The translations under genes were made by a program, and so were the position numbers. This document shows, in pieces, positions 1 through 64,000 of a stretch of 64,000 nucleotides of DNA. The stretch lies in contig NC_092611.1 of the NCBI RefSeq assembly GCF_047663525.1, positions 6,175,001-6,239,000 of the forward strand, in the 5' to 3' direction. The stretch is from Anas platyrhynchos. Its lineage: Eukaryota; Chordata; Aves; Anseriformes; Anatidae. How positions within the stretch are numbered: position 1 is the first letter of the stretch; the number at the start of each line of letters is the position of its first letter. Under the pieces are notes generated by a model, which was given only the letters and a program-made list of their open reading frames with translations, was not told the DNA's origin and made no database searches.

Positions 1-3000
1 CCCCAGCAGAACCTACATGAGACAGCCAAAGTCTCCCCTTATTTAGTTGCTGAAGCCTGGGATAAATTTTGTCTAGGAAGGAAGAGACAACAGCTGGTGC
101 AGTAGGGCTTCTGCCCGAATCCAGGAGAAGGAAGCTAACCCGAACCCTCCTGGACAGGTAGATTTCCTAGGGCCCAGCCACACTGGGTAGTTTTTCTTTT
201 GCGAAGGTTTATTTTCCAGAAATGTTCTTGTTTTGGTCTTCTCCCAAAGTAGTAAAGGCAAGGTACAAGCCAAAAATGGCTGTTGATTGCAGAAGATGGA
301 GACTAGAATAAGTTTATGGAGAGCAGGACTTCCAAGTTGAGCACATGCTTAACACTACGGCCCAGCAAGCACTATGTGCATAAAATAAAGCTCAAATTTA
401 GTGCTAATGCAATAAAGCACTTGGTACTTTCATCTTTTGATCTTTCCTTTCCTATAATCAGTTAGGGAGGAAGGCAGCAGTAGTGGCTTTTCAAACGTGT
501 GAAGAATCACAAGGGTTAAGAAGTGTGGGTATTGCAACAAAACGTTATTGTGGTGACTGAGATTTCCTTGGACAAGGGCCGTGTATGACACAAGAGCAGT
601 TTAGACTACTAAGCTAGTTTTAAGAAGTTTAGGCGGTAAGTATTTGTGTGTTCTTGTCATGTGAGTTAAATAATTTCAGGGGTGCCTGCTCTGCAGTATC
701 TTAAAAGGACTGATTTCCCAAAAGGCAGAATGCCCGTCCCAGACGGATCTGGGCCTTTCAGACGATGTTAAACCAGATCATAGAAACTTGAAAAAAAGGC
801 AAGATAAACCATTTCCAAAAGCGTCTTTTGCTAAGGGTGGGAACAGAAAGGTGCCCTCCCTTCCTGACCCCAGAAGGTGATGCCCTGTACCTGGGAATTC
901 TGCCTGTGTTTGGTGGGTGCAGCGTGTTTTTGTTGTTGCTGTCGATGCTTTTGGATACAGCCAGTCAAAAAGTTTGTTTAGTTTCAGAGTATCTGGTGAT
1001 TTAATAACAGAGGAGGATTTGCTCTTGTGCTTTGGGTCTTTGTGCCTCATTTCCAGGGCTAAAACGTCCCATTTGTTAAGGCTGTTAGTCAAAACTAAAA
1101 GCCTTTTCTTACACTAAGGATTGACAAAGTTTGCAAGTGAAACTAAAAATGATGTTTTTTGTTTTATAAAAGTATTGAGCCTCTCAGATTTATTTGAGTG
1201 TGTGTTCTTTTGTTTCAGATGTTTCTTTCAGATGGTAAAAAGTTGGGAGAAACAAATGAGAAGAACTGAGTCAAAATATTTTCACAATATTGAGATGTTT
1301 AGCTGGGAAAGTCCAGGTTAACTTCACTGCAGCAACTCATAAGTGGAACAGTATGATCTGATTTGTTTCGTTTTTCTCTGATGTTATCAGATACAACAGA
1401 AAACATTAGACAAATACAGGAGAACCCAAAGCACCTCCAGCATAATGCATGTTTGTGTCCTGCACCAGCGCTGTGACTTCGAAAGGTTACTGGCCGCAGA
1501 GAAAATTCATTCTCGGTAAATGCACCAAGTTCACATTTTTGTCTTTCAGATTCCAGTGATTATTATTTTTTTTCCCCTTTTCCTTGGTGGGAGATTTGAC
1601 TATGCTAAATGTGCAAAATTTGGAAGGAGAGCCAAGCATCCACCTTTGTACCTGTAGGTTTGTACGGGGCAGCTGGGGAGTGTGTGTGCATGCAGGGTAC
1701 GAGAGGTGAAGCTGCTGGAGTCCTGCAGATGGGCAGCAGAGCCCAGATCGAGGTTTTGGCCAACAGTAGAGAGGAAGCCAGGCGTAGAAAATGTGATCTA
1801 TAGCCGAGTGTTTCCCATAGTCTTCAGGCCAGCAAAGTTCTGGATTTAGTTTTCAGGTCAGCATTGGCAACTTCTACCAGAAAGCTGTGAATTTATTCAC
1901 CTGGCCGTGGCGTGCCTCTGTTTGGCACACTTCTGTGCAATGCACTTGAACTCTGAGGGACCCAGGCTTTGTGCCATCGTTACCTGCAATTGTAAGGAAA
2001 TAAATTAATACAGTAGTTTAATGTCTAATCCAAACTGTGCTGAGCTCTGCCCAGTATGAAAATCCAGCCCTTCTGTAAACATAAAAGCAACTTGAAAATA
2101 TTTCTTTGGAAATCACCTGGCCTGGTCTGGTCTGAAAAGGAAACTCGATGGACTCTCTTAATGTTTGGTTAACCTGATGTCTGGTTTTAGGTCTCCCAAA
2201 TGGTTACAGTTAGGCCTGGTGCAGAAGTAGACAGGTTCCGCCATAGTCCAAAGAGCAGTAAGAGAAAATCTGCATGTTTGCTGCTATCTGATGTTTGCAT
2301 CGGGTGTTGGAACTTTGCAGTGACGCAGTTTATGAACTTAGAAAGAAAAAAAAACAAGATCTTTACCGAATACAGAAGTTATTTCCACTCGTGAGTGCAT
2401 TGTTATTTCTTCTTGTGTTCTTGCTGTGCTGATACCCCTGTGAAGTCTGAAGTGAGCTATAAAAGCTGGGTAGAATTGTAGTAACCGGTGTCTTACTGCA
2501 ACAGTTGTGGGACCTGGGTTAGAGAAGAGAGTATGAGATGAATAAACATTGCTGATGGAGCCTCCCGTTATGGATGAGGATTCCTCAGGACTGAGTTCCT
2601 CGCATGGCAAACGTTCAGCATTAGCCTTTGCCTGGCTCAAAGTGTACCTAGAGGTGAAATCTTGTTTAAAATAAGCTGTAAAGATAGTGAGGGCAAAACT
2701 ACAGACAGGTAAGTGAAAGAGAAATGATGGAGAGGGTAAAGTGGAAACTTAGGTGCTGCTATTGGTATTTACACAAGAATCCTCAAGCACAATAATCGCT
2801 GGTTTGGCACCTGCATTTAATACAATAAAAGGCCATGCAGTGAGAGTTGGAAAAAAGCGGGCAGTTTTCACAGCTGAGCCCTACAGAAGGAAAGTCCCTG
2901 AATTTCCAGGAAACTGGCAATATTAATTAAATGCAATCTGTACAGCTGGAGTAAAAGAAAATGGCCCATCATTCTGCACTGCTATGGATGAGGGATTACT

Positions 3001-6000
3001 CAAAAATATGTATCATAGGTGATCAGATGGCAGTCAGTGCTGTATTATAAATGAAAATTTGTGGCTCCAGCATTTCTTGTTAGATGCATTCTTTGAGTGC
3101 TGCTGCTATGCTGCTTACATGACTTATGCTGATGAAATTTCTAAACATCTGCTGTGTTTTAAATCGCCATTTTTATCGGGGTTAAATAAAAGGTTTACAG
3201 ACAGAGATGGATACCGGAAAATTCAGGGCTGCAAATAGTTTTTCTGTTTCATAGCAGCGTGCCATAAATCTGCCTGGAGACAGCTGTTTAGCTGACTGCT
3301 CTCACCAGAAATCAGAGCAGAACATCAAAGAAGTTTGCCTGAGAATGCTGCCGCTGTCATACCCGCGTTTGGCTGAGCCTGCTGCTGCATTGCTTCGCCT
3401 TGGAAATGGCTTCAAATCCTAACACATGTACCGTACAGGATCTGGGGAGACAAAAGAGGCTATCTCTGAACTTGAATCTGAGCTTGTTCCTGGATTTCAG
3501 CGCGTGAGCCGCAGCAATGGGCCGTATTGTTCCCCTCACCGACGTGTTGGCAGCGGCCTGTGCGACTCATGGAAAATCTCCTGTGCCTGAGGGGTTCTGA
3601 AACCATTCAGAAATTCTCACTTGCCAAGGGTGGATTGGCTTCCTCGCTGCACATGCCGTGTCTCCAGTGCGTTCCCAGCTCATTCCCTCGTGAGAAGCCC
3701 TTTTCTTGCCGTGCCCCATACAGAGTGGCCGTTGTTCTCAGCTGCTGGCCCTGGCGCTGTCGTTGGCTCTCGGCTACGTGAGCTGCGAGCTGCCAGCCCT
3801 GCTGGAGGTGTGAGGCTGCCCAAACCATACGCCTGGCATGGCTTTGTCTCTTTTGAACCCCTTCCCCCTGCAGGACAGCAAGGAGCTGTAAATGTACAGC
3901 AATTCGTGAAAGCAGCTGAGCATGCAAGGGCTTTGTGGCCTTCTCACATCCTGCAGTTTCTGTGCTATAAAATCTGCTGAGGGCCTTGCCTGTGGGAAGC
4001 CATGCCTGAAACATCGAGCTGAAGGCATTGCATTTTCCCTGAGAACTATTATGAATGCATTTTTTTTTTTCCTTTTTTTCTTCTCTCTCCTTAATTCAGT
4101 CCATCATGAGATGTGCAGTGCTGACAGTCACGGCAGCCGTGCTGCTTTCATCATCCTTTCCTGAACAGCAACACCCATCGTACTGTCCTGAGGCGTGTAA
4201 TTGCTGGTAGCTTCGGTTCCTCTGCTCTGTTTCCAGACATTTTTATTTTCTTACCTGCCTTTGGGGATGTTCTTCCTGATACCACCCTGGCACCAGAAGA
4301 CCGGAGGAGTTGTGGCAGGCTGTAAGGCAAGGTGCTGTCTTCCCCTTGGGCTGTTACTTGAGTGCTGGCTGCAGTGAGTGTTAGGGAGCACCTTGCTGAG
4401 GCTGAGCTGCGAGAGTTGGTGCCTGCATTTGCAAATCTCCTCCTTGCCCTGCCAGCCCCCTTCGAGCCCCGAGGAGGAGAGGAGCTGCCCGGCAGGTGGC
4501 AGCTTCACCCAGCGAATAGCACCGGCAGCACCTCCAGGGGAACCACCAACTGCACCAGCTGGGTTCTGGTTTTACCGAAATTCCAGCTTTTGCTTGTGCT
4601 GCACTGCCCCTTTGGATGCTGTCGATGACAGTTTCAGACAAGGAGCGCTGCCAGCAAGTGGCAGACACAGCTCCTGCTGGAGCCAGGAGAGCGGTGTTGG
4701 ACTCAAACTCAGTGCTGTGGTTTGCATTCAGAGGAGAATTGCTCGGGAATTGCATCACAGGGATCGTTTCCCTTCAACAAACAAGAAATATTTGGTAGAT
4801 ACCTCTGGGTCTAAAGACTAGTGCACATTTGGGTGTCTCTCTGAAAGTGGAAATCTTTCCACCGAGTTGCAGAGGCTGCAGATGACATCTGTGTCATTCT
4901 GAGTCCTGAAAGAGAGCTGCAACCACAGCGTTCTTCCCAAAGTGATGTTTTTGGTTTTTTTAATCAGAAAAAGGCAGCTTTTTTTCATGACATGAAGCCC
5001 TTATCTCACTAACTGCGTGACGGCAGAGAAAATTGTCGCTCACGCTTTCTGACATAGCCCTTCTTAATGCCAACAGTTTGTTTTTCTGATTTTTTACTGT
5101 CTTCATAACACTAAAAATGAAAGGGTATATGTGTGGAGGACAGCGAGTGTGGTATTAAGTGTTGCAAGGACAATATGGGGCAGAAAGAGGAGAGTGTGAG
5201 CCTTTGGGTCTTACAATTACACTCCTTTTTGAGCCTTGATTTGCCTGTTTAGTGACACGCAACGATGTCCTGGACACGGATTCAGATTCCTGGAGCATGT
5301 AATTAATAACTCTCAGCTCCCTCAGCTGCCGGATAAATGTGCCTTCTCCTAGGAGTGTTTCAGTCTTCAGGATTTCTCTAGTTTGAGGTATGATGTTTTT
5401 AAACCAGCCTTTAATCTTGTTGCTACTTGGGAATTAAAATAATAGTGAAACGAGTAGACTTGAGAAAAAGTCATGCCAGGATCCTTGTCTTAGGGTGACT
5501 GGGAGCCCCGTGTTTCCAGTGGAGATAATAAAACCCCACAGAGGCAGTTCTAGGGTGGCCTGCTTGTAGCAGAGGCTTGAGCTCTTGGTTACAGAGAACC
5601 CAGGGTTCTGGTTTTTCAGTTCCTGCAGGCAATTCTGCACAAGGACACTGAAAGAATCCCAACACTCAATCCTAGAGTTTCACCTCACTTCAGAACAGAT
5701 GTTGGTTGGTGCTCCCTTGGCACTGACCAGAAATCCCAATTTCTTCTTCTGTTCCTGCTGACCACAATCAACATTCATAATTCACCTTCCAGTGCAGCAC
5801 TTTCACCTCTACACATTTGTTTTATGGGGATTGTCGTGGTTCCACTTACCAAGCTTTTATTTCTGCATTTCAGTCTGGTTGTTGTTTGTTTGTTTTGGTT
5901 GTTTTTTTGTTTTCCCATTCTGTCTAATCAGTTGTCAAATTGGCAGAAATTCTCCTTGCAGGCCCCACGGTGCAGCTTTGCAAACTGAAAGTCAGGTTTT

Positions 6001-9000
6001 CTGAGCATGGCCTGGCCAGGAACCAGAGCTGATAAGGTAAAGGGGTGGGTTTTAGTTCCTTTTTCTTTATCTAGATATAAAATCAGTTTGAACATCTTGT
6101 GCCCTCTCTTAAACAGGAGGGCCAAATGAAGATGCAACAGGTTTCCTTTTCTGAACTGGGTTCAAAGCTTTTTTTTTTTTTTTTTTTTGTGTTTCCCCTA
6201 TCCCAGGGTCCCATTGGTAGCTCTGGAGGTGGGTCACGCAGCTCCATCCCTGCTGTTGATGATGAAAAGGGACAAATAAATGCTACTTTCAGTTAAAGTC
6301 ATTAAACTGAGTGGGGTTTGAGTGGCCTTATACAAACCGGTGACCAGCAGTGAAGAGGAGGGATTTTTGCCAGTGGGGCAAAGGACTGAAGATAAAGTGT
6401 CAGGGTGAAATTATTAAATGTGTCATTAAATTCTGACAGAAGCTCCCAAGGGAAATAAAAAAAGCAAGAATCCAAATAAGATGGGAGAAAAACTGTATTC
6501 AAAAGCATGGTCTGGAAGCGAGCCAAAGATACAATCCTGTGGGACGTTGTTGATAGGGATTTGCCCCAACCCTGTCCTAATTATTTTTCCCTAGACTTCC
6601 TAATGGGGTCCTTTCTCTCAGTCTGGGCAGGGAGTTAATGGAGAGATGAGGTGAGGTCTGCAGGTGGTCCTGGAGGTGGCACAGAAAGCTGTCCAGCCTC
6701 CCATGCTCTTCACGTCCCAAGCAAGCGTCCTGAGATTTCAGAAGCAGCTGCACCTCTGAGGGGGTTTCCCAGGTGTTTGGAGGAGACCACGGAAAAGTAA
6801 ATGCTGAATGAAGCAGTAGGAACTTTTGTGTAGATTCACAGCCTGCTTCGGTCCTATTGTTCTCTGTAGCTCTCTACCCACTCCCCTGCAGCTGTGCGTT
6901 GCGGGTTTCAGGGTGAGGGTGCTGCCAAAGCTGCTGAGTCCTGTTTCTCTGTGAAACTCTGGGGCCACACGTGCTCAGAGAGGGCTCTCGGTGTGAGTGG
7001 TTTCCAGAGGGGACCAGGTGATTCGACTTTCCTTGTGACACAGTTTGGGCTCGAGTCTTTGCCTTGGTAACAGTGCCTAGGTTCACAGTGAACCAGCCTG
7101 CTGGTGCAGTTCCTGGCAGATCTGATCTGTTGAGATAAGAATGTCTGGCACCCATTCGAAGCTCTTAACCTGAAGAAATAAATGCCGGCCACTTAGGTTT
7201 TGGCAAGCTTGGGCCAAAATCTGAATGTGAAAGGAAGTGTCGAAGTCCCTGGTTTGCTCTGCTGAGCTCGGGCCCATGTTTTGGCTAAATGTGGCTTTTT
7301 TAGCCATTAATAATTCTGTTTGGGAAGGGTTCCTTCCATGGTGTGAGCAGAGCATGTCTGTGAGCAATGAGCAAGGCTCCTTTCTAGGACTTGCTTTCAT
7401 TTGCCTTCAGTCAAATGAGAGACTCTCAGAAAGTGGGTTTCATCTGAAATTCACATCAACACTTACACAGATTTTGAATGAAAACAACTTTTACAAATGG
7501 TGAATATAGGTCATAAGAAGTATCACTGTTTTCGTGTTCATCTGTGGACCTTTAGTTTTGCTTCTGTGGGGTGAAAGAGAGGCTATTTGAAAATGTGCTG
7601 GTGAGGAGGGCTCCTTAACAAAATGTTTTTTCTTCAACAGACTCAACAAAGAGGGACCAAAGTCTTTACTGCAGCATGTTACTGGCTTTTGTGCATTGAG
7701 ACTCCAGCAGAAACATGGGACAAGCCTTTCTGCTGCGTTGCTTTCATAACTGGTGAAAGCCCCAGCTTTCTTGCCTCACCTTGCAGGCTTCCAGAGCTAG
7801 TCATGCGATCCATGTGAGTAACATTCAATGGCATTCTTGATTGTATTTTCTCTTGGTGAATCATTTGAGATCTTCTTCTGATTTCTGCCAATTTTCAGGT
7901 TTATTTTGGGGGTGGTTCTGTGTGTAATTTCTCAACAGATAGATGGGACGGGTGGTTTTTCACTGTGTTGGTGCGCGCCAACCCTGGAAGCCAGCGAGTC
8001 ACCAGGGTGGTGTAGCTGTAGGTGGGGGAGTTACAAGGATGCCCTGCTCCTTTCCTCCCTTACCACCAGCTGCCTTATCAGCCACACCAGAAAGGGGAAA
8101 GGCTGTGCAACTGCTGCCAACCCTAGCTCACCTGAGATCACCAGTCAGCACCACAGGCAGAGGCAAGCTTGTGAGATGTATGGGCTTACACAAACTCCTC
8201 CAGCACCTAGTTGCAGAGAGCAGCTGCAGGGACGGGCATTTCAGTGCACATCAGCTGCGCCGTGGTGGTCCCAGCAAGAATAAAAGCCCATTTTTTTTTT
8301 AGCACTGCCACTGTGCTTGGTCACGGTGCTGTCACAGACAAGGTTGGTTCACATCGTGCCCGCAGCACGGACACGGTGTGTGTTAGGTGCTGTTGTTCCC
8401 CCTGCCTGACTCAGCGCTGGAAACTTCTGAACTAAATGTGACTGCTGCTTGTTCACAGACCAAACCCTGAGCGTTTGAGGAGAACGGGTAGGCTGCGAGC
8501 AGCTGGTGCTGAGCGTGGCGTGTGTGAGCAGCAGGAAGGGAGAGGCAGGGACAGGAGGGCTGTAACAGCCTGTGCGCCTACCTGCTGCAAACAGCTCGAG
8601 TATTCAGCTTCAAGGAGTCGTGTTAGGCAAGTATCAGCAGTCAGGAAAACTTTGGAGAGGAAATGGATCACATCTTGGAGCTCAGGAACAGACCAGATGA
8701 TCTCTGAAGGGTATAAAGTACAAAGAAATCCTAAAAAGGTCTGTTCCAGGTCTTTGTGTGTGTCAGTAAATGCAAGTGCTTGTTCATGGGGAGCTCACCT
8801 CTGTCTCCAAGTGCAGAGTGGCCTGAGTTGGCTCATTTTTTTTTATGTATACTTTCTTTCTACCCTAAAACTCAGAACTTTCTTGAGGGCACAGGGAAAT
8901 GGGTCCCCTTAGGTGCCTGCATGCACTTCTGGAGGCTTTCATACTCTCCTGTGTGCCTGATGTTAGGCCTGAGCAGCACGGGACATCTCCTAGTGCGAAA

Positions 9001-12000
9001 AAACTGTGTGCAGTAACCAGGGAGTGGATGTGGAATGTCCCAGGTTCAGATCCTCAGCATCTGAGAGGTCATGAGGGTGACGGTGATTTACACTGCCCAA
9101 GCACTTAATCGCTAGTGCCGAACGTGTATGAAGGCTGCCTCATTTGTTCCTTATCAAAACTGAGGTATGAATCAGAACTTGCTTCTGAGGACCAAGTGGG
9201 AGGTGTGAGGCTCGCATAAAAAAATAAAAATATTACCGAACCCTGCTGTACCTGGAGTTTGTTGTGCTATAGTTGTTTTAATGTGTGTAGTATTATAAAA
9301 AAGGTGACGTTGTCCTAAGGAAGCACAGAATGAGTGAGTGGTCTTGTGAGTAAATTTAACCCCAAAATCTGGGCTCAGTTCCCAGCCCTGATACAGACTT
9401 CTGATGTGACCCTGAGCAAAGCACTGAACTTCCCTTTGCTGCCTGAGTTTCTCCCTTCAAGAAGAACCGTCAGTTTTTCTTTTCTCCTCTCTGCCTTGTT
9501 TGGGAAGTATATTTGTGGAGATAGCAGCTGTCTTCTGTCTCTTGACTTTACAGCAAGCTGCTTTCATGGGGGTCTCGGCATTACTAGAGCTGTATAGGTA
9601 GAGAAGGAAATCCTGAAATGAGACGTAGCATGGAGAGGTTTGTGTTCCTCTTCCTTCAGCTCCCTTCCTGGCTCAGCCTGGCAGTGTACCTGCCTTTACA
9701 GGGCAGAATTCCAAGGGAAAACAAACACATTTGTGGGTACTGATGAAAGGTTTCTGCAGAATGAGTGTGTCTCTGTGTTTCTCCAAGTCTGTAACCTCCA
9801 AAGCTGATGGAAGAGCCGTGCCAGCAGATGCCATCTTCTACCTGCACCAGACACTTCCTGAGTGTGTGGAATCGGAAACTTGTCTTCATTCCTTTTAGAC
9901 CTGTCCACAGCGGGGCATATAGTAAATTCTGGCATTATCCTGAGCGCCTTTGTGAGATTTATTACAGCACTCGTTGAGTCTCTCTGGCCCTGCCTTGTAA
10001 ACCTATCTGATCGGGTTGTTTGTGATCTGCCTCCTGCTGTGACTCATGCAGTCCTGGTAACCTTCGCACCAGCTTCTGCTGAAAATGGGAAACTTTCTTT
10101 TATTTTTCTTTTTTGACTTATTTTTTTTTCTTGTCGACTGAAGTAACGTTTTGCTTTAAACGTGCTTTAGCAGTGTGTGAGGATTTGCCAGTGTTCTCTA
10201 AATGTACAGCAGGTACAGCACAAAAAGTGGCTCACCTGGGGACAGCCTGAGGCGTTCATAGCCCCTGGAGGGATTTTTTGGGTGTGTTTGTGCAAGAGCA
10301 AGGCGTTTATTTTGTGGCTGTTAGGCTGGGGCAATTGGGAAGGGTGAAAGTTCCTGGTTAGGAAGGATTTTTTTCTGTGGTGTAAATGTTTTGTGGAAAC
10401 CAAACCAAACCAGAAACTCCAAAAGTCCTTGGTGTAATCACAGGGGAGAGTTTTGGAGTAAAGTGAAAATTTGTCCCCGTTCTTCCTCTTTCTTGGGCAG
10501 GGCCAGCTCAAAAGGTTGCAGAGCCATCAGTGAGTGAGTGACACACAAGTGAGCTGAGCTATGCAGCTGGCTGCCTGTGTCCTCTGCCCTTGTTCACCAT
10601 AGTTTTGGCATCTCTCATGCTTCTCAACGCAGTCAGCTCCTTGCTGTTGGTGGAGATTTGGGCTGCGGGGAAGGGCTTCAGCTGCGAGATTGAACCTTCA
10701 TCCATCCCACTCCTCTGAAGCCTAATCAAACTATCAGAATCAGGGTGCTCGTTGCACTAGTCCTGCTCTGCAGTCTCCTAAAAAGACCCCAGTGTCTCCA
10801 CAAAGTGATTCGTGCCTCTGGAGGTTGTTTCGGTGCTGCCCAGGGAGCTTAACAGAGGTAGGGATGCTCCTGAGCTGAAGGACTCAGTTTGCATAAGTTT
10901 TCTGGAACGAATCCTGGCCTCATGCTCTGTAGGCTTTGATCCTGGATTATTTTGCCGTGTGTTCACATACAATGTCATGCAACAAAATAAAGATGTGGGA
11001 CATAGAATTTGTAGGCTGAAAAGTCTGTTCGGGCTCTGACAGATGCCAGTTGCTACTGCCTCAAATGAGGCTCAGCTTCTCCTTTCCTCTGTTCCCTCTC
11101 TTGGCTGAGTAGGGAAGAAGTATGAGAAAGAACCTTTTCTAAATGTGGTTGTCTTTTAAGCTCATTCAGACCTCCGAGGTAGAGATCCTCTTATTAATTT
11201 AGCTATTGTATCCTCAAAGACAAATGTTTGTATTTGCAGACCACAAAGCTTTCTGAAATGTCAGACTACCGCTTATTCATACTTCTCGCATTGTATGGTA
11301 GGATTAAAGTGCTAATATTGACACTTTCTTTTTTTTAATTTAAAAAAAAAAAAGGTATCCGTCAACAGCAGTAATCCAGTTTTGGAAGAAAATTACCTAT
11401 GATCTCAACTCCTGTCCTGGGAATAAAACAATAAGAAGGAGATGAGGGGAGGAAGTGCCTAATTCATAATCTCTAAGGTAAAGCTCAGGTTCTGACTGTC
11501 AAACGCAGCATATCCTTATGATTTTATATAGTTTGTGTGCTGAAAATTTTACAGGGCTGTGCTGTTGCCAGCCCTGCAGACAGAGTAGGAGCAGTGCTTG
11601 GTTTTATTCCCCCTGGCCAGGAGCTCTGGGTGCTGTGGCCACGGTGCTGCTTTTCTAGCCGGCGCTGCCTGGTGGATGCACACTCCCAGAGCCCTAACAA
11701 AGGGAAGACCGGTGCTGGGCACCCCTCTTTGCTTCACATCACCTTGCCTGGAACTGGGGATCAGGCACACACAGCCTGTGTCATCCTTGCTTTGTGCTCC
11801 TTCCATCCTTGCTGAGTTCGATTGCTTGGATCCGCTGGGATCTGCTTGCAGCTCCGGCTCTACGCTGCATGCAGGGCGTGGGTGCTCTAATGTAGAGCTC
11901 TGCAGCTTGTTTCCAGTTATCCGTGGAGCAGCTGTGTGTGGCGGTCAGACAAAATTTAATGCTGCCTTTTGGTCTGTGAACTCGCAGCGTGGCCACCAGG

Positions 12001-14830
12001 AACATGACAAATTGCACCCCGACTCAGCGCAGAGATGCTCCGTGCCGAACCGAGGTTTTACTGCTTGTTGCTTTGGTCTCGTGGTGAACTGGTCAAGGAA
12101 TGACTGGGAGGCAGCTGGGTTTGCATCTCCAGACAGGCTGCAGCTCATTTTCTGAGCGTGTCTTAAAGGAGCAGCTGTCCACAAGCAGCCTTCCTGCTGT
12201 CGGTGCTGTTTGATCATCTAGCCGTAGCTGAGCTCTCGCCGTGGTTATAGACTTGAATCATGGTTTGCAAACAGTTGGCCGAGGAAGAGGCGAAGATGAT
12301 ACTTGCTAAGCAATCTTTTTCATCTTTTGCTCTACTTTTGTCTCTTCCTTTGGACTTTGTTAGTAAAATGGTGCTTAACCAAATAGTTTCTCTATAAAAG
12401 ACATAAAATGAGAAGAGGGCCACATTTGACAGTTTGTCTTTTGCCTGGCATGTTGGCTCACCATACGCACCTTTATATCCTTTATATCTTACCTTGTATA
12501 CCTCTAAAGTTGTTTTGGAGAGTGTGATTCTTCATTAATACATTGAAAATTTTTTGAGTAACTATAGGTAAATGTGGAAAAGGATGATTACCTGCCACCA
12601 AAATAGTGCTGCTTGTTTTATCTGTGGAAAACATGCCCCTTTTTTGCAACTTCCTCATTTTAGATATTTATTACAGCCTGACTTTATCTGCCTGCTCTTT
12701 TAAAGTATTGATATAAACTAAGAAAGAGCTTAATCCTGAGTAAGTCAGTGTTATGCTCAGCTTTTCTAAGCATAACTAAAGCACAGTTCAATGTGAGCTG
12801 ATGGGTCTATAAGTTAGCATGAGACTGCATAATTACTTTAATGTCATGCAGTCTGCCTTCACATATGCACACAGCCTGCTGTGTACAAGTCTCAGACTGT
12901 GCTTTTGCTGCTCTGGAGAACACAGATGTACGCAGGGTGTGTTCTCACACTTAAAAATAGAGGTCTTGTTCCTGGCAGAGACCTGCTCAAGGCCTCGGTT
13001 CACCGTGCTGCTTCCCAGTAGCTCTGTGATGTCAGAAATAGGCATTTCCAGCAGAAAACTGCAGCAGAGCTCTCTTCTGGATGCTCTGACGTTGTCTCAA
13101 GCCAAAGTCCTGTAAGTTCTCCCAGCACTTCCTGATATTGCCTTGTGCCATGAGCCTTAAATAAATGTGAATATATGATTGAGCCCTGGTTTTTGTAGAA
13201 CATCATTTGTCGGGAAAAGATTTCCTGTTGTTAGAAACATTTACCTGTAATTCTACAAGGTTAAGAGGCTGCTGCTTTTTTTTTTTTTTTGATGATGAAG
13301 TTCTGTTATTTCATTATTTTAAGGAGAAACATGACACTATATTTGTATCAGAGAGACGAGAGTCCACAAATTCTTCCTACCTTGGTGTAAGTGAAATGCC
13401 ACCGAAGCCGGTTTCAATATTCCTCCTCAATTTATCCGGCTACACTGGGCTGTGATTTACACTCACCTGTCCATCTGTGCAGCGTTAGCTAACAGGCTGC
13501 CTGCTATTACTAAGCACTTTAACAGCAGAGAGGATATTACAACGTGTGGCTGGTAGTGAGCATTAATGCAGATATGCAAAGCGTGGCAGAACAATGCCCT
13601 CGCGCCTGGGAACGCGGAGGGCAGCGATGGGGAGCTGAATGTGCCTCATTTCTCTTCACTCTGCTTGCTTTGGAGGTTTTCTCTTTGTGGTTTTGGGGCA
13701 AATCTTCGAACCGAAGGGAATATAATAATTAAGCTTTCATCTTCGTTTCATCAATCTGCTTGTTGTTTGGTTTTGTTTTCTTTCTTTAAATGCAATCCCA
13801 ATGTTAGGCTGCAAAATGGTTCACAGTATGGACCTGCTTCTGAGAGGTGTTTGGCACCCTTTTGAGGGACTCCTGGCCAAAAGGACTGTCCAGACCCCAT
13901 CTTAATTGTTTTATAGGAAGAGAAATTTGAGAGAGTAAACTTCAGGGCCGCAGCAATTCCTTGATTAAAAACCAGCTGGGAGATAGGATTGGCAGAGTCC
14001 TAAAGCCACTGTGCAGCCCCCAACAAATATTTTTCTGAGAACGAAGCTCCTGAGTCACTGCTGCTTGAGAATACTCACTGAGATGGTCTGAATTTTAGAG
14101 GAAACAACGTTAAGAGGTTTAAGAGGCTGTGCTCATGGAGTGGTGTGAATAGGTCAGGTATAACGATCCTGTTATGATTAATGTTAAGAACTTACTCGAG
14201 CGCCTATGCCAAGTCTCTCGGCCTCCCTTTAGCTCCACAAGCTGCTTTGGAAGGGCCGGCTCTTCCCTAGTAGGAAGCGTCATATTTTGATAAAAACAAA
14301 ACAGAAAAAAAAAGGGGTTTCTTTTTTAAATGAAGGACGTCCTCGTTTAATGAGGCTTGAAGTGTTTACAGGTGTTTCCTCATAAGTTCAAATTTAGTGG
14401 CCCCAGGGAGTTGAGATTCTCATAAGGCAGGGGCAAACACACAAGTTTTGTATTTTAGAAGTGTTGAGCATTTAAAGGGCCATGCAGACCTGGCGTACGT
14501 AAAGATTTGGGCTCGCTGAGGTGTCTGGAGCCTGTAGTTATGCCATCTGAAGCAGAGAGTGCTGTCCGACGTGAGACGAGGCCGTTCTTGGTGCCACAGA
14601 CGGTCACGATCCTGTTAAAAGCCCCTTGTGTTTTTTCTGCTGCGCAACCCTTTGACCTGTTTTTTTAAAAATCTCCGGCAAAAACCCCATGAGAGGCAGG
14701 TTCCAGGCTTGATTGTTTGTTTAAATAAATTTTGGTGATAGCAAGTGCTGTTTTATGCATAATATCTTCCAGAGCGCCCTGGTCTTGGAGGAACTGTTCA
14801 GCGTCATGAAGAACAACACAGAGCAAGGGA
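1..14830. other. Upstream region with no recognised gene
   Basis: I see no supportable coding exon here on either strand. The open frames are short, are not bounded by convincing splice sites, and resemble no family I know. The longest, about 185 codons at 11598-12155 on the plus strand, has no domain-like pattern. The stretch holds homopolymer runs (for example T20 at 6169-6188), an ancient SINE-like relic near 9336-9460, and no perfect octamer motif, in contrast to the rest of the window. It probably contains distal upstream sequence of POU2AF1. A non-coding RNA gene cannot be excluded from sequence alone. Confidence 0.6.
9336..9460 (+). repeat. Ancient MIR/CORE-SINE-like relic
   Basis: The stretch reads like a decayed MIR-type SINE in plus orientation. 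It has 'ggctcagttcccagccctg', then 'tgtgaccctgagcaaagcac', then 'cctgagtttctccc', in the order and spacing of the MIR core ('ttcccagctctg', 'tgtgaccttgggcaagtcac', 'cctcagtttcccc'). Such CORE-SINE fossils predate the amniote split. The identification comes from remembered consensus sequence; borders are approximate. Confidence 0.6.
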
Positions 14831-14840
14831 AAATATAGAA

Positions 14841-15028
14841 GTGGTTGTGGTTGGAGGATGTGATGACATCACAGACTTCAGCGGGAACACGGGGCTTTTA
14901 AAAAGCTGAAAGAAACATCCTGACAGTCAGTTATCACATCCCCCGTAAAGGAGTCAAACACACGTTAGCCATTAGAAAGCCCAACTGTCTTCATCAAAGA
15001 GAAAAAAGACTCCGTCCTGCCACAGAAT
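14841..15028 (+). promoter_or_regulatory. POU2AF1: POU2AF1 proximal promoter and 5' UTR
   Basis: Upstream of the POU2AF1 start codon lie, in order, a RUNX-type TGTGGTT at 14846-14852, a CRE/ATF-type TGACATCA at 14864-14871 inside the dyad TGATGACATCA, and a TATA-like TTTTAAAAA at 14896-14904. That spacing would put transcription initiation near 14930 and leave about 100 bases of 5' UTR. A CREB-type site in the mammalian BOB.1/OBF.1 promoter is reported as I recall. Site functions here are inferred from sequence only. Confidence 0.55.
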
Positions 15029-18000
15029 ATGCACTGGCAAAAATGTAAGTGAGCTCTGATTGCCTTTGTTTTTCCTAACTGCGGTAAAAGATGAAGATTG
15101 TAGTGGATAAGTGAGCATTAGCATAGCACGGGAGACAGTACTCTTGAAGAGCGGCGTGTCTCAAGAGAGGCAAATGAGAAGGCATGATGCTAATTTTCCA
15201 GCAGGGATATTAAGACAGGGCAGCATCGCTGCTTTGTTGGCATTCGTCATTATGAATCAAGTGGAAGACTATGATTCATAAAAACAATAACAGGATGCAG
15301 GTATTATATCAAAGGTTATAGTGGTTACATACCAGAGAATTTTCCTTTTTAAAAGTGAAACCTGTGAGAAATCTTATTTCTGTGTCTTTTTTGATATGTA
15401 CTTTTTTTTTTTTTCAACTAATAATAAAGCTAAAGAGCGATGCAGTTGAAGGCAATACAGTTATGAGTTTACAGGAAATCAGTTTTCTTGTTTTCAAGAT
15501 AATTTTACACCTCTTGGCCCACCTTTGCTCGAGTAGTTTACCGATCCTGATACAGGTAGGTGTTTGCCCTTTTTGTGCAACTCTCGCTCTCACTGCGTGG
15601 ATCTGTAGATGTGCCTTTCTGCAGCCCTGCCGCCGTCCTTGGCACTTCACCATGCTGTTCAGTTAACCTCGAATATAAATAATATATATATAACATATCT
15701 GAGCAGAAGAAGCTTATTTCTTAAATATTTGCCATTGACTTATCTAATATGGAACTAACATTAATATTCTTCTCCTTTATATAATAACCTGTAATTATCC
15801 AGCGATGGGTTTACTGTGCGTGTTGTTCTGAGCTTATTAACTATAAAGCCAGTTTTCTCTGCTATGTACTTCTGTTACGTTTTTCCTTTGAAAACTGGAA
15901 GCTCAGGTATCTATTTGTGAAATGACATTGTACAGTCTAACATCCAGAATTAAGAAGCTCTGAGTGCTTATTCAATCACATTTCAATTTGTCTGACAAGT
16001 ATTAAGCAGCAAGTGGGAGCGCTATGGCAACACACCTTGTTTCCTATTATCTTGGGCTGTTTTCAGAATCGGTAGGTATATGATGTGGAACATACTGCAA
16101 GATGATTAGATACAGATGTTATCTTCCATCTGAGAGGTGTATAAGTCTTCTGTGTTTTTTTTTTTTTCTTTACTGCAATGACAAAGCAATACTAACAAAG
16201 TGATGTCTTAGGTAGAACCAAATTGGTAAAATACGATATTTTTCCTTTGCATTGTTTCTTTGATACATGCAGTGCTTTCAAAGGTAAGCAGAAATTACAA
16301 GCCTGCATCAGAGGAGATAAAATCCCCGTATTTTGAAGTCAGCCATCTCCCCTGTGAGAGTTTCCAGACAACAACTGCCCATACCTACCTGTCCCCTTGT
16401 GCCCTCTGAGCTTCTCAAGACCAGAGCCTGCTGTTCCAGCACTGCTTTCTGCTGTTTTGAAAGACTTCATGAGACCCCGCAGCTGCCTAGACTTGGCTTC
16501 TATTGCTGATGAAAGCCTTTTCACGTCAGTCAGAAGGAGCAGCCAGGCTTGTCTCTGGCTCCTGGGCTGCTAGATCAGCCTGGCCGTGTGTTTACTACGA
16601 CATCAGCCAGAGCCGAGGGGAAATTTCTGTAGGTGGCTGTCTAGGTGACTCCGCTGTTGGTCTTTGCTGTCTTTGTCTGCTGTGTCATGGCATGGTTGGG
16701 CTTCCTCAGTCTCATGGACCTTTAGTGGTTTTTTTAGCTAAATCTAAAGATGGGATTACTTTTCTGGCATTAAACGATTATCTTGCTTCTTTCCTGTACC
16801 ATTAGTAACGACTTTGACTTCAGTTACCCACTCCGCTGGAGACTCCCTGTGCGACTGCAGGCAGATTGCTCAGGCCCCTGCAGGTATTCACGTGCCAGGT
16901 CTCAGCAGTTTCGGTGGAAGTCAGGTTTCTCAGTAGCTCTGTGAGTCTGCATGTGGTCTCTCTGGTGCTCCTGTAGTCTCTGGCAGTGTGACCAGCTGTG
17001 GCCTCAAGTTTCCTGCGGCACCTGGCTCAAAACACCTGGGACCACACCAAGTCCCAGTGCCCACATGCAAGCCATTGGCTTGCTCGAGACTTCAGTTAAT
17101 AAAAAGGCAGTCTGGGTGCCCAGGGAGCTTGGTGTCTGCTTGCATGAGCCCTGGGCTAATGTCATAGCGTAAAAACACTGCCCTGCTCTGCTCCCCACCT
17201 AGGAGATAGGGAGAGCTTTCCTCTGCCGCGGAGGGAGTTTCATTATACTTAGTCTTAAAATGAGATATTTGTGTATTTTAGCAAAAGGGCATCCCGGAGA
17301 GATGGGCAATAAGTCTGCAGGTAGCTTCTGAGGTGTGGGTGAAGCTTTCCCCACGTATTGGATGGAACATCCCATATTCAGTCTAGAAACAGATGGCTTT
17401 ATCCCTTGCAAGAGCAACTGTTTGCAGACCTGTGGTACCGTGTGGCTGAAGAGCCAGGTAAATGTGCCCCAGGCTCACACCTAGGTATGCACTTGTAGGC
17501 ACGGATGTCAGGGTCTGACAGTGCTCACCAGCAGGTGAGTGACTTCCCTGGGCTTCAAGCTGCTGCTTTATGCAGTAACCACGGTACAGGGGCATAGCTT
17601 GTAGGTGTAGGACCCACAGGTGCACAAGTAAAAGAGAAATTATCCCACTGAGGTTCTGGGGCAGCAGGATGCTGGATGAATTGAACCAAAAGAAAAACAA
17701 AGGGAGGCACAAACAAGCGTCAGTGAAAATCAACTGGAGTTGGGCATATAATTTCCAAAAACTTCTTTGCAAATCCTGGAGTATGTCCCTGGTTTCTGGA
17801 GGAGGCTGGATGCGAAAACAGCAATCAGTAAGTCCAGCTTTACATGCTTAAACACCATATTTTAATCAACAAGATGAGTAGGGAATGTCAGATCCATGCA
17901 GGTTGTGTACTGTTATGGTGCTGGAAGGGAGCAAAGAGCCTGCTGGATGCTGACCCACTCCTGCCTTAGCCATGCAGAGCTGGTTACCCAGCCAGAGCTG

Positions 18001-21000
18001 TAATTGCAGCTCAGCTCATGGGCAGTGCCAGCCTCAGTGTAAATGTCGGGGCAGAAATCTTTGCTCCATCTGTACCTGCACGAAAGGAGACTCAATAGAA
18101 GTTCTTCCAAGATGCCTTGGTATGGATTAAAACTGTCCTTTGGCACAACAGGTTTCAAAAGAGTGCTGTCATTTCCATGCTTTTCCCCAGTAAACGAAAA
18201 CAAAGCAACCAAAGAACAGAAACACAAACCAACTGAAAACCGGAGTGACACAAGAAGGCTGATTTAAATAGGTGTCCCCTCGGAGGGCATTTCTCGCCGG
18301 CACCTCCTGGAGGGGAACTGTCTGTGGAAAGCCCTGCAGGGGCAGCAGGCCCGCTGGTGAGCATTGCCCCCAGCTGCTGTGGCCCTCGCATGGCCCTCGT
18401 CCTCCGGGGAGCCTCGCATGGCTGCTCCTGCACGCTGGAAATCCTTCCCGCGGGGTCACGGCACACTGCACCGCTCTGCAGGAGCGGGGCCCTGAGCTTC
18501 CGCTCAGCAAAACCCCAGAGAGGCTCTCGGCCCGAAAGCATCCCCTCCCACGGCAGGAGCGAAGTGACTGGTAGGGGCTTCCCAGCTTTTTTGGCAGGAT
18601 TCTGCTGAATGGAAGCCGTCCCACCGCGCCGCCGCACAGAGCTGGGAAATTTCGAAGGCACGGCGCCGTGGGCTTCTCTTCCCTTGTGTGTCTTTATGCA
18701 GAAAGTTACCTCGTGTTGTGTTTTGGAGACACGACGAGCGTGCTTTCCATGCAAATGATTTCTGTTATGAGAGGGTAGGCAAGCAGGTTGAAATTCTCAA
18801 AGCGTTTCACGTTTTGGAGGTGTTTTTGGTGAAGGTAAAATGCTTTGGACACTCGGCTCTTCGTGAGCTCCAGCGGGACTTGTGCAGACGAGGCAGGTGT
18901 TCAGCTACGTAGCTGTCCCACCGACTGCTTGGATTCCCCTGCAACTGAGATATGTCAAGGTGGACCTTTGAGAACCTCTTCCCAAATGCTTTTTAAGTCC
19001 TTGAAGCCTTTTTCTGCCCGCAACAGATGTCGGGCTCTATACACCTCTTCTGAAAGTATCAGAAAATGAGACTGAGAGGTGAAACTGCAATATGTTGCGT
19101 CTTGTGAGGCTTAATTTTGGTAAAGCCCCAGTGGGAAAGATGGATAGTACAAAAGCTGAGTCCATCCATGCCTTACAAAGCAGGTGTCAGGCTCTATGAA
19201 TGACCACATAAGCAATTAAATGGAAAGCTTGCATTACTAAAATGGAAAGAGTATTATGGGCTGGGAGGAATTGGGACGTGCGGGTGAGACTTATGGTTAA
19301 GACACTTTCTGTCTATCTCAGCTTCCCCTTTGTAGCAGGGGTTCTCTTATTCTGAAACCAATCATTTTTAGTAGCCTTGCCACTACATGGCCAATGCAGC
19401 CACCTCTACTGGGCGCTTGGAAGCTCCATTTCACTCAGGAGACCTGAAGCAGCAGGGATGATTAACCACCCTTTCATACTGGTTCCCAAGTGTCCCCGTG
19501 ATTTTGATTCTATCCAGGTGGAAAAAATACAAAGTTGTGTTTGTTTGCCAATCCGCAACATCTTCCTTGTGTTGGAGCAGAAAGTAGGCTCTGCACGGTG
19601 CCCCCCTGACTTAGGTTTTCTGGAGGTGTGAAGGAAGGAGAGCTGCTTCAGGAGGACCCTGTGCAAACACATGCTTTGCTTACAAGAATGACCCAAGTAG
19701 GGACAACGGCCTATGGATCTGCGAGGATCCAGGGTTAATTTTAGTCTTGGAGCTCTTCCAGCTGCAGATAAACATCTGAAAATAAAGGTGCTGGGCATAA
19801 TGCTGAAATACACCACGGTCAGACCAATCTGCTTCACTTCGGTGGGTTCAGTGCTGTGTAACTGGGCAGAGAGAGAACGGGCCAAATGCTGTACCGAGTT
19901 GTTGGTAAGCAGGTGAAATATTTAGTCTATTGATTTAATTATGCTAAGAACCCTCCCGAGTTCATTTCCTTATGCTGAGCAATGAACCATTGCTTGTCTC
20001 TTCTGCTCTTGCTCCGAGTCCTTCTGGTTAGTGTAGAGCACATTCTCCGATCAGATGTTTGCTTAGTGCTTTGCATTTAACTACATCTTTTTTGAAATAC
20101 CCACCCTTAGTGTGACAAAACCACTCTGGTTCAGTTCTCCTTGTCAGGGCTGTCTAAAAAAATAAAGCAGTAACACTTCAAAGGAGGTCTGGGATGTGTC
20201 ATATACCCAAAGTGCTCTGTGCTCAGCCCTTTGAATGCACGATGACATGCAAGCATGGGGTCCTGAGACGTGTCATTTCAGAGGGAAAAGCCATTGACAA
20301 GATAATAATGCAACGTAATCGAATGCAATACAGATAAATATTTTTGTATATATTGTTTTGTGATTTATTTGGCAATGCACGCATGGTTATGTATCAGAGA
20401 ACAGTTTGCAGGTTATTCAATCTCAGTGCTGGCCAGAGAGGTCTGGTAGTCGTTCCCCCCTGGTACCTACTCGCCTCCCAGATCTGTTAGCACCAACACA
20501 TCTCTAAAATGGGTCTTGGTAGCAATAACTCTGCTTTTTGTTTCCCTTTCAAGGTGCAGGAAAAGGCATGGGGTTGCAGGTGGGTCACTTCAGGGAACTT
20601 CACTCTTGACTGCTCTGGTCGGTTAGGACAGGGACACGCCCTGGAGGATGCTGAGGGCTAGCGATGAAGGTGAAGTGAAGATCCTTTCGTCTGGGTGACT
20701 CCTTGTCTGGCTGCCATCCGGGATCCTGGGCAGTTCAAGGGGTTTCTGTGCTTTGGTTCCCTGCCCTGGACTTATCACCAAGCCAAGACAAAGAAGGGTC
20801 ACTATTTTTTTTTCCTACTTCTGGTGATATATTGTAGGAAACCATTTAATTAGTGAGCAAATGGAGATGGGTGGTCTTCGCTGGCCGTAACAAGGGAAGC
20901 CTCATTCTCCAGTGCACTGTAAGCCTCCCAGCTGGGTGGCTGTGCTCGAGGGAGCATGGAGACCTGAACAAATATTGAACCATTTTCTCCTTTGCATGAA

Positions 21001-24000
21001 CAGGTACAGGGGTTGTGCATGGAGCTGGAGCCTTCAGGCCATGTACTGCAGTGCCGAAATACCCCTGGGGGGCCTGGCAGGGTGCTCCTACAGGAGCCAG
21101 GAAAGCCAAACAGGCTAAGGGCTGGTTTTCTCCTGGTTGTATAGGTTTGTAACAAGCTGTTTTCAAAGGGAATCTGACTGCCTAAGAATTACAGACCCTG
21201 CTTTACCAGGAGTTTTAGGACCACTGGAAAGTGCTTTTACCACTTGTATAACGCACATCCTCTTGGGCAGCCGACCAGCATGGGGATCTACCTCTCGGTG
21301 ACCCTTTCAGCCTTGTACAGGGATCCTGGCAGCACTAGGGACTGCACGTAGCTTTCCTTGCTTCTCCTTGGTCTGCGACTGTGCACAGTCAGGTAGGCTG
21401 CACGTCGATACGAGGGGAGCTGGTTAAATAACACGCACAGGAGGGATTGCCTGGCTAGCTGCTAGGAGCTGCGTTTTATCAAAGGAAAATACTTTTCACA
21501 GTGCTCCATGATGTACTTTGGAACATTATCAATACCATAAAAGCAGCCGTTTCAGTTCTGCTGTCAGCTCTGATCACATGATTCATTTCCAAAGCAACAG
21601 ATTCAAAATAATATTATTAGATTAATACTTTGAAATATTTTTAAAGTATCTTTGAAGGATTCTTTGTCTGAATTAAATATAAAATGTGGACAAATACAAT
21701 CCAACTTTTAGTCCCTCACTTAAATATTGCTAAATGGGCATTGGTGTCTTATTCTAAAACGGTTTTGTTTGATTGCAGTCAAAGCATCCAAGTAGTGTAT
21801 CCAAAGCCAAGCCACTTTTTTTTTCTTTTTATTATCCAAAGTTCACAGTGTACAATAAAAGTGTCAGCAGCTGCCTTATGTAATTTGCTCTTCGAGATCG
21901 AAGTCAGAAAATCGCTAGCCTGTTAATTGAAATCTAATTTTTTCTTGTTATCCAAGGGTAGCTGTTTGCTTTTTGATGCTACTGTAAATAAGAAAAAAGA
22001 TTTCTATTGTGTTTCTTTTCAATATTTTATTATGTTGGGGGTGAAAGAGGAAAAGAGAAAACTATTTGCACTGGTAACTCTGATCAATTGATAAGCTTAT
22101 CACACACCAGTGTGTGAGCAAAGAAAAAGTAAATCTTCTGAGGCAGTGGCAAGTGCGTCGCTTGCTGCGGCAGGCAGGCAGTCATGCAAGCCCTGGAAGA
22201 TTAGCAGTGTATTTCAAACTGAAAATTGGCCTGATGGGAAATGGCTCTGACTTGTTTGAAAGGTTTAAACTGATCTGCAGTTCACAGGGGTGTGAAGGCC
22301 AGCGGTGCTAATAGGTTTAGTGATCTGAAACTTGTCACGCTTCAATGTTTGTAGCCTTCCAACAGCTGCTTGCCATTATCCTCCCTCCAATTTCGGCAAT
22401 GGTTAAATACAAATGTAGAGGAAGAAGCGTTTTGAAGGTGCTTGGTTTAATTGCTTGGCAATGTCTTTGCATGCTTTCTCTATCTGATCTTTTTCTCAGA
22501 CCAACATTTCCTGGATGTTATTTAGAAGAAGACATCTTTTAAAAGCCTGTGTCTGAACATAGGGACTCTTGATGCTATGGGATGCATTTTGGTTATGTTC
22601 TCCAACGTGCAGGCAACTGAAGGCCAGAGTTTGTAGAATTACTGCCCAAAGCACTAACCTGCTCAGCTTTTTACTCACCTTGGGCAAGTATTGTACAGTG
22701 CCTTGCTGAAGCTCCTGTCAGCCCATGAGCTGGGCCTGGAGCTGTTCCCCAAAAGGCCAGCAGTGAGGTCCCTGTTGGCCATGCCTGCTGCATGCAGCAC
22801 GAGCTGGCCCCACAGGATAAAATTCTGTTTTCTTCTAGGTACAAACCAATTTTAAGAATATTTGGAGGGAGAAGTGTATTGACATTAATAACAACACCAA
22901 TGCAGTTGTCAGATCCTCAGCCAGAGCCCACTGAAAGGGGCACCCTGCAGGCTTCTCTCTGCAGAGGCTGGATCGAGAGGCTGGGTGGCACAGGGGTCTG
23001 GCTCCAACCATCACTGAGGACTTTTGCTGTTGTCACTTGGTACATAGAGCTGGGGGACTGCTGTGGTATGGAACTTCTCATTAGCTGCAGTGTTATCCAA
23101 CCACTTTGAAGGATTACTCAGAAGTCTTCAGGGTTTGTGCTCGGCTTTTGTCGATGTTCAGCAAATACAGCGAGAGATAACGCTGATGAAAGGAGCCTGA
23201 GCATGTGCACACACCGTGGATTTGTAAGGCGGCCTGACAAAAGCATTGCAATGAACTAAAACATATTTACACATAGAAACTATTGCAAAGCTTCCTACTG
23301 GCTGCATTAAATTTGCCCTTTTTTTTTTCTCCACTCCTGATGCTTTGTACTGCTCCAGCTTCAGAGAGCGGTTGCAAAGCGAACCCTGGTGCCTGTCAGG
23401 GAGGGCATGCGTCTGTTTTGTGGTGCACAAAGTGTAAAAGAAGCCAGAGCACAGCATGCACTTGAGCACCGAAACACAATGGTGCTGTTTATTTGTCGGA
23501 ATGGAACCTGGGCATGCGGATGTTGGTGCATTTGCAGCTCATAACTTAAATAACAATGTACCCGTCTGGTTTTAATGCGAGTCAGTTCAAGACAGGCAAA
23601 ATAGTTTATTCTATGCCAACCCTGGTGTAGGAAGTTGAGGAATACTAAATCCAGGTACATTCTTTATAAGGTTGTTGTAATGGTTATTATTTCGCAAAAT
23701 GTCTTTATTTTTAAAAGATCACATTTCTTTGGCTGTATGAGAAATTGTCCACTGAAGCCCAAAGTCATTTTGCTGTGGTTCTTCTGTAATACTCAGACAT
23801 GGTACACACTTAACAGTGGAAAAGCAGCTGTGCTAGCATTATTTTTATTTCTGGAGGTCAGCTTGGGGGGAACCGAAATATGTTCTGCAGACTTTGGTTT
23901 TTTTCTTTTTTCTCTCTTTTTTTTTTTTTTTTTTTTTGGTTACTCTGCTTACACCGGAAACTCTGAATAGGTATATTTGTCAGCTTTTACAGTAAATTTC

Positions 24001-27000
24001 TTCTTCCCCATCCCCCAAACCTGGAGCCAGAAACTGCCATCCCTCCCCACCCTAACTCTGCAAGGAGGCTCTCTGCAGTCGGTGCGATGACTCAGGGACA
24101 GGACAGTGCCTGAGAGGAACGCTTCTGCCTCCCGTGCAGGCTGCACTGCAGCTCCTATTTGCTTTGGCAGAGTCGATGGTTTTGCTCAGCATAAACAGCA
24201 GTAGCATCATCTGATTCTGAAATGTTCTCAGTAAAGTACAGATAAATCATTTCCAAATGTAAATAAATCCCTTATAGGACCAGGAAAGCACCTTCAGGAT
24301 GGGCTTCATTTCAGACCTCCTGAGCTCATTCTCAGAGCTATCAGTACAGCTCATGTCACAGCACTTTTTAGCACTGTCTTCATTAGCACTCAGATAAATT
24401 AATATCAATTAAAATTTAAAAAGCAAAATGTGAGCTGTGTTAAAAACCCTTGCGAATTCCCGTGTGCAGAATTAGTGACCTTCATTCCCTTTGCTCACTG
24501 CTTTTCCAAAGCCACAAGCTCTATGAGACTGCAACCAACCCAAGATGAAGTCCCACAAGGAATGTCCAGAGAAAGCAAATGCAGCTCATGCAGAGGCTGA
24601 AATGCCATCTCCTCCAGCTACTGCTTTAAAGCGTGGAATTTTCCCAATATGCTTAAACATATTTTAGCATACAAACAAAGAAAACAGTTCAACACATAAT
24701 TGTAGGGTTATCTGCTACCAAAGGTATTTATAATGGCCTTTCAAGATTTCATGATTAAGTGGTATGTAGTGAGGCAGAAAGAGCAAACTCAACAGTACGG
24801 CACAGTTGAAGGGAAGTAAGTACTTCATTTCTGGAAGAAAGTAAAGCAGAAAGGTTTATTCTGTTAAATATTTTGGGGTTCACTTGCAATATTTGTATTT
24901 AGACTCAGTTTTTCGCCCTCCAGGAAGGTGTTAAAGGAATATCTAAGTGTGCATATGACTGCATGTAACTGGAGGAGATGATCAGAATTAAAGCGATTCC
25001 TCTTGTTCTGTGCTGCAAAGCATCCACATCTTAATCAGAAAATTAGAATAAATACTTCTGGGGTGGAATTAGGCTTGGATTTGAAGGTTTGAGCCAGATA
25101 TCCAGCTGCACTTCATAGACCAAAGGCCTGTTGCGATCCTTAGGAATGGGGACTTATCAAGCAGCGTGTTTACAAATCAAAGTGCAGTTAAAAGGGGCAG
25201 GTAGCGAGTCCTGCTATCGGTGGTTTTACAAACAAGGGGCCTTCCTGAGCTTTTTTATCCTCTGGCCTCCTGCTATTAACTGCCTCCGAATACTTGATGT
25301 AAAATATGGCTCAATAATATCGGCTGACGAAGAACTGGGCTTCCTCTGCTTTCATTGCCGCAGGGCTTTGCGATAGGGCTTTTTAGCTGGCTCTGGGCTT
25401 TACTTTTCAAATCGAGGTCTGAGAGGTGCTGTCAGTACAGCTGTCCATGAAGCTGTGTGCTGGCCCAGCTGGCCAGGCCACAAACCTGCACAGCACAGCT
25501 CTGTGTGCAGCAGAGGCATGACTCTGCCCCAGGATGGCACAGGTACACCCGGTGCTCCCAAAAAATAGCTGTACAGTCATCAAACTAGTGATAGGTTAAA
25601 TGGCTTTCGAAATGAGGGTGCTTCTCTGGTTTGGTTGTGTTTGTATCTTGCTTCTAAGCAGCAACCATAAAGTATTTCTCTTGAATGTCTACTGTCTACT
25701 CATTTATGCATCTACTTGGCCAGCGTTTAGGTTATTTAATATGCTGGGTATCTGCTGACCAATCGTTATTATGTGCCTGTCAGATAAAGTCAGTCTGAGC
25801 TGTCCTTCAAGTGGATGTAAATCACTGCGCAGCCAATCTGTGGCACTGAAGCAATGTAAAGCAGATACACAAAAGTGAAGTCTCAGGAGGAATAAAACAA
25901 GCAAGCTATTTTTGGCAGAAGCCTGAAGAAATCAGAATATCGTGCTCAGGAGTTAAGGGGAAAAAAAAATAACAAAGTGGAAAATCAAAATGAACACACT
26001 GCAACCTCGCTGAAGACAGCAGAATGAAAGGTTCAGTCTAGAGGCAGTTTGAGGAATAACAGTGGTTGTTCATTGCCCCTCTCTTATTTATTTTAATCTG
26101 GTAGCTGATAACTTGTAAAGAGGGACACCCTTTTGCATGTCCCTTCGGAGCGTGTGGCTCACCACTACCACTCTCCTGTTTCACACGTGTAAGAAATGTG
26201 TCCACGTAGAGGTGTGTAGGTTTATTGATAGCCATCACTTTTAGGAATGCAGCGTTATCCTCTGCAGAGCAAGTGATCCCCTTTCTGTGCACTACATCCT
26301 CCCCGGCTTTCATAAACGTCTAGAGTGATGCAGCTATTTATTATCAGAGCGTGTTCATCACACCCTGCACCTGATGGGGCCCAGCTCCTGCAGACCATGG
26401 CAACACCTGCCTGTGCGGTGGGGACACCGCAGGCTGCTTCCAGACCGTCCCCAGCTCTTCTGCTTTCTGAATGCTCTTTGGCAACAAAGGGGCTGAATCC
26501 CTCAGTATTCCTGCAGCCAATTCACAGCTGGAAGGAACTGCAAGCTTGCTTAATTCAGGTTGGGTTGTCCTCGTGATCCATCTGTGTGATCACAGCATCT
26601 GAGCAGCAGAGGCAAAGAGGAGACCTCGGACTTCATCTGTTGGCAAAAAGACATCACGAGCTAAGAAATGTGCACGTACACTGCCGTGTTGAGAGCACCC
26701 TGCAGACAAGGGGCTGCCATGGGGATTTTGGCCTTTTGAGTGGCAGGAAAGGAAAATAAATGTCACCTGCATCTTTTTCTTTTTTTTTTTTTCAGCTTCT
26801 GCTCCCGAACAACAACCACAGCCTCGCCCCTACCAAGGTGTCCGCGTCAAAGAGCCAGTGAAGGAGCTATTGAAAAGGAAACGGGGAAATGTTCACAACA
26901 CCAGTACCACAGCAGCTACAACGGTAGGAGAAGAAACAAACTCAGGAGGAAATTTTTTCTTTGGTAGCTAAATGATTGACCAGCCCTGGCACCAGCTGGC

Positions 27001-29065
27001 AACACTTCATTAATGAAAGAAATCTTGGAGGTAGTGGAGCCTCACGTTACCTGGAGATACCACTAAACAGATTTTCAATTAAATATTATAAATACATTTA
27101 ATGCAAATAAAATAAATATGTTTTCACCTTTAAGGTGCTGAGCAGCTTCAATCATCTTTGAGTTAGTTGAAGGAGGAAAGTGCTTTGCACTTGGCAGGGT
27201 CTAATTCCTAGGAACAGAAGGTGGCTTGGGATTTAAGCACACTTAGCCCTTCTGAGAAGGGCTGGAATTTAATGCTTACGGTTTTAATCCCTGGATGTTT
27301 TTCTTTTCTAGGTTGTTTTGCCCCATCAGACGCTCCCTTCCTATTCACCAATGGGTAATGATTTCCTGCCTTTCTCAGTGTTTGTCAGCACTGCTGCAGG
27401 GAAAGCCACCCTGGACTGAGTTGTGATCCTCTCCTGTTTTTCAGGCCAGCCTTGCGCCGATATGGACGGTGCAGCCCCCGCGCTGCCTGTGACAGACGAA
27501 GGAGCTCTCTGTTCCGGCTGGCTCTCCCAGCCCTCTCCCACATCCTTGCAGCCTTTAACCCAGTGGACCCCTTACCCTGACTACGTGTCCCACGAAGCAG
27601 TCAGCTGTCCGTACAGCGCCGACATGTACGTGCAGCCCATGTGTCCCAGTTACACGCTGGTTGGACCCTCGTCTGTTCTGACTTACACTTCGCAGCCACT
27701 GATCACCAATTTTGCAGTAAGTCCAACATCCCTAGCTATAAATGATGGCCAAGGCCCCACCTTCCAACAAATGTCACGGGGAGTTTAGGGTGTAATTAGT
27801 GTCACTTAGTTATTGTAATGTCATTTGTTCTTGCATCCATGCCACGGAGCTGTTATAGCGTAGGCCTTTCTGTACTGAGCTGGGCATTGGAGTGGTTTGA
27901 GGACAAAAAGCTGCAGTTGTATTGAAACCAGAGACCCCACTGCCATTTCTCCAGCTCTCTGGAGTGCTCCTGCAGCACTTTCTGTGTCATTAACACACAG
28001 CCTGTTCATGCTGTTGTCCTGGGAAATGAGTCCTCTCCCATCACGTCAGCAGCAGGGCTGCCACTGCCCCGAGTTTGTTCAGCTCTGCCAACAGTTATTT
28101 ACTGTAGGGGAATATCAGATGTGTTGCTTTTACTGTTGTCATCAATTCCAATTTGGGGAGGTGTATTTCAGCTTGGATTTGCAATTGCTGAGAAAGCAGT
28201 TGTTCTGACTGGGTTTACTCAATAGCTGATAAATGCTGTCGTCTGGGCAAGTGCTTGGGACGCAGTCTCTCCAGAGATCTGAGTGGTTTTCAGGGGATTT
28301 TTTGCTGTTTAATTCCAAACTTTTAACAAAGTAAATGGAATTCTAGGAAGCATCCACTGGGTGGACCAGGAAAATTTTGAATTTGAATTAACCTCCTTCA
28401 GCCCTATGGCAGCAACTCTTGTGCCCATGGGTTCGCCTTGCAAGAGGTGCTGTCAGCACAGGGTGTAGCTGTCTCATGGGCTTACCCTGAGGGTGGGAGC
28501 GGGAACAGAAAGCTCGAGGGAACTTGCCGTGAGGGTGAGCTGCTGCTCGCAAGCACCTGGGACACCCACAGCCACCGCTCTCATGGGAGCCCGCGTGGGA
28601 AAACTGTCACGCTGGTGTGAAGCTTTGCCCAGAGGGACAGGAAAAAGGGATGTTAAAAGTGAGACCGAGCATCCTTCACCTCGTTTTGCGTCCTCCCCCT
28701 GCCCCACCTAACCGATTGCTTGATCTCGTTTAATTTCTCTCCCACTCCAACAGCCCCGAAGTGCCACCCCGGCCGTGGTGCCGCAGCTGGAGGTGGCGGA
28801 GCAGCAGCCACCCCTCACGTACTTCCCGTGGGCACAGCCTCTCTCCGCGCTGCCGGCCTCCACCTTGCAGTACCAGCCGGCTTCTTCCACGCTCCCTGGG
28901 CCCCAGTTTGTGCCCTTGCCCATCTCCATCCCCGAGCCGGCCCCCCAGGAGCTGGAGGACGCCCGACGGGTCATCGGCACGCTGCCCATTGAGAAGCTGC
29001 TCCTAGAAGATGAAGACAATGATACGTATGTTTTAAACCACGCTCTCTCTGTTGAAGGGCTTTAA
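15029..29065 (+). CDS. POU2AF1: POU2AF1 (OCA-B / BOB.1 / OBF-1), POU-domain class 2 associating factor 1; five coding exons
   Basis: B-cell coactivator that clamps the POU domains of OCT1/OCT2 on octamer DNA in the nucleus. Coding exons are 15029-15044, 26796-26923, 27312-27354, 27445-27716 and 28754-29065, all with GT/AG junctions and phases 1-0-1-0, giving 256 aa, the human length. The start MHWQK matches human MLWQK. It joins across an 11.75-kb intron to SAPEQQ and the OCA peptide PYQGVRVKEPVKELLKRKRG (residues 17-36), which binds the POU domain and DNA. Downstream blocks EAVSCPYSADMYVQP, GPSSVLTY, LTYFPW and LPISIPEP are near-identical to the human protein. The C terminus YVLNHALSVEGL matches human YALNHTLSVEGF. 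The final exon contains a possible internal donor at 29025/29026 (see the I-kappa-B gene). Identity is essentially certain; splice usage is inferred. Confidence 0.97.
18749..18756 (+). promoter_or_regulatory. Perfect octamer ATGCAAAT in POU2AF1 intron 1
   Basis: Exact match to the POU-factor octamer, 3.7 kb into intron 1. OCA-B acts only at octamer sites where the fifth position allows base contact by the coactivator, and ATGCAAAT is the permissive form. Binding is inferred. Confidence 0.4.
19240..19350 (+). repeat. Possible second MIR-like relic
   Basis: The order 'tatggttaagacactttctgtctatctcagcttcccc' split around 19290-19330 resembles the 3' half of a MIR core (the 'gttaagtcacttaacctct...cctcagtttcccc' region). 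The match is weaker than at 9.4 kb and borders are uncertain. Confidence 0.35.
27101..27108 (+). promoter_or_regulatory. Perfect octamer ATGCAAAT in POU2AF1 intron 2
   Basis: Exact octamer in the short intron between exons 2 and 3, inside an AT-rich stretch. Possible autoregulatory input; not demonstrated. Confidence 0.35.
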
Positions 29066-30924
29066 GTTGCACATCTGGGGCCTGATCCTCGCTTACTCAA
29101 TGCTCCCCTTGGCGTCAGGGCGAGTTTTGAGTAGAGAGGAAAGCAGGCGGGGAGGGTGGGGGTGGGAACTCGGCTTGGGATTTTGTTGTCCACCTCTAGC
29201 ACGTGCGTGGAGTGAAATTCGCTTTGTCCTGGGGCCTAGCACAAGACGTCTGTGCTGTCACAGCTCCTGCCGCCTCTCCCAGGCAGGCTTCCAAGCTGCA
29301 TAGTTCTTGTGCTCAGCCTCAGCACGAGGTGACTTTCATCCTCAGGCACAGGGCATGGCCTAAAATCAATAACCCCTAGTGTAGCCATGGCCAGCTGTAG
29401 TGTTTGGTGAGGGTACCTCACCTCTAATTATTATTTCAAAGACCTTTTTCAGAGGACTGCTTTCTAGAGCTCAGTGTAATGCCCTGTATGTGTCTTCGCC
29501 CTGTCCATGAAGGAACCTCTTCCTCATTTAGGCAACTAGAAAATATTTTGGGGGCCTAAACAGAGATTTTTCTTGTCTAAGTTGAATTGTCCCTTTGGAA
29601 AACCAGAAAATATGAAGGGAACATTTGGTGCACTGGTGCAGATAGATGCATCGGTCTGAAGATGCCAACGCAGTTGATCTGAGTGTCAGTGCAGCTGGAC
29701 AGCCCTGTGCACAGAGCAACCCAAAGTGGGCCAGGTGAAACGTTTGGTTTCACCAGAAGGTGAAACTTGAAGGTCTCACCTTGTGTGTAAGTGCGAGACA
29801 GACACGTAGGTGTGGGGCAGTGCTTTGGAGTCCTGGTCAAATCCAACGGACAGGTCCTGGGCCCACTGAACTCACCGGGAGCTCTGCCTGAGTCAGGATT
29901 GCAAGACATGGCCCGATGTCAGGAGATGATTAAGACAGGGTCTCCCAAAATCTGGCCTTCGGTCTAACAACAAATTCATGGCATTACTGTTAGCTGGCAA
30001 TGCTTTCATTTCTTCTGTAGCATTTGAGCGTGAAGTTGGTGATGTGCTGAGACAGGGGACCTCAGTGACCTCTCTTGTGCCTTACCGCTACGGAAAGTTT
30101 CTCCGCTGTAGTTTCCCAGGTTCACAGGTGCACACGTTTGCTTTATGGCTTTCTGGTTTTCTTTCCTGGAGAATGAGCAGCTTTACCTTTTCCTCTGACG
30201 CAACTGTAAATATTATTGCTGATGTTCAGGAGTGCCATGCCACAAACAAACAGACTCGCAGGAGATGTACCCCCGGTTAACTTCGTTTATTGTTTCCTTT
30301 AAAAATGAGGGAGTCTTGACTGATGAACACAATTTCTCTGGGTTTTTCTGCTTTCTAAAGCCCAGGATCCGTAGGTGATTTTAGTGTTTGCAAGACTATG
30401 CAAAATAATTTATTGCACTGTTTATTACCTGGTGCCCAGCACTCCGATTCCCACCCAGGCAGTATTTCAAGTGACTTTACAGTTTATGCCTGAGTGAGGT
30501 TTGCAAGCTCACAACAAAAGTCTTGAGGACTTGTAAGCATATTTCATTGTTTAATATTAACAAATCTGCTAGACACGAGCAATAGATCATGTAAGTGATC
30601 GTAAAGTCATTTGGAAATAGCAGTAGTTGAGGCGCATTGTCATTAGTGGCTTACATTTGCAGAAAAACCCAGCAAAGAAATTAATCAGAAGGAGCTTGGT
30701 TCACCACTGGTTACTCCAGCTTTATGAGCACAGAGACATTCAGTAGGTAAAGCTGGGGTAATGCAGCTGTGAACCAAGCCTGTGGTTGCTAAGATTGCTT
30801 TTAAATTTCTTTCACTTCAATGTATGTAAATTCTGTGTGTGGATATAAAACAAAGACGAACTGTTTCAGAATTTCTTTCTGGGTTGTTCTGGTTTAGAAA
30901 AAGACAAAATCTTTGCCAATAAAG
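29066..30924 (+). terminator. POU2AF1: POU2AF1 3' UTR with poly(A) signal
   Basis: After the stop codon at 29063-29065 there is no further coding signal until the ankyrin exons. A canonical AATAAA at 30919-30924, followed by T-rich sequence, is the most likely end of the short POU2AF1 transcript. It gives a 3' UTR of about 1.9 kb. If the internal donor at 29026 is used, this whole stretch becomes intron, so use of this signal and that splice would be mutually exclusive. Confidence 0.55.
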
Positions 30925-32033
30925 ATCTACGGTAACTTTCACATGCCTAGAGTGTTTTATTTCCTGTCCAAAAGCATAACCCAGCATTGGTTCAGCAGTT
31001 AGTCAGTTCAACAACTACGCAGAGGTTAGAGCCACAGATCAGCTGCTGGGCTTTCTGCTCATTTTGCACATCAAGGCAGACTAAAGAGGAACCCCACGGT
31101 CCCAGTGTGGCTTGGAAGCAGTATTTGCTCACGTAGTCATTACTCACACGAGCACTCCTGCTGCTCGGGTGGTAGTTTGATCCCTGTTCCCCTCCCTCGG
31201 TGTCCCTGGGGATGTGAGTGTGCAGTCAGATCTGATGCTGAGCTTGACCGAAAGCTCTAGACCAGCCAGAGAGCTGCCTTTCTACTTCCCAAAGTTGTAA
31301 GGTATGGTTCTGGGCTACGAAATCACCCCGGGGGAATCACCCCAAACAGTCACCCGCTGTTTTCCCCTGGGCAGAGGGGAAGTGCACAGCTCCCCGTGCT
31401 GCCAGGCATGCCCGGTGCCCTGGAAATGGGCCGTGGAGGGGTGGAAGTGGCACGTAGCTCTGTGCAGTGCTCTGCAGCACCAGCCGTAGCATGTCCCACA
31501 TTGTCACCTCACCATCGAGCCTGTCACTGCTATGGGACGTGACAGCTCTGTGTCTTGTGCGCAAGGTAAGGACCTGGTCCACCCAATGGCGGTTTTAATA
31601 GAGTTTAACTGGCTCAGTTTACAAATACCCTGATGGGAAGGGGCTGTTTGTACCTCTGGGTGCTGAGATATTACCAGCGCATCACCCCAAACCAATTGGG
31701 GTATGTGATACAGCACGCTGGGCCCCAGCACAGGGCTTTGGGGAGGACTCAGGAACCCCCTGGCACAGGGGCAAATCTCACACAAAAGCGCTGAAGTGGG
31801 AAGGAGACAGCGTGTCCAAGCTCAGGAGTGCTAAGGGGTCTTGAAAGCAGCATTTTTTTCGAGGTAGGAAGCCCTTTCCCGGGGAGTGGGTGATTTCAGT
31901 GTCGAGCCCTTGGGGCTTACGGCATGGTTTTGGGGCCCTCTGGGTACAAACCCCCCAAAGCAGCAATGATACCCTGTAAAGCCATTTGCTCCCAGGGCCA
32001 AGCAGTGATCAGTGTCTTTATTTACTGTCTTAG

Positions 32034-32677
32034 AATTCTACATATTTATGCAGCTAAAGGTATGAGGGCGTTTGCCTTGGCAGCTGCAGAGCGCATGAAA
32101 GAGCTGCGAAGACTTGATGCCAAAGAGCACCGAGGAAAGGTAACGCACACCATCTTCTCCTGCAAGCAGCAGCGTTTGGGATGGGCACAGACTTTGCATG
32201 CCTGGGAGGAAAGCGATGCCACAAAAAATCCACCTCGGCCCCTCTGTAGTGCAGAGGAAGCCTGGGGCAGTGACGTGCCTTGCTGAGGTGCCCCTGGCAG
32301 ATTCTGCAGGTTAGGTGGGATGAGGATGGGCATTATGGCTTTTCAGCCGCAGAGTGATCTAAGATAACACTGGCCCTGGAAGATGCCAGCACATTGGCAG
32401 CAGTCTCTGAGGGTGAAGGTTTATGCCAGCAGTGCTGCACCTGGCATAAATAATGTTTTGCAAATGCTGGGCTCGGGTTGTCAGCCAAATGAGGGCTGCA
32501 GCACACTAGAGGGAGCTCTGAGGAGCTGAGAAATGTCCCCTCTGCTCTGATACCATGGGTCCTGGTACATGGCATTCAGAATCTGCCTGTGAGCAATCTT
32601 TGGCTTGTGCACCTTTGGCCTTCTAGATAGCATTCAACCCAGTCTGCCTCTCTGCCTCTCCCTTTCTCTCTCTCTCT

Positions 32678-32714
<37 letters not shown>

Positions 32715-35700
32715 GATGCTTCTGCTTCTAGACTCTCACAGTTTATCTGCTGTGCTATTTTCAGACTCCTCTGCTGGTGGCTGTCACGGCCAGGCAGCCA
32801 GCTATTGTCTATGATTTGATCCAGACAGGAGCAGATGTCAGTGCTGTAGACAACAAGGGGCAGTCAGCCTTGCATCTCGCTGCAATGTACGGGTACGCCC
32901 AGGTCCTGCAGGTAGGAAAAGCTCTGATGGTTTTAATTTCTAGCAGTATAAGCCTACATTAAAGCCTCAATAGCAGTGTCTTTAAATAACAATCTCAGGT
33001 GTCAGCAAGCAATGAAAACACACAGAAGTCTCTCCTTCCATCACTGTGTCAGGGATTATCTTCCCAGGATATTCCTGTTTTAGGATTATGCTCACAGCTA
33101 ACATCAGCTCCTGTTATGGAGGGAATAGCTCCAGCTTAATTGGGGGGGAATAAGTTCTTTTTGCACACCACGGCTCTCAGTCTGCTGATGGGGCCAGGCA
33201 CAGTGGGCTGTGCTTGCGCCCTGCTGCCTGTGTTGGAGCAGGGTCCCCAGGGGCTGCAGGCAGCTGTGGGGTGTGGGGAGAAGAAGCACTAATGCCAGGC
33301 CAAAACCCTCTCTGCGAGTCCAGTGCCAGCCAGAGGCGAGCAACAAACCGTGTCCGGGTTCAAACCAGCTGAAGGAAGAGCAGATGTGAAGACAGAGCCA
33401 GAGCAGGGACATAATAGGGCACATTTTTCACATTTAAAGCAAAGCCAGGAGTCGTTCTGGAAGATTTGCCAGGGCATGGGAGAAACCAGATGCTCCTGTA
33501 CAGGCAGAATCTTCTAGAGCTTTCACAAGCTATCTGGCCAGAGGGAGAGACATACACATGACCATGATCATCCTGAGTAACCCTTAGAGCCCCCCAGATC
33601 TTTCCACGGACAGGGTCTAAACCTAAGCAGTGTGCCAGCCGGGCTCTGACAGCCCCAAAGAGGAATTTGGCACAGTAGAAAAGGCACTGGGGGCATTTTT
33701 GGGAGGGCTTACACAGCACAGCTAAGCATATTGGAGTGTGTCTTTTCATTGTGTAGTTTTTAGCCATAAAATAGCATTAAGAAAATGTGACTGCCTTGAT
33801 TCGTGTCAGGGCTGCTTGCGGGCAGCCCCATTGCAGAGCCTCATGGCAGCCCCAGGGCTGCCGAGGGGGTTTACCTGCGGGCTGGGCACGGGGCACGGGG
33901 TCCTCTGAGGATGAGGAAGGTGTCGCTGGAGGTGCTGCAGGTCCCCTGGCACGCTGGCGGTTTGCTCCAGCATTCATGAGCTCTGCCTTGCACACATGCT
34001 GCACTGAAGCCCGAGCAGGCAGTTAATGTGTAACGTCATGGGTTCCTTGGAAAACAGGTGTTTCGCTCAATGGGGACAAGTGTTTTACATTCAGATGATT
34101 CCATCAATGCCTCCTGGAGTGCCTTATGGTAGAAAAGCATCTTTTTTTTTTTTTCTTTAATACCTGTGAAAGGGAATGAGAGAGAACAAGGAAAAATACA
34201 CACAGCTTTGCTTCTCGCTGGGGTCAGAGCCATGCAGTGCTACAGGGTTTCTTTTGTTTTGTTTTGTTTTCTAATGGCTTAAGCATCTAATCTCTAATCA
34301 TCAGGCAGCCCAAAGCTACTTGTCAATATTTGAGCTGGATATATTATATTGTTGTTATGATAAGAGAGCACAAGCCCTAACGTTCCTGGATAATCCTCCT
34401 GCACCTTGTCCAACTTGCCGAGGCTCTGGATGAGTCACGGCGCTGCATCCTCAGCCAAGATGCTGCAATGCGAGCAGCTCGCTTGATTCACTCAAGAGCA
34501 AAAAGTGCTGCTCTGTAATAATTTAGACGAGGAGCAACCTGGCCGCATCCCACCAGATCCATAAGGTTCTTAAGTTAGAGATTTCAAGTTTTTGCCACTG
34601 TAACAAGCTACAGCTTCAGCCTCCCGCACATTAAAAAATTAATAATGAAAAGCAAACCCAGCCTGAGAATTTCCACCGTCAGCAAACTTTCAGGTAATCA
34701 AGTTTTACTGTACGTATAAGGGAGAGATTTTCATTTATCCTTGCCAAGGATAACTCAGAAGAAATACGAATTGGTGTGATGAAGCCATACATTTGCTTAA
34801 TCCAGGGTGAAAGTGGGGAGACTAAAACCCTTGAGCTGAGTTTTACTACTAGGGGTTGAGAATCTAATAGGATCTAACAGGATCTCATACTTTGATGGAT
34901 TTTAGAGACCTAGCAAATATGATCATCCACCCCCCTCCCCGCTGCTGCTAGTTCTAACGGCTTTTAGCCTGGACAATGTTCTGCTGAACTAAAATTCTCC
35001 TTTCCCATTTCTCTGTCACTTCTAGGTTATACTGTCACTCGGTTTTCCTCTTGATTTAGAAATGAAGAATTTTGAAGGTGAGACTCTTTGTGCAAATATT
35101 TTATCGTGATGGTAAAAAAAATAATAATCAGGGATCAGAGAAGGATCTAGGGCCTTAAGAATACACTTAAATATGTTGTCCCTGCAAGCCCTTACGTCCT
35201 CTCTTTCCATCATTGTCTTTTCTGGGGCTGTCGTCACCTCCCTCCCTCCCTGTTTTCCAGGCCATACCCCCCTGCACTGTGCTGTCCTGGCCCACAACGC
35301 CCTGCTGCGGGAGCAGGGGCACCCAGGGGTGACGAAGGAGCAGCAGGAAGGTCTCCAGCACCAGAGCGAGGAGCTGGAGAGCTGCATCCAGCTCCTGGTG
35401 CAGGCAGGAGCCTCCATCTACAGCCGGGTAGGGAATCGCTTCTGTCTGTCCCTCAGTCACCCCTGTGCTGTTCGTTTGTATGAACTCTGACACTCGTGCT
35501 GCTCTCAAAATATCAAATTGGAGGAGAATGGACTGCTGGCAGAAGGAGCAAACCTGTTTCCCTTGCAAGGAGCTGGTTGCAGAGTCAGCTCCTGCCTTTT
35601 GGGGTTGCTTCCCCGTAGCCTGAGCCAAAGGCTGGGGATTTGGGTGGGTGCTGCAGGGAAGGAGGCGCCTCGGTGCTGCCCCTGAGCTGCAGAGCTGGCC

Positions 35701-38626
35701 TGGAGGCCTTTCTGCTGGGTTTACATAATGGCTTTAAGTTGCTCTGCAGGACGTTCATTGTGCTTTGTTTCGCTGTCTGTAATTAGGACGTGAAAAGCAA
35801 CAAGACAGTTCTGCATTACACAGTCCAGGATGCCAACATCTCCCTGCTTAGGTACTTCCTGGAGCTGAACGCTTTCAAATCCAGGGATTTTGTCAACAGC
35901 AAGGTGAGTCAGGAGCTGCCTGGACAGGGTCTGTGTGCCAGTGTCTGGGCAGAGGAGGTGCTGAGAGCACCGAGCTGCCTGCAGTGGGAGGCTGCAAGCA
36001 CGTGGAGCCATTGGGGGATCTTTGGGGTCCTGCAGAAACCAGACACTCTCTTCCTGTACTCATTTTTCTAGAGGGAAAAGAACAACAGCTCGTGCTTCTG
36101 AGCTTTTTTTTTTTTTAATGCCCTGAAACTGCATTTTCCAGTCAATAGGCACCTCACCTGGAAATGTGCTGGAATTGCTGTGAAACGGAGACACCTCTGC
36201 CAGCAGCAAGAGCTGACAGAAGGAGAGCAGCTAGGCAGGGAAGAGAGGGAGTGGGAAGTGGTTACTCGAGAAGGAGCCCGAACTTCATTATGCTAGGCTG
36301 AGAAAACAGATCTGCAGTGATGCAATGTTGTGCTGCTGGCAGCAAAACAGCACCGAGGGACGGCTGTTGAGGGCTGTGCATCGGGGACCTCTCCTCTCGG
36401 AGGGGCCATAAGCAGCGAGCGGGCAGTGCATTTGCTTTGCATTTCAAGAATTTCGCAGGCTCAGCCTTGCAGTCCCTGGAGCATCCACAGGCCTGTGTCC
36501 AACAGAGAGGAATCAAACATTTGCTGCTGACACAGTTTTTACTGGGAAGCAGAAACTGGGCAGCTTCACTTTTTTTTTTCCCCCTACAGATTTCTGTTGG
36601 GCTGGAGGAGAGGAAACATGTTTTGCTTTGTGTGGGGGTAATTGCACTGGGGTTTTGCTATTCTGCGAGGTGAAAGGCCTTGCGCTGTCTTTCACTACAT
36701 TCCTGCTGTATCTCTGAAGACCCTCTAGGCAGGTGCTATCTTGTCCGTGGGAGGCTGCTCTTGTCTCTTGATCGCAGTCCTGTGAGAGCTCCCTGCTGCG
36801 ATAGCATCGCTTGGAGTCTCCAGTCTTGTTTCTGAGATGCCTGGGACAGTGAGAAATGTAACAGCGAGGCTGGCCGGTCCCCATCCTGGCGTTTTAGCTC
36901 TTCCAAGTATGACAAGAAGAAATCAGGGACGCTGTGTTTTGGCTTCCCTGGCTCACCCTCTGCTTGCTGTGGTTGTTTCGTTCCAAATTCAATTCCTTGG
37001 GGATTTTACAGTGAGAAAAGCACTGAGGGCTTTGAGGTATTTTTCACCTGAAGGGTTTCTAGAGCCCAGATATTAAAGCTCTGAGCTGTTGTCTCACGTA
37101 AGGCCCATTAAAGTTAGTGGAGAGGCTCAAAGATCAGGCATTGCCAGATTGCCCCTGGAGGTTTCTTAGCCTCGTGCCTGGATTTGGAAGCCATCAAATG
37201 CTTCTGCCACAAAGATGTGGCAAAAAAAAAAAAAAAAAAAAAAAGTAAAATAGATGTGTCCTTTTTAATAAGAAATCCTATAAAGAGTTTGTAAACTATC
37301 CCTGGACTTTATGGGATGGTAAAATTGACAAGGATCTGCCTGTTCAGGGCTTGTAAAAATGCCTTGACTGGGAATAGTTGTTAAGGTTTCCATCCTAATG
37401 TCCTGTTTTGCTCGGTGCTTCCACGTCCCCCCACCTCTCTGGGAAGCAGACCCCAGGCACCCCTTTCTGCACTGTGGGTGCAGGTTGGGCGCAGCCCTTC
37501 CAAGGGCAACAAGAAACGTGTGATCACCTCGGAGAGGAAAAAACACGCAGCTGCTGCAGCGAGACCTGGTGCAGACTAAAAATAACTAAAAATACCTCGC
37601 CTCCTGCGTCTGCATGCGAGCTCCTCCTTGCTTAGAGCCGTTAGGGGTCATACCCCAGTGGGCAGGGGCGTGCGTTTGGGGTGCCCCAGCTGCAGCCCCC
37701 GTGGGGTGCCCTGCACCCTCTGGTGGCTCTGCAGCTGGCCTGGGGCACAGGGCCATGCGGGGACACGGCTGCTGCTCCTCAGCCTTGCCTGGCACCTCTC
37801 GGAGCAGCTCTGGGTAGTTTCAGGGGTCTGGGGACATCGGGGGCACGCACGGTCAAAGGGGATGCCTGGGGATGCACAGGTCAGCAGGAGCTGGTACGGG
37901 GCTGCTTGTTGGCCCAGGGCAATTGTAAGCAGGTGGCACAGCTTCTCAGAAGGTTTCTCTTACTTGGGTCTTCTTCTCCCCTTGCATCAGGCTCATGGCA
38001 ACACAGCTCTGCACATGGCAGCTGCCCTGCACTGCCACAGGAACCAGAAGGAGATCATCCAGCTGCTCCTCGACCACGGGGCGGACCCGAGCATCCGAAA
38101 CTTGGACAACGATCAGCCAATCCACATGGCTCCTCCTGGGAAGGCCGGGGACCAGGTACATCCCCAGGGAAACTGAGGGCATGTCCTGGCCGAGCTGTGT
38201 GAGGTGGGCCTGAGGTTGTGGTGGTGTGGGCTGGGGGTTCCCACTTCACCAAATCCCCAATCAAGGAGCCCAAAGTGGGCATCAGCAGCTACTCCAAGCC
38301 CACCTGGGGAGATACCGATGTATAGCTCTTTCACAATGGCAGCAAGACTCAAATGAAGATCAAGTTTTGTGCCTACGGGCCTGAAATGGCTCCTGGAGCT
38401 CATTTTAGTCTCCAAAATGTTTTTATGTGTGTACGTATTCCTATACATGTATGTAAGTGTGTGTGTATGTGCATCTGGGTGCCTGCACGCAGCCCATGTG
38501 TGCACCCCCCCAGTTTCACCCGGTACACTATAAACTTTTACATTTTTTTGGCAGATCAGGCATTTGCTGAAGAAAGGGAAAATTGCATCTGCATTTATTT
38601 CCTGCCGCCGAAATGCCAGGTCCTAG
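32034..38626 (+). CDS. Nuclear I-kappa-B, NFKBID/NFKBIZ-like, seven ankyrin repeats; 5' end not separately identified
   Basis: Seven exons with GT/AG junctions: 32034-32139, 32765-32911, 35026-35077, 35261-35427, 35787-35903, 37991-38155 and 38555-38626 (stop), about 275 codons. Seven ankyrin repeats are visible: ILHIYAAKG, KTPLLVAVTARQP, SALHLAAMYG, HTPLHCAVLAHN with the long insert typical of this class, KTVLHYTVQDAN, NTALHMAAAL, and a final DQPIHMAPPG. Closest by memory is NFKBID (shared SNKTVLH, AHGNTALHMAAAL, KTPLLVA, RRLD..EH.GK). LHCAVLAHNA and the GDQIRHLLKKGK tail resemble NFKBIZ. Such proteins bind NF-kappa-B p50/p52 dimers in the nucleus and modulate transcription. The first exon begins in phase 2 and needs an upstream exon ending in a D-x-D-T coding sequence. 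The only good candidate I find is inside the last POU2AF1 exon. The gene may therefore be the 3' half of a POU2AF1 long form. Confidence 0.88.
32662..32711 (+). repeat. (CT)n followed by T31 tract
   Basis: A CT dinucleotide run of about 18 bases passes into 31 uninterrupted T residues, ending 53 bases before the ankyrin exon at 32765. It is an unusually long pyrimidine tract for a 3' splice site and is likely to vary in length. Confidence 0.9.
37222..37244 (+). repeat. Poly(A) run, 23 bases
   Basis: Uninterrupted A23 in the intron before the sixth ankyrin exon, followed by GTAAAATAG. No retroposon body is recognisable upstream, so a simple repeat is the safest reading. Confidence 0.9.
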
Positions 38627-38750
38627 GTTGCCTGCTCTTTCTGGAATGGTTTCCACTTCACCTGATCGCAGAAAGCCTCCTAAAAACCCCTGTGAGGACG
38701 GTTAATTGACGTGTCTGTGCCCCTAAAATCTTTAACCCCGAGTGGGACGA

Positions 38751-38961
38751 CAGCGTTTCTCAACCTGTGGCCTGGGGACCGTGAGTAGCACGTAAGAGAT
38801 GAAATTGGAAATGGTTGAGAAGTTTAGTTTGCAATAACCCCGTTACATAAATTAACAAACATTTGGAGCGCGGCCACTCTTTGGCTTGGTGGCAGTGGAA
38901 ACCCCGCCGTGGTGGCAGAGCACAAGGTGGTCCTTTGGCTGTAAAAGGTTGAGAAATGCTG
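38751..38961. mobile_element. Short non-autonomous hAT-like DNA transposon (MITE)
   Basis: The two ends form a terminal inverted repeat. The left end CAGCGTTTCTCAACCT (38751-38766) and the reverse complement of the right end (38946-38961) match at 15 of 16 positions. The sequence CAG-TTTCTCAACCT is the familiar end of hAT/Charlie-type elements in amniotes. Total length is 211 bases with no coding capacity. The 8-base flanks do not match, so any target-site duplication has decayed. The copy sits in the presumed 3' UTR of the I-kappa-B gene. Confidence 0.75.
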
Positions 38962-40111
38962 CTCCAAGGCACGCTCACCCTGTGCCTCCGTTAGGTCCTG
39001 TACGGAGGTACCGGGTGAAATGCTGAAGCCTTTGTGATGTGCAATTACCTCGGTTGCTCCTGCTAGCCTGGGAATCCTGAACCTGAGGGAGGGAAAGGAC
39101 TGGATGGAGGAGGTCAAGCTAGCCCGGGGAGCTTTCCACGGCATGGCACGGCCGTATTCCTCCTGAAGAGCAGGCGTCTGAGCTCAAGGCCTCCAGGGGA
39201 GGGTTCCTGCAAGCTGCTGCCATCCCGTTTCTCAGCACTTTGGAAGAAAGCTGAATCAGCTGCCACTGCTCCTCGCCCCACCCCGAGAAAGGAAAGCAGA
39301 CGCCTGAAGTATGAGTGCCTGGGGCAGGTTCTGAGCAGGGCAGGTCCGTGTGGCTCCAGAGAGGTTCCTGGGGATGGGATGCCTCTGAGAGTCTGATCCG
39401 ACCCCAGCATGGCAAAGAATGATGTGAGAGCACCTCAGGGCAAGAAGCTCAGCTCTCCCCGGAGATAAAGCCTGTGCTGGAGACGGAGCCTTCCCTGGGG
39501 TATGCAGCAGCTTCTGGGGGGACAGGGCAGAAAACCTTTAAGGCACGTGGGGCTGCCCAGAGGGCCAGAGGGCAACGTGGCCAGTGCTGTCCTGTTCCCA
39601 CTCCTGCCTAAGGGGGCATGTTAGTGAACTCTTATTCTTTCTGTGAAATGATTTGTAAATTGCTGTGCAATCAGCTGGCAGCGGTGTCTCTGCCAGGTCA
39701 GCAGGAGTGGAGGTAAATGCCTCCAGGGAGGGAAAGCTGTGTTTTGGTAACCCTTGCACGGAGGGTGCCTCATCTCCAGTGCACGTTCTGAATTTTGCTG
39801 CTTTCTTAGTCTTGCACAAGTTATTTTTTTTCTAACAGGGCTGAACAATGAGGCGAAGGGCAAATCTCTCAAATCACTGCAGTGATTTCCTTGATCTGGC
39901 TAACTCAAAGAGACGAGGGTTGTAAGGTCTTGTGGGTCACGCAAACCCGGTCTGTTCAAACAACTGCTTGAACAAAAGCTCTTAAGAAAGGCAGGTATCC
40001 TGATTAGAGATCTTCTGACTTCCCCAGCCCTCCTCCTTGCTGTTTTGCTACTGCTTCTCACTACATCACGTCGACGAACCTGCCAACATCCTCTGACAAA
40101 AGAGCAGGCAT

Positions 40112-40139
40112 ATTTGCATGTGTTTGCATAAATTTGCAT
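40112..40139 (+). promoter_or_regulatory. Triple octamer cluster with 10-bp spacing
   Basis: TTTGCAT occurs at 40113-40119, 40123-40129 and 40133-40139. The outer two are perfect octamers (ATTTGCAT at 40112-40119 and 40132-40139) and the middle one is GTTTGCAT. The exact 10-base period places all three on one face of the helix. The array lies in the distal 3' UTR or flank of the I-kappa-B gene, between POU2AF1 and POU2AF3. A POU-factor platform is inferred; no binding is shown. Confidence 0.5.
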
Positions 40140-40249
40140 GCATCTGGGCACAGGCCATCCAAAGCATGTGCTTTCTTACATTGAAGGGATGCTGTAACAA
40201 GCCCCAAATCGAGTGAGAGCTGTGTTGGTGATTGTCCAGACAAATGGCC

Positions 40250-40396
40250 AATAAATTATCTCTTTCTTGATCTCGCTAGCAATGAAACTGTAAAACCGTG
40301 ACGGGCACTTGGCAAGTGAGGCACCCAGGAAGATGTAAAAAGCTTGTTGCCATCTAGAATTGCCTGGGAGGTGACCTGTTGTAGCAAGAAAATAAA
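40250..40396 (+). terminator. Candidate poly(A) signals for the I-kappa-B gene
   Basis: AATAAA is present at 40250-40255 and again at 40391-40396, the latter followed by T-rich sequence near 40430. Either would give a 3' UTR of roughly 1.6-1.8 kb that includes the hAT-like element and the octamer cluster. Which is used cannot be told from sequence. Confidence 0.45.
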
Positions 40397-40399
40397 TAC

Positions 40400-43300
40400 A
40401 CGAGCTGTTTTCTACACGGTCTTACGTCTTTATTGTCTCACCTGCCTGCCGTTGGGTGTTTAATGCATCAGGGGCTGTGTGAGCACCACCTGCAGAACAT
40501 CAGGGAAATATCGGTGTGGGGAGGGAGGGAGGGAGGTGGCCTCTCCCAAAGCAGCAGCCTGGCAGGCTGTGTCCCTTGGAGGTGGTAGCTGAGATTTGCA
40601 GAGGGAAGAGCTCTCGACTGCCGCAGGAAGGGTTTGGTGTCTCTGCAGCCATCCCCGTGTTCAGCTTCCCAAAGCTGGTGCACCAAGACCTGCTCTGAAG
40701 CCGCTCCCCATCACCAGGCCGTTCCTATTATCTTGGGACTGGGTCCACAAACCTTCCCCTTCCCTGCCCAGCCAGCCCCTTCCTGGCCTGGGCATCAAGA
40801 AAATCCATTTGGGGGCTCAGAAGTGGCCCCCGTGTTAATTCAGTGCTGGGGTGATTTGAGTAGGATCTTTGTATTTCAATTTTTTTGTGACTGCATAAGG
40901 GGAATGTACCTTGTACGGGTTTAGCAGCAGCACTGGCGGCGCGACACCCCTTTATTTCCACAGTTTATCTCTTCCTACCTGTGGCTTTGGGTAAGCTGCT
41001 CATAACAAAGGCTGCTTATCGCTGAACAAACGCGCTCAAGTGGCACCATGGAAAAGTCAGCAGTGGTTGGCAAGGAAAACTTTGTGATCAAATATTCTGT
41101 GTAACTGGTGAAGGACCTGAAAATAATTTTTTATATTTTTTTTTTTCTCTGTAAGTGCAGCTTGCTTCTGGAGTGATTCCTGGCTTCTCTAAGAATGGGG
41201 TGGTCCTAGATTATGTGTGAGTGCACATTTATGTAGGCTGGCAGACGTTCACCTGGCAGGGCCTGATGAAAGGGCAGCGTATTGGTAGTGTGATGCCAGT
41301 TCTGTTAGAGATATGGCACGAGCTATTATCACCTAATCTTTTTTTTTTTTTTTTTTTTTGGGGGGGGGAATGGGTAGAGGGGAGGAAAAGAGGGGAAAGA
41401 ATACGTCCCTCATAGCCAGAAAATCCACAATCAGCCTTTGAATAGCCCTCCTCTGTTGTTTTCTTGCTTTCTGTTTGTAGTCAGTCCAGGAATTCTTGTG
41501 TCAACAGTGAGCAAGCTGTAACTCGCGCTGCACGTGTCACCTGGGGCTGTTGACACAAAGCCGGGGAACAGCGTCTAAAACCGTGTTTGTTAGCAGTCCC
41601 GGGCATGGGAGGTTGCAAAACAGCTGGAGAAGGAGCAGCAGAGAAATGGGAAGCGGCTGCGAGGGATGGGGGACAGTGACACGAGCTGTTGAAGTCCCAG
41701 GTGCGTGAAGACACTGATGGAAATCTCCCCGTCGCGTCGGGGCAGCTGGAAATTCGGAGCAGCTGGTCCCGTGCGGCACGAGGCCAGGGATTGTTCGGCC
41801 TCTGTTATCTCTCCAAGCACACAGGCTCCCGGCACAGACCTCAGCCACCTGCTGCCACAGACGCGTGGCAGCCCAGAGGCGAGCCTGGCTCGGTCTTTCT
41901 GGAGGCAGCTTCCTCGTCGGGAGGCTGCTTTTTTTTTTTGCCTGGTTCTGGCCACATCTAAAGAGCCAGGGGTAAGAAGCAGGGTGCCAGGGGGTTGTAG
42001 CCCTGCCGGTCCCAAGTGGTTGAGCCTAAAGAGCGGTCGCAGGCTCGGTGACACAGCCAGAGGCTTTGCCCTGAGTGCTCCTCCGGGGAGATGCACGGAA
42101 ACCGCTGCTGGCTGTGCACATCTCGGCCACCACCCGCTGATAAACGTGCGGCTGCTGATAAGGTATCAGGCTCAGATATCTGCCTCGCGTGCAGGTGAGG
42201 GAGATGATGTCGGGCTGCAGCTCAGCTGACGTCCCTGATGGTGTTTTTTTGGCAGATTGGGATGCTGCTGGCCTTGTTGTGAGCTCTTAATGTAGGGTCT
42301 CTCCCCGTTTGGTGCTCGCCCATTTCCACAGGAGCCCCTCCTGCCCGTCCCGCTGAGCTCCAGCTACCGCTGCCAGCCCACGGGCAGGATGTGGTCACAC
42401 CATTTCCAGCAGCCTCAGATATCTTGCCTCAGCCTTATCCTCTTGGGGCTGTTTGATGCTGGGGATAACTTTGGTGTGCAGCTAAACCCGTGCCCACCCC
42501 ATGAGAGCATTGGGCAGGAGCAGGAGCGAGCTGTGGAGCCAGCTGGGCGGGCACCGGGAGATCCTCCAGGCTCCTGAGACCACCCTTAGGGGCTGGAGCA
42601 TCTGAAACACAGCTAAAATAACACTGCCAGAGTCTGCACAGGGGTAATCACACCTCTAACTGCAGCGAAGATGCAGCTGCGAGCTCCTATTTATAAGCTT
42701 TCTGCGACCAAACGTGTTGAACGCTTGGGCCGGCGCTGAGCTGGGTAAAAACGGGGGAGAGGGGAAGTCAAAGTGAAATGCTTTGTGACAAAGTATTTTA
42801 AAGCAAACTTTGGGGAAAAAAAAAAAAAAAAAAAAAAGAAAAAAGTAAAAAGAAAAAAGCTGTTGTCTTACACAAGGCAAGGGACCTGGATGCTGGGAAG
42901 GTTCAGCTGGGTCCACGTAACGGCTCTGCCATGGCAAAACTGACCCCCCCTGCCAGAGACCTGTTTTCTGAGGAAGGGTGGGGGACAAGGCTGGATTACC
43001 TGGCATCAGCTGAATATTTTAAAAGTTCCATTAAGAGCTGTTGCTCTGCTCTTAGTTCCTCATAGATTTCACAGAGTGAGGAAGTGCTGGGGGATGGGTT
43101 TTTGGTCAAACAGGGGGAAACTTCCCTATTTGTGCATGCTTCATCCCCAGCCACTTGGGTGACATCAGCTCGGGGGGAAGAAAGCCTTCCAATTCCCTGT
43201 GGGTATGTCTGGAGGGGAAGATGAGCACACAGCTAGCTAAGCAGGGTCTTTGCCTTCACAAATGTGACTGCTTTTTATTTTCGTCTGGATTTAATGTGGA

Positions 43301-43870
43301 AGAATGCTTCTTTCTTTCCAGCCTGGGTGCTGAGCTGAGAAACCACCAATCTGCCTAAATGGTGTTGAAAGGGTGTGAGAGAAAGAGCCTTGGTAAGGTC
43401 TGGGGTTATGCAGGAAAACAGGGAACCCTCAGATGCGGTAACTTCCCCTTTATACACTTTAAAATAAATCATCTGGCTCCTGTTCAGCTGGTTATGCTGA
43501 AAGGAGAAGACCTGCTATCCCCAAAACTCTGCCTTCCTGGTGCTGAGCAGCAGCTGAAGGTACCGGGTGCTCAATTCCACCCCAGTGTGGACCTGAAGGG
43601 CTTTTCCCACACACAGCCCATGTGCTGAGCCCAAAGTTTGCCTGGAAAACCTCAATTTTCCAGCTTTGCAAGAACTACCCAAGAATTATCGCAGCAGTTA
43701 AGGGAAATCTCAGAGCTCTTCATGGGCAGCGGGCTGGGTGCTGCTGGGCAGGGGCAGCAGGACTTCAGTGACCTCAAGTCAAACCCTCACCTTTGTGAGG
43801 ACAGGGCCGGGATCCTCGTCATTAGCAGAAGAAAAAAGGACGTAACGAGTGGGATTCAGTGTGAGTACCA
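40400..43870. other. Intergenic stretch between convergent genes
   Basis: No coding exon supported. The I-kappa-B gene (plus) and POU2AF3 (minus) converge on this interval. It contains T21 followed by G9 at 41339-41368 and A22 at 42816-42837. The open frames of about 170 codons at 41.6-42.2 kb on both strands overlap each other in GC-rich DNA and lack any family resemblance. Confidence 0.65.
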
Positions 43871-43875
43871 AATGA

Positions 43876-43881
43876 TTTATT
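43876..43881 (-). terminator. POU2AF3: Candidate poly(A) signal of POU2AF3
   Basis: AATAAA on the minus strand, about 270 bases past the POU2AF3 stop codon. It is the first canonical signal downstream of the gene. Confidence 0.5.
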
Positions 43882-44146
43882 TGTACTAAACGAGCTGGCT
43901 TAATGACACGTGTTTGGCAAGGCAGCTTGGGATCTCCTAAAAACAAAACAAGGGAAACAAGATAAAAAAAAAATAAAAATTGTGCCTGCCCATGGAAGAC
44001 AGGAGGACTAATGTAGTGGCAACATCGTGTGGAAGATGTGTGAGTAGTGACGGGTGGGTTGGACCATGCGAGGCCCTGCAGCTTCGCAGAGTTCGTGGGC
44101 AATTCGTCTGCTTGGGGCAGGGCAGAAGCGCGAGGCCCCGTTCCCA

Positions 44147-47100
44147 TTAGCTGTAGCAGACGTCCCAGCTCCTGTCCCGTCGGAAGAAGTCATCGGGCAC
44201 GGGCGGGAGGCAGTCCAGGCAGTCCGTGCTGGGGCAGGAGAAGATCTGTGGGCCCCTGGTGTCGGCGTGCTGGGGGCCGCAGGCTGTGCAGCAGCAGGCA
44301 GGGGCGGCGTACGGGGACGGGGGGTGGCAGGGCCACTCCTCTGCCGGGTAGCCGTGGGTCGGGGTGTCCAGAGCAGAGGGTGGGCTGTGGGTCAGCGGGG
44401 TGAAAGGAGGCAGCTGAGGAGGAGAGCAGCTGGAGGGGAGAGGGCTGGGCAGGTCAGCCAAGCTCGGGGGTCCGGCAGCCTGCAGGGGGAGAGGGGAGAG
44501 AAAGGGGAAAGAAAAAAAAAAAGAACAGGGCGGTTTAGGGTGTGATCTGGGGAGCCTGCGGGCACCAGGGGAACGGCCAGGACCTCTGCACTGCTGCCCT
44601 GCCCTTACTAACAGTAACCGGGCTGCTCCTTGCAGGACATCTGTAGGATCTGGAGAGGGGACATCCCCTTTTCTGCAGCCTCTTTAGGCTTTAGTGCCCT
44701 CCCCGTCCTCTGCTCCAAGGAGAAACCAGGCAGAGGACCACGCCAGCAGCCTAGGTTGCTGTGGCTGCACCCCATGCCCCTGAAGCACTTTGCAAATCTT
44801 TTAGGATGGGACTCCCGGCCCCAGCCTCCCTCGGAGCACACCGGCACGCCGTGCTTACCAGGCCCTGGTTGAAGCAGAGCGGGACAGGCTGGAAGGAGTC
44901 CGAGATGTAGTGCGAGGGCGTCTGGAGAGCGCCGAGGGCTGGCTCTAAGGTTGCCTCTGTCTGAAGGCAGGAGTCCACCAGCTGCTCCAGGTAGCTCGGG
45001 CTTTCCTCGCAGGAGGGGCAGTTGGAAAACTGCCAGGATGGGCAGCAGTTGGGAGCAGAGGAGATGGGTTCTGCATCGAAAGGCACTAGGAGGGAAGGTA
45101 AAACAAGTGGGTGCAGGTTATTCGGTGCCTGTCCGCACAAAGATTTCAGGACTCTCCCATGTTCAGTGGCCCTTTGGATTTAGATACAGGTGAGATACGG
45201 CTGCATCTTCTAGGGGAGCTGACACCAGGAGGAAGAGGTTCAAAAACATGAAGAACGGGGTAACAGACGAGTGATTTACCCTTTTAGCCTCCACCGAAGC
45301 AAACAGAGAGGAGAGAAACCCCCGGGCAGGCAGGATGGAGCAAGCTGGCGATAACGCGGCTTTGCGCCCAGGGGCAAGAGCACGAGTTGAGCAGAAGTGG
45401 CTTTGGAATGATTACCTACTGGTGCTGTGCTCAAATCTGGGTCAAAGCAAAGCCCTGAGCACATGGAGGGGCGAGGTCTGGAGGCAGCGGGGCCGCACAC
45501 AGGTAGAGTCGCTCAGCTGTGTGCAGGCTCAGGGTGGGAGCGTTTAGCGGGATGGGGGGGATGAACAAGAGGCACCCAAAACACGTAAACAGATGGCGAT
45601 TTACCAGCCTGGAAGAGCTTTAGCATGGCTCATGTTTCTGTATTAACATAAGCAAATTGATTCCCAACTATTGATGATTTAATCATTTCCTTGTCCACAC
45701 AATGTATATATTCACACCTGCCAAAGCCTTCAGGTCTCTTTGCTTTGGCCACAAAACGATCGACGGCTCTGAAAGCCCAACGGGCTGTTCCCCCAGCCCT
45801 TCCCCCTTTGCCTGGATGTTCACCTACACGAGGAAGGAGCTCTTTGTGTCGCTGAAAACCTGACACTCCTCTGGCTCCTGCCAAGGCTGCCAGGAGAGCA
45901 AGAAGAGCCCCAATGCTGCTGGGGCTCAGCACGGTGCCCCATGGCGTGCCGGCCCCCCGGGAGAGCAGCGCTGCTCCCTCGGGGATGAGCATCCCTCCTG
46001 GAAGGGGCTCTCCCTTCGTGCTGTGGGAAAAATAAACTGCATAAACGAGAGCATTTCAGCGTGCTGGTGTAGAGGGTGATGTGTACCCTGCCGGCCTCTC
46101 GGCATCCTCATCTGCATTTCCCGGGCTCCGTTCAGGTGCTGATTGGCTGCACTGCTGGTTATCTGGCACTGCCTGCCCGCACCGAGGGCTGGAAGGTCTC
46201 TGGGCTGTGGGAATAGTTGGGAAGGGCCGTGCGGATGGGTTTTGTACCAACCTGGGTGAGGAGGAGACACAGACTCCGAGAACTGGATGCTGCTGCTGCC
46301 CCACGAGACCTGGCCAAAGAGAAGCGAAGAGGAGGGTTTGTAGATGCTGCGACACAGAGGCATTTTCCTGCGTGCTGAGGTAAGTCAGGGTTTCGCTTCA
46401 AACTATTTATGTAAACCTTCATTACCTCGTGGCTGTGGCAGAGCAAACCTCCCTAGTGTTGACAGAGCAACACCATTTCCCCTGAGCCTATGTAGATAAC
46501 GGTGCTGGAGGAGCCCAGCACCAACCTGGTGCAAAGGAGAAACCCCAAAGAACTTGGAGGGATAAATATGCTTCAGAGCGAGCCACTGAAGCAAGAGTGG
46601 TCTTGAAACGTGACCACAGGCGACTGCAGGTAGCCCCAGGGCTGGGCTGGCTCGTGGTGGTGGTGCCGATGCCATCGGGGATCCAGCTCTGGCATCACTC
46701 CCCACTGCCACAGCTCCGTGCCCCCATGGAAACAAACGGGCTCATTTTTGGACGGATATGGGAATCCGAAGGTGAGAGGCCAGCATCTGTCCTAGGAGCC
46801 TGACCTGCCGGAGGGGAGAGAGCCACCCAGAAGCACCAGGAGTGTCAATGCTTGCTTGGGATCAGAATCTACTCTGCAAATGTAAATCCTTCCCCCTCCC
46901 CCCCCTTGTTTTAATTCACACAGATTTCCACTTCATTTCCTGTATTCAAAATGCTCCCCGGCTGATGGCTCATTTCCCTGCTAACAGCTTCCTATCCCCA
47001 GGTTGAATTCATTAAGCAGTGGCTGCTCTGGGCTCTGACAGTGCCTGCAGGGCTCCTCCTGCTCGCCGTGGCTGCGGACCTGCACCACGGCAGAACTTTT

Positions 47101-49688
47101 CGGGTCCAGCTCCCCACAGGCAGCAGCTGATCCCCCCCCCAGGACAACGTGGACCTTTTTCAGGCCACAAAAGGAGCCTCCTGCACTGCCACCTTCTCAG
47201 TCTTCCCTTTGTGGGCGAGACAAGCGTTACATCAACCTGCAGTGGGAAGCACAAACCAGATCCAGGCAGCCCCGTGGCTGCTGGTGGGGAGGAGGGAGCA
47301 TTTCCAGAGCCCAGCAGCTCTGTGCTCGGATCACCCCAGCCTCTCCGTCCAGCCCGCAGGCTGATCAGCTTTTTGTGCAATCAGCTGCCACCAGGCACAG
47401 GAGGTGGGAGATGAAATCTGAAAACCATCCAAAGCGGCGGTGTCGCGAACCAGGAAGAAGTAATGATTTACCAACCTTTTTTATGCAAATCCCCAGCGTG
47501 GCTGGAGCTGGAGGGCTCTTACAAAGACTGGATGGTTTTGCCTGCATTGTGCGCCTGGGATCCGATCTCCTTCCCCTCCCAGAAGGGGCTCGGAGCTGCC
47601 CAGGTGGTGCTGGACAATGCTGGAGACCCGAATTTGGCCAAGCACTGGGATGTGCCCCTCGTCCTGCACTAAGGAGTCCTCATGGAGTAGAATGGAGCCC
47701 TCCTTAAGGGCTCTTTGCCCGTGCCTGGTTTTCTTCCTTTTTGCCGGCTAAAATTTGGAACAATTGCTAAGTCCCAATTTTTTGGCCCGTCTCCATCACT
47801 TTTTGCTGCTTTTGCAGGGCAGAAATTTGCTCTGGGTGCTCCTCAGAGCTGCACGGCGAGGGCTGAAGGTGTCTGAGAGGCACATCCTCCACCTGGTGCA
47901 GCACAGTGCTTGCTTCAGCCCAGCCACGCCACGTTTTAAACAGGGCTCATCCAGCAGGGACACTGGATTTGCTGGGAGAAGCACAAGTGGGACTGGCTTG
48001 GCCAAAAAATAAAAGGTGAAAGGGGAAGAGACAGCAGATATCAGAAGTTTTTCACTTACTGTCGCACTGCTGGCCGCCTGTCGCGCCCTCCTCTGCTGCA
48101 GTAACTCCTTGACTGTTATCTTTACTCGCACGCCTTGGTACACCTTGGGCTTTCCTGGAAGAATTCATGGAAAAAAACACTTAATGGGGTGGGAGACTTG
48201 CACAGCACAGGGCACATCCAGCGAATTTTCAGACACGCTCTAGGTGGAACCAACTTAGGACTGACAGGTATCGGTCTCTGGACGTTACCTGTAAGCAGAG
48301 TTCCCAGCCCTCTCTCACACCTGCTATTCAGGCTCGTGACAAGCAGACATTTATGAAAAAGTTGGTGTTGGATTATATGTATTAATTATACGTGTTCTGT
48401 TCTTCAGTATCTCTTTTCTTTTTCCCCCCCTCCAGGTGTCCTAATACCCAGCTCCATCTGGCGCTACTGTTGAATCCATTTAAATTCCTGTCATATTTGC
48501 CGCTCTTAGGACCTGAAAATAGATGTGGGAACCACTTCATCTGGCAGATGAAGAGCAGGAATAAAACAATGCAAATATGTGGGTGGTTATTCAGAGGGCT
48601 AAATAAAACACAAATAAAATGACTGCTTTCATGAATCGCTTTCTGCAAAGCCGAGATTATCTCTTTATCTTGCTCATTCTGTACGACTCCCATTTATTTC
48701 AAAAACAACAACCAAAAAAAAAAGCATTTAGGATGTCTTCAATCCAGCCAAAAGCAACAAAACCATCAGCCACTATACCTATCACCACGAGGGATTTTTA
48801 GTACAGGAAACAGCAAAGAATTTATCTAGTCTGAAAAATCACTTTCACTCGCCGCACTCATGCCGAAATACTCAAAGCCTCTGGCAGTTCGGTTTCCGTC
48901 CCGACTTTTCTGCCGGTATTTTCACGCAGTGGCAGACCCTACAAACAGCGGGGTGGCTGCTGGCGGGTTCCCTGCCCTATTGCGAGAAGATGGGGCTGGG
49001 GGGCTGCGGGGCTGGGGGCTGGGGGGCTGTAGGGCTGGGGGATGAGAGCTGGGGGCTGTGGGGTTGGGGAGCTGAAGGATTTGGGAGCTGAAGGGTTTGG
49101 GAGCTGAAGGGTTGGGGTCTGGGGTCTGTGGGGCTTTAGGGCTGGGGGTTTCGGAGCTGGGGGGCTGCTCCGCACCTCCCCTATGCTGCCTGCCCCCAGG
49201 GAGGTGCTGAGGGTTCCCCAGAGGATTTTGCCCTGCTGAACTGGGCTGAAAAAAAACCCTTTTAGCACGCCCTAAGGCCGGGGAAGGCTGGGGGGCGCCC
49301 AGCCCCTCCTTCAACCTGCCCCAAACCCCCCCGGGGGGCGGCGGGGGCCGGGGGCTCGGCGCTGCTCAGCCCCGCCGAGGGGCCGGGGGCTGGCGGCAGA
49401 GCCCCCCCTGCTGGGGGCCGGGGCTGGGACAGGACAGGGCCGGGGGATGGGGGGCGAGACCGCGACCCCAGAGCCTCCCCCCTCCCCGTGTGCCCGTGCC
49501 CTCCGCGGAGCCTTCGCTGCCTCCTTCCTCCTCCTCCTCCTCCTCCTCCTCCTCCTCTCCTCCTCCTCCCCGCCCTCGCCGCTTCCTCCCCGCCCGGGCG
49601 CCGAGCTTTGGCCTCGCAAGGCGAAATGACCCCGCGGAGCCCCAAAAAAAGGGGCCACCGGGGGGGCCCCCCGGCTCTTACCGGACAT
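44147..49688 (-). CDS. POU2AF3: POU2AF3 (COLCA2 / OCA-T2), POU class 2 associating factor 3; five coding exons
   Basis: Coactivator of the tuft-cell POU factor POU2F3. Coding exons on the minus strand are 49688-49682, 48154-48060, 46309-46252, 45085-44859 and 44479-44147, phases 1-0-1-0, total 239 aa. Exon 1 encodes only MSG before a GTAAGA donor. Exon 2 supplies the OCA peptide VYQGVRVKITVKELLQQRRA (residues 7-26), identical in its core to the human protein. Exon 3 (VSWGSSSIQFSESV) corresponds to the human GGSSVHLSDPV segment, and exon 4 (AEPISSAPN, SDSF, CFNQGL) matches EPEPISSTPN and CFNQSL. The C terminus, STDCLDCLPP followed by RDRSWDVCYS, matches human STDCVDF and NCDICYS. The gene is convergent with POU2AF1/I-kappa-B and in tandem downstream of POU2AF2, the relative order of human 11q23. 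Identity is firm; exon 3 is the least certain boundary. Confidence 0.95.
47483..47490 (+). promoter_or_regulatory. Perfect octamer in POU2AF3 intron 2
   Basis: ATGCAAAT, exact match, between exons 2 and 3 of POU2AF3. Inferred POU-factor site. Confidence 0.35.
48569..48576 (+). promoter_or_regulatory. Perfect octamer in POU2AF3 intron 1
   Basis: ATGCAAAT, exact match, 1.1 kb inside the gene from the start codon, in a locally AT-rich stretch. Inferred POU-factor site. Confidence 0.35.
48985..49175. repeat. G-rich minisatellite-like tract
   Basis: Dozens of GGGGCTG-type units run along the plus strand. They include three close copies of a 16-base unit (GAGCTGAAGGGTTTGG and variants) near 49067-49115. 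The tract lies in POU2AF3 intron 1, so the transcript carries the C-rich strand. Repeated G runs could fold into quadruplexes on the plus strand. Confidence 0.7.
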
Positions 49689-49871
49689 GGCGAGAGGTGG
49701 TGGAGGGGGCACCCCCCGGGAGACCCCCGGCGGCGGCGGCCCAGACCCCAACCCCGGCCCCGCAGCGGGGCCAGGGGGCTGCGGGCGGCGGGCTCGGGGT
49801 TGGGGGGCGCAGGACCCCGCTGGCCCCGCGGCGATGGCAGGCGGTGGCCGGGCCAATATTATGGTTTTATA
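49300..49871 (-). promoter_or_regulatory. POU2AF3: POU2AF3 promoter, CpG-rich, with TATA box
   Basis: The region around the POU2AF3 start codon is very GC- and CpG-rich. It contains a (CCT)n run near 49525-49560. On the minus strand a TATAAAA lies at 49871-49865, about 180 bases before the ATG. That suggests initiation near 49.84 kb and a 5' UTR of about 150 bases. The combination of TATA box and CpG island is seen directly; its use is inferred. Confidence 0.55.
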
Positions 49872-49879
49872 CCCCCGGG

Positions 49880-52470
49880 GAAAAGTTTGAGTTTTTCTCC
49901 CCTAATGCCAAGTATTTAAAACCTCTAGAAACCAATGATTTGACAATCAATGATTGCGCGATACTTTCAATTTGAATATTCAAAGGCTCCGCAAAATGGG
50001 CTATCTTTTTGTGAAAGCGAGCACATCCCCATCTAGCAGAGGGGCTGGGGGAACAGGATTCGGCGGGGCCACCCTCCCCACCCCTTGCTTTTGGGACATT
50101 TTCAGGGTTTTAGCCATCTTCCCCCAAACGAAGCAGATGCCTCGAAGCCAGCTCAGTGTTTTCCCCTCAGCCGCCCAGGCTGGGCTCCAGCCCTCTCATA
50201 TTTCACTTGCTACCTGCAGAGAGGACTCCTCAAGGGCCGCTGTGGCTTTTTGCACAATTTGTCGCTTTTTCGGGGCAAATATGAAGCTTTTCAGACCAAA
50301 ATGGCACGGGGTGGGCGTGGCGCAGCAAAGAGGCCGCCCTGGGCACCCGGGTGGCAGGCAGCACCCGAACCCCACTTCTTCCCCCAGGACCCCCTCCCCT
50401 CTGCCAGATGCCGGCCTTGTCTTGGCGTTTATTTGCATTTTTTCCCCCAATTCGGGCACTTTGCTGCTCCTGCACACAGTGGCCTCTCCTTCGCGTGCCT
50501 CAGCTCAGGCCTGCCCCGTGTGCTTCGAGCCGCGGGGCTGCAGGCCGCCGGGACCACCCAGATTTTGGGCAACCCCTCATCACCACACAGCACCGATGTG
50601 GCTGGGGGCTCGGTTTTTAAGGTCACACTCCAACTTTTCCCTGGGCACTGCAGCCTCTGCCCTGCCTCGGGAGTCGCCGGCCGATGGCAGAAAGCAGGCC
50701 AGGCTGTTAATAATCTACCAGCTGCTCAGCTTGGCTATTGTTGCAGCTGAATCTTTTCTTTCTCCTGAAGTTGGACAAATACACTCGATTTCGGGGGAGA
50801 GTGGGCACGGCGGCAATCCTTTCCCTCGTACAGCGGGGCCAGCATTGCTCTGCCCCAGAGGGGAGCCCTCTCCTCGTCCTATTCTGGAGCATGGGGGGTT
50901 TTGGGGGGTCTCAATGCAGGCCTGCCTGCACCAAGGGGTTGGGGCCCCTCAGCTCCTGCCATGCTGGGGATGCTTCCCCCTGGAGTGCTGGTGGCAGGGG
51001 GCTGAGCCCCAGCTGTGGCCAGGAGCCCCTTGAAGGGACGGCTTTGGGGTTGGGAGCGTTTGCAGAGCCCCTGCCTCGGTGAGGAGCCGAGTGCCAGAGT
51101 GGATCCGACACCTCCAGCACCTCAGCCCTGGCTGCTGGCTCCATCCCTGGGCCGGGCTTTGCCAGCACCCCCCCCGGGGCAAACAGAAAGGCGCAGCCTG
51201 CAGGGTGGGTGGGTGAGGGCTTGGGGCACGCAGAGCCGCGGGGGTTTGCTTTTCTGGACGGGTCTGAACAGGGCCGGGGAATCAGGAAGCAGCAGCAGGG
51301 AGCGGAGCCAAGGCAGGGCTGGAGCTGGGTGCTCCCGGCCGGCTGCGGCCGCACGCCGGGGACTGTGGGGGGCTCGGCCCCAGGGGGGGTGCCGGGGGTG
51401 CAGCGGTGGGGCTGGGCTGTGCCTGGCCATGTGGTGGCACCTGAAAGCTGCAGCACTCCCACCCTGTCCTCTGATGCCAGCAGTGTGGCCTAGGGGGTGT
51501 TTTGGGGGGATCTGAGCAGCCTGGGGGCTTTCTGGTGGGGGTGGACGTGCAGCTGCAAGGGGGGGCTTTGTGGAAAGGGACCCGCTTGGCAGCCCCGTGC
51601 TGTGTTGCTTATGGGGGTCCAGCACCGCTGCCTGTTTGTGGGTACATCGCCGTGCCCCCAGGTCCCATGTGCAGGGGTGCTCGGGGCTGTAGGGCATGCA
51701 GCCTGTGACCCCAGGCTGGGCTGTGGTCCCTGGAGGGGGCCGGGGGGCTCCCAGACCCCCCCCATCCCCAGGGTTTAAGGGGAAAGGGCAAGCAGCACCT
51801 TCAGCCACCCCATCACCGCCCCCTTCTCAGGCCCTGGGTCCCACAGGGAGGATTTTTGGGGTTAGGGGGGGGGACGAGATGGGGGCCAAGGGGTGCAGAG
51901 GGCTGTGGTGTCTGTGTGGGAGCGTGTTTGTGTGTGTGCAGAGCTACCTCTAGTGGCCGTGGCAGCCCGGCCTGGCACTGGGACTGCAGGGCGGCTGGGT
52001 GCCCCATGGCAGCCCCACGAGCTGCAGGCAGCTCCTGGAGCCCACGAAGCCTTCGCTTGCCTCATCTGAGGCAGGTGAGGCACCATTATGCTATTAACCA
52101 GGGCTTCCCCCAGCCCCTGTCTCGCTCCCCACCCCTCTTTTGGTGGCACCGCTCTGGGGATGCAGTTTTTCCCTCAGCAGCTGAAAGCGAGTGCCTGAGA
52201 TCTGTCCCTGCAGCACAGGCCAGTAACGTGCAGGTATTTTTCAGGCTGTGTATTTTACTCGTAGCACAGCGGGACGGTGAGCTCTGGCTTTCCTAAGGCA
52301 CCAGAGCACCCCTGTAAGCTAAACGTGGCACATCCAGTGACCTCTAACCAGAGCGTGAAGCATTGCGTGCTGTCAGCATCCTCGGTCTGAAGGAAACTGC
52401 TGGGAAAAAGCATGCGAGTAGCTCGTTTGCCTCAATCACAGTCAGCGCCTGCCCTTCCCTCCAGCTCTCA
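49880..52470. other. Spacer between POU2AF3 promoter and POU2AF2 3' end
   Basis: No gene supported. GC-rich sequence gives long chance frames, one of 359 codons at 49954-51033 on the plus strand. A perfect octamer lies at 50431-50438. The first minus-strand AATAAA equivalent after the POU2AF2 stop is at 50428-50433, overlapping that octamer, so the POU2AF2 3' end is not clear. Confidence 0.6.
50431..50438 (+). promoter_or_regulatory. Perfect octamer upstream of POU2AF3
   Basis: ATTTGCAT, about 740 bases upstream of the POU2AF3 start codon. Candidate site for POU2F3 or OCT1 with an OCA coactivator; inferred. Confidence 0.4.
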
Positions 52471-52477
52471 TCCCTCC

Positions 52478-55400
52478 TCAATAAGTTCTCCGGCCTTCGT
52501 AGGTGCCCCAGGAGGGATTTCCATCCTCCTTCGCCCAGGCAGAGTTATCGTGGAGGGGCGGCAGCTCCGCGGGCGGCTCTGGTGAGAGGTGGCTCATCCT
52601 GGAGGCGAGCTCGCTCGCCGCAGTGACGAAGGGCGAGAAGGAGTAGGGCGAGGTGGCGGCATAGCCAGGCGAGTAGTGGGCATCTTCAAGGGGATGCAGG
52701 GGGTAGGGCTGGGCTCCGGGGCCGGCCGGGGTCCAGCTCGAGCTCCGGTACGGGGAAGAGCCTCCGGGCTCGTGCGAGGCGAGGCAGCCGGTGCCCGTGG
52801 GCAGCGCCTGTGGAGGGTCGGAGCACGCAGCGTCCGACTGGCCCAGGCTGTCAGCAGAGGTCTGCTCCCACGGCTCTCTCTGTGGAGAAGCAGGGAGAGA
52901 AGGCGAAGAAGAGCTGTGAGGTTTAAAGCTTGTCCTGGAGGGGATGGCATACCTAGCCTGGCGTCACCACGCCATGCTCCCCTCCCCGCCCCAAGCCTGG
53001 CTGGGAACGCTCACAAGGGTTTCTGTGGGGTTAGAGGGGTGTTAAAAGTGCTGGAAGGAAACATCCGTGGGGTTAGCGGTGGGCAAAGCTGGGCACAGGC
53101 TCCCAGAGCACTGACCAGCCCTGATCCTACAGGGTTCAGGAGCTCTGCCCTGCAGTGTGAGCCAGCTGGCTGCGGGGAAGCAGCAGGGATAGGGACAGGG
53201 ACGTGCATTGGGGTAGGGAGAAGGAAGGGATAGGCAATTTTCTGGAGCCAACGCAGGATGTTTCCAGCAACTTCAGGAGCTTAATGGAGCTGTTGTTTGG
53301 GGAACAGGGAAGATCATGTATTTAGCAGCCGCTCTCCAACAGGAAAAGGGGCCATGAGGTGGGAACAGAGAGAAAAATAATTCCCCATCGGCCGCGTGCT
53401 CAGCTGGGGCTGCCTCGTGCAGTGGCCATTTCCTTCCCATGTGGGACCCCCTGACCTAACCCCAGCCTCAATCGGGTAATCGCTCACGGGGGGGGGCAAG
53501 AACCAGAGGCACTCACTAGTAGGAAATGCGCCGTGTCACTGGGGAAGGATGGCAGGAGAGGGGGCAGCGAAGGAGGGCTGAAGAAGGAGCTGGTACCAGG
53601 CGTGAGGGGAGCGCTGCGGAAATCCCCGTATTGCTCGGGGATATAGGGGTCCAGAAGCGTTGGGTAGCCCTGGGTGGTGGAGGAATCGCACGTGAAGGGC
53701 TTGGAGCCCAGCGGGGATGAATAGACATCACTGACAAACTGCTTGGTGTTGTGGAAATCCAAGTCAGCTGTGAAGGATCTCCTGACTCCGTAGTAACCAG
53801 CCGTGGTAGGGGAACCTGTGGCGGTCAGAAAAAAAGGGATGGCTAAAAGGAAACCACACCAGCAGCACCCGGGGAGCCACAGAGCATCTCCACAGGTGCC
53901 AAGCAGAGCCCTGTCCTCTCCTGCACCTCCCCCCAGGTAGGAGTCAACCCTGATGTGAAGCAGCTGTGCCTGCCCAAAGCTTTTAGCAGCTTGGGCTGCC
54001 CCTTATCCAGCAGATCACCTCCATCTGCAGCAAACCAAACATGTTTGGGGAAGCTTTAAATATGAGGTCTTTGTTTTTTTTCCTTGTCCTGCCACAGCCC
54101 TGGGGGAAGAAGTGCGTTAGAGGCTGCAAAACCTCCTGCCTTTGTTCCAGTGGTGCTTCCCTGTCCTGAGCTCAAGGAACAGCACAGGTCAGTTCCTGCT
54201 CTTGTGCTTTTTTCCTTCAGTTCCAGGGAAAACTGGAAGGCGCAGAGGGGTCAGAAAGGGGTTCACCAAGTGGTATCTCCATCAAAAAAAAAGTTGGAGC
54301 TGCTGTAATTGCCTCTGCCTCCCTTTAGGAACTTCACACAAGACTATAGGGGCCTTCCAGCAGACCACTGCTCCTGTGTTGACTCTGAAATAATTTCCTC
54401 CTGGGCTTTCTCTAAGGGGTGGCCCTGTTCCTGTGCTCCTTTCCTCGCCTGTAGAGGAGCAGTACCTTCTGTCCAACCCCCACAGAAGGTATTTATGGGT
54501 GGGAGGAAAACCTCACCTGGCATTTGGCCGAAAGATGACTGTGGTGTGCTGGTGCTGCCCTGCAAAAGATAAAGATGCATTAAAAAAACGTGTTTTCAAA
54601 GCAAGGTGGTTCTCTGAGCTTGTAATTTGGGAAGGTGCTGGCATAGCTGTGATGTACTGTTTGAGCCTTGGCGTTATCAGTACGGAGAGATTAACTTCAA
54701 GATTTCAAGCCTGGGGCCTCTGAGGTATTAGCAGATGTAGGCTAAGAAGAGATTTCAAAGGTCTTGGACAGAGCTGATAACAGTAGAAATACCACGATAA
54801 CTGGCTTCGTGCTCATACACCGCAACGTCCCTTAATGCAGCCACAATGCTGGGTGGTTACTTTGGTGTCGGCATAAACCAGGTCCCAAAAAGTTGGTGTG
54901 CTGGTCAAAGCAGGCTGGTTCTGTGCTGCCCATGTGCTGTGCTTCCGTGCCATGGAGCCTTTTCAGCTGGCTCCTGGGGAGCTGCGTGGGGAAGGCAGCT
55001 CTCTCTGGCTCCTGTTTGGGTGGCACGGTAATGCTGAGAATAATAATAACAGCAGTTTCTTGGCCCCAAGGTGAGGGAGGATTAGTCCTGAGCAACCCTG
55101 GTGCTCTGGGTGGCTCATTCCTTACAGGGCACTGCGGGGAAGGCACCTGCTCCATCCCCGGAGCCGTGCCGAGGTCTGCCTCCAGCCCTCTGGACCCGCA
55201 GTGCCCGTGGCAGCGATGGTGCCGTGCTATTTCCAGTTTGCATAGCGCAAACAGGAGGTTCCTGCCATAGCAAGCAACCAAATTTAGAGGTTTCGATTTG
55301 AATTAAATTTGCCAGTGCTAAGACTTCCTTTTACTGCCTGGGGAGGCTCGCAGCTGCTCCCTGCTCCGTCATGGAAATGAGCCCTGAGCCCACAGGGCCA

Positions 55401-58400
55401 CAGGAGTGGCAGGAGGTGGCAGGAAGGAGCCCTCCGGCTCGTGGGCAGATGAGCTCTCACCTTGCAGGGTCAAAACCAGGGCTTGCACCTGCCTGAGGCT
55501 GAGCCTCTGCTGGCCGCAGCCCTCAGCGAGGCTCCTCGCTGGTAACACAGCGCCCTGTGGGGCTGAGGCCACCCCATGCAAATCTGGTGTCAGCAGACAC
55601 CCCTCCTGCTGCGTGCCTGCCGTTTTGGTGATCCCTTCTCCTGCTTCAGGGCTTTTTCCCCACCGCTTTCTCTGCCTGCCCGTGGCCGCAGCATCCTGAA
55701 GGTTCCCCTGTAGAGGGATCTTTGCCTGAAGGTGATGGTTCAGCCCCCTGCACGAGTGTTTAGACCTCAGCCTTGGCAAGAAGCAGTCCAGAGCTGTCAC
55801 CAGGCAACCCTAATACCGTGTTTGAGGCGTAAGGGAGCAGCAGGGCTGTGCTCTGCCTGCGTTTGGAGGTGCAGGTAGCAGAGCTGGGGTGTGCTGCTGG
55901 AAGAATGGGGAGGTCCCTGGGCATCCTCTGTTAGGGAGCATTTCAGATCTGTGGTGCATCTGAGTAAATCCTTGATCCTGCCTGTTCAACAGCCACTGAA
56001 ACGGTGTCACAGGCCCTTTTGGGCACACCCCCGTGAAGGCCCTACATTGCCATTGCCTCCTGGCTCCTTATCAGGTGATGAATGGCTTGGCTTAATTTAA
56101 GCCCATTAGTCCATTTCCTCCCTGCATTACTTCCTTTCAGCGCTGTGGGACCCGGCTAGCTGGGTCTCCTGCAAGACGTCAGCGTGCCTGTTCAGCATCA
56201 CTTCAGCCCACAGCACGTCCAGCTGCCGATAAGCCTGGCCCCCTGCTGCATTGCTTCACCCCAGGAGCTCAGGCGTGTTCAGCTACAGGGCTGCCTTGGG
56301 GCAGAAAAAAGGGTAAAATGGTAAAAAGGGGTAAAAGGATGCAGGTCAAGCTGTGAGCGTTATGGCTCTGGCCCTGCGATGGGGAGCCCAGGTGCCCTGG
56401 GTTAATAAAAGTGCTTTGCTGACCACAAGGCTCTGAGGGCTGCCGTGCCTGTCTGTGCACTGATGGGTGTCCTTGCCTAAGACAAGAATGTGGTTTGTGC
56501 CTTTTTATCATAAAAAGAGTGGCAGTTTGGTCAAGTCTCTCTCTTTTGGCTCTCTGCAGACAATATCAGACCCTCCCAGAGCCCAGGGCTCAGTCCTTTT
56601 GGCCATGCAGTTGCTGGGAATTCAGATGCCCAAATTGTGCAGTTTTTGTCATGGTACAAACTGTTTTCCTATCATTTAATGTGTGTCACGCCTGGATGTC
56701 AGGAAATGGTTCTGCTGCCTCCGCAAACAGCCCATCAGCTGCTCTCTGATGGGCAATGACCTCTCCTCAGAAGCTCGATTCAGCTCCGCAGACCTTCCCC
56801 TGCACGGCAAAGATTTACTGATTTCAGAGCAAAGATCATGTTCAGACAAAAGATGCAGCTAAATTACACCGCATCATAAATATACAAAGGGGTGTTCAGT
56901 CATCTGCTGTTTGCTTTGATTCTGGTTTATGTTACCTGTCAGATAAAGAGCTGCTCCTACAGTTGTTCTTTTCATGATACGTTCCAGCAAATACGGATGT
57001 TTGCCCTGCACAATAATTTTTTGTCTATCACGGGGAATTAGCAATAGGACAAATTTTGCATTAGATAGACACAGAACTACGTAGCTCTGGAATAGAAAGC
57101 AAGGGGCAATAAAGCAAGCGGTGTGTGTTTTATAGTCCCTGGGGCTGGCAGTTTGGACACGGTGAGGTGCTAAACAAAAAAGCTGCTGCTTCCAGAAAGG
57201 GAGCAAGGGAAGCATGAGAGTCCTCAGCGAGGATCTGGTTGTTCAGTGAATGCCAACAGCATCAGAACTCCAAAAATGTGTTTTCTGCTGCTGGTAATTC
57301 AGGTCTCTGCTCCCACCCTTTCCTTGCAGGACCTGGTTTCAGCAGCTTGGCTGCATCTCCTCTTCTGTCAGCGGCCAGCCTGGAGGCCAGGTGCTGCTGC
57401 CTGCTAAAGGTGAGAGCTGAAGCACCCAGCGAGTGGCTTGCGGTGCCTCTGGGTGCCCCGTGGTGGCACCTGCACTAATGTGCCCCTTCTGGGGACAGCA
57501 TAGCTTGTATGGCTATTCCAGGAAAAAAAAAAAAAAAAAAAAAAACACCAACAACATAGCGTACTATAATTTCACTTCGGTTTCCTGTTGCCATAGAACC
57601 ACTTGAAAAAGACATCTCTTACAAGCTGATGTTTGGCCTCCTTCCAGCCCATAACATCACTGCGCTTCCCCTGGCGCTTGGGTATGCCAGAGAGGAGCTG
57701 GAAGGAGCACAACATTCAGGGAAGATCATCTATTTCTGCGGCACTCGGCTGTTCAAATGTGGCTGGTGAGAAAGCAAGCTGACTTGGGAAGGTGTCATAC
57801 ACAGGATGTGAAGGGAATGGGAAATTCAGTGTTACTGATTTGCTAAATATACACACGCTGCAACTTCAGTGCCTCCAAGGTTCACCGATGTGGAAAAATC
57901 AAGGAACCATCTGTGATTTTTTGGGGGGAAAACACTGGTGTTGTAAATGTTTTCACTGTTCCCTCCTGATGTTGGCGGTGCCCTGCACTCAGTGCAAAAG
58001 CTCTTTAAACCAGAGGATTACGTGGACTGACTTCTGGTTTAAAAAATAATAATAATAATAAACAAACAAAGCTGACTTACACTGAAGCAGGAGCCACTGC
58101 TCTGCCTGGATCGCTTTTCAGCAAGAAGATCTTTGACTGTGTGTTTCACTCGCACTCCTTGGTACACTCGCTTGCCAAAATCTGTAGTAACTGAGTGAAT
58201 GAGACAAGTGTTAGAGGAGTTCAGCAAAGGCAGAGAGTAGGCGGAAGAGGTTATTATGGAAGAAGCCAATTCCCTCCCTCTGCACACCAAGTTAGGGAGG
58301 AAGCACGTAAGACTTATTATTCATGCAAAATCATCCCTTAGGAACCCCGCAGTGAGGGCTGCTCGTCTGCAGAGAACAAAGACTGACGTGCCCTGCCCTG

Positions 58401-60726
58401 TAGTTAGCACTGGGTGCCGTGTGGTTTCTGTGCAGCTCCATCAGTGCCTGGATGGTTGGTAGATTTTTTTTTTTTCCAGAGTGCTTGGGGGCTCCTACAT
58501 CTCCCCTTTGGATCAGCAAAATTTGATTTAGTGGCGCAGCCCTGCGTGCTTCCAGCAGAGATGCTGTGGTTTAGCTCCTCGTTGCCCTTCTGGAGTTTTG
58601 CTGGCTTTCAGCACATCGCTCTGGGGGCAGAGATGGTTTTGATCTCACTGCAGCAAAGGCAGAAGTAGCCCAAATGGTGGGTTTGACCTCCCTAAATGGC
58701 AATGTGGATTAGATTGTGAAGGTATCATGAAAGGAAAGGAGGGTACGGTCTCAGCCATGCCACCCTGCCTGTTCCCTCAAGCTGCCTGGAATCCAGCAGA
58801 ACCCATACATGAGGTCTGTGACTTGTGGTGCAAAGCGTTTGTCCTCTTCCCTCGCCTGGAAAAAGCGTTGAGGTCTGTCTGCCTTGTGTACAGGTGTTCT
58901 GCCACAAGCGAGGGCAGAGAGCTACGGGGTGCAGTTCCAGGGGAGCTCTTTTATCCCTGCCAACGGGCTGCGCCGCACAGAGCTCGCACCTGCGGAGCCA
59001 GGGAGGAGTGTCCAGATGGGCTTTTATTGGAGCCTTCCGGAGAAAAACTGAAGTTTGAAGTTAATCCCTTGGAAAACACCAAGCTGTGCTTTCCCGAGGG
59101 GACACCAACAGCCATTCCACAGCTGAGGTGTTTGTCTGAAATTGTGGTTTATCGTTTTGCCCGTCTGCTTTTCAGGAAGTGCCGTTTGGCTCCTTTTATC
59201 ACTTTCAGTCGTGTGGCACAGTGTCCCCAGGTGCACATACACATGGAGAGCTTACAAAGGGAAAAGGGTGGAAGCAACAGAATCGCAATACTGGCTTGGG
59301 GTTACCCCAGATGTTTTCTGTTGGGCATAGCAGCTGCAATTCTGGGGCAACTGCAGCTTGGTTTTGGTGTTTGAATACCAACCAGAGAGAGACTTCAGGT
59401 AAGAGGCAAACACATTACAAGGACGCTGCCCCCAAAAAACTTATGATCAATATAGTCTAAATAGGGGTGAAGACAGTCTGCACGCTGACCAGCCAGCATC
59501 TCTGGACAAGCCAGGACCCAGCCAGCAATGGATATAATCTCTTGAGGTTGAAAGAAATTTCTCTGTATAGAGACTGGCTCTTCTCCATGGCCCAGAGAAG
59601 TGTTCCTCCTGTAGTCCCTCTGCTGGGCTGTTTTTACTGAGAGCAGTTGGAAGCAGAGGTACCTGTGCTGGCAGCTGGGGTTCCAAATCTCTGGCAGAGC
59701 AGGCATAAGTGGCAGAAAGAGCTATGCTTCCTGCATCAGAATCTCTGCGTGAGTTCCTTTAGAGATACAGCGCTGCGATCTGATGGATGAGCCAGAACTG
59801 CAGAGCACAGCTCACTGGGCTCCACCATGGTTTTCTGCCTCCAGTAACTCAGGCAGCTGTTGCTGGCTGCATCCAGCTGAAGAATCAGGCCTCGATTCAG
59901 CACGGAGCTTTGGCAGAGGGACCCCAGCCATGAGTATGCTCATATTTAATTTTCAGAATGGAGATATTTCTAAAATAGCATTGCTGGAAAAGCCGTGACC
60001 AGCTTTAACTCCTTAGTTCATCAGCCTGCTATTGCCAAATCCTACAACATCTTTGTTAGCTGACCCTGCTTCTGTGACCATTTCCAGCCACTGTCTGATG
60101 CTCTGCACTTCTGCAGTCCCATTTCCCTAACATCTTTACTACAGTCTAAAGACAGTGGAAAAAACACTTCCGTACATCTTTACACCAGGGTGCTGTGCTG
60201 TTGAAGTTTCTTCACTCATACACCCACAGTTACAAGAATTTGAGACAAAGTAAGCAATACAAGGGCTCTGTCCTCAAACCCCCCTTTTAAGGAAGCAGCC
60301 CAGCACATGCAAGTGAAATAACTTGGCGTGTTATTCAGCAGGATCGGATGCTGAGCTATTAGAACCCCACATAATCCTGCTCTTGGCAGCATCAAGGAAG
60401 AAAATGCTAATTTAGGCCAGAGTTAATGTAATTTTTCAAGTAAATTAGATTGTATTTCACATCACTTTGGCATAACTGCCTTTTGGAAAAAAATATTGAA
60501 AATAAAATTGAATTTGGTTTAGAGAGGGCTGAATATTCAAATAAATATTGTTAAATTATTGGAATAGCAAAGGTATCACATGCTGATTTTAGCCAATTCT
60601 CCTTTCTGCGTTGTTTTAAGTTGAGCCCAAGGACGGCACGGTATATTCTTTCCCCAATAATTCCATCGTGCTGCTGCATCTTTATGGTTTTGGAAAGTCA
60701 AGGTGCTGAGACTCACCTGTTTCCAT
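52478..60726 (-). CDS. POU2AF2: POU2AF2 (C11orf53 / OCA-T1), POU class 2 associating factor 2; five coding exons
   Basis: Coactivator that partners POU2F3 and sets tuft-cell identity. Coding exons on the minus strand are 60726-60717, 58181-58081, 54559-54517, 53815-53517 and 52879-52478, phases 1-0-1-0, total 284 aa, close to the human protein. Exon 1 gives MET and a GTGAGT donor. Exon 2 gives DFGKR and the OCA peptide VYQGVRVKHTVKDLLAEKR (residues 9-27), identical in its core to human; note VKDLL where the paralogues have VKELL. Exon 4 contains GYYGVRRSF, DFHNTKQF, SDVYSSPLGSKPF and SFPSDTAHF. Exon 5 begins REPWEQT and ends WAKEDGN, SWGTYEGRRTY, matching human WVKEDGS and YECRRAY. It lies upstream of and co-directional with POU2AF3. 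Identity is firm. Confidence 0.96.
55576..55583 (+). promoter_or_regulatory. Perfect octamer in POU2AF2 intron 2
   Basis: ATGCAAAT, exact match, inside the POU2AF2 gene. Inferred POU-factor site. Confidence 0.35.
57523..57545 (+). repeat. Poly(A) run, 23 bases
   Basis: Uninterrupted A23 in POU2AF2 intron 2, followed by CACCAACAAC. No retroposon body identified. Confidence 0.9.
58182..60716 (-). other. POU2AF2: POU2AF2 intron 1
   Basis: A 2.5-kb intron. A 215-codon plus-strand frame at 58727-59374 has no family resemblance and I treat it as chance. An ATGCTAAT octamer variant lies at 60404-60411. No gene supported. Confidence 0.75.
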
Positions 60727-60960
60727 TGCGATCACTGGTGATGAGTCCCAGCTCTCAGATTCTGCAGGAGGTTGGAGAAGGGCTGTCATGAGCTTCCCAG
60801 AGCAGAGTGAAGTCAGTGCTCATTCTCCACTGATAAAGTTCCAGCTCAGCCTGATGGAAATATATTTTCTACAATTTAGTGATGTCTCCACAATACCTTG
60901 TTTGGGATTTGCTTAAATGCAAATCTCTTGATGCGTGTATCGCTCCGATTTGCATGGTCA
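60727..60960 (-). promoter_or_regulatory. POU2AF2: POU2AF2 promoter with two facing octamers
   Basis: Upstream of the POU2AF2 ATG (minus strand) is a TATA-like AAAATATATTT at 60868-60858, then two perfect octamers in opposite orientation at 60917-60924 (ATGCAAAT on plus) and 60948-60955 (ATTTGCAT on plus). They lie about 190-230 bases before the start codon, with start-to-start spacing of 31 bases, close to three helical turns. Promoter placement is inferred; the motifs are exact. Confidence 0.6.
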
Positions 60961-62960
60961 GTGTGGATCATTCTCAATGGGTCTCTTTCCTGTCTGAGCT
61001 GACAGTTCATGGATGAAAACTGAGCTGAGTTCATCAATGGAAAATGTTTGGTTCAAGTGAAAGGTTGGTAAGTCTTGCAGTGACGGGCCGTCCCTTCATG
61101 GGTGAAAGAACAAGCTGGAAACAAGCACTGTCAGTAAACGTGAAATGTCCCTGTGCTGATGAAAATGCACACGAGCCATGCTCAGGAAGTAGGACTGTCT
61201 GTCTGGGACCTCACAGGCCAGCCTGGGCATTACACGAATTCTCTGAGAGCCATTTTCCTGCGACACAGCTAGCACAGCCCAGCAATGCGTTGAGGACAGG
61301 CTGCAGTGAGGCAGATGATCTCGGGAGCATTTTGTGCACAGAGTGGGCTGGTACACAGCATTACTGTGCTCATCTTACATGAGCAGGGCAAAACTGGCGC
61401 CATTGGATTCCTCATAATTAAATATTCCTCCTTGTGGAGCCTGCTGCCAGCTTGCGGGTCTGTTAGGTAAGATCTGTCTCTCTTTATAATTCTGTGTGCT
61501 CTCCCTTGCATTGGCCCGGAGATGAATTTGGCCTGTCATGTGAACTGACTTCCTGAGGAAGGCTGCTATTGTTATTATTATTATTATTATTATTACTACT
61601 ATTATTATTAAGTGTAATTATTATTTTCCTTTAGAAGACAAGATATAAAAGGCAGCAGCTGGTGAAGGCTGATGTGATCAGGCCATTGAGAAAAGTAGGG
61701 AAGGCAGAGCTGAGGTAACATCACAAGTAATTCCCGATGTACAGAATTCCCAACTTATGGAATGATTCGGGTGTTCTGCCTGCTCTGATGCAGTGCTCAG
61801 GACCAAGAGGACATCCCACAGCCTCTTGGAAAACCCCAGCTCCTGTGAATGGAGTCTTTAACCGTGTATATTTGCCCTCTCCGTGGACAAGTCTTATTTT
61901 GGCCAGACTGTCCCTGGCTGCCCCCACCTGGTATGCGCAGTGCTGACAGGTGTTACAAGGGCAGGAAGCACCAGGCAGGGTAGGGAAGCGTGGGCAGATG
62001 TGAGGTCCCAACAGCAGAGTTGTCTTTGCCTCGTCAGCAATAAGCTTAGTTTGCCACCTGCTTCTTGGCAGGCTTCCCATCCAGTTTTGTCTCCTGTGCC
62101 AGATATTTATATACTTTAGTTAGGATTCACAAGTTAAAGCCAAGCCCTGTTCAAGCTAATAGCTTTGTGCTAGTCCAGGTGTACTGATTACAAAACAATT
62201 ACACTGAAAACAACAACAGGTCCTGCAGAAAATAATTAAACAGAGATAAAATAAAAACTCAGCCTTCTTTTAGAGGGAATCCATCCCTTAACTTACATTT
62301 TCCTTTGAAAAAGCATCAGATCCAGATTTTCTATATTATTTAGTGGATTTAGGCACGTACTGTGTGTACAATAGGAGTTATGGAAGCAATTGTGTATTGA
62401 CAAGGCACCTTTTTATGGCACGTTTTATAAAATCCCATTCTGTTTAGCATGGTATTTACCTGTGCCAAAGCAAACCGCTGTAATAATTGTGTCTCTGTTC
62501 TGTACTACAAAAACCTGGAGCAGCAGATGCAATACTCAATGCATATTTGTTTATTTCAAACTGTCATTTCAATCTGTCTTTTCATTACTGGGTAAAGAGA
62601 ATATGTCACATTGTCTCACAGCGGCAACGTAATACCAATGGATAGCATGTTTTTTTTTGTGTGTTTTGTGTTTGGCCAGGATGCCCAGATGTGTGTATTT
62701 AGGTTGCAAGCGTGTGCACTGAGAGGAATTTTGGTTGTGTTTGTTGACAACGGCAGCAGCATTTGCCCTGGAGGCGTTGAAATGAATCTGTGGCAGCTGC
62801 AAAGCCTGTGCCAAGCTTTGTTCTCCGCTGCTGCAAGAGCCACACCAAAAACCCTGATGTGCTGGGTATGGAGCCTGGGGTATGAGTTTATCAAGCCCAG
62901 GTGTGAGCTGGTCCCAGTGCAAGTTATACTTGTCATCCTGTGCAGATATGGAACACAAAT
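60960..62960. other. Intergenic stretch upstream of POU2AF2
   Basis: No gene supported. It contains a (TTA)n microsatellite at 61568-61611. POU2AF2 (minus) and the HINFP-like gene (plus) are divergent across the 3 kb that separate them. Confidence 0.65.
61568..61611 (+). repeat. (ATT)n microsatellite
   Basis: About fourteen ATT triplets with two ACT interruptions. Likely length-variable. Confidence 0.9.
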
Positions 62961-62961
62961 C

Positions 62962-63352
62962 CTGTGAGGAGCGGCTGAGGGAACTGGGGTTGTTTAGTCT
63001 GGGGAAGAGGAGGCTCAGGGGACGCCTTATTGCTCTCTGCAACTGCCTGTAAGGAAGGTGTGGGGAGCTGGGGGTCAGCCTCACAGGTAGCTAGTGATAG
63101 GACTAGAGGGAGTGGCCACAAGTTGTGCCAGGCGAGGTTTAGGTTGGGATTTAGGAGACATTTCTCCTCAGGACGAGCAGCCAGGCGTTGGGACGGGTTG
63201 CCCAGGGAGGTGGTGGAGTCACCGTCCCTGGGGGTGTTCAAGGAGAGGTTGGACGTGGTGCTTGGGGACATGGCTCAGTGGTGACATTGGTGGTAGGGGA
63301 TAGTTGCACCAGGTGATCTTGGAGGTCTCTTCCAACCCTAATGATTCCATTG
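62962..63352 (+). mobile_element. CR1 LINE, 3' fragment
   Basis: A 5'-truncated CR1 retrotransposon in plus orientation. Recognisable landmarks are 'ctgagggaactggggttgtt', 'ctggggaagaggaggctcag', 'gttgcccagggaggtggtgg', 'ttcaaggagaggttggacg' and the 3' end 'ggaggtctcttccaaccct' followed by 'aatgattcca'. CR1 is the dominant LINE of birds, and this is the best lineage marker in the window. The copy is quite intact, suggesting moderate age. Confidence 0.95.
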
Positions 63353-63639
63353 GGGGCTGAGCTGCGCAATGCCAACCAGCCAGCAAGGTGATGACGGGCG
63401 AACGTCGCACAGGGCCATATCCTGCCCTATCGCCATGTTATAAGGGGTTAGAGATGTGTGCAGGAGGGCAGCCGTGCATAACTTTCTGCCCACGACGGTG
63501 GTGCTGAGGGGCTCCTGGGCCAGCCCTGTGCTGGGGCTGGGGGGCCGCGGCCCTATTGGGGTTTGAGGTTTTTTTTGGGGGGGTGGGGAGGGGGGACAGA
63601 TTTATGCCCGGAACCTTCGTTCTCCACCTCCTCACCCCA

Positions 63640-63802
63640 CCCGCCCCCTTTCCACCGCAGGACGCGCGGGTGCGCGCCCGGCGCTGCGATTGGCCGGCGG
63701 CCGAGCGGCGGGCGGCTCCCATTGGCTGGCGGCCGGGGCGCGGTCCGTTGCTTTCCGGCTCCCCCTTTGTGAGGCAGGGCCGGGGCCGGGGCTGAGGCCG
63801 CC
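63640..63802 (+). promoter_or_regulatory. HINFP: CpG-rich promoter of the HINFP-like gene with paired CCAAT boxes
   Basis: GC-rich sequence with inverted CCAAT boxes (ATTGG) at 63689-63693 and 63721-63725, 32 bases apart, a spacing typical of cooperative NF-Y sites. There is no TATA box. It directly precedes a strong Kozak start, GCCGCCATGG, at 63803. Confidence 0.6.
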
Positions 63803-63953
63803 ATGGCGCCCGTGAGGGAGGCGGTGGAGCTGCGCTGCGAGTGGGCCGCCTGCTCCTTCGCCGCCGCCGCCATGGAGGAGTTCTGCGGCCACGTAGCCCA
63901 GCACCTGAGGCACCACCTGCCCGGGGAGCGGCGCGACGAGCTGGACCCGCTGG
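63803..63953 (+). CDS. HINFP: HINFP-like zinc-finger transcription factor, first coding exon (partial, runs off the window)
   Basis: The translated exon MAPVREAVELRCEWAACSF continues with AAAAMEEFCGHVAQHLRHHL. From memory, human HINFP has [20 protein letters not shown] and then HVTQHLQQHL at this place, so the match includes the first C2H2 finger pair (C-E-W-x-x-C and H-V-x-Q-H). HINFP binds histone H4 promoters and drives histone transcription at S phase. The start is the first ATG, in an ideal Kozak context; a second in-frame ATG at 63872 also has one. The exon ends at GTGAGG after 63953. A duplicated donor 15 bases further on could add five codons in frame. Only about 50 residues are visible, so assignment is good but not final. 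Confidence 0.75.
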
Positions 63954-64000
63954 GTGAGGGCCCGCTGGGTGAGGCCCCAAAATGTCCGTATTTGGGGGTG

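Follow-up and report, generated by a model that had tools for sequence, protein, structure and literature searches.

The OCA motif is attributed by PROSITE, in the passages quoted in PMC12807641, only to POU2AF1-3 and I-kappa-B-zeta. In I-kappa-B-zeta, encoded by NFKBIZ, the motif precedes the ankyrin domain, which is of the nuclear I-kappa-B type. Asp-451 of the mouse protein is described in PMC9574490 as critical for the binding of p50. BCL3 and NFKBID, according to PMC11393961, are p50-preferring nuclear I-kappa-Bs with a conserved Asp. An ankyrin half of POU2AF1 is not described in the surveyed literature, which comprised titles, abstract openings and passages of PMC12807641, PMC11393961, PMC12074568, PMC11293394, PMC9574490 and PMC12066720, and not the two main OCA-motif papers or public gene annotation.

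The locus analysed here lies in a 64,000-nucleotide stretch of DNA (the window) and combines features of both families. It encodes an entire OCA-B protein, including the C-terminal tail, and its OCA motif stands upstream of exons for a nuclear I-kappa-B ankyrin domain, as in NFKBIZ. The last exon of mammalian POU2AF1 is simply terminal, whereas the last exon here carries a phase-2 GT leading to intact ankyrin exons. We consider it likely that POU2AF1 and these seemingly orphan exons are two halves of one composite gene, sister to NFKBIZ. Judging from its sequence, the product of the joined halves would belong to the nuclear I-kappa-B type with the conserved Asp, like BCL3 and NFKBID; unlike these two, going by the carriers named in the PROSITE passages, the locus also possesses an OCA motif.

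Exons of the OCA-B and ankyrin halves

The POU2AF1 exons assemble in frame, and reading through the internal donor of exon 5 yields an ordinary OCA-B of 256 amino acids with the C-terminal end YVLNHALSVEGL. Pfam PF09310 matches this protein along its entire profile (positions 1-249 of 249), C terminus included, with E 1.3e-143, and the match begins at residue 7 of the protein. The best PDB match of the downstream half is I-kappa-B-zeta (9bor, E 3.3e-62), which indicates an ankyrin domain of the I-kappa-B-zeta type. Exons A1-A6 are 45.6% identical to NFKBIZ of the same genome over 259 aligned columns. A5-A6 may also resemble NFKBID. A6 also retrieved 16 loci from a genome contig collection, all titled bacterial or archaeal and 39-75% identical over part of 55 residues, which were judged to be generic ankyrin matches; queries with POU2AF1 exon 5 and A6 found no relatives in a viral contig collection.

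Features of the locus, with positions in the window
Feature	Position	Strand	Length and phase	Basis
POU2AF1 coding exon 1 (MHWQK..)	15029..15044	+	phase 1 out	motif match, in-frame assembly
POU2AF1 exon 2, OCA motif PYQGVRVKEPVKELL	26796..26923	+	phase 1 in, 0 out	assembly
POU2AF1 exon 3	27312..27354	+		in-frame assembly, PF09310
POU2AF1 exon 4	27445..27716	+		in-frame assembly, PF09310
POU2AF1 exon 5, full form to OCA-B stop	28754..29065	+		PF09310 E 2e-53 for the exon alone
GAT codon aligned with mouse I-kappa-B-zeta Asp-451	29009..29011	+		alignment
Alternative 5' splice site AC|GTATGT in exon 5	29026..29031	+	exon part ends 29025, phase 2	
AATAAA, putative polyadenylation signal for short OCA-B	30918..30923	+		
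Ankyrin exon A1	32034..32139	+	106 nt, phase 2 in, 0 out	
Ankyrin exon A2	32765..32911	+	147 nt	
Ankyrin exon A3	35026..35077	+	52 nt, phase 1 out	
Ankyrin exon A4	35261..35427	+	167 nt	
Ankyrin exon A5	35787..35903	+	117 nt	
Ankyrin exon A6	37991..38155	+	165 nt	
Last exon with stop codon (IRHLLKKGKIASAFISCRRNARS, then stop)	38555..38626	+		DNA, frame

The ankyrin exons might be an unexpressed relic at a locus that makes OCA-B only, given that the mammalian POU2AF1 locus lacks them and that such exons can therefore be lost. This is very improbable, since all seven downstream exons retain AG/GT splice ends and a frame that is open over 826 nt. In a simulation of neutral drift, 24%, 6% and 0.7% of frames stayed open at 0.05, 0.1 and 0.2 substitutions per site, respectively; after short drift the open frame is thus weak evidence, as about a quarter of the simulated frames survive it.

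An intron position common to three genes

An earlier note on this DNA had proposed splicing from within the last POU2AF1 exon to A1, and the elements it named are present in the sequence: a phase-2 donor at 29025/29026, a good acceptor before 32034 (12 pyrimidines in 16 positions) and an in-frame join between the two. The five POU2AF1 pieces, with exon 5 cut to 28754-29025, total 731 nt and together with the 826 nt downstream form a reading frame of 1557 nt, which encodes 518 amino acids, contains a single, terminal stop and reads ...IEKLLLEDEDNDTILHIYAAKG... across the junction.

NFKBIZ carries a phase-2 intron at exactly the same codon, just ahead of the TxLH motif of the ankyrin domain. The exon ends compared, six in number and belonging to A1-A6, agree with those of NFKBIZ in order, phase and aligned position. 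A third gene, located 15-22 kb ahead of the window, combines an OCA motif with ankyrin exons and shows this phase-2 junction too, AG|GTCTCC ... |G CTG CTG CAC. The lengths of A1 and A2 are identical in all three genes. Exon ends in NFKBIZ and the third gene were placed by eye from homology and AG/GT, and for A3 of NFKBIZ, which has two possible starts with the same end (64 or 52 nt), the longer version was taken. In each of the three genes the OCA motif lies upstream in an exon of its own, entered in phase 1 and left in phase 0. From the OCA exon to the junction the genes are built differently, POU2AF1 having three exons there and the third gene one. The composite OCA/ankyrin architecture is strongly supported by these comparisons, because the position and phase of the NFKBIZ intron, the homology that flanks the junction on either side and the common phase of the OCA exon all agree with it. 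In this respect the NFKBIZ-like architecture suggested by the earlier note holds.

The residues preceding the donor resemble the corresponding peptides of the related genes. Among the 532 open phase-2 GT sites between 15000 and 32033, scored in a 12-codon homology scan for similarity to the pre-ankyrin peptides of NFKBIZ and the third gene, the POU2AF1 site ranks first with a score of 47, the next site reaching 9. With the NFKBIZ peptide as the sole reference, the 12-residue peptide in front of the POU2AF1 donor ranks second among 7803 phase-2 GT sites on both strands of 144 kb (score 22), behind the third-gene junction (27) and ahead of the next site (15); the reference peptides of these rankings were picked after the junction had been noticed. 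In a joint family profile the ankyrin sequence scores 73.1 bits alone and 88.1 bits when preceded by 22 POU2AF1 residues, a value reached by none of 500 shuffles of these residues (mean 75.3, maximum 82.4). The score against an NFKBIZ-only profile rises from 69.0 to 80.2 bits, again unmatched in 500 shuffles, and the phmmer match to 9bor extends into the POU2AF1-encoded residues (query 4 aligned with chain position 33).

These results bear on the view that POU2AF1 simply lies next to an ankyrin gene to which it is unrelated, an acidic C terminus and a GT having produced the likeness at the junction by chance. Peptides rich in D and E are common, shuffled residues already gain about 2 bits, one shuffle in 500 equals or exceeds the real order against a profile of the third gene only, and exon 5 encodes the normal C terminus of OCA-B in any case. 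Nonetheless, this view is largely contradicted, and we give it very little credence, in light of the second rank among 7803 sites, the failure of every shuffle against both the joint and the NFKBIZ profile, the agreement of NFKBIZ and the third gene with it in phase and position, and the OCA motif upstream in all three genes. A chance origin of the junction appears unlikely because the same genome supplies the NFKBIZ intron and exon ends, the third gene and the rank of the POU2AF1 peptide.

The equivalent of Asp-451 is encoded in POU2AF1 exon 5, and in the alignment the ankyrin exons alone do not contain it. The predicted protein would thus carry the Asp characteristic of nuclear (atypical) I-kappa-Bs only if exon 5 is joined to A1.

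Splicing, polyadenylation and the two predicted products

The donor TAC|GTATGT, with C at position -1, comes last in strength among 13 donors compared by U1 pairing, the only gauge of splice strength used here: its energy is -1.4 kcal/mol, against -5.3 and -5.6 kcal/mol for the homologous donors of NFKBIZ and the third gene, and 59% of all GTs on the + strand of the window equal or surpass it. The POU2AF1 donor could be vestigial.

The AATAAA at 30918 is the sole AATAAA or ATTAAA between 28900 and 32034. Unlike in NFKBIZ, the stop codon and this signal downstream of the junction would permit a short, OCA-only protein. The last exon of POU2AF1 might accordingly serve as a composite terminal exon. 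Cleavage and polyadenylation near the AATAAA would produce the classical 256-residue OCA-B, and splicing of the weak donor to A1 would produce the predicted 518-residue protein, in which the OCA peptide is N-terminal, the ankyrin domain of nuclear I-kappa-B type is C-terminal and the p50-contacting Asp comes from exon 5. The long form should be able to link a POU factor bound to an octamer with NF-kappa-B p50 bound to a kappa-B site, in the manner of I-kappa-B-zeta. The secreted/membrane switch of immunoglobulin mu, where polyadenylation competes with the use of a weak 5' splice site that lies within a terminal exon, offers an analogy of mechanism only.

The weakness of the donor and the position of the AATAAA, which could terminate POU2AF1 transcripts ahead of A1, also agree with a separate I-kappa-B gene, driven by a promoter of its own and starting with a first exon that is short or non-coding; the donor in POU2AF1 would then be left over from a single gene of the ancestor. 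Short N termini occur in nuclear I-kappa-Bs such as I-kappa-B-NS. The region from 29066 to 32033 contains 45 open phase-2 candidate exons that begin with ATG, nine of them with a U1 energy of -5 or lower, so a first exon lacking homology may exist. However, none of the 45 adds homology to the ankyrin sequence (70.1-76.2 bits, against 73.1 without them and 88.1 with POU2AF1; only the 12-codon homology scan extended to internal exons preceded by an acceptor), and no CpG-rich stretch lies between the halves (CpG observed/expected 0.19-0.45 from 29250 to 31999). The ankyrin exons by themselves would, moreover, lack the Asp-451 equivalent, and the POU2AF1 junction peptide has kept its family resemblance. 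A separate gene is an unlikely explanation, though the most probable of the alternatives.

A proposed common descent of OCA-B and I-kappa-B-zeta

The POU2AF1 locus differs from NFKBIZ in its contig (C25, against C1 for NFKBIZ), in the identity of its ankyrin sequence given above and in its middle region, which consists of OCA-B sequence. A Cbl_N profile matches only two places in the assembly, one on C25, about 60 kb past the last ankyrin exon, and one on C1, at a distance of 1.3 Mb from NFKBIZ. The Cbl-family neighbours at both loci fit duplicated chromosome blocks and a pair of sister genes derived from one OCA-ankyrin ancestor. The further proposal of the earlier note, that the locus preserves the arrangement from which NFKBIZ arose, is better put otherwise, as the Cbl-family genes fit sister copies and not a descent of NFKBIZ from the POU2AF1 locus.

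The sequence comparisons suggest that OCA-B and I-kappa-B-zeta are descendants of one ancestral gene. An I-kappa-B half in the POU2AF1 locus would explain the link between the two proteins by common descent and not by the borrowing of a motif. With somewhat less confidence than in the composite gene itself, we favour the reading that the POU2AF1 copy has stayed whole here and gives rise to OCA-B as well as to an OCA-B/I-kappa-B protein, that the OCA-B gene of mammals is only the 5' half, the rest having been amputated, and that its C-terminal tail is a read-through of an old intron. The gene of a classical B-cell coactivator would thereby gain a second, NF-kappa-B-binding product in a non-mammal.

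POU2AF1 and the ankyrin exons downstream of it

OCA-B and the ankyrin sequence downstream of it very likely descend from one NFKBIZ-like gene. The window occupies C25:6175001-6239000 in an assembly of 1.26 Gb and 42 contigs. The exons proposed in the earlier note are present, five POU2AF1 pieces up to 29025 (731 nt) and seven ankyrin exons, A1-A7, at 32034-38626 (826 nt), and the predicted junction (29025^32034) unites them, as claimed, in a single frame of 1557 nt, or 518 codons and a stop. Reading through the internal donor gives a short form of 256 aa that matches the Pfam profile PF09310 (POU2AF1) over positions 1-249 of 249 (E 1.3e-143), and is therefore a normal OCA-B rather than the product of overlooking an intron.

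Among solved structures, the top match of the ankyrin half is I-kappa-B-zeta (9bor, E 3.3e-62), and its best match in the same genome outside its own locus is a gene on contig C1. Since this gene also bears an OCA motif, GPFQGVRVKNSVKELL, and its ankyrin start matches 9bor (E 1.8e-76), we name it NFKBIZ. The OCA motif of I-kappa-B-zeta itself is already known (PMC12807641). The ankyrin domains of the window gene and NFKBIZ share 45.6% identity over 259 columns. Exon ends were compared for A1-A6, with NFKBIZ ends placed by eye and NFKBIZ A3 having two possible starts and a single end: A1 and A2 are equal in length (106 and 147 nt), and the ends of A3-A6 agree in aligned position and phase, with lengths of 52/64, 167/170, 117/111 and 165/168 nt (window gene/NFKBIZ).

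In a review (PMC9574490), an I-kappa-B-zeta residue at the N-terminal end of ankyrin repeat 1, Asp-451, is reported as critical for p50; the same source points to Lys-717 and Lys-719 close to the C terminus and gives the mouse protein 728 residues. With the 9bor chain anchored on Lys-719 and no insertion or deletion assumed between, Asp-451 falls on the first Asp in KDADGDT, which is encoded 5' of the intron. The codon aligned with it in the window is GAT at 29009-29011, in POU2AF1 exon 5; the ankyrin exons by themselves would therefore lack this residue, and a join to OCA-B would provide it.

The junction in three genes

The position and phase of the junction are identical in NFKBIZ and the window gene, and the entry phase 1 and exit phase 0 of the OCA exon are common to POU2AF1, NFKBIZ and a third, I-kappa-B-zeta-like OCA-ankyrin gene on the contig of the window, C25. 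Recognizable parts of the third gene are a candidate start exon, the OCA exon, a 638-nt pre-ankyrin exon, A1, A2 and A4. As tblastn of C25:6125001-6154000 gave no match to A5 or A6, it may be shortened or diverged.

Locations and sequence features of the junctions, OCA exons and neighbouring genes
Feature	Location	Strand	Particulars
POU2AF1/ankyrin junction	window		exon end ...LLLEDEDND AC/GTATGT; next exon A ATT CTA CAT
NFKBIZ junction	C1		exon end ...FLAKDSDGD AC/GTGAGT; next exon C TTC CTT CAC
Third gene	C25:6160000-6152800 (~6160-6152 kb)	minus	~15-22 kb before window base 1
Third gene OCA exon	C25	minus	motif KRYMGVRVKMPVRELL
Third gene junction	C25	minus	pre-ankyrin exon end ...ADKLLAPDENGN AG/GTCTCC; next exon G CTG CTG CAC, 106 nt
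Further OCA-motif exon	window 48154-48060	minus	VYQGVRVKITVKELL
Further OCA-motif exon	window 58190-58081	minus	VYQGVRVKHTVKDLL
Junction-like site	window 60717 (C25:6235717)	minus	ELGLITSDRNGNR ahead of CAG/GTGAGT; upstream of OCA exon
Cbl_N matches	C25:6273089-6286580		~60 kb past last ankyrin exon
Cbl_N matches	C1:91547826-91608446 (91.55-91.61 Mb)		1.3 Mb from NFKBIZ

Two more OCA-motif exons lie in the window, with phases, read by eye, of 1 in and 0 out; among the tblastn matches listed for the ankyrin query, none beside them is convincing. We take them to belong, probably, to POU2AF2/POU2AF3-like genes.

Phase-2 GT sites preceded by 12 open codons were scored against the pre-ankyrin peptides. 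The POU2AF1 site ranks first among 532 in 15000-32033 (score 47, the next 9). With NFKBIZ as sole reference, a scan of 144 kb on both strands places the third gene's donor first (27) and the POU2AF1 site second (22) among 7803, followed by a site scoring 15. With both references, the third of the 7803 is the minus-strand site at 60717, perhaps by chance.

Adding 22 POU2AF1 residues raises the score of the ankyrin part from 73.1 to 88.1 bits under a joint profile of bird NFKBIZ, 9bor and the third gene, a value reached by none of 500 shuffles of these residues (mean 75.3, maximum 82.4); all 45 ATG-initiated alternative exons in 29066-32033 give 70.1-76.2 bits. The rise is from 69.0 to 80.2 bits with two NFKBIZ sequences only (0 of 500 shuffles) and from 48.7 to 62.5 bits with the third gene only, where one shuffle in 500 equals the real residues. 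With default settings, phmmer aligns 9bor from a residue encoded by POU2AF1 onward (chain residue 33 against query residue 4; E 1.5e-26). Many repeat-rich ankyrin chains outrank 9bor in the same table through summed weak stretches; among the 60 matches listed, only 9bor has a single stretch passing by itself.

Origin of the locus

A Cbl_N profile search of the assembly gave four exon hits, at two places only, presumably CBL and CBLB. Duplicated chromosome blocks would leave such a pair near both loci; as a single neighbour pair it provides modest evidence. It leads us to favour one ancestral gene that combined OCA and ankyrin parts and gave rise to NFKBIZ and to POU2AF1 with its ankyrin exons as sisters. 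Of the suggestion that the locus preserves the arrangement from which NFKBIZ arose, the common ancestor is thus retained, with sister copies favoured over direct descent. In the portions of the literature searched, POU2AF1 is nowhere described as having an ankyrin half. Mammals are not known to carry one beside POU2AF1.

Probable splicing of a long form

With one AATAAA (30918) between the OCA-B stop and A1, the terminal exon of POU2AF1 would be composite: transcripts cleaved at this signal would encode OCA-B, and those spliced from the internal donor would encode the long form. The U1 pairing of this donor (-1.4 kcal/mol) is the weakest of 13 and is matched or exceeded by 59% of all plus-strand GTs in the window; the NFKBIZ donor pairs at -5.3 kcal/mol and that of the third gene at -5.6. 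The weak donor is the main evidence against use of the junction, and speaks for a separate promoter of the ankyrin exons, a serious rival that we consider unlikely; it also suits a minor or regulated isoform. Present-day splicing into the predicted 518-aa protein is the likely reading. Among 2000 frames simulated under neutral substitution of the 826-nt ankyrin frame, 24%, 6%, 0.7% and 0% stayed open at 0.05, 0.1, 0.2 and 0.3 substitutions per site, and the intact frame suggests use, provided that drift was long.
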